Below, in pieces: positions 1-64,000 of a DNA stretch of 64,000 nt. Under the pieces are notes generated by a model, which made no database searches, was not told the origin of the DNA, and worked only from the letters and a program-made list of their open reading frames with translations. The stretch's first letter is position 1, and each line of letters starts with the position of its first letter. A program made the translations under genes and the position numbers. Source of the DNA: Lepus europaeus (lineage: Eukaryota > Chordata > Mammalia > Lagomorpha > Leporidae); the NCBI RefSeq assembly GCF_033115175.1, contig NC_084834.1, forward strand, positions 123,376,275-123,440,274. The letters are read 5' to 3'.

Positions 1-220
1 GAATGGCCTTTTGTCCATGCAGAATGTTGCTGGCTGTGGTTTTGCCCTGTGTAGCCTTTCTAAAACTGAGATGCATTCCTTCTATACCTAATGTGTTGAG
101 GTGTTTTTTTTTTTTAACTATGAAAGGACGTTGAATTTTATCAAATGCCTTTCTGCCTCTATTGAGATGATTATATGGTCTATGTCCTATGTTCTTTTGA
201 GGTGATGTTTTATGTTTTTT

Positions 221-571
221 ATTTATTTATTTATTTATTTATTTGACAGGCAGAGTGGACAGTAGAAGGAGACAGAGAGAAAGGTCTTCCTTTTTGCCAT
301 TGGTTCACCCTCCAATGGCCACCGTGGTAGGCGCGCTATGGCCGGCGCAACGTGCTGATCCGATGGCAGGAGCCAGGTGCTTCTCCTGGTCTCCCATGGG
401 GTGCAGGGCCCAAGCACTTGGGCCATCCTCCACTGCACTCCCTGGCCACAGCAGAGAGCTGGCCTGGAAGAGAGGCAACCGGGACAGGATCGGTGCCCTG
501 ACCGGGACTAGAACCCGGTGTGCCGGCGCCGCAAGGCGGAGGATTAGCCTGTTAAGCCATGGCGCCGGCCA
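221..571 (-). mobile_element. CSINE2-type SINE with perfect 16-bp target duplication
   Basis: This is a full-length lagomorph tRNA-derived SINE in reverse orientation: T-rich tail at the left, GACAGGCAGAGTGGACAGT body, and a tRNA-like head ending GGCGCCGGCC at the right. The Pol III B-box-like word GGTTCTAGTCC can be read on the minus strand. The flanks at 205-220 and 572-587 (atgttttatgtttttt) are identical, so the insertion into the old L1 is recent. Confidence 0.95.
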
Positions 572-1127
572 ATGTTTTATGTTTTTTGTTTGCATCTGTT
601 GAAATATCACTGTCCTTGCATCCTTGGGATAGATAACACTTGATCATGGTGTATTCTCTCCTTGTGGTGAAGCTGATTCAGTTTGCTAGTATTTCGTTGA
701 GGATTTTTGCCTGTGTTCATCAGGGATATTGGTTTGTAGTTTTGTTGTTGTTGCTGTGTCCTTGTTTGGCTTTGGCATTAGGATACTTCTGGCCACACAG
801 AAAGACTTTCCTAGAGTTTCTTCTCTTTCAACTTTTTGGAATGCTTTGAGAATAACTGGTGTTAATTCTTCCTTAAGAGTTTGATAACATTCAGCAGTGA
901 AGCCATCCAAATCTGGACTTTTCTTTGTTGGTAGACTTTTTATTACTGACTGCTTCTTGTTATTTATCATTGGTCTGTGCAGGTTTTCTTTGTCTTCATG
1001 GTACAATATTAGAGGTAATATGTGTTCAGAAGTGTATCTTTCTTCTAGTATTTCCACTTTGTTGTCCTGTAGTTCATAATATGCTCTAGAGATCCTTGGT
1101 ACTTCTGAGGTATTCATTCTTTTTAAT

Positions 1128-1598
1128 TAAAAAAGTTTTTTGTTGTTTGCTATTTGAAAGGCAGAGTGTTGAGAGAGAAAAAGAGAGAGAGAGAGAGAGG
1201 GAGAGAGACAGAGCGAGACAGAGAGAGGGAGAGAGAGGGAGACAAAGAGAGGGAGAGAGACAGAGAGAGAAACTATTGAGAGACAGAGAGAGGGAGAAAG
1301 GGAGACAGAGAGAGGGAGAGAGACAGAGAGAGAAACTAGAGAGAGACAGAGAGAGGGAGAGAGGGAGACAGAGAGAAGGAGAGAGACAGAGAGAGAAACT
1401 AGAGACAGGGCCAGGCTGGACTCAGGAGCCAGATGTCAGGCACACAGTCTGATCTCCTACATGGGTGGCAGGGGGCAAATGCACTACTGTAACAGGAAGC
1501 TGGACTGGAAGCAGAACAGCTGGGACTTGAGTGGCACTCTGACATGGGATGCCAGCATCGCATGTGGTGCTTAATCCACTGCGCCACAATGCTGGCCT
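1128..1598 (-). mobile_element. C-type SINE enlarged by a GA-rich microsatellite
   Basis: A reverse-oriented C-type SINE: 'tatttgaaaggcagagtg' on the left and a decayed tRNA-like head 'ccactgcgccacaatgctggcc' on the right. The usual short GA tract has grown to about 250 bp (see 1162-1412), so the element is roughly 150 bp longer than its relatives here. Confidence 0.85.
1162..1412. repeat. GA-rich microsatellite with a 62-64 bp higher-order repeat
   Basis: Almost pure purine tract of gaga/caga words. The interruption 'gagaaact' recurs at about 1267, 1331 and 1393, giving a 62-64 bp minisatellite superimposed on the dinucleotide repeat. The long open frame of Arg/Glu repeats across it is a by-product of the composition. 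Confidence 0.85.
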
Positions 1599-2119
1599 CC
1601 AGAGATGAATCTAATGTGTCATTTATCATCGCTGATTTTATTTACTTGTATCTTCTCTTTTTCTTAGAAATTCTAGCCAAAATCTATCAATATTATCTTT
1701 TCAATAAGCCGATTTTTTGTTTGTTGATGCTTTAACTTTGTTTTTAATCTTCATTTCATTTATTTCTGCCTTGATCTTTGTTTATTTTGTTTTAATTTGG
1801 GATTTATTGGTTCTCATTCTAGTTCTTTGAGATACAATAATAGAATGTTTGAGATCTTTTTGCTTTTGTGAAGTATGTGTTGATTGCTGTAAGATTTCCA
1901 CCCAGTATTGCTTTTGCTATATCTCATAGGTTTTGGTATGTTGTATTTTCATTTGCTTGGAGAAAAAATTTTAGTTCCTTTTAAGTTTTTTAATTGACCC
2001 ATTAATCATTCAGGAATGTGCGTTGCCTGGGCAGACCTTCAGTGTTCTCCTTACTTTTCCTAACTAGTGATTATTTAGCATAAAACTGAAACTCTACATA
2101 CATTTTCCTCCATGGATAG

Positions 2120-2215
2120 GGTATCAGCTCTACAAATTAGATGTGATTTCCCACCTGGAGCAAGAAGAAAACCTGTGGAGTCAAGGCACAAGAGTTTTAC
2201 AAGACCAGAGTTCAG
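2120..2215 (+). CDS. KRAB-B exon of a ZNF705-like zinc-finger gene
   Basis: A 96-bp exon bounded by an AG acceptor (2118-2119) and a GTAAG donor (2216). In frame it reads GYQLYKLDVISHLEQEENLW and continues to a QDQ-type end, which is a KRAB B-box (consensus GYQ..KPD.I..LEQ..E.W). KRAB domains recruit TRIM28/KAP1 for transcriptional repression; the B box supports the A box. The exon begins at phase 1 and ends one base into a codon that the next exon (3028) completes as Gly. No KRAB-A exon (V.F.DVA..F..EEW) was found upstream; the preceding 2 kb is old L1, so it must lie beyond the left edge or be lost. Confidence 0.8.
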
Positions 2216-2324
2216 GTAAGCAGAAGGGATTTGTGGTGCCTGGTCAACAGTGACTATGTTCATGGAAATATCAACTGAACAATTTGCTTACTGAATGATA
2301 TTTTCTAAAACACAACAGAAGAGT

Positions 2325-2628
2325 GTAGACATTTGGCACTATGGTTAAGCTGCCACTCAGGATGATTGCATCCCATATGGGAGTGCTTGGGTTCAAGTCC
2401 CTGCTCCACTCTGCCATTCCAACTTTTCTGCACCTAGCGGGGAAGCAGATGACAACTGAAGTACTTGGGTCTATGGTCTTTGCCACCCACGTTGGAGATT
2501 CCAATTGAATTCTTGGCTCTTGGATTCAACCTGGCCCTGCCCTGGCTATTGTGAGCATTGGGAGAGTGAATCAGAGGTTGAAATCTCTCTCTCTTTCTCT
2601 CTACATTCAAAGTATATAAAACAAAATG
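2325..2628 (+). mobile_element. C-type SINE (forward) in the intron of the zinc-finger gene
   Basis: Forward-oriented old SINE: tRNA-like head 'gacatttggcactatggttaag' on the left, then the family's ordered blocks (catatgggagtgcttgggtt, ggaagcagatgacaactgaagta), then 'aatctctctctctttctctct' and a degraded A-rich tail. It lies between the KRAB-B exon and the next exon. Confidence 0.8.
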
Positions 2629-3027
2629 AAATATAACAGAGGATGTTGGGACAAATTCCCCCAGCTGTTGTCATCATTTCTTCTGTATGTAACAATTTCC
2701 ATGTTCTCTTGACAGTCTCTTTGGCTTTAGGGAAAAATGGGGATTAGTCTGTTTATTGGAGTTATACGTTCACATAGGACTCTCATCTGGATCTTCCCCC
2801 TTGAACATTTCCTCTCTTTACCTATCCACATCTCATCTCCATTATACTTTATTCAGATTTCAAACCTGAAATTTTTTCCTTATTGTCAATGCCCGCCTTC
2901 ATTAAACATACTTGTTCCATCCAAGTGCCAGTTTTTGAAACATATACACATCAACTTTGACTTTTTTTTTTAACATTTTCATTCCCCTAATGTTATTCTA
3001 ACAATTTATTTTCTTCAATTATTTTAG

Positions 3028-3092
3028 GCAGTGCCCTTAACAAACAAGAAATTATACACATGCAAAGAGACACATCCACAACAATGCCAATG
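3028..3092 (+). CDS. Linker exon of the ZNF705-like gene
   Basis: A 65-bp exon with acceptor ttattttag (AG at 3026-3027) and donor GTAAGT at 3093. It completes the Gly codon of the previous exon and encodes SALNKQEIIHMQRDTSTTMPM, ending in phase 0. Primate ZNF705 proteins carry a closely similar linker between the KRAB box and fingers (SALKK...RKDTSTSM), from my knowledge of the family. The phase agreement across three exons supports a real spliced gene rather than chance splice signals. Confidence 0.75.
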
Positions 3093-3547
3093 GTAAGTCT
3101 CGTGGGTGTGAATCCAAATCAAAAGTTTAGCAATGAGATGAGTTACTAATTGAGTAAAATTGTCTAACTGTATGTGAATTGAGATTAAGCACTTTCTGGG
3201 TCAAAATCTTTGTAGAGTTTGAATTTAGTGAGGAATGAAAATGAGTTAAAAGCTGCAGCTTGAGCTCTTTATACTGTACTATTGCATAAATACTGTTCAC
3301 ATTTCTAGTCTTTGAAACATTGGAGCCTTCAATGTTAATCTGATAGCTCTGTAATTGGGGTGCCACAAAGGAGAAAATATTCAAGCTTGCAAAAGAATAA
3401 TATACACTCTGTAAGCATATGACATTAGAGAGATTTTAACTGCAGACTACACTGAATGATTGATTAGTCTAGGATTCATGTGTATGGAAATCAATGTCAG
3501 GATGAAGGTGTGCACACCACTAACAGCCTGTTTCTTCTTTCCCAAAG

Positions 3548-4303
3548 GTGAAAGCTCACATTCAAGAGGATCCCCTTGAGAGAAATGGTTTGGGAGAAGA
3601 TTCCACATGCAGCTCTATGTTTACTCAACATTTATCTTGCACAGGAAGCAAACCCCTTGTGCGCAAACAGTGCGGAAAATCAGCCAGCGGCCACTCACAC
3701 TTTAAACAACATAAGAAAATTCCGAGCAGAGGTCAGTCCTACGAATGCCAGCTGTGTGGGAAATCCTTTAGCAGCTGCTTTAGCCTTCGACGGCACGAGA
3801 TGGCACACACGGGGCGGAAACCGTACGCGTGCCACCTGTGTGGCTCAGCCTTCATCCAAAGCTCTGACCTCAACAAGCACAATCTAACTCACACCGGAGA
3901 CAAGCCATATGAATGTCATGTATGTGGCAAGGCCTTCAGTCAGTCTTCTAACCTTAGACAGCACGAGAGAATTCACACTGGCGAGAGACCATATGAATGC
4001 CATGTGTGTGGGATGGCTTTCGTCCAAACTTCTGACCTCAGGAAACACCACCTAAGTCACACTGGCGAGAAGCTGTACGGATGTCATGTGTGTGGGAAGG
4101 CCTTCAGCCAGTCTTCTTCCCTTAGACAGCACGAGAGGATACACACTGGCGAGCGACCCTATGAATGCCACATGTGTGGGAAAGCTTTCAGCAAAGCCTT
4201 TTCTCTTAGAAGACATGCGCGAACTCACTGGGGAGAAACCACGGGAGAGTCACCTGTGCGGGGAATCCCTCATCCTTCAGTGACCTTCCCTTTGGAGACA
4301 TAG
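3548..4303 (+). CDS. Terminal zinc-finger exon, ZNF705-like KRAB C2H2 protein
   Basis: Acceptor AG is at 3546-3547; the exon starts in phase 0 with [13 protein letters not shown] and stops at TAG 4301-4303 (about 251 residues). After a spacer comes one degenerate finger (first Cys missing, [15 protein letters not shown]), then six intact C2H2 fingers of the C-x2-C-x12-H-x3-H form (from CQLCGKSF about residue 77 to CHMCGKAF about residue 206), joined by TGEKPY-type linkers, two slightly altered (TGRKPY, TGDKPY). KRAB zinc-finger proteins bind DNA in the nucleus and mainly repress retroelements through TRIM28. The spacer ending [11 protein letters not shown] and the finger order resemble primate ZNF705 genes. 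No frameshift or stop interrupts the three exons, so the gene may be functional if a KRAB-A exon exists upstream. The call to ZNF705 is by memory of the family, not a search. Confidence 0.8.
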
Positions 4304-4503
4304 GAGAAGCCACCCTGGAGAGAAAATCGGTCGTGGCTTCAGGAATACATCTCACCTGAGTGACAGGTATTGCAAATGTGATTTTTTCTTATGTTTATTT
4401 CAAATTTGGAAGATACGTGTCTGTATCTTGTTGAAGTTTTATATTTACCAACACTCTTTTAATGCCTATTGCTCTTATTTACTGTATGCAGAAGGACAGA
4501 TCT

Positions 4504-4509
4504 AATAAA
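4504..4509 (+). terminator. AATAAA polyadenylation signal of the zinc-finger gene
   Basis: A canonical AATAAA about 200 bp after the stop codon, consistent with a short 3'UTR for the ZNF705-like transcript. No competing signal was seen closer to the stop. Confidence 0.65.
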
Positions 4510-4539
4510 TATGCAGATTCATGCAAAATTATGCTGTGT

Positions 4540-6584
4540 TATTGGAGACATGTTCTACAGTTTCAAAACGCCACACCACAGTGGGTTGTGGCTTGCCATT
4601 TAGCATCTCCGTGCATGGATATACTTTCATTTTCAGATTAGTTGTGGAGGCTACAGTGGCATTCAGAATGGAGGAGTTTGCCCTCACACAGGAGTGGTGA
4701 CAGAAGTTGAGGCAGAAAGAGAAATCTTATGAAAGGGGGGAAGCCCTCTTTCAACAATATTAACTACAGAACAGAAGGAAACTTGGAAATTCTGTGATCT
4801 TAAAACAAAAAACGCGGAATTTCGTGAATGACGAAGGCATCAGCCTGAGCAGCAGCTGAAATCCAGTGAAGCAAGTGTTCGTGAGCGGCACCTTCCGCTT
4901 CAGCAGACTTCCAAGGAAGAGAAACTCCACCCTTGTCACAAGCCCCACCCACCGCTGAGGGAGGCTGACAGGTGCCAAGGGAGTGACTGTGACCACCATT
5001 CCACTTGTGCCTGGAAACATGAGGAAGAGCACAGAGGGCACCCCCATGGACTAAGGAGGAACTATCAGAGTGCTAAATCACATTGAGGGGGTCTATATTC
5101 AGGAACCCCCCCACCTTTCTCTTTACCGCCAACAGACTAGCTCATTGTTTGCATCAAGGACAGAATGAGAGAAAGTACAAGTCTGTGGTCTACGCATGTA
5201 AAGACTGTGACTGTTCAGAGACCCTCCCCAGTCTTATGCTGTACTACCCCGATCTTCACAATTGTTCCTGCTAATTGTGTCCATTCTGCTCCAAGCTTAA
5301 AGTAACAGAGGTGCAGAGAGATAGTGGCAGGTCTCTGCAAGGTGGGGCCGCTTGTGAGAGGCTGAGAGCGTGTGGGTGCCTGCAAGCCCTGCTCATCCCC
5401 CTCGCTAATGACCTCCCCAATAATGAGGTCTTTTAGTTTCTGGGGGTGCTGGTGGGGAAAGCCAAGTTCTCTCAGAGATGTGCACACTTCTGGGTCCCCT
5501 AACCTGGGAAGTGTTTTCCAGCAGGGAAAATGTTACAGCGAGGAGCTCCTCACACAAACTCACAAGGGAAATGGTTTGCTTTTTCAAAGGGCACAAACTA
5601 GTAAAAGTTGTACAGAAGGCAAACACGAGTGTGGCCAGGGAAGAGTGTTCTAGGAAAAGACGAAATGTCTCTGGAGCACCTAATGAAAAATGTCCCTTGG
5701 CTATACCCTGCCCCGCAGTGACGGATCTTTCTGGGCTGCACCAGCCCTGAGAAAGGACAGACGACTGCTGGCTGTGTGCCTAACAAGGCTGCCAGCCCCT
5801 TCGCTGAAGATCTCACACACTTCAAACACTGGATCGCACTGGAGGCCGAGGATTCCTGAGTGTGGGGTGGTGGCCTGCGCCCTCACCCTTCAGGAAGATC
5901 CCACAGAGCCCCTGCTGCAGCTGCAGGTGTGTTCAGGACGCACTAACCAGCTGGGGTCAGGGTAGGGTTCAAATGAGCTGGAACGGAACACTAAAAAGAG
6001 ACCTTGTCAGACACCATGGAAAATGGCTTATGCTGTAAGCACAGCTTGCAGATGAAAAACAGCTCTGCTAAAAAAGCATATTCGATCTGATATGATTTAC
6101 AAGCAGTATTGAGGTGGAGAAAAATGTGAAATCTATGCACCTTAACAAAGTTTTAGAGCTACTTTGAACATTATAGAAAAACACATTTATCAATAAAGGA
6201 TTGTACTTCATCATAAAGATGCAAATAATAAATATTTGTGAGCATAAGAGCATATACATGTTTGCTATCTAGCACATTTTGGAATAGGCTTATCCTAAGA
6301 CTCACTTTATGCCAGGTGGAATCTTACGCAATACAACAACTACAACCTCTAAGTAGAAAAAGTGGGGATCAGGAGACCGTGGCTCACTTCGTCAGGCACA
6401 CGCTGGGAGGACAAGGATGGGTCTTGCTCAGGGCTTGCTTTTGTGGTCATGGCCACTTGTTCCAGGAGATGCTGTGGCCATTTCTGTGGGTTCCCTGTGC
6501 CACGGCATCATTGGTGTCATCACAGTGAGAAGTGGCTGGTTTTGGTTTATAGTCAAACTACAACAGCTCTGTCTTCAATTCCTA
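4540..6584. other. Unassigned non-repetitive sequence
   Basis: Moderate GC, no recognised coding exon, no clear interspersed repeat. Short open frames on both strands (largest about 95 codons) resemble no family I know and overlap each other. It could hold exons of an uncharacterised transcript or very old repeats. Confidence 0.5.
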
Positions 6585-6600
6585 TCTACTGAGATTTTTT

Positions 6601-6921
6601 TTTTTTAAAGATTTTACTTATTTTTATTTGAGAGTTAGAGTTACAGACAGAGAGAGGGAGAGACAGAGAGAAAGGTCTCCCATCTGTTGGCACACTCCCC
6701 AAATGGCTGCAAAGACCAGTGCTGGGCTGATCCAAAATCAGAAGCTAGGAGCTTCTTCGGCATCTCCCACGTGGCTACAGGGGCCCAAGGACTTGGGCCA
6801 TCCTTCACTGCTCTCCCAGGCCATAGCAGAGAGCTGGATTGGAAGTGGAGCAGCTAGGACTAGAACCAGTGCCCATATGTGATGCCAGCACTGTGGGCAT
6901 TGGTTTAATCCACTACGCCCC
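6601..6921 (-). mobile_element. C-type SINE, first of three insertions at one site
   Basis: Reverse-oriented SINE: poly-T then 'aaagattttacttatttttatttgaga' at the left, an internal GA tract, head at about 6900-6918. Flanked by tctactgagattttt (6585) and the next copy of that word (6922). Confidence 0.9.
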
Positions 6922-6935
6922 TCTACTGAGATTTT

Positions 6936-7258
6936 TTTTTTTTTTGGACAGGCAGAATGGACAGTGAGAGAGAGAGAGACAGAGAGAAAGGTCTTCCTTT
7001 GGCGTTGGTTCAACCTCCAATGGCTGCCGCGGCACACCGCACTGATCCGAAGGCAGGAGCCAGGTGCTTCTCCTGGTCTCCCATGGGGTGCAGGGCCCAA
7101 GGACTTGGGCCATCCTCCATTGCACTCCCGGGCCACAGCAGAGAGCTGGCCTGGAAGAGGGGCAACCGGGACAGAATCCGGCGCCCTGACCGGAACTAGA
7201 ACCTGGTGTGCCGGTGCCGCTAGGCGGAGGATTAGCCTATTGAGCCAAGGCGCCGGCC
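6936..7258 (-). mobile_element. CSINE2-type SINE, second insertion at the same site
   Basis: Reverse-oriented full-length SINE: poly-T, GGACAGGCAGAATGGACAGT body, GGCGCCGGCC end at 7249-7258. The target word tctactgag precedes it at 6922 and follows at 7259. Confidence 0.95.
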
Positions 7259-7270
7259 TCTACTGAGATT

Positions 7271-8467
7271 TTTTTTTTTTATTAAACTTTTATTTAATGA
7301 ATATAAATTTCCAAAGTACAGCTTATGGGTTACAATGGCTTCCCCCTCCCAAAACTTCCCTCCCACCCACAACCCTCCCCTTTCCCGCTCCCTCTCCCCT
7401 TCCAATCACATCATGATTCATTTTCAATTCTCTTTATATACAGAAGATCAGTTTAGTATATATTAGGTAACGATTTCAACAGTTTGTCCCCATATAGCAA
7501 CACAAAGTGAAAAAAAAAATACTGTTGGAGTACTAGTTATAGCATTAAATAAGAGTGTACAGCACATTAAAGACAGAGATCCTACATAATATTTTTTTTA
7601 AATTAATTAATTTTCTATGCCATTTCCAATTTAACACCAGGTTTTTTTTTCATTTCCAATTATCTTTATATACAGAAGATCGATTCAGTATATAATTAGT
7701 AAAGATCTCATCAGTTTGTACCCACACAGAAACACAAAGTGTAAAAATACTGTTTCAGTACTAGTTATAGCATCACTGCACATTAGACAACACATTAAGG
7801 ACAGATCCCACATGGGATGTAAGTACACAGTGACTTCTGTTGCTGACTTAACAATTTGACACTCCTGTTCATGGCGTCAGTAATCTCCCTAGGCTCTAGT
7901 CATGAGTTGCCAGGGCTATGGAAACCTTTAGAGTTCACTGACTTTGATCTTATTGCGATAGGGTCATAGTCAAAGTGGAAGTTCTCTCCTCCCTTCAGAG
8001 AAAGGTACCTCCTTCTTTGATGGCCCCATTCTTTCCACTGGGATCTCACTCACAGAGATCTTTCATTTAGGTCTTCTTTTTTTTTTTTCTTTTCCATGGT
8101 ATCTTGGCTTTCCATGCCTACAATACTCTCATGGGCTCTTCAGCCAGATCCAAATGCCTTAAGGGCTGATTCTGAGGCCAGAGTGTTGTTTAGGACATCT
8201 GCCATTCTATGAGTCTGCTGTGTATCCCACTTCCCATGTTGGATCTTTCTCTCCCTTTTTGATTCTATCAGTTAGTATTAGCAGACACTTGTCTTGTTTG
8301 TGTGATCCCTTTGACTCTTAGACCTATCCAAGCCATCGAATGTGAGCTGAAATTGATCACTTGGACTAGTGAGATGGCATTGGTACATGCCACCTTGATG
8401 GGATTGTGTTGGAATCCCCTGGCACATTTCTAACTCCACCATTTGGGGCAAGACTGATTGTGCATGC
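7271..8467 (-). mobile_element. 5'-truncated L1 (3'UTR only), third insertion at the same site
   Basis: Begins with poly-T and the L1 3' end word 'aaacttttatttaatgaat', then the C-rich block (G-rich on the L1 sense strand). The 3'UTR has an imperfect tandem duplication: a 'ctttatatacagaagatc' unit at about 7431 recurs at about 7661, also present in the L1 at 49748 but not in those at 40059 or 41632. Truncated within the 3'UTR. Target word tctactgagattttt at 7259 and 8468. Confidence 0.9.
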
Positions 8468-8482
8468 TCTACTGAGATTTTT

Positions 8483-9560
8483 AAAAGCGCTCTGGAAACC
8501 TGTTGCCTCTTATTTAGAAACTTTCGTTGAAATCCAGATTTCTGCTAGATTTTCACAAATGGACTGCACCCCCCGCAGGAAGCTGAGGAGGCCAGCACCT
8601 GCCACCACCTCGGTGGTCCGCTCAGTCTCCATCACAAGGGTAGCCCTTCTCACAGCGTCCGGGGCGTGGACCACCTGACATTTGTTTCAATGTGGAGCTT
8701 GTGCAACAGGTGCCCTTTCTGATTTGCCTTCTTTGGCAACAGTCCTGCTGGCTAAAGTTTGCTCCGATTATTTATTGATTTCTAGATCGTTAACTCAAAT
8801 TGTTGTTTAATATTCCATTTTGCGACTTTCCACCCCGTATTTCCTTGTTAACAGGCGTATGTGGATGACCGTGGTTTTACCAATGGTGCTTCTGAGACTT
8901 CCTGTGCATGTCTTGTGCACGGAGCAATTGCTGCTGGAAGTGCCCCGGGCGTGGACATGCTGGGTCACAGGACACCCATAAGTTCCACTTTGTACACCCG
9001 AAACTAGGCGCGGAGGCTGTTCCAAAGGACAAACCCGCAGTCTCATGGGAGCTGCAACATGTAAGTCAAACTCTGCGCTGCAGAATGTGTTCTGTCAAGT
9101 GAACAGATTCCAGAATGTTGTGTGGCGCTGCCCCATCTCTTAAGGCAACCCGGACTTCCTGCAGAATCCCTTTTGTTCCTTGCTATGGCCCTCCACGGCC
9201 GCGCGAGCTTGCTGGGATGCCTTTAGGAAAGACCCAAGTCTGGGAGGGTGGGCAGCAAACGTCCCACAGTTCCGGAAGCTGCAGCCCAAGCCCAGCGTCT
9301 CCGGGCAGGACTGCTCCTCTGGCCTTGGTGGCTGCACATCGCCGCGCCTCACCCGGTCCTCCCGTGAGAAAGCAGGAATCATCACAGTTCTTCAACGGGA
9401 TGAGCCAAGCCGAGAAGCGTTCTTTTAACTACTTTAGTATACACTGGACTCCACCCAAACGTGCCAGTAGAATTAAGAAAATCCAGAGTGAGTAAGGAAG
9501 AATACCTAGGCCAGCTTTTTTTTTAAAGCAAGGATGGATGACCTTGTTATCAATTTTGGG
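8483..9560. other. Unassigned sequence leading into a CpG-rich block
   Basis: Low repeat content, GC rising from about 8900 onward. Several overlapping open frames exist on both strands without recognisable domains. No gene is claimed. Confidence 0.5.
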
Positions 9561-10270
9561 GGAGATAAAAATGAGCGATGCTGCCGTTCTGGGGGAGAGG
9601 GCGGGATGTGGGCAGCGGTGGGGCCCAGACCTCGGGTTCCTCTGCAGAGCTGCGCCCGGGGCTGCTCGGGGAGCGCTCGTCCGAGCCCGGGGCGAGTCTG
9701 AGGATCTGACTCCCGGGGTGAAGAGGCGGCAGGAAGGGCGGCCCCGCGCGCCACGCCCGCATCCCAGCCTACAGCCTGGGGGCGGCGGGGTCCTCTGGCG
9801 GCGGCCCCTCCCCGTGCTGACAGGCGCTGAGGCTGCTGACCCGCCCACTGCAAGCCCCGGGCCCCCGGCGTTTGCAGGCGCGTTTACAAGCGCGAGGTCT
9901 TCTCCGTGTTCCTCCAGAAATTCTCCTCCCTGATTCCCGGCATTGAAACCCCGCACTTCGTATGATGTCTTTCTATCCAAAAATCAAAGCCCAACTGAGG
10001 AACCCTGCGGCGGAGCCCCCTCCTCGGCGGCCAAGGGCGGAACCGGGAGCGTGGTCCTCAGCGGTTCCGACGCCCCAAGTCTTCCCAAAGCCAGGGCGAG
10101 CCCCCAGCCCCCTCCCAGGAAAACCCAGCTCCGGTTCTCCGGAGCCCGGGGCAGAGTGCGCGCCGCGAGGGTCGGACTGGGCGTCTTCGCGCGCCCTCTG
10201 CTGGCCGCGGGCTGCAGCGCAGGATGCTCGGGGTTGGCTTCGTCTTTCAGGGGCGCCTTCCACAGTGGGA
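9560..10270. promoter_or_regulatory. CpG-island-like block
   Basis: GC-rich with many retained CpG dinucleotides (cgcgcg, gccgcg, ggcggc words), unlike the CpG-poor surroundings. Such blocks usually mark promoters. The right part (from about 9960) has a diverged counterpart at 15920-16170. Long open frames on both strands here follow from the GC content and show no known domain. No downstream first exon could be assigned. Confidence 0.5.
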
Positions 10271-10654
10271 GCCTCAAAACTTAATGAGGGGCGGCTGGAT
10301 GGCTCCACTGACTGCTAACGGGCTAGGGTTGGAGACGTTGGCGAGGGCTGTTGAGCTCTTCTGTCTTAAAATGAGCACAGTGTTCTACATAGAAACTCAT
10401 CTATCTCTGTTATTTATCTAGCCATCTGTCATCTAAGCATCCATCCATCCTAGTTAGCGGTGCATACACAAAAAAGCACAAACACAGGTGTTTGCACTGT
10501 CAGTGGAGAAGGCCAAGAAATAAGTATGCCACGGTAACACTGTGGGAAGTTAGTTCCACATCTATGTTTTTGTCACATTTCCCAATGAAAGGAAATAATA
10601 CTCCTTGGAGAAATGATTGTGTGTGAGGCAGGAAACACGCAGGGGGGTTGTGGA
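9960..10654. repeat. Segmental duplication copy 1, left half
   Basis: Matches 15920-16640 in order: a GC-rich part ending ccctctgctggccgcggg (counterpart ccctgccggcagtgcgga), a tatc/gatc simple-repeat zone, then 'cacatctatgtttttgtcac' and 'ctccttggagaaatg' (counterparts 'cagatctatgttttaccac' and 'ttcttggagaaatgg'). Many differences, so the duplication is old. Confidence 0.55.
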
Positions 10655-13600
10655 TTTTTTTTTTTTATTTCTAAACAATGAAAAAAACCTAATTTATTCA
10701 CTGTGTCCCTAAAGAATATTAGCTGTACATTTTCAGATGTCATTATAAAATTTAATTGAGTTGTTACAATTTGAAGCTAAAAGCAATTTGCTTTGTTTTA
10801 TTAGGAAAAAAACTCAAGCAAGGTCTACAATAATGGTCAATTAAAAATGACTTACAAGAACATGAGGGAATAACATAAAAATACAGGAACAAACTATATA
10901 TCTGAAACACCTCTGTTTGGCAATTTTATAACAAATCAAAACTTAAAAAGAACAAAGGAGACCACAGATGACTTCTCAGATACAGAATAAAGCAATTGAC
11001 AAAGTGCTTAAGCAAAAGAAAAAAAGTAAGAAAACACACTGCTTTTCTTTTCAAAAATAAAATCACATTTGCTACAGATGGCATGGATAATACCCTTATT
11101 AAACAACCATTCCAGAATGTCTTATAGTAGCAGTGCTTTTTATTTGCACTTCATTTACTTTTATATGACTCATTTCACATACATAGCTCTTTAACCTATT
11201 GTTCATTAATAAAGTCTCCCATAATTTATATTTATTTTTAAAAAAATGAGTAATGATTTAAATATCATGGAACCTTTCCCATTTTGGAACCGAAGGCTTA
11301 TTTCTATATTTTTGTCTACTCTTCCTTTTAAAACATTTAGTGTAAAAATTGCTGTTTTTTGTATCATTGTAGTAAAGTGAAAATTCCTTAATCAGGAGTA
11401 TTTTCTGCAGTTTGCATATAACCACAAACCTTACAATATGTCCTTCCAACAGCAAGGAAATAAAGGATTTCACGGTCACTGTCACAAATGAGTGCCATAA
11501 TTCTATTATGGGTGTAGGTCCTTCCTCAAAGACTTTCTGGAAGGATGTTCAATGTGTTTTGTTCTTATAGATATTAACAGTAGTACGTAGTCCCTTAAGT
11601 CTGTAAAAGACATTTATTGTTAAATAATTTGCTTTATTAACAATTCCTCTGGCAGCACTAGTGAATTACAATGCCCTTCAATATTACTTCTACCATGATA
11701 TATACATTTAACTTTCCTGCCTCTAGAAAAACACCTACAGTACATTTCATAATATAAAAATATATCACAAATCTGCTGAATTATTTACAAGCAATGTTCT
11801 ATTATCTCTATGTAACATTTGTCTGATACAACACTAACAAGTTACATATATTTCCATATCTGTAAATAAAAAACAAAAATCAATATGGCTTCTTACTTGT
11901 CAAGCAAGAAAATGATTTTATTTCCATTTTCAAAACCAACTTTGGTGCATAAAAGATTCAGTTTGAAGATACTTTAAAAATGTAATTTTTTATATTGATA
12001 AAAACAACTCAAAAACCAAACTCCTCAGAAATTAGTCATATAGTTTAAATAAAAATACAAAGATTATTCAAATAAGTTGAAAAAGAGATTTTTCAAAAAC
12101 CATTAACAGATGAATTATATAGGTAAATATTAACCCACTGTACTCCATGAGAAAACCCTAGTCCTGAAAAGGGAGCCACCATACATACTGCAACACTCTC
12201 TAACAGGAATTTTCAGCCCTAATCCCATAGATGAATTTTGAGTTGATTGCAAATGTCCTTCAGTGTTTGCTTAAATACAAATTGAACACTTTTCTTATCA
12301 GAGTTCTGCAAAAGAACACAAATGGCAACCAATCACATCTATTTATCATAACTGAAAAGTTAATTCTCTTGATAATTTTTCACTGCCTAAATAGTTCCTA
12401 ATTTAGTTCCAAACCAATAGACACTGTTAAGATAAATATCCTTACAGTGCTTTTCGGATTGGTAAGGGTACATTTCATATTTTGTTTTCAGTATAACTAT
12501 TGTAATCACTAAAGAGAAGAAAAAAAAAGCAGCTTAAAGCAGCAAGCGTGCAAAGCCTGTAAGAAGCTGTTCCACTAAGTTGCCAGCAGAGTGTTTGCTC
12601 AGTCTCCCACAGTCCCATTCCATGAAGATGTGGACACACAGTAATATATTGGTATATTCCACCAAAGACCCCACTTCACTCACAGAATGCTTACACTAAG
12701 CGTAAGTATTATTCTGAATACTGGATTTCTTTTAAAAGTGGGGGTGGAGGAGAGGGAAGGGGGTTGATTCTAATGTACCACTTTTCCTAAACCCATTGTC
12801 AGTGACTAAGACTGCAGGTGTCCCCGCTTGTTTGCTTTTTATGTATTTATTTATTTTTATCTCTTCAACCTCTTCTGCGGCATTGTTCTGTATGTTTGGG
12901 TCCACAAGCAAGGCAGTATCTTTAGGTAGCTTTGATGAATGAACCCCTTTAGTTTTTAACTGATGTTCACTTTCATTCACCCAGACATCTGACAAAATGT
13001 ATTCAGTCATCTAATGAAGCAAAAGTTTTATCTTTCCAGAATCCTCTTTTCTCTTAGCTATTACAGTACTATGAAAAACAACACTGTGGCCTTTCCGTAA
13101 CTTTCTAAATGAGCTGAGAGATTAAAGCATAAGGCGCCATGTCTTATCACATCCAGTGTTTGTGCATCGAAGAAATCATGTGGTTGCGGTAGTAAGCATT
13201 GTCTTCTGTTCTTTAATTTCCTCCTTTGGTTCATTCCAGCTTTAGAAGGAGATTCTTCTTTGGACTTCGGCTGGCTAGGAACTTTGGAGGGGTTCTGCTG
13301 ACTGAAGTGTGTGGGTACATGGCGAGCTAGCCCTCCCTGAGAAGCAAAGCTGGCATTGCAGCCGCCAACAACACACTTGAAAGGTTTATCTCCACTGTGC
13401 GTCAGCATGTGCTTCTGTAGCTAACTTTGGTTGGCAGAGTGTTAGATACTTTACAACCTTTTCATAAGCAAACAAATACCCCTCCTCGCTGACCATCTAC
13501 ATGTATGAAAGGGATATGATTTGCCAGATCTGGCCTAGAGTTGCAGCAAGACTGGCACTGTTCCCAACAGCAATTATAGGCAATGTTTTTTATTTATTTA

Positions 13601-14170
13601 CTTTTTATTTTTGACAGGCAGAGTGGACAGTAGAGGGAGAAAGAGAGAAAGGTCTTCCTTTGCCGTTGGTTCACCCTCCAATGGCCACCGCGGTAGGCGC
13701 GCTGTGGCCAGCGCACCGCGCTCTTCCGATGGCAGGAGCCAGGTACTTCTCCTGGTTTCCCATGGGGTGCAGGGCCCAAGAATTTGGGCCATCCTCCACT
13801 GCACTCCCTGGCCACAGCAGAGAGCTGGCCTGAAAGAGGGGCATCCGGGACAGGATTGGTGCCCCGACCGGGACTAGAACCCAGTGTGCCGGCGCCGCAA
13901 GGTGGAGGATTAGCCTGTTAAGCCACGGCGCCGGCCATATAGGCAATGTTTTTACTTGAAGAAGTAGTGCTTCCTTGTCCATCCATCATTGCTGGAGTTG
14001 AACGCCCACTGGAAATTGTGCTGTCTACATCTACTATAGTACCGCTTACGCTGGGGATTTTGAGCAGACGTCCTCCGAGTTCTCACGATAAAGTCAGCGG
14101 TTCCGGGGATTTTCAGGGAGTGTCCCTGGGTGCCGACGCTGAGCCAGAAGTCGAGCAAGTTCTGGCCGCC
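10655..14170 (-). pseudogene. Processed pseudogene of AEBP2 (PRC2 cofactor)
   Basis: An intronless, poly(A)-tailed retrocopy. On the minus strand it runs from about 14170 through coding pieces (VDSTISSGRSTPAMM near 13990; finger and linker [20 protein letters not shown] at 13300-13400; DVWVNESE and LPKDTALL at 12900-13000), then a roughly 2-kb AT-rich 3'UTR to a poly(A) tail (T run 10655-10666) with AATAAA at 10693-10698. AEBP2 is a zinc-finger subunit of PRC2. The copy is dead: a premature stop in finger 2 (VFVCL then stop, near 13460), frameshifts around 13060 and 12770, and a SINE splitting it at 13591-13937. Introns are absent between finger-coding parts. The 5' boundary is approximate; 14050-14170 aligns only weakly. 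Identification is from memory of human AEBP2. Confidence 0.85.
13591..13937 (-). mobile_element. CSINE2-type SINE inside the AEBP2 pseudogene
   Basis: Full-length reverse SINE with a perfect 16-bp target duplication tataggcaatgttttt at 13575-13590 and 13938-13953. Removing it and one repeat restores continuity of the pseudogene, so it came after the retrocopy. Confidence 0.95.
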
Positions 14171-14227
14171 TGAGAGCTTCCAGTCTGTGAGGAGAGATGC
14201 ACAGGGATTTGGTATCCACTGATGGCA

Positions 14228-14348
14228 ACCCCTTTTTATTTTAAAGGCAGAGTTCACGGAGATCTTCCTCCCACTGCTTCACTCCCCAAGTGGCTGCAAT
14301 GGCTAGGGCTGGGCCAGGCTGGAGCCAGGAGCTTCTGTGGAGATTTTT
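14228..14348 (-). mobile_element. Partial C-type SINE
   Basis: Contains 'tttttattttaaaggcagagtt', 'cttcactccccaagtggctgcaatggc' and 'gccaggagcttctg' in the order expected of a reverse SINE, then stops before the tRNA-like head. It sits just beyond the 5' end of the AEBP2 retrocopy. Confidence 0.75.
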
Positions 14349-14840
14349 ACGGATTCAGAAGTAAGGAAGTGTTAAATCATCAATGGCATGCATGCAAGCT
14401 GCTGGAAGACAAGAGCTAGCTGAAGGCGCTCCCAAAGGTCATATCTCTGACAACTCGGGCAACAAAATAACTCCAGTGGCAGATGGCATTACATTGGAGC
14501 CCAACATAAACACCCAAAGGTGCTTACCGATTTAAATAAATGACAGTCTCTACCAATAGTGCACTGCAGGCAGCAGACTTCCTCCTGGAAGGAAATCCAT
14601 GTTCCATGCAGAGACCCAGGAGTCAAGGACGTAGGGCAGAAGACTTCACTCCTGAAGGGCCGTGCCTGGTGAAATCCTTCCCCCCAAATACACTGGGACC
14701 GTAAAGGAACGAGGAACTGTATTGGAGAAATGTGACCAACACAAGCTTGCTCAAATGGTCACGATTAACATCAGCAGTGATGAGTCATCTTCAGAGCATT
14801 AAAAAAAGACCCCAAAGAGACCTGATCTACTCATGAGAGA
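14349..14840. repeat. Segmental duplication copy 1, right half
   Basis: Resumes the alignment with copy 2 after the AEBP2 insertion: 'taaggaagtgttaa' matches 'tgaggaagtgttaa' at 16678, 'tattggagaaatgtgacc' matches 'tactggagaaatttaac' near 17012, and 'catcagcagtgatgagtc' matches a word near 17070. The retrocopy and the SINE lie exactly between the halves. Confidence 0.5.
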
Positions 14841-15915
14841 GCTACCAGGTGAGCTCCATTCTGAATACACGACCAGGACTAAAACCGCAAGGGCTCCACG
14901 GAGGACTTGGGAGAGTCTGGTTGCTTGAGTGAGCTGCTCCTTTTCTCCAGGGTTTCCGGTTCTGCCCCAACCTTGGTCCCCATGGGGACCTAGACTACCT
15001 CCCAAGAGTCAAGCAGAGATAGGAAGCTGAACAGATCCTCCCATTTGATCAGTGAGAAGTCTTGGGCTCTTGGACTGAAACAGAAGATTCTGCAGAGGGA
15101 GGAGTGTCGCCAGTCCCACCTCAGCCACCCAAGACAGCTGTGCTAAGCCTGAGGAGAGTTTTCAGTCTTCTGCTCTTCAGCCACACACCTCTCCTGGAAG
15201 CAGAAGAGCTTCCTGGATCCCTGAGTCGACTTGGGAACATTTGTAGTGGCTCTTTCTCGTCCAGGGCACACTCACTGGAGCAGTCACTGCTGTACTGCCT
15301 GAGAGGACGTGGAGAGTTTTCTGGAAACTCAGCAGGGGCGAGGACACCTTTGCCGACGCTCCCCTTCTTCCATGCGCCTGTCCCTGTCTGTGCAGAAGGA
15401 CAAGGGCTATTTCACACAGTTGTTTCAAACATGTGGCGCCGTTGGCAGTAGACAGTAGGACCTCGGAGCTCAAATGTGTATTTACACCTGCGAGAGAAAA
15501 TATCTTCATTGCTATATAAAGGCTTTGTTATGTAAAGATAAATACAGAAGTATACCACTGTAAGAGAAATAATAAGATAATGATGGATATCAACAGTCAT
15601 AATGTTGATCATCCCAATGTACTATGCTAATAGAATACTGACAGTAACACTAAACATTTGCCAAGGTGAGCTAGAGTACAAAGTCCCCTAGCAAGTGACA
15701 CAAAAAGAAAGGGGCTCCTGGAGTATTTTAGAATCAGATGTTGAGGTTTGCAGGAGGATATGTATTCCCTAAGGAACAACTGATGGCAGGATAAAAAGAA
15801 CCTGTAAGTGGAAATGCACAAATATGGTGATAGTGCATAAAGCTAAAATAGTGCATAGAGCTAAAATCTTAACAGGAGGAAGCAAAACACAAAACCTGTA
15901 GAATCAGTTCAGAAA
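14841..15915. other. Unassigned sequence
   Basis: No recognised gene or repeat. A 129-codon + frame at 15062-15451 and a 110-codon minus frame overlapping it have no familiar motif. 15460-15900 is AT-rich with nothing assignable. Confidence 0.45.
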
Positions 15916-17105
15916 ATGAAGTCGCTCCTGCAAAGCTCCGTCCTTATCAGGCTGAGGGGGGAAACCTGTTCCCCGCCACGGAGCAGCAGACTGGGCTCCG
16001 CCCTCCGGGGGGATCCTGAGGAAACCGAGCTCTGCTCTCACTGCGGACCAGTGCCCAAGTCCGGAATGCGCATGTGCTCCACGCGGGTGAGAAAAGGCGG
16101 GTTGTCACGCCCCCTGCCGGCAGTGCGGATGCAGCACAGGGTGTTCAGAGTTCCTCCCCGTGCCTGAGCCCCTTATTTGCCCTGGCCTAGTTGGAGCGGG
16201 AGGTAACAAAGAAGTCAGGGGAGAAGTCTAGAATGCTCTTTGTGGTAGTGGATTGTTGTTGGAGACATTAATCTAAACTACTAAACTATGTTTTTCTCTC
16301 TACACACACACACAGAAGTTTATATACAATGTGTGTATATATACACACACACACATATATATGTTGTCTCATGTTATATCTGTATATTAATTGATCAGTT
16401 GATCAATTGGATAGATTGATCAGTTGATCAGTTGGATAGATAGTAGTAAGGTGCACACACAGACAGGTGAGTTATACACACATAAATTTCTCACAGTATC
16501 TGCTGAGAGGGCCAAGGAACAAGTTCTCTCCTGTAACAATGAGCACACTTAGCTCCAGATCTATGTTTTACCACATTCACAGTAATAGGGAATAATAATT
16601 CTTGGAGAAATGGTCGGCTCTTGGTTTGGGTAGGGACATATGCCAAATTAGCTTGAAGATTCTTGTGGTCCCCTAGGGTGAGGAAGTGTTAATCACAATA
16701 ACCACACATATCAAAATGAAATATGATTTTCCAGAGGCCAACTGGACAATCTAGACAACAAAATGGCACTATTGCTCAAAGTATGGAGTGAATACCTGGG
16801 TAAAAATCCATACAGCTTTAAATAAGTGGCAGGCTTTAAAAATAAATGCGTTAGGGAGTGGAAAGCTCTTATAAAGTAGAATTACTCATGTTTTATGCAA
16901 CTACTTAACAGTCTGTGGAATATAACTCTCTACTCCTAAGTATAGCACATTGTGGAATCACTCCAAAACCAGTAAATATATTGTTGATATTTGGGGAAAG
17001 ACTAACTTTATACTGGAGAAATTTAACAAATCCTACTTCAGCCAGATAATCAAGGTTAGCAAGAATGCTGACATCATTTTCAGATGTGTACTGTTGAAAT
17101 AAAGT
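15916..17105. repeat. Segmental duplication copy 2, uninterrupted
   Basis: Contains the counterparts of both halves of copy 1 without the AEBP2 retrocopy, so it represents the empty-site arrangement. GC-rich at 15940-16190, then microsatellite, then AT-rich. Confidence 0.5.
16301..16450. repeat. CA/TA microsatellite and gatcagttgatca repeats
   Basis: Alternating acacac/tatata tract at about 16301-16362, followed by tandem variants of ttgatcagttggatagat to about 16442. Confidence 0.85.
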
Positions 17106-18330
17106 TATGAGGATGGCAGTTTGTGGTTTTTGTCTCTCTCACACAAAAAGGAACACCACAACAATAAAAATCACCAAACAAAACCAACAGCATCCCCCAA
17201 ATGCAAACCAGTATAATTATAGGAAAGACATCAGCTATATCTCCTACAAGACACACTCAACAAACTTCCTGACCAGCACACATGCCCTGGAAGGTCAGGT
17301 ATCAGAAGGGAAAAGGAGCTATGAGGGCTGGTGTGACTGGGACTTCGTGATCCACGCACATGGGGCTTCTGAGCTCCAGCTGAGAGGGTGTCAGTGCATT
17401 CAGAAGCTTGTCTTTATTTTCAGGGATCCCAGCTCCAACAGCCTTCGGTCAGAAATATGGAGAACGGGTGAGTGTCCTCTAGTAGGAGGGCATAGATTAG
17501 AGTCCCTCCTGCAAAGGACACACTCCCTTTGTACATCCATATTAGCTGCTCTCACTGTCACTATGTCACTTCCAAGCTGCCTCCTTGATGTATTGCCGGG
17601 ACTACCACATCTCTCTGAATCTCCTTTCCCCTGATTTTCCTCTGTAATAACTATCATAAAAGTATCATGCCAGTTCCTAAAAGCCCATATGCACACAAGT
17701 TGAAATACTCTTTATACGCAGTACACCAACATATACTCTCTTCATCTCTGAATGTATGCCAAAAACAAACTCTCTCCAAATAAATAGTCTTATATACTAT
17801 CCAGGAGATATGCATAAACACCCAGCACGTCAAATGTACACACTTATACCTTTTACCACAACACAAAAACCACAGCATTTGTAGTAAACACCGTATCTCC
17901 AAAGCTTATATGGCTTGTCTAGCTCATTATTCACCAAAAACACATTCTAAAACTTTTGACAACTCATCAACATACATGAATACCCAATACCAGTAGCAGA
18001 TGCTGGGAAAGATAAATACCACAACATGTAACTCCAAGATAAATTAGGCAAAATTTGTAAATTCAATCACACGCTAGGAAAATTCAACAACTGACTCTAC
18101 AAACACTAAACCCCTCAGATCCCCATTGAACAAAATCTTCTCCAATAATCTCATAGTGGAGATCTACGTCCAAAAGCCCAGCATTTGTGTGTGCACACTG
18201 ATGCTCTACTCCATGAAAACACCCATATAGGCAGTCCCTTTCCACACCCAGATTACTCACAGTACAACAAAAAATATTTCTACATATGGATTCTACTTTG
18301 GAATGTAGATCCCTGTGCACAATAGTAGCC
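17106..18330. other. Unassigned AT-rich sequence with a faint internal repeat
   Basis: A 175-codon + frame at 17107-17634 shows no known domain and is probably chance. The words gagatatgcataaacacccagc (about 17808) and gagatctacgtccaaaagcccagc (about 18157), each followed by a related stretch ending acacac, suggest an imperfect repeat of about 350 bp, perhaps an old transposon. Confidence 0.35.
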
Positions 18331-18443
18331 ACGTACACAACCTACCTCTGGGTTTCCTCGTGGGGTAATAACTGTTTTTGTTTTGGTGCACAGAAGCATA
18401 GCTGCTGTTGATCCAGTGTTTCCGTTTCATAAAGATCCAGAGA

Positions 18444-18478
18444 GATTGCTTCTCGGCCTTTTGGCTAAGACCAAGTGT
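18444..18478 (+). ncRNA. U2 snRNA 5'-end fragment (retropseudogene)
   Basis: 35 nt matching the first about 34 nt of U2 snRNA with few changes; cttctcggccttttggctaa is the diagnostic U2 5' word. It is flanked by a perfect 13-bp duplication aaagatccagaga at 18431-18443 and 18479-18491. No poly(A) tail. U2-derived retropseudogenes with direct repeats are a known class; this one is a very short 3'-truncated example and cannot be functional. Confidence 0.9.
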
Positions 18479-18996
18479 AAAGATCCAGAGAACTCTGATC
18501 TTTCTCCATTGCCTTGTTGCCATTGTCACTGCTCTTTCCCCTGAAAGATACTTGTCAGTGTTCATGAATACCTGAGATGGATATCTTTGGATAAATTGTT
18601 GAGCAGGTTGTTTTCCTTCTCATGATGAATCATTTTAAACATGTTTGTTTCTGACTGGTGAATCAGGTAGTTATCAGAAGGCAAATTGCCTCCTAATTTT
18701 CCTGACGTTGAATTTAGGTTTTGAAAACTTTAGACAAAATAAATTCAACTGTTTATATGAACAATAAGTTAATCATTCACAAGGCAGCTACTATGAAAGA
18801 GGTTCAGAGAGCTCCTCTCCAGTGGGTTGGTAGGAACTTGAATACAGAAATAGACAAAAGCTACCTAGGCTTTTGCCTCATTTGACTACTGTAGCATCCA
18901 AGGGATGGTTCCAAATTATGGAATTAATTGGCTGGCTCTTTTTGCTCGGCAGAGGCTCATACTTGTTTGATTCCAGTTATATATTATTATTTAAAA

Positions 18997-19311
18997 ATTT
19001 TTAATAGATTATTTATTTGAAAGGCAGGGTTACGAGGGGAACTCGTGCACACACACAGACGTACACACACACGCAGATTTTCCATCTTCTGGTTCATTCT
19101 CCAAACGGCCACAACCACTTGGGGCTGGGTCAGGCCTAGAAAGTCTGGAACTGTATCTGGGTCTCCCATGTGGGTGCAGAGGTCCAAGGACTTGGGCCAT
19201 CTTCTGCTGCTATCCCAGGTGCATTAGCAGGGAGCTCAATGGGAAGTGGAGTATCCAGGACTCCATTGCAGATGATGGCTTAACCCACTGCAACACATTG
19301 TCAGCCCCCCA
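18997..19311 (-). mobile_element. C-type SINE inside USP17-like pseudogene A
   Basis: Reverse-oriented: 'agattatttatttgaaaggcag' at the left, 'tcccatgtgggtgcagaggtcc' in the middle, 'aacccactgcaacacattgtcagcc' at the right. Diverged from the consensus, so old. Confidence 0.85.
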
Positions 19312-19539
19312 TTTTTTTTTCTTAAGTCAATTACAAAAGAGATCTCCAAAAGTTCAAATTTGCTTATGTAAGGTTTGTGTGTGTAGGGGAAATCTCAGGC
19401 TAATGGTGTCCTTTTTTATCTGCCTTCAAAATGTTTTGTTAGTTTTTCTCTTGGAAGAATTTCCACTGAGCTAAGGCAGTTTCTTCTTTGTTTCAATTCC
19501 TGTCCTTGGTGCTCTTGTTGGTGACTTTTATGTCGGTAT

Positions 19540-19892
19540 TGAAAGGCCCCTACAAAACACACCGAACACCAGAGTAAGGGAAAAGCTTATGTCTCTACTG
19601 CCTCTCTGTGCACAAGAGGAACAGTAACCTGTACTAGGAGAACAGGTCTCATATAGCTTAGCAGAGATAAGGAAGTAAGAATGATAAATTCCACTGAGTG
19701 GGGTAAAGGCAATGCATATGGTGAGGCCATTTGGTCACCTGATTCTGATAAATCAGGCTGGACTTAGGAAACCGAAACATATCTCAGAGAAACCAAAACT
19801 TACTGTACAAGATGGTGACAGGGCCAGAGCCCAAGAGGGCCCCAGAGGCTTAAGATTGTGCCTCAGATAAAGTGGTGTCAGTTTCACTAACA
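19540..19892 (-). repeat. 3' LTR of the provirus
   Basis: Same TG...CA ends as the 5' LTR; the shared middle 'tatagcttagcagagataaggaagtaagaa' region is well conserved (19655-19683), while the TATA-like word and the AATAAA present in the other LTR are altered. Confidence 0.85.
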
Positions 19893-19905
19893 TTCCCATC
19901 TTTTG
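19893..19905 (-). other. Degenerate polypurine tract
   Basis: The minus strand immediately upstream of the 3' LTR reads AAAAGATGGGAA, mostly purine, as expected for the plus-strand DNA primer site of a retrovirus. Confidence 0.55.
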
Positions 19906-20299
19906 TTTTTAATGAAGCAAGTGTTGTATGAGATTAGATTGGCCCCCAATGCCTAGGAAGGGTGGTGGGATGATGACCTATCTTCTGGAGCCATTTCCTG
20001 CTTGCATGGGGAAATGAGTTACTTTCCGCTGGCATGGGGTGAGTCTCAAGCCACGATCTTCCAGGTAGGGAGCTGAGTATATCCCTGCAGCAACAATTGG
20101 TTGACCTTCTGGTTGGTGAAGGCATTCATTCATTTCATTATCACCTCCTACACACATTTAAACAGACATGGTAGTATAAAAGTCTGGGTGAGGACAACTG
20201 CCAATGGTCCTACGAGTGGCATTAACCAAGTGATGAGAAGACTCCATAGAGAGGGAGAGAAGAGGGGTTCTTTGGACCCTAGGCAGATTGTCCAATAAA

Positions 20300-21950
20300 T
20301 GTGGCAATCTCTTGGAGCATTTTAACATTTTGTTTTACCTGGCCCAATTGATTAATGTAATAGCAACTTTGTTCTCCTAGAAAAACACAAATTCCCTCCC
20401 CCACCTTTTTTTAGCTGTAATAAGGGCAAGTGCTTGCCTATTTTGTAGCGCTGCACCCACTAGTGAAGTGATCTGATTTTGAAGAACCTGAATGATGTCT
20501 GTGGAATTCTCAGTGGATCTGGTGACCTCCTCTCGTAGTTGTTGGAGTTGTTTTGGAGCTGGTTAATGGAGATAACATTGTAGCCTAGAGCAGTTCCCGA
20601 GATAACCACTGAAGAGAGGGAAGTTGTAAAGCTGATTTCAACCCAGACTGGGAGAAAGACTGCTTGTCTCTTGCAGGTAGTCTGTAAAAGGAACTCTGAG
20701 TATTCATATAATGTGAGGTGGGGGAAAGGCTCAACAATACACTTGGAGCAGGCTTAGAACTGTTGATACAGGTGTATAGTGTATAATTACAAAGAAATGA
20801 GGCTCCAAGTGGGCTACAGAAGGAAGCAGTGGAAGTGACGGTCATATTGATAACACAGGGAATGTTAGGTGGCATAAGCTCATTGGGTTGTTCTGTTCTA
20901 TTAGTGACCCAACACATTGCATCTTGACCTCTAGAATGTAGAAGAAGATGACTGATGGTTTTCTGAGGGTTGGGGATACAGGAGTTTACAGAAGAGAAAG
21001 ATTAGTGAGTAGAGTAGCTGCGATGAGAGGTTCCTGAAGAGCAGCACGTATGAAGCAGTGTTGTTGGTAAAGGTCAAGATATGTCTGGCAATAGTAATTA
21101 ACCTGGTGAGCCTGCTGGTTTGAAGGGCCAGAAGTCTTGATCAGTATTTTACATAGGTTGGGAGAGATACCTCTCAGGGTAATGTTTCTTGCGAGGGAGG
21201 CCTTTATTTATTCATATTTCACTCTCTATGTGGAACATTGTTGGGTAGAGGACTTTACGGGTGTAGAATTTTGAAATTTGTCTCAGAGCTTTATGGCCTT
21301 CTTGGTGTGGGACAGGAGAGATGCCAAGGTGGCTGGGTTAAAAGAGAGGGCAAGCCTCTGTTTCCATTTCCATGAAATATTGATGAAGAGATTTTTGTTG
21401 TCACTAGATAAGGCAGATAAAAGAGCATTCTTTGGAACAAAGTTTTTCAGGACTTACCACTGTTCTTGAGTCTTTTTGTTAGCTCTGTTAACACTGGGGG
21501 TGGCTGGAATAGAGATTTTGTCTTTGTAGGAGAGAGAATTTAGATGTGAGACAGAATAGCAGTGTGAGATGGTGCTCTATTTGCTAGGCCTTAGGATGTT
21601 AGGGTCTAAAGAAAAAGAGGTGGCTAGGTAGAGAAGACTTTAGAGCTGAGTCTGCCCAGACAGAGGGCGGGGGTGTTTGAAGTTGGGCTGGAAGAGCAGA
21701 GCACCACAAGGACTACGACTAGGAGTGCGAGGGATAAGAGGAAGCCTCTTTTTGGTGAAGTTTACAGTGTACTGTCTTGGCAGTTTGCAATGTTTTAGAT
21801 GCAGGGCTTTTAGAGTGACAAACATTTTGTTAGTCTTTCCAGTATTTTCTTTGTACTCAGGAGGAGAGAGTGGCAGAATGGAAGAAGAGGGTTTGGGAAG
21901 AGAGAGCCAGTTTGGGCTGCTTTTAGAGGGGGAGGGGTAGGGGAAGGGCA
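20300..21950 (-). pseudogene. Retroviral env remnant
   Basis: At 20585-20917 a minus-strand frame contains several N-glycosylation sequons (for example NMT, NYT) and spaced Cys residues as expected of the surface/transmembrane junction. About 20440-20560 in another frame gives a heptad-like, Gln/Leu-rich stretch followed by the conserved LQN-type motif of class I transmembrane proteins. The frames are not continuous and no intact fusion or membrane segment can be traced. 21640-21950 is proline-rich and less certain. Confidence 0.55.
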
Positions 21951-22389
21951 TCAGGCAGAGTGGACGCAGAGATGGGGATCTGGGGACAATTGTAGGGGTG
22001 GAGTTGTAGACAAAAGATCGAGGTGGAGTCTAGCAGTGGTATGAAGACTGAGACTTTTAGTTTGGAGAGAAGATCTCTGGCCATTAGGGGTATGGGGCAT
22101 TATGGCATCACAAAGAAGGCATGGGCTAGAGTAAGAGCTGAAGATGTAGGGAAGGAGTGGGGTGACTCTTGTTTTGATGGGGATATTTGAAACTCCTTTA
22201 ATGGAGATGTCAGAGTTTAGAGTGTGGCCTGAAAATGTTTTCACCCCCTGGCCATTGGCCCTGTCTTCCAACCCACTTTACCTCCCCTTTTACTATTTCT
22301 CTCTCAAGATGACCTGGTCCCAGCCACCCTGCCTACCTCAGGACCCCGTCCACTGTCAACCCATGGGTATGCGACACCAGTCACCCCAA

Positions 22390-24533
22390 CAGCATCTCAC
22401 CATCCTCCTATACAGATTGCTTCTTTGTCCTGGGCACAGGGGCCATTTTGACAACACTTAGGACAAAGACCCAGTGGGCCCCTAGGGTTGGGACACTTTC
22501 TGTCCCAGTGGCCCATCTGGCCACATTTAAAGAATGGACCCCAGGGACACTTGAGGTTGGCCAGAGGACTCCTGCATTTGGCTGTGATACTGGAGGCAGC
22601 AGGTTGTTGGAAGGCCTTGGCCAGCATTTGAAATTTGGCCTTTTAGGCTTTCTCATCCCTCCCATTGTATACTTTAAAGACCACGTCTAAAATTTCTGCC
22701 TGTAGCTAATGGGCCCCTCTTGAGCTGCTTTAACTTTGCCTTGATATCAGGGAAACTCTGGGCAAAGAAATGGCTCATGAGGAGGTCCCAACTGTTGGGA
22801 GATTTTGGGTCTAGGTTGGTGTATTGGAGAAGGTCTATGTCAGAAACTGTAGCAAAGCGGAAGGGTTTTCCTTTTTATTTTGAATAACTCTTCCTAGTTT
22901 ATCCTAATTTACAGCTTTTCTGGTAGATTTCTTAAGGCCCACTAAGCAAGTAATGAAATGATTTCTGGCCATTACGCCATTGGGAGAGTTGTGATTTTAA
23001 TTGGGGCCCTGTTCTGGGACCACATATACTCCTATGGAATGAGTGGAGTCAGTGTGATGGGTCTCATCAGCATGGAGATGAGTCTGTTCCCAAACTTGCC
23101 TTCACTCCTCTGGAAGGTAGGTATCAGAGAGGATCATAAAGACATTGTGAAAACTCAGATCATAGGATTGGGTTAGATATTGAAACTCTTTAATGTACGA
23201 AGCTGGGTTAGAGGTGAAGGAACCCAGTTTTGTTTGATTTGTGAGAGATCAGCAAGTGAGAAAGAAATGTGGACCCTGACTATGCCCTCTGCTCCCAGCA
23301 CCTCTCGAAGGGGCAATATGGAGGCAGGCTCCCTAGCTGCCTCACGAGAGTGAGGGACTTGGGGACCAGGCACAGGAGAATGGGGAGTCGAGGGCTTGAG
23401 GTGGTGGTGGCAGAGTGGGAACAGTATGCTGGTTTAGTGGAATGGGGGAGGGCAAAAGTTGGAGCGAGGACTTGGTTTGAGATAAGGCACGGGCAGCTGG
23501 GGGAGTAGAAATGGACAAAGGCTGGTTTTGAGATAAGGGTGAGCGGGAGATAGGGGGAGTTAGAAACAGATGCCACTTCCTAGAATTTCTGGGTGGGAGG
23601 GGAAGGTGTCAATGAGACAGAGCTGGAGTGGACAGTACTGGAGTGGATGGTAGGCTTTGAGGTTGTTGAGTAGGAGGTGACTCTGCTGGGAACTGAGCAG
23701 GAAGGGGCTGAGCTGGTGCCTGTGGTGGGGGGTAGAATGGTGGGGGCTCATCCACAGGATTGAACATAGAACAAAGGGGTTTTGTTCTGGCTCTGGGTCT
23801 TTAGTGGGAGCCTTAGCAGCCAAGAGGACCTGAGCTGGGAGCAGAGAAGGTTTAGACCGGAGATAGGAGGAAGCTTGAACACAGGGAATCTCCTTTCACT
23901 TTCCCACTCAGAGAAGTGATAGAGATCCCAGATAATGTTGGGGTCAATTGTGCCATCAAGCGGCCATTTGGACTGGTTGTTGGGTCATACATGGGCTATG
24001 GCTGATTACAAAGATGAGGCGATGGCATTCATTTGAGATTCAGGGCCAACTGGAGAGAAACGAGATTACTCAGGAGACAACCAAGAGGACAGTCAGACTG
24101 GTGGATAGTAGAGGTCAGACTGGCAGATAGCAGGTGCCTGTGAGATTACAGCAGTCCAATAAGGAGAGTAAGGGAGCAGAGGTTGGGGGCTGTCACCTGT
24201 ACCCACTAGGGTTGGGGACGTAAAGCCTGTAGAAGGGAAACAGAGGGTTGAGTCGTCACCCACATCTGCTGTTGCTGGGGACACAAAGTCTGTAGAGGGG
24301 CATGAGGCTGTAGAAGTTGTGGGGCCTCGTACCAGCACTTCAGGGCTAAGCTGTGTAGAACCACAACCTGTACAAAGCCACAATGAGAGAATCTTCCACC
24401 CAACCCATCTTATCTCAGAACTTTGAAGGGCCAGTGTGTGGATGGAGATCACAGAGCAGTCAGTGAAGAAAGCAGCCTGGAGGTTTGTTTTGTGGTTGGG
24501 AATCCAGGATCCCAAAGCAGCTCCGATGCCCAA
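22390..24533 (-). pseudogene. Retroviral gag remnant
   Basis: The region downstream of the primer site holds broken, proline-rich frames (23300-23820), a capsid-start-like stretch at about 23173-23290 (VHISFSLADLSQIK) and a nucleocapsid segment near 22440-22530. The nucleocapsid keeps a CCHC-type knuckle, FKCGQMGHWDRKC, in which the first Cys is replaced by Phe, and a second, degenerate one. Frames are separated by stops and shifts, so no Gag protein can be made. The order proline-rich, capsid, nucleocapsid is as in gammaretroviruses. Confidence 0.7.
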
Positions 24534-24562
24534 GGGAAAGCAGGGCCAACAGGAGCGTCTGG

Positions 24563-24580
24563 GTCCGAGTCACAGCACCA
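24563..24580 (-). other. Primer-binding site, tRNA-His type
   Basis: One base beyond the 5' LTR the minus strand reads TGGTGCTGTGACTCGGAC. From memory, this agrees with the 3' end of tRNA-His (TGGTGCCGTGACTCGGAT) at all but two positions. tRNA-His priming is the defining trait of the HERV-H group, supporting a relationship to that lineage. Confidence 0.75.
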
Positions 24581-24581
24581 A

Positions 24582-24880
24582 TGAAAGGGCACCACAAAAC
24601 ACGCCAAACACTGGAATAAGGGAAGAGTTTATTGTTGATCGACAGGGCTGCTAGCAGTCTGTACTAGAAGAGGTCTTATATAGCTTAGCAGAGATAAGGA
24701 AGTAAGAACAGTAAATTGCATTGGGTGGGGTGAAGGCAGCGCATATGGTTGGGCTATTTGGTCTCCTGATTTCTGGTAAATCGGGCTGGACTTAGGAAAC
24801 TGAAACTTAGTCTACAAGATGGTGACTGAGCCTGAGCCAAAGATGGTGCCTCAGCTCCGATGGCACTGATTTCACTAACA
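24582..24880 (-). repeat. 5' LTR of the provirus
   Basis: Starts TGTTAGTGAAAT and ends in CA on the minus strand. It keeps a TATA-like word (minus-strand tatataa at about 24677-24683) and a poly(A) signal AATAAA at 24628-24633. Collinear with 19540-19892 but about 50 bp shorter. Confidence 0.85.
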
Positions 24881-25159
24881 GGTATCCTCAGGCACAAGGA
24901 GTCTGTTTTCTGCTAATTGACCCACTTATAGTGTCTTTCTGCCTCACTTTCCTAGATGAACAGGGTAAATATGCCTCTCCTAGGAAGGCACACTTTCTTT
25001 TGGGCTACAGAGAATGTAAACAGCCCAGCAGGACAGCCAGTGGGATGGGATTGGCACGGGCTGGTAAACTCCTCCAGCCTGGGGTTCAGGGGTCTCCAGT
25101 AGGCAGTGGCTGTGGTTACGAAGGGGCAATCTGTTGGGCACAGGGCTGGGCTCCATTAG

Positions 25160-25246
25160 TACATTGGGACAGGTGTGTGTGTGTGTGTGGTCTCAGCAGA
25201 GAACTGAGAGGGAGCGGTGGAGTGGTCTTCCACAATCAGCCTGACC

Positions 25247-25277
<31 letters not shown>

Positions 25278-25340
25278 GTCTCAGCAGAGAACTGAGAGGG
25301 AGCGGTGGAGTGGTCTTCCACAATCAGCCTGACCAGTAGT
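25160..25340. repeat. Local tandem duplication with GT microsatellites
   Basis: Two copies, about 80 bp apart, of a unit made of (GT)n plus ggtctcagcagagaactgag and following sequence to 'cagcctgacca' (GT tracts at about 25173 and 25250). The second GT run is longer. The flanking sequence 25290-25440 also has a diverged relative at 28050-28180. Confidence 0.85.
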
Positions 25341-25545
25341 GGGTGATGCATGCAGGCAAAAGGACTTGCACTGTCCAAAGGGCTCAGAACAGTTTGCTCT
25401 GCATCTGTGGGTGGGTCAAAGACTCTTTTCATGCAAATCTAGAATCAGTCTCTCCACGGCCTCCGAGGGAACCATATTGCCAGAGTGTCAGATCTGAGGA
25501 CCCATATTTCCAGAGTGTCAGCCATCTCGCTCCAGGACGCGAGGA
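25285..25545. repeat. Diverged duplication, partner of 28045-28260
   Basis: Shared ordered words include 'gtggagtggtcttccacaat' (partner 'gtggagtggttgtccataat'), 'gggtgatgcatgcaggcaaa' (partner 'gggtgatgcgtgcaggcaga'), 'caaagggctc' and 'atttccagagt'. It is either an old segmental duplication or two copies of an unnamed repeat. Confidence 0.6.
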
Positions 25546-25559
25546 TCCAGCTCCCGACT

Positions 25560-26455
25560 AAGACTTTAGGCGGGGTGAGGAGAGGAGATGATGAAAACAT
25601 CAGTAGCAGGAAGGTCTGGCGGGCATAGTGGTTTTAAGCAGGAATGGAACGGGACCGACTTCAGGCAGTGGACCAGCGGGCCTCGAGGCCGTGCACAGCA
25701 ATGCAAGGTTCTCACCGGCAGCTCGGGGGATCGCAGGGTCTTGCCTGCCGCAGCCATGCCCACACCCCATACCCGGGAGCCTGAGCTTGAAGAGCCTACC
25801 GCACCCGAGCTGCAGGGGCGTGAACCGGAAATGCTTGCCTTCACATCCCGGATAGGAAGGTCTGCTTCCGGGTCGACTGGGCACGGCGTTCCCGAGAAGC
25901 AGGTCCAGGAGAAAAGTCAGGGCCAGTGTGGGCGAGGCTTGGGCCCCTCTCTGCCCAATCCATAGGGCCTACAGCGGGGAAGGGACATGGGATCCCCGGA
26001 GGGCGTCCAGCTTTGCGAGAGCCTCTGCCCGGCAGAACCCCAGTGTCTACCTTCGTGTCCTCGCGAGCCCAGTGGGCTGCTCCCACTCACGGATTTTCAC
26101 TTACCTTGAGTTGAAAGCTTGGCGTTGTCGGGCCGCTTCGGTCCACGGCAGAGCTGCTGCTCGCTTGCAGACAGTTCAAGCGGGCGGCCCTGGTGCTCTG
26201 CCTGCTCCTGTCGGCTCGGGACCCCGGGAGGGGTCCTGTGGGAGCTAGGTGCATTAGGACTCTGAATCCGTCCTTCGTTTCTCACGGTGGAAGCCAGAAT
26301 GTGACACGTCAGACCCTGCCTGTGCCTGCTGCGCGGTTGCACCCTGACCCCCACTGACCCGGTTTGCGCCCCTCACCCTGAAGGCAGAGACGCCGCGTGG
26401 ACTCGGCTCCCAGGACCTCCCTGCACCAGGACCTGGGCCCTGCGGGCTGAGGCAT
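25560..26455 (-). promoter_or_regulatory. CpG-rich block with a minus-strand splice donor
   Basis: GC-rich and CpG-retaining. On the minus strand the sequence CAACTCAAG|gtaagtg at about 26104 is a near-ideal 5' splice site, so a non-coding first exon ending there is plausible, with transcription toward lower coordinates. Open frames on both strands lack known domains. The gene served could not be identified: the next features on that side are a retrovirus and a dead USP17-like copy. Confidence 0.4.
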
Positions 26456-26459
26456 TGCA

Positions 26460-26905
26460 GGTTTGTGTCCGGTTTATTTCTGGTTCCACTGAGAGTGTTG
26501 CACTAACAACATTGAATGCTTCAAAATCACTGATAAAGTATTTCAATATTCTCACCATAATGAAATGATAAATGCTGGAAGTGATTGTATGCTAATTATC
26601 CTGACTTCAGCACTACACACTGTGTGGTGCTATTGAAACATCTCATTGTACTGCATAAATATGTAGTTGTTAGGTATAAAGTAAAAAAAAAAAAAAAACA
26701 CCAAAATTATTGTGTGTCTTGAGTACATACATTCCTTTTTCACTTAATTTATTCTACTTCATATCGAAATGATTTGTAAATGTAAGTATATTTTAGACAA
26801 ATGTGGTTGATATTCCATAATTTAGTTAGCTTCTAAATATTTTGGAATTTCTCCTTTGTCTTTATGTTTATTCTCATGTACCTGAAATTGTTCTTGAAAT
26901 ATATG
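26460..26905. other. AT-rich spacer, nothing recognised
   Basis: Contains an A run at about 26683-26698; no gene or named repeat could be assigned. Confidence 0.5.
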
Positions 26906-26912
26906 AGGTTCT

Positions 26913-27264
26913 TTTTTTCTTAAAGATTTATTTATTTTACTTGAAAGTCAGAGTTACACAGAGAGAGGAGAGGCAGAGAGAGAGAGAGAGAGAGAGAGGT
27001 CCTCCATCCAATGATTCACTATCCAATTGGCTGCAATGGCCAATTGCAGAGCTGTGCCGATTCGAAGCCAGGAGCAAGGAGCTTCCTCCGTGTTTCCCAT
27101 GCGGGTGCAGGGGCCCAAGGACTTGAACCATCTTCTACTGCTTTCCCAGGCCACAGCAGAGAGCTGTACAGGAAGTGGAGCAACTGGGTCTTGAACTGGT
27201 GCCCATATGGGATGCTGGAGCTTCAGGCCAGGGCGTTAACCCACTGCGCCACAGCACCAGCCCC
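26913..27264 (-). mobile_element. C-type SINE
   Basis: Reverse orientation: 'cttaaagatttatttatttta' at the left, a GA tract at 26960-26998, 'ccactgcgccacagcaccagcccc' at the right. Short target duplication aggttct at about 26906 and 27268. Confidence 0.92.
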
Positions 27265-27274
27265 GTTAGGTTCT

Positions 27275-28044
27275 ATCCTATGTTTTTGTTTCCTATTTCT
27301 GAATATCTTATTGCAAGTATAGAATGTGGAATCTGTAAAAAGTATCTTCCTTAGGAGATAGATCAATTTATTTTTCTATAATAAAAAATTATTTTCCTGT
27401 ATTTATAGGGATATTTCATTGGATTTTCTGTTCACATGGATATTAAAAAGTAGTAAAACTGAGTTTTCAATTTCGGTAGATTAATTTACATCCATGATAA
27501 ATTTTAATGTGAAATATTTCCTCTTCTATTTCTTTACCATTTCCGCATGTTTAAAAATGAAATCTCATATGCATTTGAACGTTTTCAGCAATATATATTT
27601 TGCACTAGAAAAAAATATTTGCACTTTTGTCAACAAACTGCTCCATGCTGCTCTGCACGTCCCCTTTTGACATAAGTCAGTCATCCTGAAATGTCTCCAT
27701 AGTGATGCATGCACTTGTAGCTCATTAATTTCCACAAAAGATTACTAATTACTTACGTGGATGCATTGGGTACTTTTTTCCTTCCTTTTACAACTAGCTG
27801 ATATCTACATAGTTTCCACCACTTCTTTTTCAATAGAAATCTAGCCATAAGCATTTTGGCCAAATGTTCTTGCTAACGTGAGAAAAAATATCAAGGGATG
27901 GGATCACTACAGCAATATTTTCAGGTGCACTGCTCTGTGGTCCAACTTTCCAGTGTTATTTTACCCTTTAACACCTCATTTCCCACCTCTCATGTAATCA
28001 TTTGAGATCCTGCAAAGTCTAGAAAGCCCCATTTAATTATTTAT
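27275..28044. other. AT-rich spacer, nothing recognised
   Basis: No coding or RNA signal seen. Possibly an old L1 or DNA-transposon remnant, but I cannot name it. Confidence 0.45.
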
Positions 28045-28260
28045 TTTATAGTGAGAGGTGGAGTGGTTGTCCATAATCAGCTTGACCAGCAGGGGGTGAT
28101 GCGTGCAGGCAGAAGGACTTGGACATCCCAAAGGGCTCCAGACATTTTGGTCCGCATCTGAGGGTAGCTTAAAGGTTCGTTTCATTCAAATGTGCAGTTT
28201 TGGCACCTGAGGGACCCATCGTATTTCCAGAGTCCCAGATGATTGCACTTTCACCTGGAT
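28045..28260. repeat. Diverged duplication, partner of 25285-25545
   Basis: Collinear with the segment near 25300-25520. The GT expansion is absent here. Confidence 0.6.
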
Positions 28261-28628
28261 TGCCACAGAGGACTCCAGGCTCTAAGACAACACAGACAAT
28301 TCTGCTGAGGCGCCTAGCTGTGATGCTTTCTCCACCTTTTATAGCCATTTCTGTGGTTCAGAATATTCTCTGATAATTTTTAGTGTTTCCGGAGGGCCAA
28401 CAACTCCCTTCTTGAGTCATCAAGTCTGTCACAAGATGTCCCTGAACCCTCAAGATGAAAAGTTACTGTTTAGAAACTCAGGCTGGGCAACTGCTCCTCC
28501 TAAGCCCTGAGGACAGCATGAAACTGTGCCGCTGGGACATTGCCTCTGTAATTCAGAATGGAATCTTCAGTAACTGATTGTGTAGGGCAGCACAAAGTTT
28601 CTATGACAGTGGTGGCAGTAATGGCAAC

Positions 28629-28968
28629 TTTTTTTTTTTTTTTTTTTTTTTACGTTTTATTTATTTATTTGAAAGGCATAGCTACAGAGGTGCAGAGGCA
28701 GAGAGACAGAGAAGTCTTCCATCTGCTGGTTCACTTCCCAAGTGGCCGCAATGGCCCAAGCCAATCCGAAGCCAGGAGCCAGGAGCTTTTTCTGGGTCTC
28801 CCATGCAGGTGCAGGGTCCCAAGGACTTAGGCCATCTTCTTCTGCTTTCCCAGGCCATAGCAGAGAGCTGGATCAGAAGTGGAGCAGCTGCTACTCAAAC
28901 TTGCACCCACAGTGGATGCTGGCATTGCAGGGTGGTAGCTTAACTCTCTGTGCCACAGTGCCAATCCC
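28629..28968 (-). mobile_element. C-type SINE with long poly-T end
   Basis: Poly-T of about 23 bases, then 'acgttttatttatttatttg', 'cttcccaagtggccgcaatggc', and the tRNA-like head ending near 28968. Confidence 0.92.
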
Positions 28969-28979
28969 TCATTATTTCT

Positions 28980-29808
28980 GAAGATTCAGAAAATAGAAAT
29001 TCTTCTCAAGTACAGAATCCCAATTCTGAGCAAGTCCAGGTAATACATTTTACATTCTCAACTGCAGACATTTGGGAATGATACTTCTGTGTCAGTTCTA
29101 GTACTGAAATTACTGGAAAATAACCAGAGACCTATTTCTTGGTTCTTATTCCCCTTGGTAGCTTTGGCCTTCCTTCTAAGACAAGTGAGTTTGCCAGTGT
29201 TCGTGAGTACCTGATCTCTTATGTCCCTGGCTGAATGGTACACCAGGAAACTTTCCTGTTTCAGGATTATTTTTTCTCATCCCATCTGTGTATTTTGATG
29301 GGTAAACCGTGACTATATTGAAAGACATGGTGAATTCTATTTTTCTTAGGTTGAATTCAGATTTTAGTCAGTTTTGTTCTTGGAGAAATTTCCACTGATC
29401 TAAGGTGAGTTCTTCAGTGTTTTTTTTTCCAAGTGCACCCGTGATGCTACAGCATTAATGTTGGAATCTATTTTGAGGTCTCCTTATGCACTTCCATGTC
29501 TTTGTCTTCAGCCTGAAAGGCTCTTGGTTCCACACCTATTTGTATGTTTCTGTTTACCCCATCAAATTCGCTCTTCTGAACTAAAAGAGGACATAGACAC
29601 TTTGATTCAGGGTGGAAGCAATCTCACAAGTGGTTACCTCAGTGTTGTCTATTTTATACCATGGTGGTTCCCAGCTTTTAGATAACAAGTAATGCCCATT
29701 GTGGCAACTCAACCTAACATAGACAAGAGCATCACTGACGTATTCTAGTGGTCCACAGTTCTGCTAAGACAAGTACTGTACCTTGTCAAGGCACTCAGGA
29801 TATATTTT
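28980..29808 (-). pseudogene. USP17-like pseudogene B, C-terminal half only
   Basis: Collinear with 61265-62000 of the intact gene: 'gaaattactggaaaataacc' matches 'taacatcaccggaacagcaac'; 'tttgccagtgttcgtgagtacc' matches 'ggttgccaggattcatggccacc'; 'ctttgattcagg' is identical in both (29604 and 61790); 'cagttctgctaagacaagta' and 'aaggcactcaggata' match the start of the YPECLDMRPYM-coding region. Frameshifts and stops remove all coding ability. It ends abruptly at the poly-T start of the L1 at 29809, and the missing N-terminal half is not found on the far side of that L1 (38.2-40 kb). Confidence 0.75.
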
Positions 29809-30251
29809 TTTAAACTTTTATTTAATGAATATAAATTTCCAGTATACAGCTTATGGATTACAATGGCTTCCCCTTCCCATAACTTCCCTCCTACCCGCAA
29901 CCCTCCCCCTCCCGCTCCCTCTCCCCTTCCATTCACATCAAGATTCATTTTCAATTCTATTTATATACAGAAGATCAATTTAGTATAAAATACTTCAACA
30001 GTTTGCACCCACATAGAAACACAAAGTGAAACATACTGTTTGAGTACTAGTTATAGCATTAAATCAAAATGTACAGTACATCAAGGACAGAGATCCCACA
30101 TCAGGAGCAAGCGCACAGTGGCTCCTGTTGTTGACCCAACAAATTGACACTCTAGTTTATGGTGCTAGTAACCACCCTAGGCTGTCGTCATGAGTTGCCA
30201 AGGCTATGGAAGCCTTCCAAGTTCCCCGACTCTGATCATATTTAGACAAGG

Positions 30252-32085
30252 TCATAAAAGACAGGGTGAGGATAGTAACCAATGATCCTAAGAGTGGCCT
30301 TAACCAGGTCTGAACAATTATACAGCATTAAGTGGGGAAGAGGACCATCAGTACACACAGGTTGGGAGTAGAGCCATTGGTGGTAGAGTAGAGGTTATGA
30401 TTACAAAGGAATGAGGCTCAAGTGCACTAGACAGGGTCTAGAACAAAGGACAGAGTCATTATTAGAGGAGCTAAGAAAGGTGCTGTCTAAGCTACAAGTA
30501 ATTTTTCTGATTGAGAGGCAAATAGAACCTGACAGAAGGAGCTTGATAATAATCTGTTGGGTTTTAGGCCTTGTAAGTTAAGAGGCCCAGACCTATCTAT
30601 CTCTTCACATGGGGTATATCCTAAGGGAGGTGTGAACCTCCTAGGGGAAGGCACTCTGTTGACTTTCATTACTTGGCTGGCCTGGGAGGAGAGCTGGCCA
30701 GGTAAAGGCAGGTGGCATCTCTAACAAGAAATTTACAGTTCTGCCTGCAATGTTGCTGACCCTACTTGGCCGTCCCCTCAGCTGCAGTGGTCACTTTGGA
30801 AGTTGGGCTGAGTGAAGGGCTTTTCAGCTTGGAGCCAATAAGATCTGTGGCTCTGACCTGGGCATCCTTCGACTCCAGGGCAGGTCCATTTCCAGTGATC
30901 CAACTCTTGGCAGAGCTGCCAGGGCTCTTCACAAGCTGACTTCTGCTGAAGCCCAGGCTTACCACATTGAAAGCCACTGCAGTGGACTGGCCTGTTGGGT
31001 CTCCTTGAGGGCAGATCACTGCACAGATCAGCCATTAATAGGCCTGCCACCCATTGCTTCTGATGCCTAGCTTTCTTTTCCTCCTGGTTTGTGTTAAAGC
31101 AGACCAGAGGATGCAAGTCAAGGGAGTGCCCGTGTCCCATCTCTAATCTTCGGTGGCCTGAACTACAAGTCTATAGTCACAGGCATGTTCTGTAGTAGTT
31201 TTTCTAAGGTAGACAATGCCCATGAGGAAAATTATATTCTCACTTTAAAACTTTCTTTCCCTTTGGTCTGAAAGGGAGGTTTTTTTTTCTACTTACTGTA
31301 TACTTTGCTGATTGCGATGTGAATCTAGCTATGAGATTATTAGTTAAGTTCTTATTTTGGCTATGCTATTACAGAAAAATGTCAGCCATCTCTTATAAGG
31401 TCTAAAGATTAAATTGTGCGTCCCACAGATTCCTTCATAATAGAATTAGTTCCCTACCTTGAAGAGAATAGAGAAGTGAAAGAACAAGTTGGGCTTAGAA
31501 TAGAGAAATGAGGGAGCAAGTCCTAGATCACTTGCTGACAATAGCAATATTACATGAATACTTAGCAAACCGTTTCAACCCTTAGATAAGAACTTAATAA
31601 AACATTTACCGGAAGGTCCAATGCCTTCTATAAATTTTAAGAATCATGTATTTGAAAACACATCTTAAATATCTAACATGGTGTAGTTTGTTTAACCAGT
31701 AACCTTAAGCACAACCATATAAAATGTTTTTAGTTTCTTTCTACCAACAAGTTTAAAACATATGATACACAGATTCAGGTCATACAAATTAAAATGTATC
31801 TTTGATTGATTTTAGCAGCTTAAATTTATGGACAATCTTATCTATGAGCCCTTTAAAATAAAACTCTTAATAAATTTCCCCATGTGGACATACAATATGT
31901 ACACACATATAACATAGCATAATAGACCAATATCAAAATCCAAAATATCTGGTTGAAATAAGATTCCTTAAAATCATGACATAACATAGACCAAATCTGA
32001 TCATTGTTACAACGTGATTATTCAAGTCTTTGAAAATAAGCACATAGTTAAATAACCCATAGCTCTTCATCTCCTCCCTCTCTTT
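30252..32085 (-). mobile_element. Retrovirus-derived insert in the L1 3'UTR
   Basis: Compared with ordinary L1 3'UTRs here, sequence matches up to 'agacaaggtcata' (30250) and again from 'cctccctctctttttcc' (about 32073); between them about 1.8 kb replaces about 0.5 kb. On the minus strand 30762-31140 encodes gag nucleocapsid-like sequence: QEEKKARHQKQ, then FQCGKPG, then QLCQELDHWKWTC, a CCHC knuckle whose first Cys is Trp. 30255-30420 matches env-side sequence of the provirus at 20165-20800 ('agagtggccttaaccaggt' versus 'cgagtggcattaaccaagt'; 'gattacaaaggaatgaggctc' versus 'aattacaaagaaatgaggctc'). The origin of 31150-32080 is not known. The same insert occurs in the L1 at 46462. Confidence 0.75.
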
Positions 32086-32313
32086 TTCCACTCTTAGATT
32101 TAACAGGGATCACTTTTCAGTTAAAATTTAAACACCTAAGAATAATTGTGTGTTAATTACTGAGTTCAACCAATAGTACTAGAACCACAACAACAACAAC
32201 AAATACTAAAAAGGATAAAGTATTACATTGTACATCTAAAGTCAGGACAGGAGCTGATCAGTTCATTGTTGCTTATAGTGTCCATTTCACTTAACAGGTT
32301 TCCCCTTTGGCGC

Positions 32314-35300
32314 TCAGTTGTCACCGATCAGGGAAAACAAATGATATTTTTCTCTTTGGGACTGGCTTAATTCACTCAGCATGATGTTTTCCAGATTCCT
32401 CCATCTAGTTGCAAATGACTGGGTTTCGTTGTTTCTTACTGCTGTATAGTATTCTATGGAGTACATGTCCCATAATTTCTTTATCCAGTCTACTGTTGAT
32501 GGGCATTTGGGTTGGTTCCAGGTCTTAGCTATTGTGAATTGAGCTGCAATAAACATTAATGTGCAGATGGCTTTTTTATTTGCCAAATTAATTTCCTTTG
32601 GGTAAATTCCAAGGAGTGGGATGGCTGGGTTGTATGGTAGGGTTATGTTCAGGTTTCTGAGGAATCTCCAGACTGACTTCCATAGTGGCTTAACAGGTTT
32701 GCATTCCCACCAGCAGTGAGTTAGTGTCCCTTTTTCCCCACATCCTCTCCAGCATCTATTGTTGGTAGATTTCTGAATGTGAGCCATTCTCACCGGGGTG
32801 AGATGGAACCTCATTGTGGTTTTGATTTGCATTTCTCTGATTGCTAGTGATCTTGAACATTTTTTCATGTGTCTGTTGGCCATTTGGATTTCCTCTTTCG
32901 AAAAATGTCTATTGAGGTCCTTGGCCCATCTCTTAAGTGGGTTGTTTGTTTTGTTGTTGTGGATTTTCTTGATTTCTTTGTAGATTCTGGTTATCAATCC
33001 TTTATCTGTAGTATAGTTTGCGAATATTTTTTCCCATTCTGTTGGTTGCCTCTTCACTTTCCTGACTGTTTCTTTTGAAGTACAGAAACCTTTCAATTTG
33101 ATACAATCCCAAATGTTAATTTTGGTTTTGACTGCCTGTGCTGTTGGAGTATTTTCCAGGAAGTCTTTGCCTGTGCCTATATCTTGCAGGGTTTCTCCAA
33201 TGCTCTCTAATAATTTGATGGTTTCGGGTCGTAGATTTAAGTCTTTAATCCATGTTGAGTGAATTTTTGTGTAAGGTGATAGGTATGGGTCTTGCTTCAA
33301 GCTTCTGCACGTGGAAATCCAATTTTCCCAGCACCATTTATTGAATAGACTGTCCTTATTCCAGGGATTAGATTTGGATCTTTGGTCAAATATAAGTTGG
33401 CTGTAGATGTTTGGATTGATTTCTGGTGTTTCTATTCTGTTCCATTGGTCTATCCATCTGTTTCTGTACCAGTACCATGCTGTTTTGATAACAACTGCCC
33501 TGTAGTATGTCCTAAAATCAGGTATTGTGATGCCTCCGGCTTTGTTTTTGTTGTACAGGATTGCTTTGGCTATTCGAGGTCTCCTGTGCCTCCATATGAA
33601 TTTCAGCATCATTTTTTCCAGATCTGAGAAGAAGGTCTTCGGGATCTTGATGGGTATTGCATTGAATGTATAAATTGCTTTTGGGAGAATAGACATTTTG
33701 ATGATATTGATTCTTCCAATCCATGAGCATGGAAGATTTCTCCATTTTTTGGTATCCTCTTCTATTTCTTTCTGTAAGGTTTTGTAGTTTTCATCGTAGA
33801 GATCTTTAACGTCTTTGGTTAAGTTTATTCCAAGGTATTTGATTGTTTTTGTAGCTATTGTGAATGGGATTGATTTTAGAAGTTCTTCCTCAGCCGTGGC
33901 ATTGCCTGTGTATACAAAGGCTGTTGATTTTTGTGCATTGATTTTATATCCTGCTACTTTGCCAAACTCTTCGATGAGTTCCAGCAGTCTCTTAGTAGAG
34001 TTCTTTGGGTCCCCTAAATAAAGAATCATATCATCTGCAAAGAGGGATAGTTTGAGTTCGTCCTTCCCGATTTGTATCCCTTTAATTTCTTTTTCTTGCC
34101 TAATAGCTCTGGCCAAAACTTCCAGAACTATATTGAATAGCAGTGGTGAGAGAGGGCATCCCTGTCTGGTACCAGATTTCAGTGGAAATGCTTCCAACTT
34201 TTCCCCATTCAATAGGATGTTGGCCGTGGGTTTTTCATATATTGCTTTGATTGTATTAAGGAATGTTCCTTCCATACCCAGTTTGCTTAGAGTTTTCATC
34301 ATGAAAGGGTGTTGTATTTTATCAAATGCTTTCTCTGCGTCTATTGAGAGAATCATATGGTTTTTCTTCTGCAGTCTGTTAATGTAGTGTATTACGTTGA
34401 TTGTTTTGCGAATGTTGAACCATCCCTGCATACCGGGGATGAATCCCACTTGGTCTGGGTGGATGATCTTTCTGATGTGTTGTTCCATTCTATTTGCCAG
34501 AATTTTATTGAGGATTTTTGCATCTATGTTCATCAGGGATATTGGTCTGTAATTCTCTTTCAATGTTGCGTCTCTTTCTGGCTTAGGAATTAAGGTGATG
34601 GTGGCTTCATAGAAAGAATTTGGGAGGATTCCCTCTTTTTCGATTGCTCTGAATAGTTTGAGAAGAATTGGAGTTAGTTCTTCTCTAAATGTCTGGTAGA
34701 ACTCAGCAGTGAATCCATCTGGCCCTGGGCTTTTCTTTGTTGGGAGGGCCTTTATTACTGTTTCAATTTCTGTGTCAGTTATTGGTCTGTTTAGGTTTTC
34801 TATGTCTTCCTGGCTCAATTTAGGGAGGTTGTATGTGTCCAAGAATCTGTCCATTTCTGATAGATTTCCCTGTTTGCTGGCATACAAGTCCTTGTAGTAA
34901 TTTCTGATGATTCTTTTTATTTCTGTGGTGTCTGTTGTTATGTTTCCCATTTCATCTCTGATCCTATTGATTTGGGTCTTTTCTCTTCTTTTTTTAGTTA
35001 GTTGGGCCAATGGGGTGTCAATTTTGTTTATTTTTTCAAAAAACCAGCTCCTCGTTTGGCTGATTTTTTGTAATGTTTTTTTTGGATTCAATCCTGTTGA
35101 TTTCTTCTCTGATTTTAATTATTTCTCTTCTCCTACTGGGTTTGGGTTTGGTTTGCTGCAGATTTTCTAGATCCTTGAGATGACTTGAAAGCTCATCGAT
35201 TTGGTGCCTTTCCAATTTCTTGATGTAGGCACCTATTGATATAAACTTTCCTCTTAACACTGCTTTTGTTGTATCCCATAGGTTTTGGTATGTTGTGCTG

Positions 35301-36139
35301 TTATCCTCATTTACTTCCAGAAAATTTTTGATTTCTCTTTTAATTTCTTCTATGACCCATTGTTCATTCAGGAGCATGTTGTTCAATCTCCATGTGTTTG
35401 CACGTGCTCTAGGGATTCCTGAGTTGCCAATTTCCAATTTCATTCCTTTGTGGTCTGAGAAGCTGCATGGTATGATTCTAATTCTTTTGAATTTGCTGAG
35501 ACTTGCTTTATGGCCTAGTATGTGGTCAATCCTAGAGAGGGTTCCATGTACTGCTGAGAAGAATGTAAAGTCCTTAGATGTAGGATGAAATGTTCTGTAG
35601 ATATCTGTTAGATCCATTTGGGCTATAGTGTCGTTTAAATCTACTGTCTCCTTGTTGATCTTCTGTCCTGTTGATCTGTCTATCTCTGAGAGTGGAGTAT
35701 TGAAGTCCCCCAGTACTATTGTATTGGGGTCTAAGTCTCCCTTTAAGTCCCTTAACAAGTCTTTTAAATAAGCTGGTGCCCTGTAATTAGGTGCATATAC
35801 GTTGATAATCGTTATATCTTCCTGTTGAATGGATCCCTTAATCATTAAATAGTGCCCCTCTTTGTCTCTCCTAACAGTTTTTGTGGTAAAGTTTATGTTG
35901 TCCGATATTAAGATGGCTACGCCCGCTCTCTTTTCATTTCTGTTGGCATGGTATATCTTTTTCCAGCCTTTCACTCTCAGCCTGTATGGATCATTGTTGG
36001 ATAGATGGGTTTCTTGTAAGCAGCAAAAGGATGGGTTTTGTTCCTTAACCCAATAAGCCAATCGGTGTCTTTTAACTGGACAGTTCAAGCCATTAACATT
36101 TAATGTGACTATTGAGAAGGAGTAACTTTGCCCTGCCAT
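32314..36139 (-). pseudogene. L1 ORF2 (endonuclease and reverse transcriptase), one frameshift
   Basis: Read from 36139: an apurinic-type endonuclease domain starts FSIVTLNVNGLNCPVKRHRL, with catalytic-region words LQETHL, GDFNTPL and SFSDHKG. The frame breaks in an A-run at about 35070-35091 and continues in a second frame of 925 codons to 32314. That part has the reverse-transcriptase domain with FADD near residue 350 (about 34030-34041), LTPILLKLF and [12 protein letters not shown], and the C-terminal region [16 protein letters not shown] with nearby Cys and His residues. The enzyme nicks target DNA and copies L1 RNA. One base-run change separates it from a full ORF2 of usual length (about 1270 residues). 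I give no corrected sequence. Confidence 0.9.
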
Positions 36140-36207
36140 TAGCCAAAGATACTTTCTAATATATGGTTTGAGATTCCTGTGATCTTTTGGTGTGAGGTTT
36201 CCTACCT

Positions 36208-37240
36208 TTACCTTCTTTCATATTGGTGACCGTGTTTCTGTGTTTCTGTATGTAACACATCTTTAAGCATCTTTTGCAGGGCTGGACGAGTGGCGACAAA
36301 TTCTTTCAATGTCTGTTTGCTGTGAAAGGTCTTTATTTCACCTTCATTTATAAATGAGAGCTTTGCAGGATATAATATTCTGGGCTGGCAGTTTTTCTCT
36401 CTTAGTACCTGGGCTATGTCTCGCCATTCTCTCCTAGCTTGTAGGGTTTCTGAAGAGAAGTCAGCTGTGAGTCTAATTGGAGATCCTCTGAGAGTAATCT
36501 GGCGTTTCTCTCTTGCACATTTTAGGATCTTTGTGTTTCACTGTGGTGAGTTTGATTACGACGTGTCGTGGCGAGGATCTCTTTTGTTCATGTTTATTAG
36601 GGGTTCTATGAGCTTCCTGTATTAGGATGTCTCTGTCTTTCTCCAAACCTGGGAAATTTTCTGCTAGTATCTCACTAAAAAGGCCTTCTAATCCTTTCTC
36701 TCTCTCCATGCCTTCAGGTACTCCTAGAACCCGAATGTTGGGTTTTTTAAGAGTATCCTGTAGATTGCTGACAGTATTTTTTAGATTTCTGATTTCTTCT
36801 TCTTTTCTTTGATTTGATTGTTTCCTTTCCTGTTCTCTGTCTTCTAAGTCTGATATTCTCTCTTCTGCTTCGCCCATTCTGTTTTTAAGACTCTCTAATG
36901 TGTTTGTCATCTGATCTATTGAGTTCTTCATTTCATTATGATTTCTCGTCACTATTACCATTTCTTGTTCCACTAGTTGTTTCATTTCATTTTGATTCCT
37001 CCTTAATATTTCATTTTCACGAGAGAGATTTTCTATCTTGTCCAGTAAGGATTTCTGTAGTTCAAGAATTTGTTTTTGGGAACTTCTTAATGTTCTTATC
37101 AATTTTTTGAGATCTGCTTCTTGTATTTCTTCGATCTCATCATCTTCATAATCTTGAATTGGGGTGTCTTTTTCATTTGGGGGTGTCATAGTGTCTTCCT
37201 TGTTCTTGTTAGCTTGGTTTTTGCGTTTGTTGTTTGGCAT
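36208..37240 (-). pseudogene. L1 ORF1 (RNA-binding protein), frameshifted in the C-terminal domain
   Basis: The likely start is the Met of MPNNKRKNQANKNKED (37240). An acidic N-terminal stretch is followed by a long coiled coil (roughly residues 40-150, Leu and Glu/Lys heptads, NRMGEAEERISDLED), then the RNA-recognition part (NIRVLGVPEGMEREKG). Relative to other copies here, a 5-bp loss near 36527 shifts the frame after KLTTVKHKDP, so the last about 100 residues (ending HQYERR before the stop at 36208-36210) are out of frame. ORF1p normally trimerises and packages L1 RNA. Confidence 0.85.
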
Positions 37241-38156
37241 GTTGGAGATATTTGGTTTCTTCACTGTGGTGTTTTTTCTTGTTACACTATGGCTCTATAT
37301 TAAGTGGACTGTCTGCTTTCAGTGGTGCCTTAGAGGCTTGAGATGAGTGTGGTCTGAGAGCTGTGTTTGGTTCCTCAGGGCTGAGGGTGTGTCAAAGATG
37401 ACACTCCCAGGTTAGGTGTGGTAAATCTCTCTTTTTTTGATTCAAAAGGGAAGTAATTCCGCACAGCTGAACATAATTGGAGGTAGTTAGCAGGCAAATG
37501 ATATACCCACCGGAGCCAGAGATCGGAAGCTCTTTCCCAAGGACCACACAGGGAATCTCTGCTGCCCTCAGTGTGGGCTCCAATTCTCCTGCAATCTCCC
37601 ACTGGATTGCCAAGTTAGATGCTAATCTCCTGTTATTTCACCCCTCCCCCCAGAGTCAGGTTTTTCTGCTAGGCTCAGGGCTGGTGCAGACCTGAGGTTG
37701 CCCTGCTTATGACGTATGTCCAAAATGGCGCCCGCTCTTTGTTTTGCTCGCCTTTGAGAGGTGAGCGGAGAGAGAGAAACTTGTGTCCGTATCGGTCGCT
37801 TTTTTTATTTTTTTCCTCTCTCTCTTCTAGTTAGCCTGGTGAACTTTTCCCCACGAAGTTTCAAGCCTCGTTCCCTCTAGCCTCCTCTTTCCGCTTGCCC
37901 GCTGGTGTCTCGGGCTATTGTGGTTCGGCTCACCTCGCGTTCCAGCGCTGGTGCGTTGAGTCTGCTGCTGGTGTCCCGAACTTGGGCTCCCACGCTCTCC
38001 ACGCAGGTACACTGTGAACCACTAGTTCCGGAAGAGTTTCCTCTGCTGTTTCATCCCCTACTCTTCCTTGACCCTGCAGTATCTCCACTTATATTAACCT
38101 GTCTCTCTCTCCGGACTAATAGTGTGCTCCCTGCCTATTCCGCCATCTTGCCGCTC
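37241..38156 (-). promoter_or_regulatory. L1 5'UTR (internal promoter)
   Basis: About 0.9 kb, GC-richer than the ORFs, ending at the L1 5' terminus. The first bases on the sense strand include CAAGATGGCGG, matching the YY1 site known to position L1 transcription start in humans. Confidence 0.7.
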
Positions 38157-38164
38157 TCTAGCTC

Positions 38165-38275
38165 TGACTATTGTTGCCACTTGCAGAGTGAACCAGAGGA
38201 TGGAGAATCTCTCTTCTTCTCTCTTTCACAGACACACAGGATGTTTTAAATAAATAAAATAAACCTTTAAAAGGA
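38165..38275 (+). mobile_element. 5'-truncated SINE 3' end
   Basis: Forward-oriented: 'gtgaaccagaggatggagaa', a pyrimidine-rich stretch, then 'aaataaataaaataaacctt'. It abuts the 5' end of the 8.3-kb L1. Confidence 0.7.
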
Positions 38276-38279
38276 AATA

Positions 38280-39225
38280 CTAATTTCTTTCTTTATGAAG
38301 TAACTTCCTGATACAAAAACAATTAAAAATAATTAAATTGTGTTGAGATTAATAAAACTCAAAAATCATCATATTGACTATGTTCACTCATATGAGGAGT
38401 TTATGCAATCACCTTTTGTGAGTGTTTTTTTTTTATCTTCTTATCATCGAAGAAGTATACTTAAAAATTCTCCACATCAACACACACCACTCATTTCACT
38501 GAGATTTATTGTCTGTGGACAATAGGGAGAAAGATATTGCCTTAAGAAAAATATACATCAGGAAGGAGAATAAAACTATGCCTGATGTTGATATGTACAA
38601 TGGCAGCTATGGTCATCTGATGCTGGGAGGGTGAACTGGTAGGGCACAGGTGAATTTTCCTGGGTACTGCTGCTGGATGTGAGATATCACCCTGCAGATT
38701 TCAGGAATTAGGACAGCTCTCTGATGGGGCAGTGCTCCCTGCAATGAAGTAAGGGTGCAAATTCACTCACAAAATGCAGAATCCCAGGTCCTCTGGAATG
38801 ACTTTGCTCCCACACAGGGTCATCCCTAACCCACCCTCGCCCTCCACCCTCTCCATTTACTTTGTCTTGAGGATTCCAGATGCACTGATGGCTACAAAAA
38901 CAAAACTAGGAAGCCCTTTCTTATATGTTTCTTTGTTGAATTGTCTGGAAAATTAGGGTGATATGAAAGAGGTCCATAGGACCTCAATTTTTGGTGCCTA
39001 CTAGAATTACAAGGAGAGAGTTTTAAAGAGGACAATGAGAATAAACTTGAATCTGCCCATAAGATCTTTCTACTCCAGTGTGATAAAAACTGCATATCAG
39101 TCTACATGAAATACTTGCAAAACTTTCATTTGCATCATTTCACATGGGTACATTTTTAATGCACACATCTTATTGCATTGAGCTGGAATTTGCTTGAGAG
39201 TCTGTATTTCATTTTCTATATTTTA
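38280..39225. other. Unassigned sequence
   Basis: AT-rich; the N-terminal half of USP17-like pseudogene B was sought here and not found. Confidence 0.45.
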
Positions 39226-39229
39226 ATTT

Positions 39230-39480
39230 ATGCCTTTGTGAGTCACAGAGTAGGGAGACAAAAGACAGAGTTCTCCTGTTCTCTTGCTCACTTCATAAAA
39301 TCCCTGGATTGCCTGAGATGGGATCTCAACAAGATCTCCTACATAGATGCTGGGAAGCTGATTACTTGAGTCATTGGGTAAGTTTCCAAGGGTTAGAATT
39401 AGCAGAAAGCTGAAGTCAGTGTTAAGACATTGGTAGCAACCTCAATATGTGATGTGAGCATCTTAACTCTTTCACTTAAC
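39230..39480 (-). mobile_element. Old diverged SINE
   Basis: Ordered but decayed SINE landmarks: 'gacaaaagacagagttctcc', 'gattacttgagtcattgg', 'ttagcagaaagctgaagtcag', 'gatgtgagcatcttaac'. Much more diverged than the other SINEs in the window. Confidence 0.55.
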
Positions 39481-40040
39481 TTTAGGCCTAATGCTCACCC
39501 TCAAGTGTCTGTGTTTCTAAGAAGAGAGAGATATGGCCAGCGACTTCCATATTCTTCTAATAAAGTCTGTAGCATACAAACAATTATTAAACGTTTTACA
39601 TTGCTAAGAAGTGATTACTGAACACGAGATGCCATATTCAGATATTTTATTGACAGTAAAGGAAGTTTTAAAAATACATGTGGACATAGAATTGCTGAAA
39701 TATGCATAGTCTAGAGGATATTCAGCATAGTGATTTCTCAAACACGTCCTGAATCAAGTACCCCTCACAGCGCTGAGCACTGCTGGCAGCTGCAGACTCA
39801 AAAAATACCCAGATTGTCCCAAAATACAGTTAACTGAACAACAAATGCAGATGAACATTAAATATTTATGAAATACAGGATCTCATGCAAAGACCAACTC
39901 ACTGCAAGATGTGTGTCTTATAATGTACAAATAGGAATATATCATAAATATGAATGTATGGTAAGTCCTGCATGTAGACTGAAACTAATTTTTCCCTATC
40001 TGAAATCACCTGTGAGTGAAAAATTACAATCATGTTTATC
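39481..40040. other. Unassigned AT-rich sequence
   Basis: Left flank of the large nested L1. No gene recognised. Confidence 0.45.
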
Positions 40041-41631
40041 CTCAATATACTATTTTTTAAAACTTTTATTTAGTAAATATAAATTTCCAAGGTACAGCTT
40101 ATGGATTACAATGGCTCCCCCCCCCCCCATAACTTCCCTCCCACCAGCAACCCTCCCATCTCCCGCTCCCTCTCCCATTCCATTCACATCAAGATTCATT
40201 TTCAATTCTCTTTATATATGGAAGATCAATTTACTATATATTAAGTAAAGATTTCATCAGTTTGCACCCACACAGAAACACAAAGTGTAAAATACTGTTT
40301 CAGTAATAGTCATACCATTAATTCACATTAGACAACACATTAAGGACAGATCCCACATGAGATGTAAGTACACAGTGACTTCTGTGGTTGACTTAACAAT
40401 TTGACACTCTTGTACATGGCATCAGTAATCTCCCTAGGCTCTAGTCATGAGTTGCCAAGGCTATGGAAACCTTTAGAGTTCGCTGACTTCATCTTATTCC
40501 GATAGGGTCATAGTCAAAGTGGAAGTTCTCTCCTCCCTTCAGAGAAAGGTACCTCCTTCTTTGATGGCCCCGTTCTTTCCACTGGGATCTCACTCACAGA
40601 GATCTTTCATTTAGGTCTTCTTTTTTTTTCCAGGGTGTCTTGGCTTTCCATGCCTACAATACTCTCATGGGCTCTTCAGCCAGATCCGAATGCCTTAGGG
40701 GCTGATTCTGAGGCCAGAGTGCTATTTAGGACATCTGCCATTCTATGGGTCTGCTGTGTATCCTTCTTCCCATGTTGGATCTTTCTCTCCCTTTTTGATT
40801 CTATCAGTTAGTATTAGCAGACACTAGTCTTGTTTGTGTGATCCCTTTGACTCTTAGACCTGTCAGAGTCATCAATTGTGAACTGAAGTTGATTACTTGG
40901 ACTAGTGAAATGGCATTGGTACATGCCACCTTGATGGGATTGTATTGGAATCCCCTGGCACATTTCTAACTCCACCATTAGGGGCAAGTCCAATTGAGCA
41001 TGTCCCAAATTGTACATATCCTCCCTCTCTTATTCCCACTCTTATAGTTAGCATGGATCACTTTCAGTAAAAATTTAAACACCTAAGAATAATTGTGTGA
41101 TAATTACAGAGTTCAACCAATAATACTAGAACAAAAAAATACTAAAAAGAATAAAGTATTACATTGTACATCAACAGTCAGGACAAGGGTTGATCAAGTC
41201 ACTGTTTCTCATAGTGTCCATTTCACTTCAAGAGGTTTCCCCTTTGGTGCTCAGTTAGTTGTCACCAATCAGGGAGAACATATGATATTTGTCCCTCTGG
41301 AACTGGCTTAATTCACTCAGCATAATGTTTTCCGGATTCCTCTATTTTGTTGCAAATGACCGGGTTTCATTGTTTTTTGACTGCTGTATATTATTCTATA
41401 GAGTACATATCCCATAATTTCTTTATCCAGTCTACTGTTGATGGGCATTTGGGTTGATTCCAGGTCTTAGCTATTGTGAATTGAGCTGCAATAAACATTA
41501 ATGTGCAGATGGCTTTTTTATTAGCCAATTTAATTTCCTTTGGGTAAATTCCAAGGAGTGGGATGGCTGGGTTGAATGGTAGGGTTATATTCAGGTTTCT
41601 GAGGAATCTCCAGACTGACATCCATAGTGGC

Positions 41632-43200
41632 TTTTTTTTTCAAATTTTAGTAAATGAATATAAATTTATGAAGTACAGTTTATGGATTACAATGGCTTTC
41701 CCCCCAATAACTTCCCTCCCACCCGCAACCCTCCCCTTTCCTGCTCCCTCTCCCCTTCCATTCACACCAAGATTCATTTTCATTTCTCTTATATATGGAA
41801 GATCAGTTTAGTATATATTTAGTGAAGATTTCAACAGTTTGCACCCACATAGTAACAGAAAGTGAAAAATACTCTTTGAGTACTAGTTAAGTACTAGTTA
41901 TAGCATTAAATCACTATGTACAGCACATTAAGTACAGAGATCCTACATGAGGAATAAGTGCACAGTGTTTCCTGTTGTTGACTTAACAATTTGACACTCT
42001 TGTTCATGGCATCAGTAATCTCCCTAGGCTCCATTCATGAGTTGCCAAGGTTATGGAAGCCTTTGAGTTCAACGACTCTTATCATATTTAGACAAGGTGA
42101 TAGTCAAAGTGGAAGTTCTCTCCTCCCTTCAGAGAAAGGTACCTCGTTCTTTGATGACCTGTTCTTTCCATCAGGATCTCACTAGCGGAGAACTTTCATT
42201 CAGGTAATTTTTTTTTGACAGAGTGTCTTGGCTTTCCATGCATGACATACTCTCATGGGCTTTTCAGCCGGATCCGCATGCCTTAAGGGCTGATTCTGAG
42301 GCCAGAGTGCTGTTTAGGACATCCGTCATTCTATGAGTCTGCTGTGTATCTCGCTTCCCAAGTTGAATCATTCTGTCCCTTTTTTGTTCTATCAGTTAGT
42401 ATTTTCAGACACTAGTCTTGTTTATGTGATCCCTTTGACTCTTAAACCTATCAATTGTGAACTGAAATTGATCACTTAGACTAGTGAGATGGCATTGGTA
42501 CATGCCACCCAGATGGGATAGAATTGGAATCTCCTGGCATGTTTATAGTTATACCGTTTGGGGCAACTCAGCTTGAGCATGTCCCAAATTGTATATCCCT
42601 TCCCCCTCTTATTCCCACTCTTATATTTAACAAGGATCACTTTTCAGTTAAGTTTCAACACTTAAGAATAACTGTGTATTGATTACAGAATTCAACCAAT
42701 AGTATTAAGTAGAACGGACAAAAAATACTAAGAGGGATAACGTATTCAGTTGTTCATCAACAGTCAGGGCAAGGAATGATCAAGTCACCATTTCTCATAG
42801 TGTCCATTTCACTTTAACAAGTTTCCTTTTTGGTGCTCGCTTAGTTGTCACCAATCAGGGAGAACATATGATATTTGTCCCTTTGGAACTGGCTTATTGC
42901 ACTCAGCATAATGTTTTCCAGATTCCTCCATTTTGTTGCAAATGACCAGATTTCATTTTTTAATGCTGTATATTATTCTATAGAGTATATATCCCATAAT
43001 TTCTTTATCCAGTCTACTGTTGATGGGCATTTGGGTTGATTCCAGGTCTTAGCTATTGTGAATTGGGCTGCAATAAACATTAATGTGCAGAAAGCTTTGT
43101 TGTTTGCCAATTTAATTTCCTTTGGGTAAATTCCAAGGAGTGGGATGGCTGGGTTGAATGGTAGGGTTATATTCAGGTTTCTGAGGAATCTCCAGACTGA
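41632..43200 (-). mobile_element. Truncated L1-Y inside L1-X
   Basis: A second L1 3' end (poly-T, 'aaattttagtaaatgaat', C-rich block) starts directly after '...tccatagtggc' of L1-X ORF2. It is a single-copy type 3'UTR but differs from that of L1-X at many diagnostic places. Its 5' boundary cannot be seen: ORF2 sequence runs on without a break past 43207, where the same 'tttccatagtggc' word recurs. Confidence 0.6.
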
Positions 43201-43206
43201 TTTCCA

Positions 43207-46200
43207 TAGTGGCTTTACCAGTTTGCATTCCCACCAACAGTGGGTTAATGTCCCTTTTTCCTCACATCCTCGCCAGCGTCTGTTGTTGGTAGATTTCTGA
43301 ATGTGAGCCATTCTCACTGGGGTGAGGTGAAACCTCATTGTGGTTTTGATTTGCATTTCCCTAATTGCTAGTGATCTTGAACATTTTTCATGTGTCTGTT
43401 GGCCATTTGGATTTCCTCTTTTGAAAAATGTCTATTGAGGTCCTTGGCCCATCTCTTAAGTGGGTTGTTTGTTTTGTTGTTGTGGATTTTCTTGATTTCT
43501 TTGTAGATTCTGGTTATTAATCCTTTATCTGTAGCATAGTTTGCAAATATTTTTTCCCATTCTGTCGGTTGCCTATTCACTTTCCTGACTGTTTCTTTTG
43601 AAGTACAGAAACTTCTCAGTTTGGTGCAATCCCAAATGTGAATTTTTGTTTTGACTGCCTGTGCTCCTGGGGTCTTTTCCAGGAAGTCTTTGCCTGTACC
43701 TATATCTTGCAGGGTTTCTCCAATGCTCTCTAATAATTTGATGGTTTTGGGTGATATATTTAAGTCTTTAATCCATGTTGAGTGAATTTCTGTGTAAGGT
43801 GCAAGGTAGGGATCTTGTTTCATGCTTCTGCATGTGGAAATCCAGTTTTCCCAGCACCATTTTTTGAATAGTCTGTCCTTACTCCAGGAAATGGTTTTAG
43901 GTCTTCTGTGTCTCCATATGAATTTCAGCATCATTTTTTCCAGATCTGAGAAGAATGTCTTTGGTATCTTGATTGGTATTGCATTGAATGTATAAATTGC
44001 TTTTGGGAGAATAGACATTTTGATGATATTGATTCTTCCAATCCATGAGCATGGAAGATTTCTCCATTTTTTGGTATCCTCTTCTATTTCTTTCTCTAAG
44101 CTTTTGTAGTTTTCATATTAGAGATCTTTAACATCCTTGGTTAAGTTTATTCCAAGGTATTTGATTGTTTTTGTAGCTATTGTGAATGGGATTGATCTTA
44201 GAAGTTCTTCTTCAGCCATGGCATTGCCTGTGTATACAAAGGCTGTTGATTTTTGTGCATTGATTTTATATCCTGCTACTTTGCCAAACTCTTCTATGAG
44301 TTCCAATAGTCTCTTAGTAGAGTTCTTTGGATCCCCTAAATAAAGAATCATACCATCTGCAAAGAGGGATAGTTTGAGTTCTTCCTTCCCAATTTGTTTC
44401 CCTTTAATTTATTTTCTTGCCTGATGACTCTGGCTAAAAGTTCCAGAACTATGTTGAATAGCAGTGGTGAGAGTGGGCATCCCTGTCTGGTACCAGATCT
44501 GAGTGGAAATGCTTCCAACTTTTCCCCATTCTATAGGATGTTTTCCGTGGGTTTTTCATAAATTGCTTTGATTGTATTGAGGAATGTTCCTTCCATACCC
44601 AGTTTGCTTAGAATTTTCATCATCAAAGGGTGTTGTAGTTTATCAAATGCTTTCTCTGTGTCTGTTGAGATAATCATATGGTTTTTCTTCTGCAGTCTGT
44701 TAATGTGGTGCATCACATTGATTTACTTTGAACATTGAATCATCCCTGCATACCAGGAATCAATCACACATGGCCTGTATGGATGATGTTTCTGATGTGT
44801 TGTTGCATTCTATTTGCCAGAATTTTATTGAGGATTTTTGCATCCATTTTCATCAGGGATATTGTTCTGTAATTCTCTCAATACTGCATCTTTTTCCAGC
44901 TTAGGAATTAAGGTGATGGTGGCTTCATAGAAAGAATTTGGGAGGATTCCCTCTTTTTCGATTGATCTGAATAGTTTGAGAAGAAATGGAGTTAGTTCTT
45001 CTTTAAATGTCTGGTAGAATTCATCAGTGAATACCTCTGGTCCTGGGCTTTTCTTTGTTGGGAGGGCTTTTATTACTGTTTCAATTTCTGTCTCAGTTAT
45101 GGGTCTGTTTAGGTTTTTCTATGTCATCATGGTTCAATTTAGGTAGGTTGTATGTGTCCAGGAATCTATACATTTCTGATAGATTTCCCTGTTTGCTGGC
45201 ATACAACTCTTTGTAGAAATTTCTGATGATTCTTATTTCTGTGGTGTCTGCTGTTACATTTTCTTTTTCATCTTTGATTTTATTGATTTGGGTCTTATCT
45301 TCTTTTTTTAGTTAGTTGTGCCAATGGGGTGTCAATTTTGTTTATTTTTTCAAAAAACCAGCTCCTCATTTGGCTGATTTTTTTGTAATTTTTTTTGGAT
45401 TCAAACCTGTTGATTTCTTCTCTGATTTTAATTATTTCTTTTCTCCTACTAGATTTGGGTTTGGTTTGCTGCAGTTTTTCTAGATCCTTGAGATGACTTG
45501 AAAGCTCATCTATTTGGTGCCTTTCCAATTTCTTGATGTAGGCACCTATTGATATAAACTTTCCTCTCAACACTGCTTTTGCTGTATCCCATAAGTTTTG
45601 ATATGTTGTGCTGTTATCCTCATTTACTTCCATAAAATTTTTTGAATTCTCTATTGATTTCTTCTATGACCTATTGTTCATTCAGGAGCATGTTGTTGAA
45701 TCTCCATGTGTTTGCATATGGTCTAGGGATTCCCGAGTTGCTAATTTCCACCTTCATTCTTCTATGGTCTGAGAAGCTGCATGTTATGATTTTAATTCTT
45801 TTGAATTTGCTGAGACTTGCTTTATGGCCTAGTATGTAGTCAATCCTAGAGACGGTTCCATGCACTGCTGAGAAGAATGTAAATTCTTTCTGTGTAGGAT
45901 GAAAAGTTCTGTAGCTATCTGTTAGATCCGTTTGGGCTATAGTGTCATTTCAATCTACTTTTTCCTTGTTGATTTTATGTCCTGTTGATCTATTTCTGAG
46001 AGTGGAGTATTGAAGTCCCCCAGTATTATTGTATTGGAGCCTGAGTCTCCCTTTAAGTCCCTTAACAAATTTTTAAATAAACCGGTGTCCTGTAATTAGG
46101 TGCATACACATTGATAATCGTTATATCTTCCTGTTGAATTGATCCCTTAATCATTATATAGTGCCCCTCTTTGTCTCTCTTATCAGTGTTTGTGTTAAAG

Positions 46201-46461
46201 TTTATGTTGTGTGATATTAAGATGGCTACGCCCATTCTTTTTTCATTTCTGTTGGCATAGTATAACTTTTTCCAGCCTTTCACTTTCAGTCTGTATGTAC
46301 CTTTGTTGGAAAGATGTGTTTCTTGTAGGCAGTAAAAGATGGGTTTTGTTCCTTAACCCAATCAGCCAATCTGTGTCTTTTAACTGGACAGTTCAGGCCA
46401 TTAATGTTCTCTGTGACTATTAATAAGTAGTAACTTTGCCCTGCCACTTGCCAAATCTATT
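43207..46461 (-). pseudogene. ORF2 remnant of L1-X
   Basis: Many frames of L1 ORF2: C-terminal and thumb region 43368-44018 (with an internal deletion after WRHRRPK), FADD-adjacent region 44118-44351, RT N-terminal and linker 44531-45633, endonuclease 45671-46283. Frequent stops. Ends at the ORF2 start, where another L1 has inserted. Confidence 0.8.
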
Positions 46462-49400
46462 TTCTTTTTCTTTTTTTAAATTATTTTTAATGAATATAAA
46501 TTTCCAATGTACAGCTGGATTACAATGGCTTCCCCATCCCATAACTTCACTCCCACCGGCAACCCTCTCATCTCCCGCTCCCTCTCCCCTTCCATTCACA
46601 TCAAGCTTCATTTTCAATTCTCTTTACATACAGAAGATCAATTTAGTGTATATTAAGATTTCAACAGTTTGCTCCCACATAGAAACACAAAGTGAAACAT
46701 ACTGTTTGAGTACTAGTTATAGCATTAAATCACAATGTATAGCACATAAAGGACAGAGATCCCACATCAGGAGCAAGTGCACAGTGACTCCTGTTATTGA
46801 CCCAACAAATTGATACTCTAGTTTATGGTGCCAGTAACCACCCTAGGCTCTCCTCATGAGTTGCCAAGGCTATGGAAGCCTTCCAAGTTCCCCGACTCTG
46901 ATCATATTTAGACAAGGTCATAAAAGACAGGGTGAGGATAGTAATCAATGTTCCTAAGAGTGGCATTAACCAGATCTGAACAATTATACAGCCTTAAATG
47001 GGGAAGAGGACCATCAGTACACACAGGTTGGGAGTAGAGCCATTGGTGGTAGAGTAGAGGTTATGATTACAAAGAAATGAGGCCCAAGTGCGCTACACAG
47101 GGTCTAGAACAATGGACAGAGTCATTATTAGAGGAGCTAAGAAAGGTGCTGTCTAAGCTACAATTAAGTTTTCTGATTGAGAGGCAAATAGAACCTGACA
47201 GAAGGGGCTTGGTAATAATCTGGTGGGCTTTAGGCCTTGTAAGTTAAGAGGCCCAGACCTATCTATCTCTTCACATGGCGTACATCCTAAGGGAGGTGTG
47301 AACCACCTGAGGGAAGTCTCCCTGTTGACTTTCATTACTTAGCTGGCCTGGGAGGAGAGCTGGCCAGGTAAAGGCAGGTGGCATCTCTAACAAGAAATTT
47401 ACAGTTCTGCCTGCAATGTTGCTGACCCTACTTGGCCGTCCCCTCAGCTGCAGTGGTCACTTTGGAAGTTGGGCTGAGTGAAGGGCTTTTCAGCTTGGAG
47501 CCAATAAGATCTGTGGCTCTGACCTGGGCATCCTTCGACTTCAGGGCAGGTCCATTTCCAGTGATCCAACTCTTGGCAGAGCTGCCAGGGCTCTTCACAA
47601 GCTGACTTCTGCTGAAGCCCCCAGGCTTACCACATTGAAAGCCACTGCAGTGGACTGGCCTGTTGGGTCTCCTTGAGGGCAGATCACTGTACAGATCAGC
47701 CATTAATAGGCCTGCCACCCCTTGCTTCTGATGCCTAGCTTTCTTTTCCTCCTGGTTTTTGCTAAAGCAGACCAGAGAATGCAAGTCAAGGGAGTGCCCA
47801 TGTCCCATCTCTAATCTTCGGTGGTCTGAACTACAAGTCTATAGTCACAGGCATGTTCTGTAGTAGTTTTTCTAAGGTAGACAATGCCCATGAGGAAAAT
47901 TATATTCACACTTTAAAACTTTCTTTCCCTTTGGTCTGAAAGTGAGGTTTTTTTCTACTTACTGTTACTTCGCTGATGGTGAAGTAAATCTAGCTATGAG
48001 ATTATAATTTAAGCTCTTGTTTTGGCTATGCTATTACAGAAAAATGTTAGCCATCTCTTTTATAAGGTCTAAAGATTAAATTGTGCATCCTACAGATTCC
48101 TTCATAATAGAATTAGTTTCCTACCTTGAAGAGAATAGAGAAATGAAAGAACAAGTTGGGCTTAGAATAGAGAAATGAGGGAGCAAGTCCTAGATTGCTT
48201 GCTGACAATAGCAATATCACATGAATACTTAGCAAACAGTTTCCACCATTAGATAACAACTTAAGAAAACATTTACCATAAAGTCCAATGTCTTCTATAA
48301 ATTTTAAGAATCATGTATTTGGAAACACCTCTTAAATATCTAACATGATGTAGTTTGGTTAACCAGTAAACTTAAGCACAAACATATAAAATGTTTTTAG
48401 TTTCTTTCTACCAACAAGTTTAAAACATATGATACAGAGATTCAGGTCACATGAATTAAAATGTATCTTTAATTATATTTAGCAGCTTAAATTTATGGAC
48501 AATCTTATCTATAAGCCGATTAAAATAAAATTCTTAATAAAATTTTCCCATGTGGACATACAATATGTACACATATATAACATAATAAAATAGACTAACA
48601 TAGCAATTTTAATAACAGCTTTTAAAATCTTTAACTCTTTTTTGTAAATTGCCAATTGATTTGAATTGCTTTTTCTTTTTAGTAACCTCAGTTAACCATA
48701 CTTTCTCTCAGTTGGTACTATTAATACATTATTGGCTTCATCTGTTTACAGAGCCATCCCAAAGTACTGAATACAATAGAAGTGGCTGGAAAAAGTTCAT
48801 AGGAACCTATAGGAGGACAGCTAAACACAGAACCAACAATGCTTTAGTTTTATCGCAGCAAATCATATATAACTGTGGATGACAAAAGACTTTAAGTCGC
48901 CATGTTTAAAATTATAAACTCATCAATCAACAAGAGGCACTTGCTTACTTCACAGTATTTTTGAAAGCACCTGTAGGATTTTACAAGTATTTAACCCTTT
49001 AGGCCTCTAGGGCTTTCACATTAAGATAACAATCATGTCTAGTAACACAAGATCATTAGACATTTTAATTCTCAAACATTTGTATTAATAGCATTTTCCA
49101 TTATAGAAACTTAAACTTTGGTACCATGTCACATCTTGACAGTACTTCTAACATAATCCAAATAGCCTGTTTAGTTGGTGTCTCTATAAGAGACATAGGT
49201 CCTTCGAATTTTTTCTGTTGGGCCAAAACTGGAAAAACCAAAGTCCAAGATTTACTGGAAATTTTAGAGTCCAGATTGTTTGAAACGTTGATTTTTTTGA
49301 ATGCCTGTGAAAAATGCCAAGAAGGCTCAAAATCCAAAATATCTGGTTGAAATAAGATTCCTTAAAATCATGACATAACATAGACCAAATTTGATCATTG

Positions 49401-49565
49401 TTACAAGGTGATTATTCAAATCTTCGAAAATAAGCACATATTTAAATAACCCATAGCTCTTAATAAAAATTCAGCTGTTTTTGAACAATTAGAATTTAAC
49501 AGACATCAAGAGAACATAATAGATGACTTTAACACATTGCTTTAACAGAGCATCAGAGTTTAATT
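46462..49565 (-). mobile_element. 5'-truncated L1-5 with the retrovirus-bearing 3'UTR
   Basis: Inserted between ORF2 and ORF1 of L1-X. Starts with poly-T and the L1 3' end, then follows the 3'UTR of the L1 at 29809 almost base for base, including the retroviral block (about 46915 onward). The gag-like segment 47428-47808 is here one open frame of 126 codons (two C residues more than the other copy at about 47620). It carries an additional about 730 bp at 48597-49327 that is missing from the other copy. Flank words tctattttc (left) and tctatgtc (right, about 49575) may be a decayed target duplication. Confidence 0.75.
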
Positions 49566-51189
49566 CTATGTCAAAGAGAAATTGAGCTTCCTGTGATCTT
49601 TTGCTGTGAGGTTTCCTTCCTTTACCTTCTTTCAATTGATGACCATGTTTTTTTGTTTTTGTGTGTAACACATAATTAAACATCTTTTGCAGGGCCGGAT
49701 GAGTGGCGACAAATTCTTTCAATTTCTGTTTCTTGTGAAAGGTCTTTTTTTTTTTAAACTTTTATTTAATGAATATAAATTTCCAAAGTACAGCTTATGG
49801 ATTACAATCACTTCCCCCCACAATAACTTCCCTCCCACCCACAACCCTCCCCTTTCCCGCTCCCTCTTCCCTTCCATTCACATCAAGATTCATTTTCAAT
49901 TCTCTTTATATAAAGAAGATCAGTTCATTATATATTAAGGAAAGATTTCCACAGTTTACCCCCACATAGCAACACAAAATGAAAAATACTGTTGGAGTAC
50001 TAGTTATAGCATTAAATAACAGTGTACAGCACATTAATGACAGAGATCCTACATAATATTTTTTAAAAATTAATTAATTTTCTATGCCACTTCCAATTTA
50101 ACACCAGGTTTTTTTTTTCATTTTCAATTATCTTTATATACAGAAGATCAATTCAGTATATACTAAGTAAAGATTTCATCAGTTTTCACCCACACAGAAA
50201 CACAAAGTGTAAAAATACTGTTTTAGTACTAGTTATAGCATCACTGCACATTAGACAACACATTAAGGACAGATCCCACATGAGATATAAGTACACAGTG
50301 ACTTCTGTGGTTGACTTAATAATTTGACACTCTTGTTCATGGCGTCAGTAATCTCCCTAGGCTCTAGTCATGAGTTGCCAGGGCTATGGAAGCCTTTAGA
50401 GTTCGCTGACTTTGATCTTATTCCGATAGGGTCATAGTCAAAGTGGAAGTTCTCTCCTCCCTTCAGAGAAAGGTACCTCCTTCTTTGATGGCCCCGTTCT
50501 TTCCACTGGGATCTCACTCACAGAGATCTTTCATTTAGGTCTTCTTTTTTTTTTTCCAGGGTGTCTTGGCTTTCCATGCCTACAATACTCTCATGGGCTC
50601 TTCAGCCAGATCCGAATGCCTTAGGGGCTGATTCTGAGTCCAGAGTGCTATTTAGGACGTCTGCCATTCTATGAGTCTGCTGTATCATGCTTCCCATATT
50701 GCATCGTTCTCTCCCTTTTTGATTCTATCAGTTAGTATTAGCAGACACTAGTCTTGTTTGTGTGATCCCTTTGACTCTTAGACCTATCAGAGTCATCAAT
50801 TGTGAATGAGATTGATCACTTGGACTAGTGAGATGGCATTGGTACATGCCACCTTGATGGGATTGTATTGGAATCCCCTGGCACATTTCTAACTCCACCA
50901 TTAGGGGCAAGTCCGATTGAACATGTCCCAAAAAGTACATCTTTTCCCTCTCTTCTTCCCACTCTTATATTTAACAGGGATCACTTTTCAGTTAAAATTT
51001 CAACACCTAAGAATAATTGTGTGTTAATTGCAGAGTTCAACCACTAGTACTAGAACAACAACAAAAATACTAAAAAGGATAAAGTATTACTTTGTACATC
51101 AACAGTCAGGACAAGAGCTGATCAGGTCATTGTTTCTTATAGTGTCCATTTCACTTAACAAGTTTCCTCTTTAGTGGTCAATTTTCACC

Positions 51190-54100
51190 GATCAGGGAAA
51201 ACAAATGACATTTGTCCCTTTGGGACTAGCTTAATTCACTCAGCATGATGTTTTCCAGATTCCTCCATCTAGTTGCAAATTACCGGGTTTCATTGTTTTT
51301 TTACTGCTGTATAGTATTCTATGGAGTACATGCCTCATAATTTCTTTATCCAGTCTACTGTTGATGGGCATTTGTGTTGGTTCCAGGTCTTAGCTATTGT
51401 GAATTGAGCTGCAATAAAAATTAATGTGCAGATGGCTTTTTTATCAGCCAATTTAATTTCCTTTGGGTAAATTCCAAGGAGTGGGATGGCTGGGTTGAAT
51501 GGTAGGGTTATATTCAGGTTTCTGAGGAATCTCCAGACTGATTTCCATAGTGGCCTAACCAGTTTGCATTCCCACCAACAGTGGGTTAGTGTCTCTTTCC
51601 CCCCACATCCTCTGCAGCATCTATTGTTGGTAGATTTCTAAATGTGAGCCATTCTCACTGGGGTGAGGTGAAACCTCATTGTGGTTTTGATTTTCATTTC
51701 TCTGATTGCCAATGATCTTGAACATTTTTTCATGTGTCTGTTGGCCAATTGGATTTCCTCTTTCGAAAAATGTCTCTTGAGGTCCTTGGCCCATCTCTTA
51801 AGTGGGTTGTTTGTTTTGTTGTTGTGGAGTTTCTAGATTTCTTGGTAGATTCTGGTTATCAACCCTTTATCTGTAGCATAGTTTGCAAATATTTTTTCCC
51901 ATTCTGTCAGTTGCCTATTCACTTTCCTGTTTCTTTTTTTTTTTTTTACAGGCAGAGTGGATAGTGAGATAGTGAGAAAGAGAGATAGAAAGGTCTTCCT
52001 TTTTGCCGTTGGTTCACCCTCCAATGGCCGCTACGGCCGGCGCACCTCGCTGATCCGAAGCCAGGAGCCAGGTGCTTCTCCTGGTCTCCCATGCGGGTGC
52101 AAGACCCAAGGACTTGGGCCATCCTCCACTGCCTTCCCAGGCCATAGCAGAGATCTACTGGAAGAGGGGCAACCAGGATAGAATCCGGCGCCCCGACCGG
52201 GACTAGAACCCGGTGTGCCAGCGCCCCAAGATGGAGGATTAGCCTGTTAAGCCACGGCGCCGGCCCTGACTGTTTCTTTTGAAGTACAGAAACTTCTCAG
52301 TTTGATGCAATCCCAAATGTGAATTTTTGTTTTGACTGCCTGTGCTTCTGGGGCTTTTCCAAGAAGTCTTTGCCTGTACCTATATCTTGCAGGGTTTCTG
52401 CAATGCTCTCTAATAATTTGATGGTTTTGGGTGATATATTTAAGTCTTTAATCCATGTTGAGTGAATTTCTGTGTAAGGTGCAAGGTAGGGATCTTGTTT
52501 CATGCTTCTGCATGTGGAAATCCAGTTTTCCCCAGCACCATTTATTGAATAGTCTGTCCTTACTCCAGGAAATGGTTTTAGATCCTTGATCAAATATAAG
52601 TTGGCTGTAGATGTTTAGATTGATTTCTGGTGTTTCTATTCTTCTCCATTGGTCTATTCATCTGTTTCTGTACCAATACCACGCTGTTTTGATTACCACT
52701 GCCCTGTAGTATGTCCTGAAATCTGGTATTGTGATGCCTCCAGCTTTGTTCTTGTTGTACAAGATTGCTTTGGCTATTCGAGGTCTTCTGTGTCTCCATA
52801 TGAATTTCAGCATCATTTTTTGCAGATATGAGAAGAATGTCTTTGGTATTTTGATTGCTATTGCATTGAATCTATAAATTGCTTCTGGGAGAATGGACAA
52901 TGTGATGATATTGATTCTTCCAATCCATGAGCATGAAAGATTTCTCCATTTTTTGGTATCCTCTTCTCTTCTATTTCTTTCTTTAAGGTTTTGTAATTTT
53001 CATCGTAGAGATCTTTAACATCCTTGGTTAAGTTTATTCCAAGGTATTTGATTGTTTTTGTAGCTATTGTGAATGGGATTGATCATTGCCTGTGTATACA
53101 AAGGCTGTTGATTTTTGTACATTAATTTTATATTCTGCTACTTTTCCAACCTCTTCTATGAGTTTCAATAGTCTCTTAGTAGAGTTCTTTGGATCCCCCA
53201 AATAAAGGATCATACCATCTGCAAAGAGGGATAGTTTGAGTTCTTCCTTCCCAATTTGTTTCCCTTTAATTTATTTTCTTGCCTGATGACTCTGGCTAAA
53301 AGTTCCAGAACTATGTTGAATAGCAGTGGTGAGAGTGGGCATCCCTGTCTGGTACCAGATCTGAGTGGAAATGCTTCCAACTTTTCCCCATTCTATAGGA
53401 TGTTGGCCATGGGTTTTTCATAAATTGCTTTGATTGTATTGAGGAATGTTCCTTCCATACCCAGTTTGCTTAGAATTTTCATCATGAAAGGGTGTTGTAT
53501 TTTATCAAATGCTTTCTCTGTGTCTATTGAGATAATCATATGATTTTTCCTCTTCAGTCTGTTAATGTGGTGTATTACGTTGATTGTTTTGCGAACGTTG
53601 AACCATTCCTGCATACCAGGGATCAATCACTCTTGGTCTGGGTAGATGATCTTTCTGATGTGTTGTTGCATTCTATTTGCCAGAAATTTATTGAGGATTT
53701 TTGCATCTATGTTCATCAGGGATATTGGTCTGTAATTCTCTCAATGCTGCATCTTTTTCCAGCTTAGGAATTAAGGTGATGCTGGCTTCATAGAAAGAAT
53801 TTGGGAGGATTCCCTCTTTTTCGATTGTTCTGAATAGTTTGAGAAGAAATGGAGTTAGTTCTCCTTTAAATGTCTGATAGAATTCATCAGTGAATCCCTC
53901 TGGTCCTGGGCTTTTCTTTGTTGGGAGGGCCTTTATTACTGTTTCAATTTCTGTCTCAGTTATGGGTCTGTTTAGGTTTTTCTATGTCTTCCTGGCTCAA
54001 TTTATTTTTAGTTTGTATGTGTCCAGGAATCTGTCCATTTCTGATAGATTTCCCTGTTTGCTGGCATACAAGTCCTTGTAGTAATTTCTGATGATTCTTT

Positions 54101-55305
54101 TTATTTCTGTGGTGTCTGTTGTTACATTCCCTTTTTCATTTCTTATTTTAGTGATTTGGGTCTTTTCTCTTCTTTTTTTAGTTAGTTGTGCCAGTGGGGT
54201 GTCGATTTTGTTTATTTTTTCAAAAAACCAGCTCCTCATTTGGCTGATTTTTTGTAATTTTTTTTGGATTCAATCCTGTTGATTTCTTCTCTGATTTTAA
54301 TTATTTCTCTTCTCCTACTGGATTTGGGTTTGGTTTGCTGCAGTTTTTCTAGATCCTTGAGATGAAATGAAAGCTCATCTATTTGGTGCTTTTCCAATTT
54401 CTTGATGTAGGCACCTATTGATATAAACTTTCCTCTTAACACTGCTTTTGTTGTATCCCATAGGTTTTGGTATGTTGTGCTGTTATCCTCATTTACTTCC
54501 AGAAAATTCTTCATTTCTCTTTTAATTTCTTCTATGACCCATTGTTCATTCAGGATCATGTTGTTCAATCTCCATGTGTTTGCACGTGCTCTAGGGATTC
54601 CCGAGTTGCTAATTTCCAATTTCATTCCTTTGTGGTCTGAGAAACTGCATGGTATCATTCTAATTCTTTTGAATTTGCTGAGACTTGCTTTATGGCCTAG
54701 TATATAGTCAATCCTAGAGAAGGTTCCATGTACTGCTGAGAAGAATGTAAATTCTTTCTGTGTAGGATGAAAAGTTCTGTAGCTATCTGTTAGATCCATT
54801 TGGGCTATAGTGTCATTTAAATCTACTTTTTCCTTGTTGATCTTCTGTCCTGTTGTTCTGTCTATTTCTGAGAGTTTAGTATTTAGTCCCCCAGTACTAT
54901 TGTATTGGGGTCTAAGTCTCCCTTTAAGTCCCTTAACAAATCTTTTAAATGAACTGGTTCCCTGCAATTAGGTGCATAGACATTGATAATCGTTATATCT
55001 TCCTGTTGAATGGATCCCTTAATCATTATATAGTGCCCCTCTTTGTCTCTCCTAACAGTTTTGTGGTAAAGTTTATGTTGTCCGATATTAAGATGGCTAT
55101 GCCCGCTCTTTTTTCATTTCTGTTGGCATGATGTATCTTTTTCCAGCCTTTCACTTTCAGTTTGTGTGCATCATTGTTGGAAAGATGTATTTCTTGTAAG
55201 CAGCAAAAAGGGGTTTTGTTCCTTCCCCCAATCAGCCAATCTGTGTCTTTTAACTGGACAGTTCAGGCCATTAACATTCAATTTGACTATTGAGAAGGAG
55301 TAACT
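51190..55305 (-). pseudogene. ORF2 remnant of L1-6
   Basis: Recognisable endonuclease (54236-54967: FSDHKGMKLEISNSG), RT N-terminal part (53997-54239), palm and thumb pieces (53393-53626; 52658-52900) and C-terminus. Missing bases around 53090 remove part of the region after the polymerase site. Interrupted by a SINE at 51938-52265. Confidence 0.8.
51938..52265 (-). mobile_element. CSINE2-type SINE inside L1-6 ORF2
   Basis: Full-length reverse SINE. The right target copy reads ctgactgtttctttt (52266-52280); the left copy is ctgtttctttt (51927-51937), explained by loss of one actg unit after insertion. Confidence 0.92.
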
Positions 55306-55389
55306 TGCACTCCATTTGCCAAAGATATTTTCTAACATATGCTTTGAGATTCCTGTGATCTTTTTCTGTGAGGTTTTGTTCCTTTACCT

Positions 55390-56424
55390 TCTTTCATATT
55401 GGTGACCGTGTTTCTGTGTTTCTGTGTGTAACACATCTTTAAGCATCTTTTGCAGGGCAGGATGAGTGGCGACAAATTCTTTCAATTTCTGTTTGCTGTG
55501 AAAGGTCTTTATTTCACCTTCATTCACAAATGAGAGATTTGTAGCATATAATATTGTGGGCGGGCAGTTTTTCTCTCTTAGTACCTGGGCTATATTTTGC
55601 CATTCCCTCCTAGCTTGTAGGGTTTCTGATGAGAAGTCTGCTGTGAGTCTAATTGGAGATCCTCTGAGAGTGATGTGAAGTTTCTTTCTTGCACATTTTA
55701 AGATCTTTTCTTTACGTTTCACTGTGGTGAGTTTAATTACAATGTGTCATGGTGAGGATCTCTTTTGGTCATGTTTATTAGGGGTTCTATGAGCTTGCTG
55801 TACTAGGATGTCTCTGTCTTTCTCCAAACCTGGGAAATTTTCTGCTAGTATCTCACTATAAAAAGGCCTTCTAATCCTTTCTCCCTCTCCATGCCTTCAG
55901 GAACTCTTAGAACCTGAATGTTATTTTTTTTAATAGTATCCTGTAGATTCCCAACAACATTTTTTAAAATTTCAGATTTCCTCTTCTTTTCTTTGATTTG
56001 ATTGTTTCCTTTCTTGTTCTCTGTCTTCTCAGTCCGATATTCTCTCTTCTGCTTCACCCATTCTGTTTTTAAGGCTCTGTAATGTGTTTGTCATTTGATC
56101 TATTGAGTTCTTCTTTTCATTGGGTTTTTTTGTCACTATCACAGTTTCTTTTTCTACTAGTTGTTTCATTTCATTTTGATTCCTCCTTAATATTTCATTT
56201 TCGCGTGCGAGATTTTCTATCTTGTCCATTAAGGATTTCTGTAGTTCAAGAATTTGTTTTTGGGAACTTCTTAATGTTCTTATCAACTTTTTGAGATCTG
56301 CTTCTTGCATTTCCTCTATCTCTTCATCTTCATAATCTTGCATTGGGGTATCTTGTTCATTTGGGGGCATCATAGTGACTTCCTTGCTCTTGTTACCTCG
56401 GTTTCTGTGTTTGTTATTTGGCAT
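55390..56424 (-). pseudogene. ORF1 remnant of L1-6
   Basis: Starts MPNNKHRNRGNKSKE; acidic N-terminus and coiled coil (56029-56424), RNA-binding middle (55845-56057), and C-terminal domain ending HGHQYERR (55384-55722), in three frames separated by small indels. Confidence 0.8.
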
Positions 56425-57411
56425 ATTGTAGATAATTTATGTTTTTTTTTTTTGCTGTGGTGTTTTTTTCTCGTTATACTATGCCTCTAGATTAAGTGGG
56501 CTGTCTGCTTTGATGGATCCTTAGAGGCTGTGATGCGTGTGGCCAGAGCTCTATTGATTCTTTAGGTTTAAGGGTGTGCCAAAGATGACTCAGCCAGATT
56601 GTTCTCTCTCTTGCTTTCTCTCTCTCTCTTTTTTTTCTTTCTTTCTTTTTTTTTGACTCAGTTTGGAAGTAATTCTGCACAGCCTAGTGGAATTGAGGGT
56701 AGTTGAAATCTAGCCTCTGTGGGTATTCTTTGATCTACCCCTGGGACCACAGTAAGTTTATGGAGCCCTCAATGTGTTCTCAAATTTCTCCAGAGTCCCA
56801 AGGTTACAGAGTTTGTGTACTCGGTGAGTTCGCTCACCCCCCTCCCTCAGATTTTCACAGTCTCAGATAGTTAGCTCCACCTACTTTCACTAGATTCTAA
56901 CCTCCTGTTATTTCTCCCGACCAGAGTCGAGTTTTTCTGCCTGGCTACTTGCGGTTGCAGTTTTACATATGTAAAATGGCGCCTGCTCTTTGTCTTGTTC
57001 GGCTTTGTAAGGTGAGTGGAGAGAAAGGCTAGTGTCCGTTCCCAATCTCCTTATTAATTCATTTTTTTTCTCTCCTCCAGTCAGCCTGGTGACCTTTCCC
57101 CAGTGGGGTCTCAGGCCTCTGCCTTTCCCCGTGAATGTCTCATATTTCTGAGGTTTTTGTCTTACCTCCTGTTCCCGTGCTGGCAAGATTCTGTGGCTTG
57201 GCTACCGCAGCTGGGCTTCCACATGGTGGGCTCCCCGTAGGTCCTCTGTGTCACATCCACTAGATCCTGAGGTGTTTCCTCTGCAGTTTTTTTCTTGAGA
57301 CTTTTCCTGAGGCTACAGTAACTCCACTTTTAGTAAACAATCATTTCCGGGACTATTGGTGCGCGCCCTCACTATCCTCCATCTTGGCTCTGCCCCCAGT
57401 GAAAGGTCTTT

Positions 57412-58700
57412 ATTTCACCTTCATTCACAAATGAGAGATTTGCAGGATATAATATTCTGGGCTGGCAGTTTTTCTCTCTTAGTACCTGGGCTGTGTCTCA
57501 CCATTCCCTCCTACCTTGTAGGGTTTCTGATGAGAAATCTGCTGTGAGTCTAATTGGAGATCCTCTGAGAGTAATCTGACGTTTCTCTCTTGCACATTTT
57601 AGGATCTTTTCTTTCTGTTTCACCTTGGTGAGTTTGATTACAACGTGTCATGGGGAGGATCTCTTTTGGTCATATTTACTAGGAGTTCTATGAGCTACCT
57701 GTACTAGGATATCTCTGTCCTTCTCCAAACACAGAAAGTTCTCTTCAAGTATCTCACTAAAAAGGCCTTTTAATCCTTTCTCTCTCTCCATGCCTTCAGG
57801 AACTTCTAGAACTCGAATGTTGGGTTTTTTAATAGCATCCTGTAGATTCTGAACAATATTTTTTAGATTTCTAATTTCCTCTTCTTTTCTTTGGTTTGAC
57901 TGTATACTTTGCTGTGCTCTGTCTTCTAATTCTGATATTCTCTCTTCTGTTTTACTGACTCTGTTTTTTAGGCTCTCTAATGTGTTTGCCATTTGATCTA
58001 TTGAGTTCTTTATCTCATTTTGATTTCACTATCACACTTTACTGTTCTACCAGTTTCTGCATTTCATTTTGATTCCTCCTTAATATTCCATTTTCTCGAA
58101 GGAGATTTTCTATCCTGCCCAGTAAGGAGTTCCGTAGCTCAAGCATTTGTTTTTGAAAACTACTAATTGTTCTTATAAATGTTTTGAAATCCGTATCTTG
58201 CATTTCTTCCATCTCATCATCTTCCTTTTTTTTTCTTTTTTTTTTTTTGACAGGCAGAGTGGACAGTGAGAGAGAGAGACAGAGAGAAAGGTCTTCCTTT
58301 TGCTGTTGGTTCACCCTCCAATGGCCACCATGGTAGGCACGCTGCGGCCGGCACGCCACGCTGATCCGATGGCAGGAGCCAGGGGCTTATCCTGGTCTCC
58401 CATGGGGTGCAGGGCACAAGCACTTGGGCCATCCTCCACTGCACTCCCTGGCCACAGCAGAAAGCTGGACTGGAAGAGGGGCAACCGGGACAGGATCGGT
58501 GCCCCTACTGGGACTAGAACCCAGTGTGCCAGCGCCGCAAGGTGGAGGATTAGCCTAGTGAGCCGCGGTGCCGGCCTCCATCTCATCATCTTCATAATCT
58601 CGGCTTGGGGTGTCTTGTTCATTTGGGGTTGTTAAAATGTCTTCCTTGTTCTTGTTTCCTCAGTTTCTGTGTTTGTTGCTTGGCATTGTGGAGATATCCT
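57412..58700 (-). pseudogene. ORF1 remnant of L1-X (N-terminal and middle part)
   Basis: Coiled coil and RNA-binding middle (57648-57992: MANTLESLKNRVSKTEERISELED), upstream coiled-coil start 58039-58210, and N-terminus 58594-58700 beyond the SINE. Frames are interrupted by stops. Confidence 0.75.
58225..58576 (-). mobile_element. CSINE2-type SINE inside ORF1 of L1-X
   Basis: Full-length reverse SINE with perfect target duplication tccatctcatcatcttc at 58208-58224 and 58577-58593. ORF1 reads across once removed. Confidence 0.95.
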
Positions 58701-59703
58701 TTGGATTCTTCTTCCCTAGATGTGGTGTTTTTTCTTGTTATACTATGACTGTATTAAGTGGACTTCTGCTTTTGATGGAGCCTTAGAGGCTTGAGCTGGG
58801 TGTGGCCAGAGAGCTCTGTTTGGTTCCTCAGGATTAAGGGTGTGCCAAAGGTGACAATCCCAGGTTAGGTGTGGTAAATCTCTCTTTTTTTGATTCAAAA
58901 GGGAAGCAATTCTGCACAGCTGAGTGGAATTGAAGGTAGTTAGCAGGCGAAAGATACACCCACAGGAGCCAGAGATTGGAAGCTCTTTCCCAAGGACCAC
59001 ACAGGGAATCTCTGCTGCCCTCAGTGTGGGCTCCAATTCTCCTGCAGTCTCCCACTGGGTTGCCAGGGTTACCAAATTGTAGCGTCTCTAGAGAGTACTC
59101 ATGTGAATTCCGTGAGTTCTGTCACCCACCATCTCTTTTTTCACAGTCTCAGTTCATTAGCACCACACATTCACTAGGTCCTAATCTCTTGTTATTTCAC
59201 CCCCCACCCAGAGTCAGGTTTTTCTGCTTGGCTGAAGGCAGGTGCAGACCTGAGGTTGCCCCGCTTATGACATATGTGCAAAATGGTGCCTGCTCCTTGT
59301 CTTGTTCACCTATGAGAGGTGAGTGGAGAGAGAGAAACTCGTGTCTGTATCAGTCCCTTTTTTTCCCCTCTCTCTCCTAGTTAGCCTGGTGAACTTTTCC
59401 CCATGGAGTTTCAAGCCTTGTTCCCTCTAGTCTCCTCTTTCCGCTTCTCTGCTGGTGTCTCGGGCTATTGAGGGTCGGCTTACCTCGCGTTCCAGCACTG
59501 GTGCGTTGATTCTGCCCTGGTGTCCAGAACTACGAGCTCCCATGCTCTTCACGCAGATCCACTGTGAATCACTAGTTCTGGAAGAGTTTCCTCTGCTGTT
59601 TCTTCCCCTACTCTTCCTTGAACCTGCAGCATCTCTACTTTTATTAAACAGTCTGTTCTCAGACTACCAGTGTGCTCCCTTCCTATTCTGCCATCTTGCC
59701 CAG
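58701..59703 (-). promoter_or_regulatory. 5'UTR of L1-X
   Basis: Collinear with the 5'UTR at 37265-38156, including 'ctgcacctgc/aggttgccc' and terminal GGCAAGATGGCAG (59689-59701). The YY1-type word has one change relative to the L1 at 38 kb. Confidence 0.7.
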
Positions 59704-59711
59704 GGCTATAC

Positions 59712-60034
59712 TTTTTTTTTTGACAGACAGAGTGGACAGTGACAGAGAGAAATGTAGAGAAAGGTCTTCCTCTTCTGTTGCTTCATGCCCCAATGGCCAC
59801 TGCGGCCAGCGCACTATGCTGATCCGAAGCCAGGAGCCAGGTGCTTCTCCTAGTCTCCCATTTGGGTGCAGGAACCAAACACTTGGGCCATCCTCCACTG
59901 CACTCCCAGGCCACAGCAGAGAGTTGTTCTGGAAGAGGAGAAATTGGAACAGAATCCAGCAACCGACCAGGACTAGAACCTGGGGTGATGGCACCACAAG
60001 CAGAAGATTAGCCTATTAAGCCGCAGTGCGGGCC
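59712..60034 (-). mobile_element. CSINE2-type SINE between the L1-X 5' end and its right flank
   Basis: Full-length but diverged SINE (poly-T, TTGACAGACAGAGTGGACAG, head ending GCAGTGCGGGCC). It is preceded by cagggctatac after the L1-X terminus and followed by the L1-X target-like word at 60036. Its own best target repeat is only tatact (59707 and 60041). Confidence 0.9.
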
Positions 60035-60054
60035 TCTCATTATACTATTTTTTT

Positions 60055-60375
60055 AACGCTTTATTTATGAATTTGAAATGTAGATTTACATAGAGGGAGA
60101 GAGTGAGGGAAAGAGAAGTCATCTTTCCACTGGTTCACTCCTGAAAGTGCCACAACAGGCGAGCTGTGCCTATCCACATCCTTGAGCCAGGAGCTTCTTC
60201 CAGGTCTCCCCTGTAGGTACAGAGGCCCAAGGTTGTCAGCCACCTTGTCCTGCTTTTCCAGGCCATAACAGAGAGCTGGATCGGAAGTCAAGCAGCTGGC
60301 TCTCGAACCAGTGCCCATATGGGATCCCAGCACGGCAGGTGGCAGCTTTACCTGCTATGCCACGGTGCTGGCCCC
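60055..60375 (-). mobile_element. C-type SINE (shares private variants with the SINE at 63806)
   Basis: Reverse orientation; carries the unusual run acaggcgagctgtgcctatc (60147-60166), absent from other SINEs here but identical in the element at the right edge. Confidence 0.9.
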
Positions 60376-60377
60376 TC

Positions 60378-60510
60378 CGTGATGTGTTGATACGTGCTTC
60401 CATTTCTGAAATGAAACCAAGAAGAACGCTGGAAAGACTCATCGTTGAAACTAGGTTTCTTTATTGGGTAAACCCTTAGAAAGGCATACTTTAATTTCCT
60501 TGTTTTAGGT
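60378..60510 (-). repeat. USP17-like 3' flank, related to 63187-63325
   Basis: 'aagaagaacgctggaaagactcat' region aligns with 'aagaagaatgctggagagactgat' (63232), and 'cccttagaaaggcata' with 'cccttataaaggcaca'. Contains a minus-strand AATAAA (60460-60465), a possible poly(A) signal for the USP17-like gene, about 830 bp past its stop. Confidence 0.6.
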
Positions 60511-61296
60511 TTACAGTTTGTAATGGTTTACTTTATTTCAAACATGGCACACACACACACACACACCCACACACTCACACACACCTGTTTGAAAACACAT
60601 TTCACAGTTAACTCTCATAATGCAATTCATTAAGGACAGAGGTCATGTGTGGAGGTTAGTACACTGTGATTTCCGTTGTGAATTTAACAAACACAAACGG
60701 TGGCAATTCTGGAGGACTAAGGGCTCCTGTTCAGTAGCATGGGATGACCACACAATGTTGTTGATGCTTAAAGACAACGGTTGATTTCCAGAGGCTCCTA
60801 GGAGGTCAAACGAAACTGCCAGGGACTGTGACAACCTGAGGCCATACCTTGTGGTAAGAGAGAGGGCCATGAGGTTCGGTTCGCCCTGGCTATTGACTTC
60901 GAGAAATCTGTCACCAGACTTCCATGAGAGGTGATGGAGAGGAAAGCATGAAGCATTGTGGTTTGTAGCCCAACGAGAAGGAGGCCGGTACTCCCCATCT
61001 TTCTCAGCGGCATCAGAATGCCTTCATGAAGCACAGAGTTCTGTGCCTGCAATCTCAACAATCGCTTAGTGACACGCGGTAAAGCTCACATCTCTATCCA
61101 ACCTTGTGGCCTCACACAAAACACAGTGTCTCAGCCCTTGCCAATGCAGGAGACATATCCATTTGGTTCCAACCTAAGATTCCAATTCCCCCTTAGGACA
61201 GTTAATAAGGACAAACCCTTTGCACTTGCAACTCCAAACACGGAACTCGTGCACTGTCACCCAACCACATAACCGGGACGTACTCTTTCACTAACA
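60511..61296. other. 3' flank of the USP17-like gene, CA repeat and possible old L1 3'UTR
   Basis: (CA)n at about 60548-60585. 60610-60680 ('cattaaggacaga', 'agtacactgtgatttccgtt', 'gaatttaacaa') resembles the L1 3'UTR and may be an ancient fragment. The rest is probably 3'UTR. Confidence 0.5.
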
Positions 61297-62895
61297 TCAC
61301 CGGAACAGCAACAACAGAGGCCTCTTGGCATGTTTGTTCTTCCTCTTGGGGGGTTTGCTCCTTCCTCCCAGACGAGGGAGGTTGCCAGGATTCATGGCCA
61401 CCTGCTCAGCGATGTGCCCAGCTGCCCCGTGCAGCAGGGACCTTTCCTGGTCAGGATGGTGCTTCCTCATCCCTGCGGCAGATCTTGCCTGGTGAATGAC
61501 GATCGCATTGCCAGGCAGCGTGGGCTCCACTATCCTGAGGCTGAGTGCGCTTGTTGGTCGGTTCTGGGCTCGGAGGGATTGCCACTGATCGAAGGTGAAT
61601 TCCTGAGTTGTTTGCTCCAAGTGCTCCTCGGACTCTGCAGCTTCACTAGGGGAAGGCCTTTCCAGCTCTCCTGGTGTGTGCTGGCCGTGTGTGTTGTCAG
61701 CCTCAAAGTCGGATGGTCCCCTGCCTGGAGACACTGTCCCATGTTCTCCTCCAAATCCACTCTTCCGCACATAAAACAGCACGTAGGCCCTTTGATTCAG
61801 GACACAAGTGATGTCACAGGCAGTTACCTTAGCGTCATCCATTTTATACCAGTGGCCAGTGCCAGCTTTGACATAGCAGAAGTAGTGTCCTGATTGACAC
61901 CTGCGGCCAACATGGACGAGAACCGCATAGAGAACATAGTGCAGTGGCCTCCCGTTCTGCTGAGACATGTAAGGTCTCATGTCCAGGCACTCGGGATAGT
62001 GCACTTGTCCTCCGAGTTTCTCACCCGTGAAAGCAGAAAACCGTTTCAATACCAAGAGAAGCACGTCGCCAGCCGATTGCAAGGTGAGTGTCTTGGAAGC
62101 AGCTGTCTTCTTTAGGCAGGTAGCACAGTGATAGGCGTTTTCTCCATCCAGCTCTTCAGGTTGCACCAAGTGCTGCAAAGCTTGCTCCACACTGTCAGCT
62201 GTCTGGATATCCAACGCGATCTCCAGGTAAGGGTCCAAGGTGTCTGAGATGCCTTGGCACTGGAGACATTGGATTTGAGACCTCCAGTGTCCTCCAAATA
62301 GCTGCTGGGATGGAGCTTTGTCCTCTTGGGGAGCCACCGCGTTCATGAGCCCAGGCAGACCTGCTGCCTTCAGGACATCCAGAGCAAACATCAGAAATTC
62401 GTGGGCGTCTTCCTGCCTGTTTGTGTGAAAGCCAGCAGCCAGCACTTGACAGGGCTGGATCACGTCCCCAGGACTGTGGAGGGCCCCGAGAAAGTGAGTT
62501 TCCACGGCACACAGAATGCAGCGATCCGCGCGACGGCAGCTTTGAGAATGCACCTGGGACAGCATATAGTTGGCGAGGGGTGGGGTGTACGTGAGACACT
62601 GCAGGGCTGCATTCAGGTAGCAGGTGTTGCCCGTATTCTGCAGACCGGCCCCAATGCCATAAGGTCTCTTCCAGCTGCAGCTCAGAGAAGCTCCTCCGCT
62701 GGGAGCCAGATGGGTCGGCCCCGAAGCCAAATCACTTTGCAGCTGGAGCTCTTTCTGAGGTGAGGCTGGTGATTTCCCTGGGAGACAAACACCACAATGA
62801 GCATCATCCCCATCGGAGTTAGAATGTGCAAGTGGGAGTTTGTGCAAGTCATTCAAGTGGAACTCACCTTGCTTGAGAGGTGAAGCAGCCATCAT
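61297..62895 (-). CDS. USP17-like ubiquitin-specific protease, apparently intact
   Basis: A single-exon open frame of 532 codons; the start is the tandem ATG at 62893-62895 (G at -3), not the in-frame GTG further out. Human USP17L2 has 530 residues, so length is normal. USP domain: Cys box GLQNTGNTCYLN (Cys92), QEDAHEFL about residue 162, a zinc ribbon Cys210/213 and Cys257/260, His box GHYFCYV (His337), and WYKMDD with the acidic third residue (353/354). The C-terminal tail is variable, ending in basic KRKNKHAKR, like the KGKNKHSKR end of the human protein. The family cleaves ubiquitin and affects cell proliferation, migration and ER-localised RCE1. Primate and mouse homologues (USP17L, Dub) are multi-copy, cytokine-inducible and polymorphic. 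No stop or frameshift is seen. Two decayed relatives lie at 18.4 and 29 kb on the same strand. Confidence 0.9.
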   Translation of the reverse strand: MMAASPLKQGEFHLNDLHKLPLAHSNSDGDDAHCGVCLPGKSPASPQKELQLQSDLASGPTHLAPSGGASLSCSWKRPYGIGAGLQNTGNTCYLNAALQCLTYTPPLANYMLSQVHSQSCRRADRCILCAVETHFLGALHSPGDVIQPCQVLAAGFHTNRQEDAHEFLMFALDVLKAAGLPGLMNAVAPQEDKAPSQQLFGGHWRSQIQCLQCQGISDTLDPYLEIALDIQTADSVEQALQHLVQPEELDGENAYHCATCLKKTAASKTLTLQSAGDVLLLVLKRFSAFTGEKLGGQVHYPECLDMRPYMSQQNGRPLHYVLYAVLVHVGRRCQSGHYFCYVKAGTGHWYKMDDAKVTACDITCVLNQRAYVLFYVRKSGFGGEHGTVSPGRGPSDFEADNTHGQHTPGELERPSPSEAAESEEHLEQTTQEFTFDQWQSLRAQNRPTSALSLRIVEPTLPGNAIVIHQARSAAGMRKHHPDQERSLLHGAAGHIAEQVAMNPGNLPRLGGRSKPPKRKNKHAKRPLLLLFR

Positions 62896-63186
62896 GTCTC
62901 CAGGAGCCACTGTCACAAGGCAGCAAGATGCTTCCGTCTCTCAGACTGTCCTCCAAGGTTCACCCGGTCGGTCCTCTCCCCGCACCTTTTCTAGTCCACA
63001 CTGCACGCCACACCCTGGACCTGCTACAGGACCCACCCATCAGCTTCCAGCCCTTCATGGGATTAGGGGCCTTAGGGTGTGGTCTCACGCCCTGACAGCC
63101 TCTGGGGCTTTAGCCACTTGATTACACTACCAGGGGAAGATGCATGTGAAGGATGCGGCTTTCATCTGCCTCGTGGAACTTGGTTG
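62896..63186 (-). promoter_or_regulatory. 5' flank of the USP17-like gene
   Basis: GC-moderate sequence directly upstream of the start codon, free of young repeats. Presumably 5'UTR and proximal promoter; no TATA or specific factor site could be assigned with confidence. Confidence 0.4.
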
Positions 63187-63325
63187 CCATGATGTGCTTC
63201 TAGGTGCCTTGGAGTTCTTCAAGGAACACAAAGAAGAATGCTGGAGAGACTGATGGCTGAAAGCAGGTTGTTGTGTTTCTTTTTTGGAGCCCTTATAAAG
63301 GCACATTTTCACTTTTTTTCGTTTT
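63187..63325 (-). repeat. Duplicate of the 60378-60510 segment, upstream of the gene
   Basis: Aligned in the same orientation over about 130 bp with the segment downstream of the gene, 2.8 kb away. Such flanking repeats are expected if USP17-like units are arranged head to tail. Confidence 0.6.
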
Positions 63326-63445
63326 GCAATTATTTACATATTCTCCAAAGAAGCTTTTGAGGTATGGAATACAACCCTTCCAACCCTTCTCTTCATTCAT
63401 CTGCCATTCCCCGTCCCATTCTCCACTACGATATATTTTCTTCTT

Positions 63446-63505
63446 TGTAAATGTGTATTTATTTATTTGAAAGCTAGTGTTACACAGATCGAGGAGAGGC
63501 AGAGT

Positions 63506-63547
<42 letters not shown>

Positions 63548-63797
63548 TCCATCCGATTACTCCCTCCCCAACTGGCCCCAACGGCCAGAGCTGCACCAAT
63601 GCGGAGCCAGGAGCTAGGAGCTTGCTCCATGTCTCCCATGCGGGTACAGGTGGCCAAGGGCTTGGGCCATCTTCTCCTGCTATCCAAGGCCATAACAGAG
63701 AGCTGGATTGGAAGTGGATCTCAAACCAGCGCCCATATGGGTTGCCGGCGGCATTTCAGGACAGGGCTTTAACCCACTGCACCACAGCCACGGCCCC
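63446..63797 (-). mobile_element. C-type SINE with GA tract
   Basis: Reverse orientation: 'gtatttatttatttgaaagc' at the left, GA run at 63516-63544, 'aacccactgcaccacagccacggccc' at the right. Confidence 0.92.
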
Positions 63798-63805
63798 TAT
63801 ACTAC

Positions 63806-63899
63806 TTTTCTAAGATTTACATATCAATTTGAAAGGTGCAGTTAATTAGAGGCACTGGGAGGGAAGCAAGAAGGGATTAGGAGTGAAAGAGATAGGGAC

Positions 63900-63946
<47 letters not shown>

Positions 63947-64000
63947 CCTTCCACTGGTTCATTCCCGAAATTGCCACGACAGGCGAGCTGTGCCTATCCA
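63806..64000 (-). mobile_element. C-type SINE, truncated by window edge
   Basis: Begins 'ttctaagatttacatatcaatttgaaag', GA run 63906-63942, and ends at the edge within acaggcgagctgtgcctatc. The flank 'ctatactacttttctaag' resembles 'ttatactatttttttaacg' before the SINE at 60055, so both SINE and flank seem duplicated. Confidence 0.88.

Follow-up and report, generated by a model that had tools for sequence, protein, structure and literature searches.

The 3′UTRs of L1 retrotransposons vary between subfamilies. SVA and LAVA elements are non-autonomous composites mobilized by L1, and their 3′ part carries env and LTR sequence of an endogenous retrovirus (ERV), the HERV-K SINE-R. To our knowledge, there is no case of an SVA or LAVA feeding back into an autonomous L1. 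Non-homologous UTR replacement is described for mouse, horse, and rat L1s, along with mosaic elements that carry a young 3′ end on an older 5′ end (PMC3600994, PMC5872511). The half-L1, or HAL1, is defined as an element with ORF1 only, poly(A), and target-site duplications (TSDs) that relies on the reverse transcriptase and endonuclease of L1 (PMC5322556). A rabbit L1 is named in PMC2590599. No lagomorph L1 with retroviral sequence appears among the open-access titles and abstract openings listed, and Repbase, Dfam, or other papers may have one.

The window analyzed here is a 64,000-nucleotide stretch of the Lepus europaeus genome (NC_084834.1, positions 123,376,275 to 123,440,274 of the forward strand), and coordinates refer to the window unless another locus (L plus a number) is named. 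It contains an L1 whose 3′UTR has been altered by a block of foreign sequence. The block-carrying L1 is a real, well-supported repeat family that is retroviral in part.

An L1 with an altered 3′UTR

Self-comparison of the window showed that the block is common to two L1-related copies, A and B, and to no other L1 in the window.

29805-38156 (-): full-length L1 copy A, running from its 5′ end at about 38156 to its 3′ end at 29805 (window self-comparison)
30256-32070 (-): block inside the 3′UTR of A, 1815 bp, approximately element-sense 6087-7901, in L1 sense; similarity to ordinary L1s ends at 32068-32071 and at about 30256
29805-30256 (-): L1 tail of A, comprising the 3′UTR end, AATAAA, and poly(A), about 82% to ordinary L1s
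46466-49581 (-): copy B, consisting of the block and L1 tail of an ORF2-less element (self-comparison, relatives)

Pfam identified ORF1 of copy A, the one copy in which it was tested, as Transposase_22 (PF02994, E 1e-14) and pieces of its ORF2 as RVT_1 (PF00078, E 9e-48) and Exo_endo_phos (PF03372, E 1e-24). The ORF2 frame is broken between the endonuclease and the reverse transcriptase, and ORF2 lies in two overlapping frames. At the block position, the ordinary L1s in the window carry different sequence about 0.5 kb long (42102-42595 and 50436-50938). The original prediction, made from the letters of the window, had both copies replacing this 0.5 kb of 3′UTR with the block; this holds for the 1.8 kb of A and fails for B, where the block is longer and ORF1 lies upstream. 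That the two copies share the block was borne out by identities of 93.8% between A 29805-31933 and B 46471-48601 and 95.7% between A 31933-32070 and B 49327-49464. An L1 tail and poly(A) terminate both copies; the poly(A) signal is AATAAA in A, and B reads AATAAT at the same place. TSDs were sought around A and around B and none was found. No coding role for the block is apparent, and it rides as 3′UTR upstream of a conserved L1 tail.

The 5′ end of copy A adjoins a fragment at 38157-38260, presumably a C-repeat-like SINE, with no TSD there; given this TSD-less 5′ end, A perhaps inserted with deletion of its target. The sequence abutting its 3′ end (29125-29802) is a diverged relative, at 66% DNA identity, of a 547 aa open stretch at 61300-62940 (-) that has a UCH domain (E 4.5e-55). 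USP36 is the nearest solved structure to this stretch, which we take to be USP17/DUB-like. Elsewhere in the window, 3524-4300 (+) is an open C2H2 zinc-finger stretch (PF13465, E 7e-46) with a repeat step of 84 bp.

Retroviral content of the block

A decayed provirus in the same window served as the comparison for the block.

19540-24809 (-): decayed class I provirus, terminal repeats 77%, env at 20165-20897, nucleocapsid-like sequence at about 22400-22642
30309-30511 (-): segment of env origin, from the C-terminal portion of the surface subunit; aligns to provirus 20897-20695 at 60% across 206 bases (E 2e-10)
30245-30344 (-): segment of env origin, membrane anchor; aligns to provirus 20263-20165 at 70% across 102 bases (E 1e-7)
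30781-31170 (-): 130 aa open stretch with a degraded nucleocapsid-like motif read by eye, second knuckle W-x2-C-x4-H-x4-C, weak matches
31171-32070 (-): A+T-rich part of the block, matching neither the provirus DNA, nor Pfam (pieces tried), nor Rfam

The provirus env stretch matched TLV_coat with E-values of 0.001 and 0.0006, neither of which reaches Pfam's own cut-off, and env motifs were recognized by eye; ten open pieces of the provirus gave no lead in Pfam. Its family occupies at least 39 other loci in the genome at 72-81% (715 candidates). A separate PF02093 profile search of the genome gave 150 scored matches, all 150 of them above the cut-off and many lying in long open frames.

The predicted collinearity of env-side sequence with the provirus, in L1 sense, was confirmed by the two DNA matches listed above, and the best match in the reversed-sequence control had an E of 0.17. 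Both segments are DNA-collinear with all four ERV family copies compared (the window provirus, L047, L048, and L049). The membrane-anchor stretch of B matches L048 at 88.7% over 53 bases (E 8e-9). Provirus 20694-20264, some 430 bp of env between the two segments, has no counterpart in the block. The join between env and the L1 tail shares the bases TAT (30254-30256), and the lowest ten or so bases of 30245-30344 are L1 tail. Two open pieces of the block scored 31.6 and 29.3 bits against env at the protein level, compared with maxima of 22.7 and 24.3 bits in 300 residue shuffles each. A third env piece (B 46826-46993) scored 23.5 bits, within its shuffle range, and a fourth (A 30245-30394) gave no match at E 0.1. 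The possibility, raised alongside the original prediction, that the block has no significant retroviral similarity is set aside by the DNA-level significance of env. By alignment, a retroviral origin is shown for the two env segments, about 255 of the 1815 bp.

The predicted gag nucleocapsid fared less well. The motif is there by eye, and its one-knuckle pattern occurred in 4 of 2000 shuffles; the two-knuckle pattern as written was not found in the block itself. The stretch matches the provirus knuckle weakly, at E 0.27 when searched against the whole window and at 0.003-0.02 against smaller subjects. A PDB search gave a best E of 1.1, no protein-database candidate was returned, and Pfam placed none of ten block pieces in a family above its cut-off. 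L050 and L051, inspected for nucleocapsid, yielded other frames, among them, in L050, a stretch that looks integrase-like by eye. The gag nucleocapsid content of the block is suggestive only.

About 1.2 kb of the block (31171-32070 plus 30512-30780) is without a matching source. No LTRs of its own bound the block; its bounds are the L1 tail on one side and L1 3′UTR or ORF1 on the other, and the two ends share no repeat. The block may be mainly non-retroviral, a host RNA or an old L1 3′UTR with a short env scrap, which is quite possible though not the probable case and is compatible with either order of events considered below. The small DNA-level match to the ERV (about 255 of 1815 bp) speaks for such an origin, as does the lack of a significant match for the nucleocapsid-like part and the other 1.2 kb; the provirus-like order of gag-like then env sequence on the same strand, and the rarity of the knuckle pattern in shuffles, speak against it.

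Copy B as part of an ORF2-less element

The sequence upstream of the block in B is L1 ORF1, not ORF2. The features of this locus are as follows.

48602-49326 (-): B-type-only segment of the block, about 725 bp, missing in A-type (self-comparison, genome matches)
49582-49740 (-): end of ORF1 fused directly to the block, also a piece of host L1 E; junction at element-sense 1989
41635-46465 (-): host L1 E, ORF2 and 3′ end, interrupted by B in the ORF1/ORF2 spacer
57393-59705 (-): host L1 E, 5′ part with 5′UTR and ORF1, severed from the remainder by L1 C; contains a SINE-like repeat
49743-57391 (-): L1 C, ordinary and block-free, inside ORF1 of E (self-comparison)

The block of B has a second stretch missing in A, 117 bp at 49465-49581. 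The best 40 of 1965 first-look candidates for the 725 bp segment were scored genome-wide, and 40 of 40 matched at 95-100%; first-look candidate counts, here and below, are not copy counts. Twelve loci (L029-L040, L029 being window copy B) were cut out from these 40 scored matches. The junction between ORF1 and the block is identically placed in 12/12 of them and likewise in L020. The one full-length B-type element, L020 4563-9691 (5.1 kb), consists of L1 5′UTR, ORF1, block, and L1 tail, and ORF2 is absent. This single copy has a poly(A) tail and, by eye, a 16 bp TSD, and its uninterrupted 363 aa ORF1 contains the two domains of L1 ORF1. The 363 aa ORF1 is open in just two of eight B-types examined, and constraint on the B-type ORF1 rests on that one pair, with an estimated dN/dS of 0.45.

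The structure of L020 and the common junction in 12/12 loci identify B as a truncated copy of an ORF2-less element. The B-type is half-L1-like, with 5′UTR, ORF1, the longer block, and the L1 tail. The original view of A and B as two insertions of one L1 lineage is accordingly rejected, because ORF1 and not ORF2 precedes the block of B with a junction common to 12/12 loci.

Copy B occupies the ORF1/ORF2 spacer of host L1 E, which is made up of 57393-59705, 49582-49740, and 41635-46465. The repeat AAAGACCTTTCAC flanks L1 C on either side (by eye). None of six informative ORF1 sites in E at the B locus is B-type, and five B-like sites lie past the junction. E is disfavored as founder of the B-type family: it is 87-88% to B-types over a long ORF1 piece, the block of B is about 94% to B-type blocks, and L020 is closer to A, at 92%.

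In a further comparison with the genome, 10 of 40 matches, the window included, span an L1 tail adjoining ORF2. Four of the nine such loci outside the window were inspected, and the L1 tail is inserted in the spacer in 4/4. Two block-bearing spacer insertions, L041 and L042, are flanked on each side by 12-13 bp from element-sense 2000-2013. The ORF1/ORF2 spacer is a recurrent L1 insertion target, seen in four loci besides the window. Within their 3′UTR, block-free L1 tails at 7273-8466, 49745-50925, and L043 contain an internal duplication about 165 bp long.

Copies across the genome

The best 40 of 3478 first-look candidates for the block itself were scored, and all matched at 98-100%, one of them being the window. 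Twenty of the 39 other loci were examined; each aligns to A in a single alignment from ORF2 or the 3′UTR through the block, and their 3′ ends coincide within 6 bp (L021 also has an inverted 5′ piece). Every inspected block match in this assembly (20/20) is thus joined to an L1 3′ end. A-type elements outside the window consist of ORF2, a short ordinary 3′UTR, the block, and the L1 tail, the 5′UTR and ORF1 being known only from A itself. Seven of the 20 loci are 5′-truncated at differing points, and the remaining 13 extend to, or almost to, the limit of the sequence examined. TSDs of 10-15 bp accompany four of the seven truncated copies (L021, L022, L023, where it overlaps the poly(A), and L027); none was found when sought in L016, L019, and L028.

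The 3′ flanks of 19 loci, A, and B (21 compared, L024 being left out for tail identity below the 96% threshold) contain no similar pair at E 1e-5. The A-type copies are separate insertions, as indicated by flanks without pairwise similarity, differing truncations, and TSDs. Dissimilar flanks speak against segmental duplication, including a single duplication that would account for A and B. The expectation that A and B are independent insertions with proper 3′ ends stands as to L1 tail, poly(A), and unrelated flanks, and falls short in that neither has a TSD. Poly(A) ends, 5′ truncations, and TSDs show that A-type and B-type elements both spread by L1 retrotransposition.

Trees were built with L001-L008 excluded as duplicates. 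All 21 A-type rows fall into a single clade (100/100) nested among the B-types in the block tree. The 5′-truncated copy L014_5854, which retains the 725 bp, is sister to the A-type (96/85), and the deeper forks are weak (77/68). The ORF2 tree groups 18 carriers (99/98) against six other rows, including two parts of L1 C. The 3′ part of ORF2 is open in 14/18 carriers (three of which, L016, L023, and L028, are visible over only 0.6-0.7 kb) versus 0/6 of the other rows. Carriers L024 and L028 have a mosaic ORF2, more diverged upstream of about element-sense 5480 and with the same young 3′ end. The single clade in both trees, the differing truncations, and the TSDs in 4/7 copies uphold the central claim of the original prediction, that an L1 lineage acquired retroviral sequence and continued to retrotranspose.

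Mean CpG-excluded distances are 0.0096 within A-type, 0.0364 within B-type, and 0.0362 between them (21 A and 11 B rows; the window copy L029 and L014_5854 were left out). Because both groups were sampled from the best-scored matches, the distances lean young and older intermediates may have escaped notice. The larger distance among B-types than among A-types suggests that the B-types spread earlier.

Order of events

A history that starts with the half-L1 is moderately favored: spacer insertion of a tail/retroviral chimera would have made the B-type, and the young A-type would have taken the block later. Reverse transcription of an L1 tail may have switched template at TAT onto a defective retroviral transcript, giving tail plus env scrap. 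This chimera would have entered an L1 at its hot spot in the ORF1/ORF2 spacer, with a nick near element-sense 2000 (the B-type junction is at 1989). The poly(A) signal of the inserted tail would then end transcripts early, and the resulting ORF1-block-tail RNA, mobilized in trans by ORF2p of other L1s, would be the B-type. At a later stage, a reverse transcriptase copying B-type RNA may have passed through the tail and part of the block before switching to the 3′UTR of an ordinary L1 RNA. A deletion of about 725 bp accompanying or following that switch would yield the A-type, the younger lineage.

The order with the B-type first is suggested by an A-B distance about equal to the B-B distance, by the position of the A-type clade among B-types, and by ORF1 upstream of the block in 12/12 loci with the 725 bp. 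The spacer hot spot enters the scenario because of the L1 tail in 4/4 inspected spacer loci and the duplicated 12-13 bp of L041 and L042. No founder locus was found. Several observations count against the order: the weak deeper forks, an ORF1 open in only 2/8 B-types, the non-B-type sites of E, and the lack of TSDs at A and B. L014_5854, with its 725 bp, also counts against it and could be an autonomous ancestor; its truncation hides the gene upstream.

An autonomous L1 could instead have gained the block in its 3′UTR first. A 5′-truncated copy would then have entered the spacer of another L1, early polyadenylation would have produced the B-type, and the A-type would be a shortened descendant. 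L041 and L042 are nested block-bearing tails of just such a kind with short target repeats, and L014_5854 retains the 725 bp as sister to the A-type. This course of events is nevertheless rather unlikely, since ORF1 is upstream in all 12 examined loci with the 725 bp and the A-type is no farther from B-types than B-types are from one another. Chance resemblance, segmental duplication, or an ordinary L1 3′UTR is extremely improbable: L1 3′UTRs do differ among subfamilies, but 40/40 scored matches, 20/20 loci with one 3′ end, unrelated flanks, and the reversed control at E 0.17 stand against it.

Discussion

The half-L1-first history can be extended into a broader proposal, unlikely as a whole, in which an env scrap acquired by template switching founds a half-L1 whose 3′ end re-equips an autonomous L1 and so launches a young lineage. 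The spacer would repeatedly make half-L1s, and the foreign 3′UTR would putatively aid escape from host repression. If true, a half-L1 that donates its 3′ end to an autonomous L1 is a parasite of a parasite that re-equips its host element. The family is a case of an L1 that acquired retroviral sequence at its 3′ end and then multiplied. It also suggests a route to half-L1s in which one L1 inserts between ORF1 and ORF2 of another and transcripts are then polyadenylated early.

SVA and LAVA resemble the B-type in being L1-mobilized non-autonomous composites with ERV env in the 3′ part; unlike the B-type, they are not founded on L1 ORF1. The class I gammaretrovirus-like ERV family of 19540-24809 has env segments that are DNA-collinear with the block in 4/4 copies. 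The block differs from it in lacking about 430 bp of env, ending in L1 sequence, and having no LTR seen, and it is not a provirus. The B-type is like HAL1, as defined in PMC5322556, in its ORF1, missing ORF2, poly(A), and TSD (in L020). It differs from that definition by a retroviral fragment between ORF1 and the tail and a junction at the spacer hot spot. The A-type is like the swapped-UTR L1s of mouse, horse, and rat, which are also lineages with a replaced UTR and mosaic structure, and the ORF2 mosaics of L024 and L028 resemble the kind reported in other mammals (PMC3600994). The changes described there concern 5′UTR recruitment, whereas the hare block changes the 3′UTR and is partly retroviral env.
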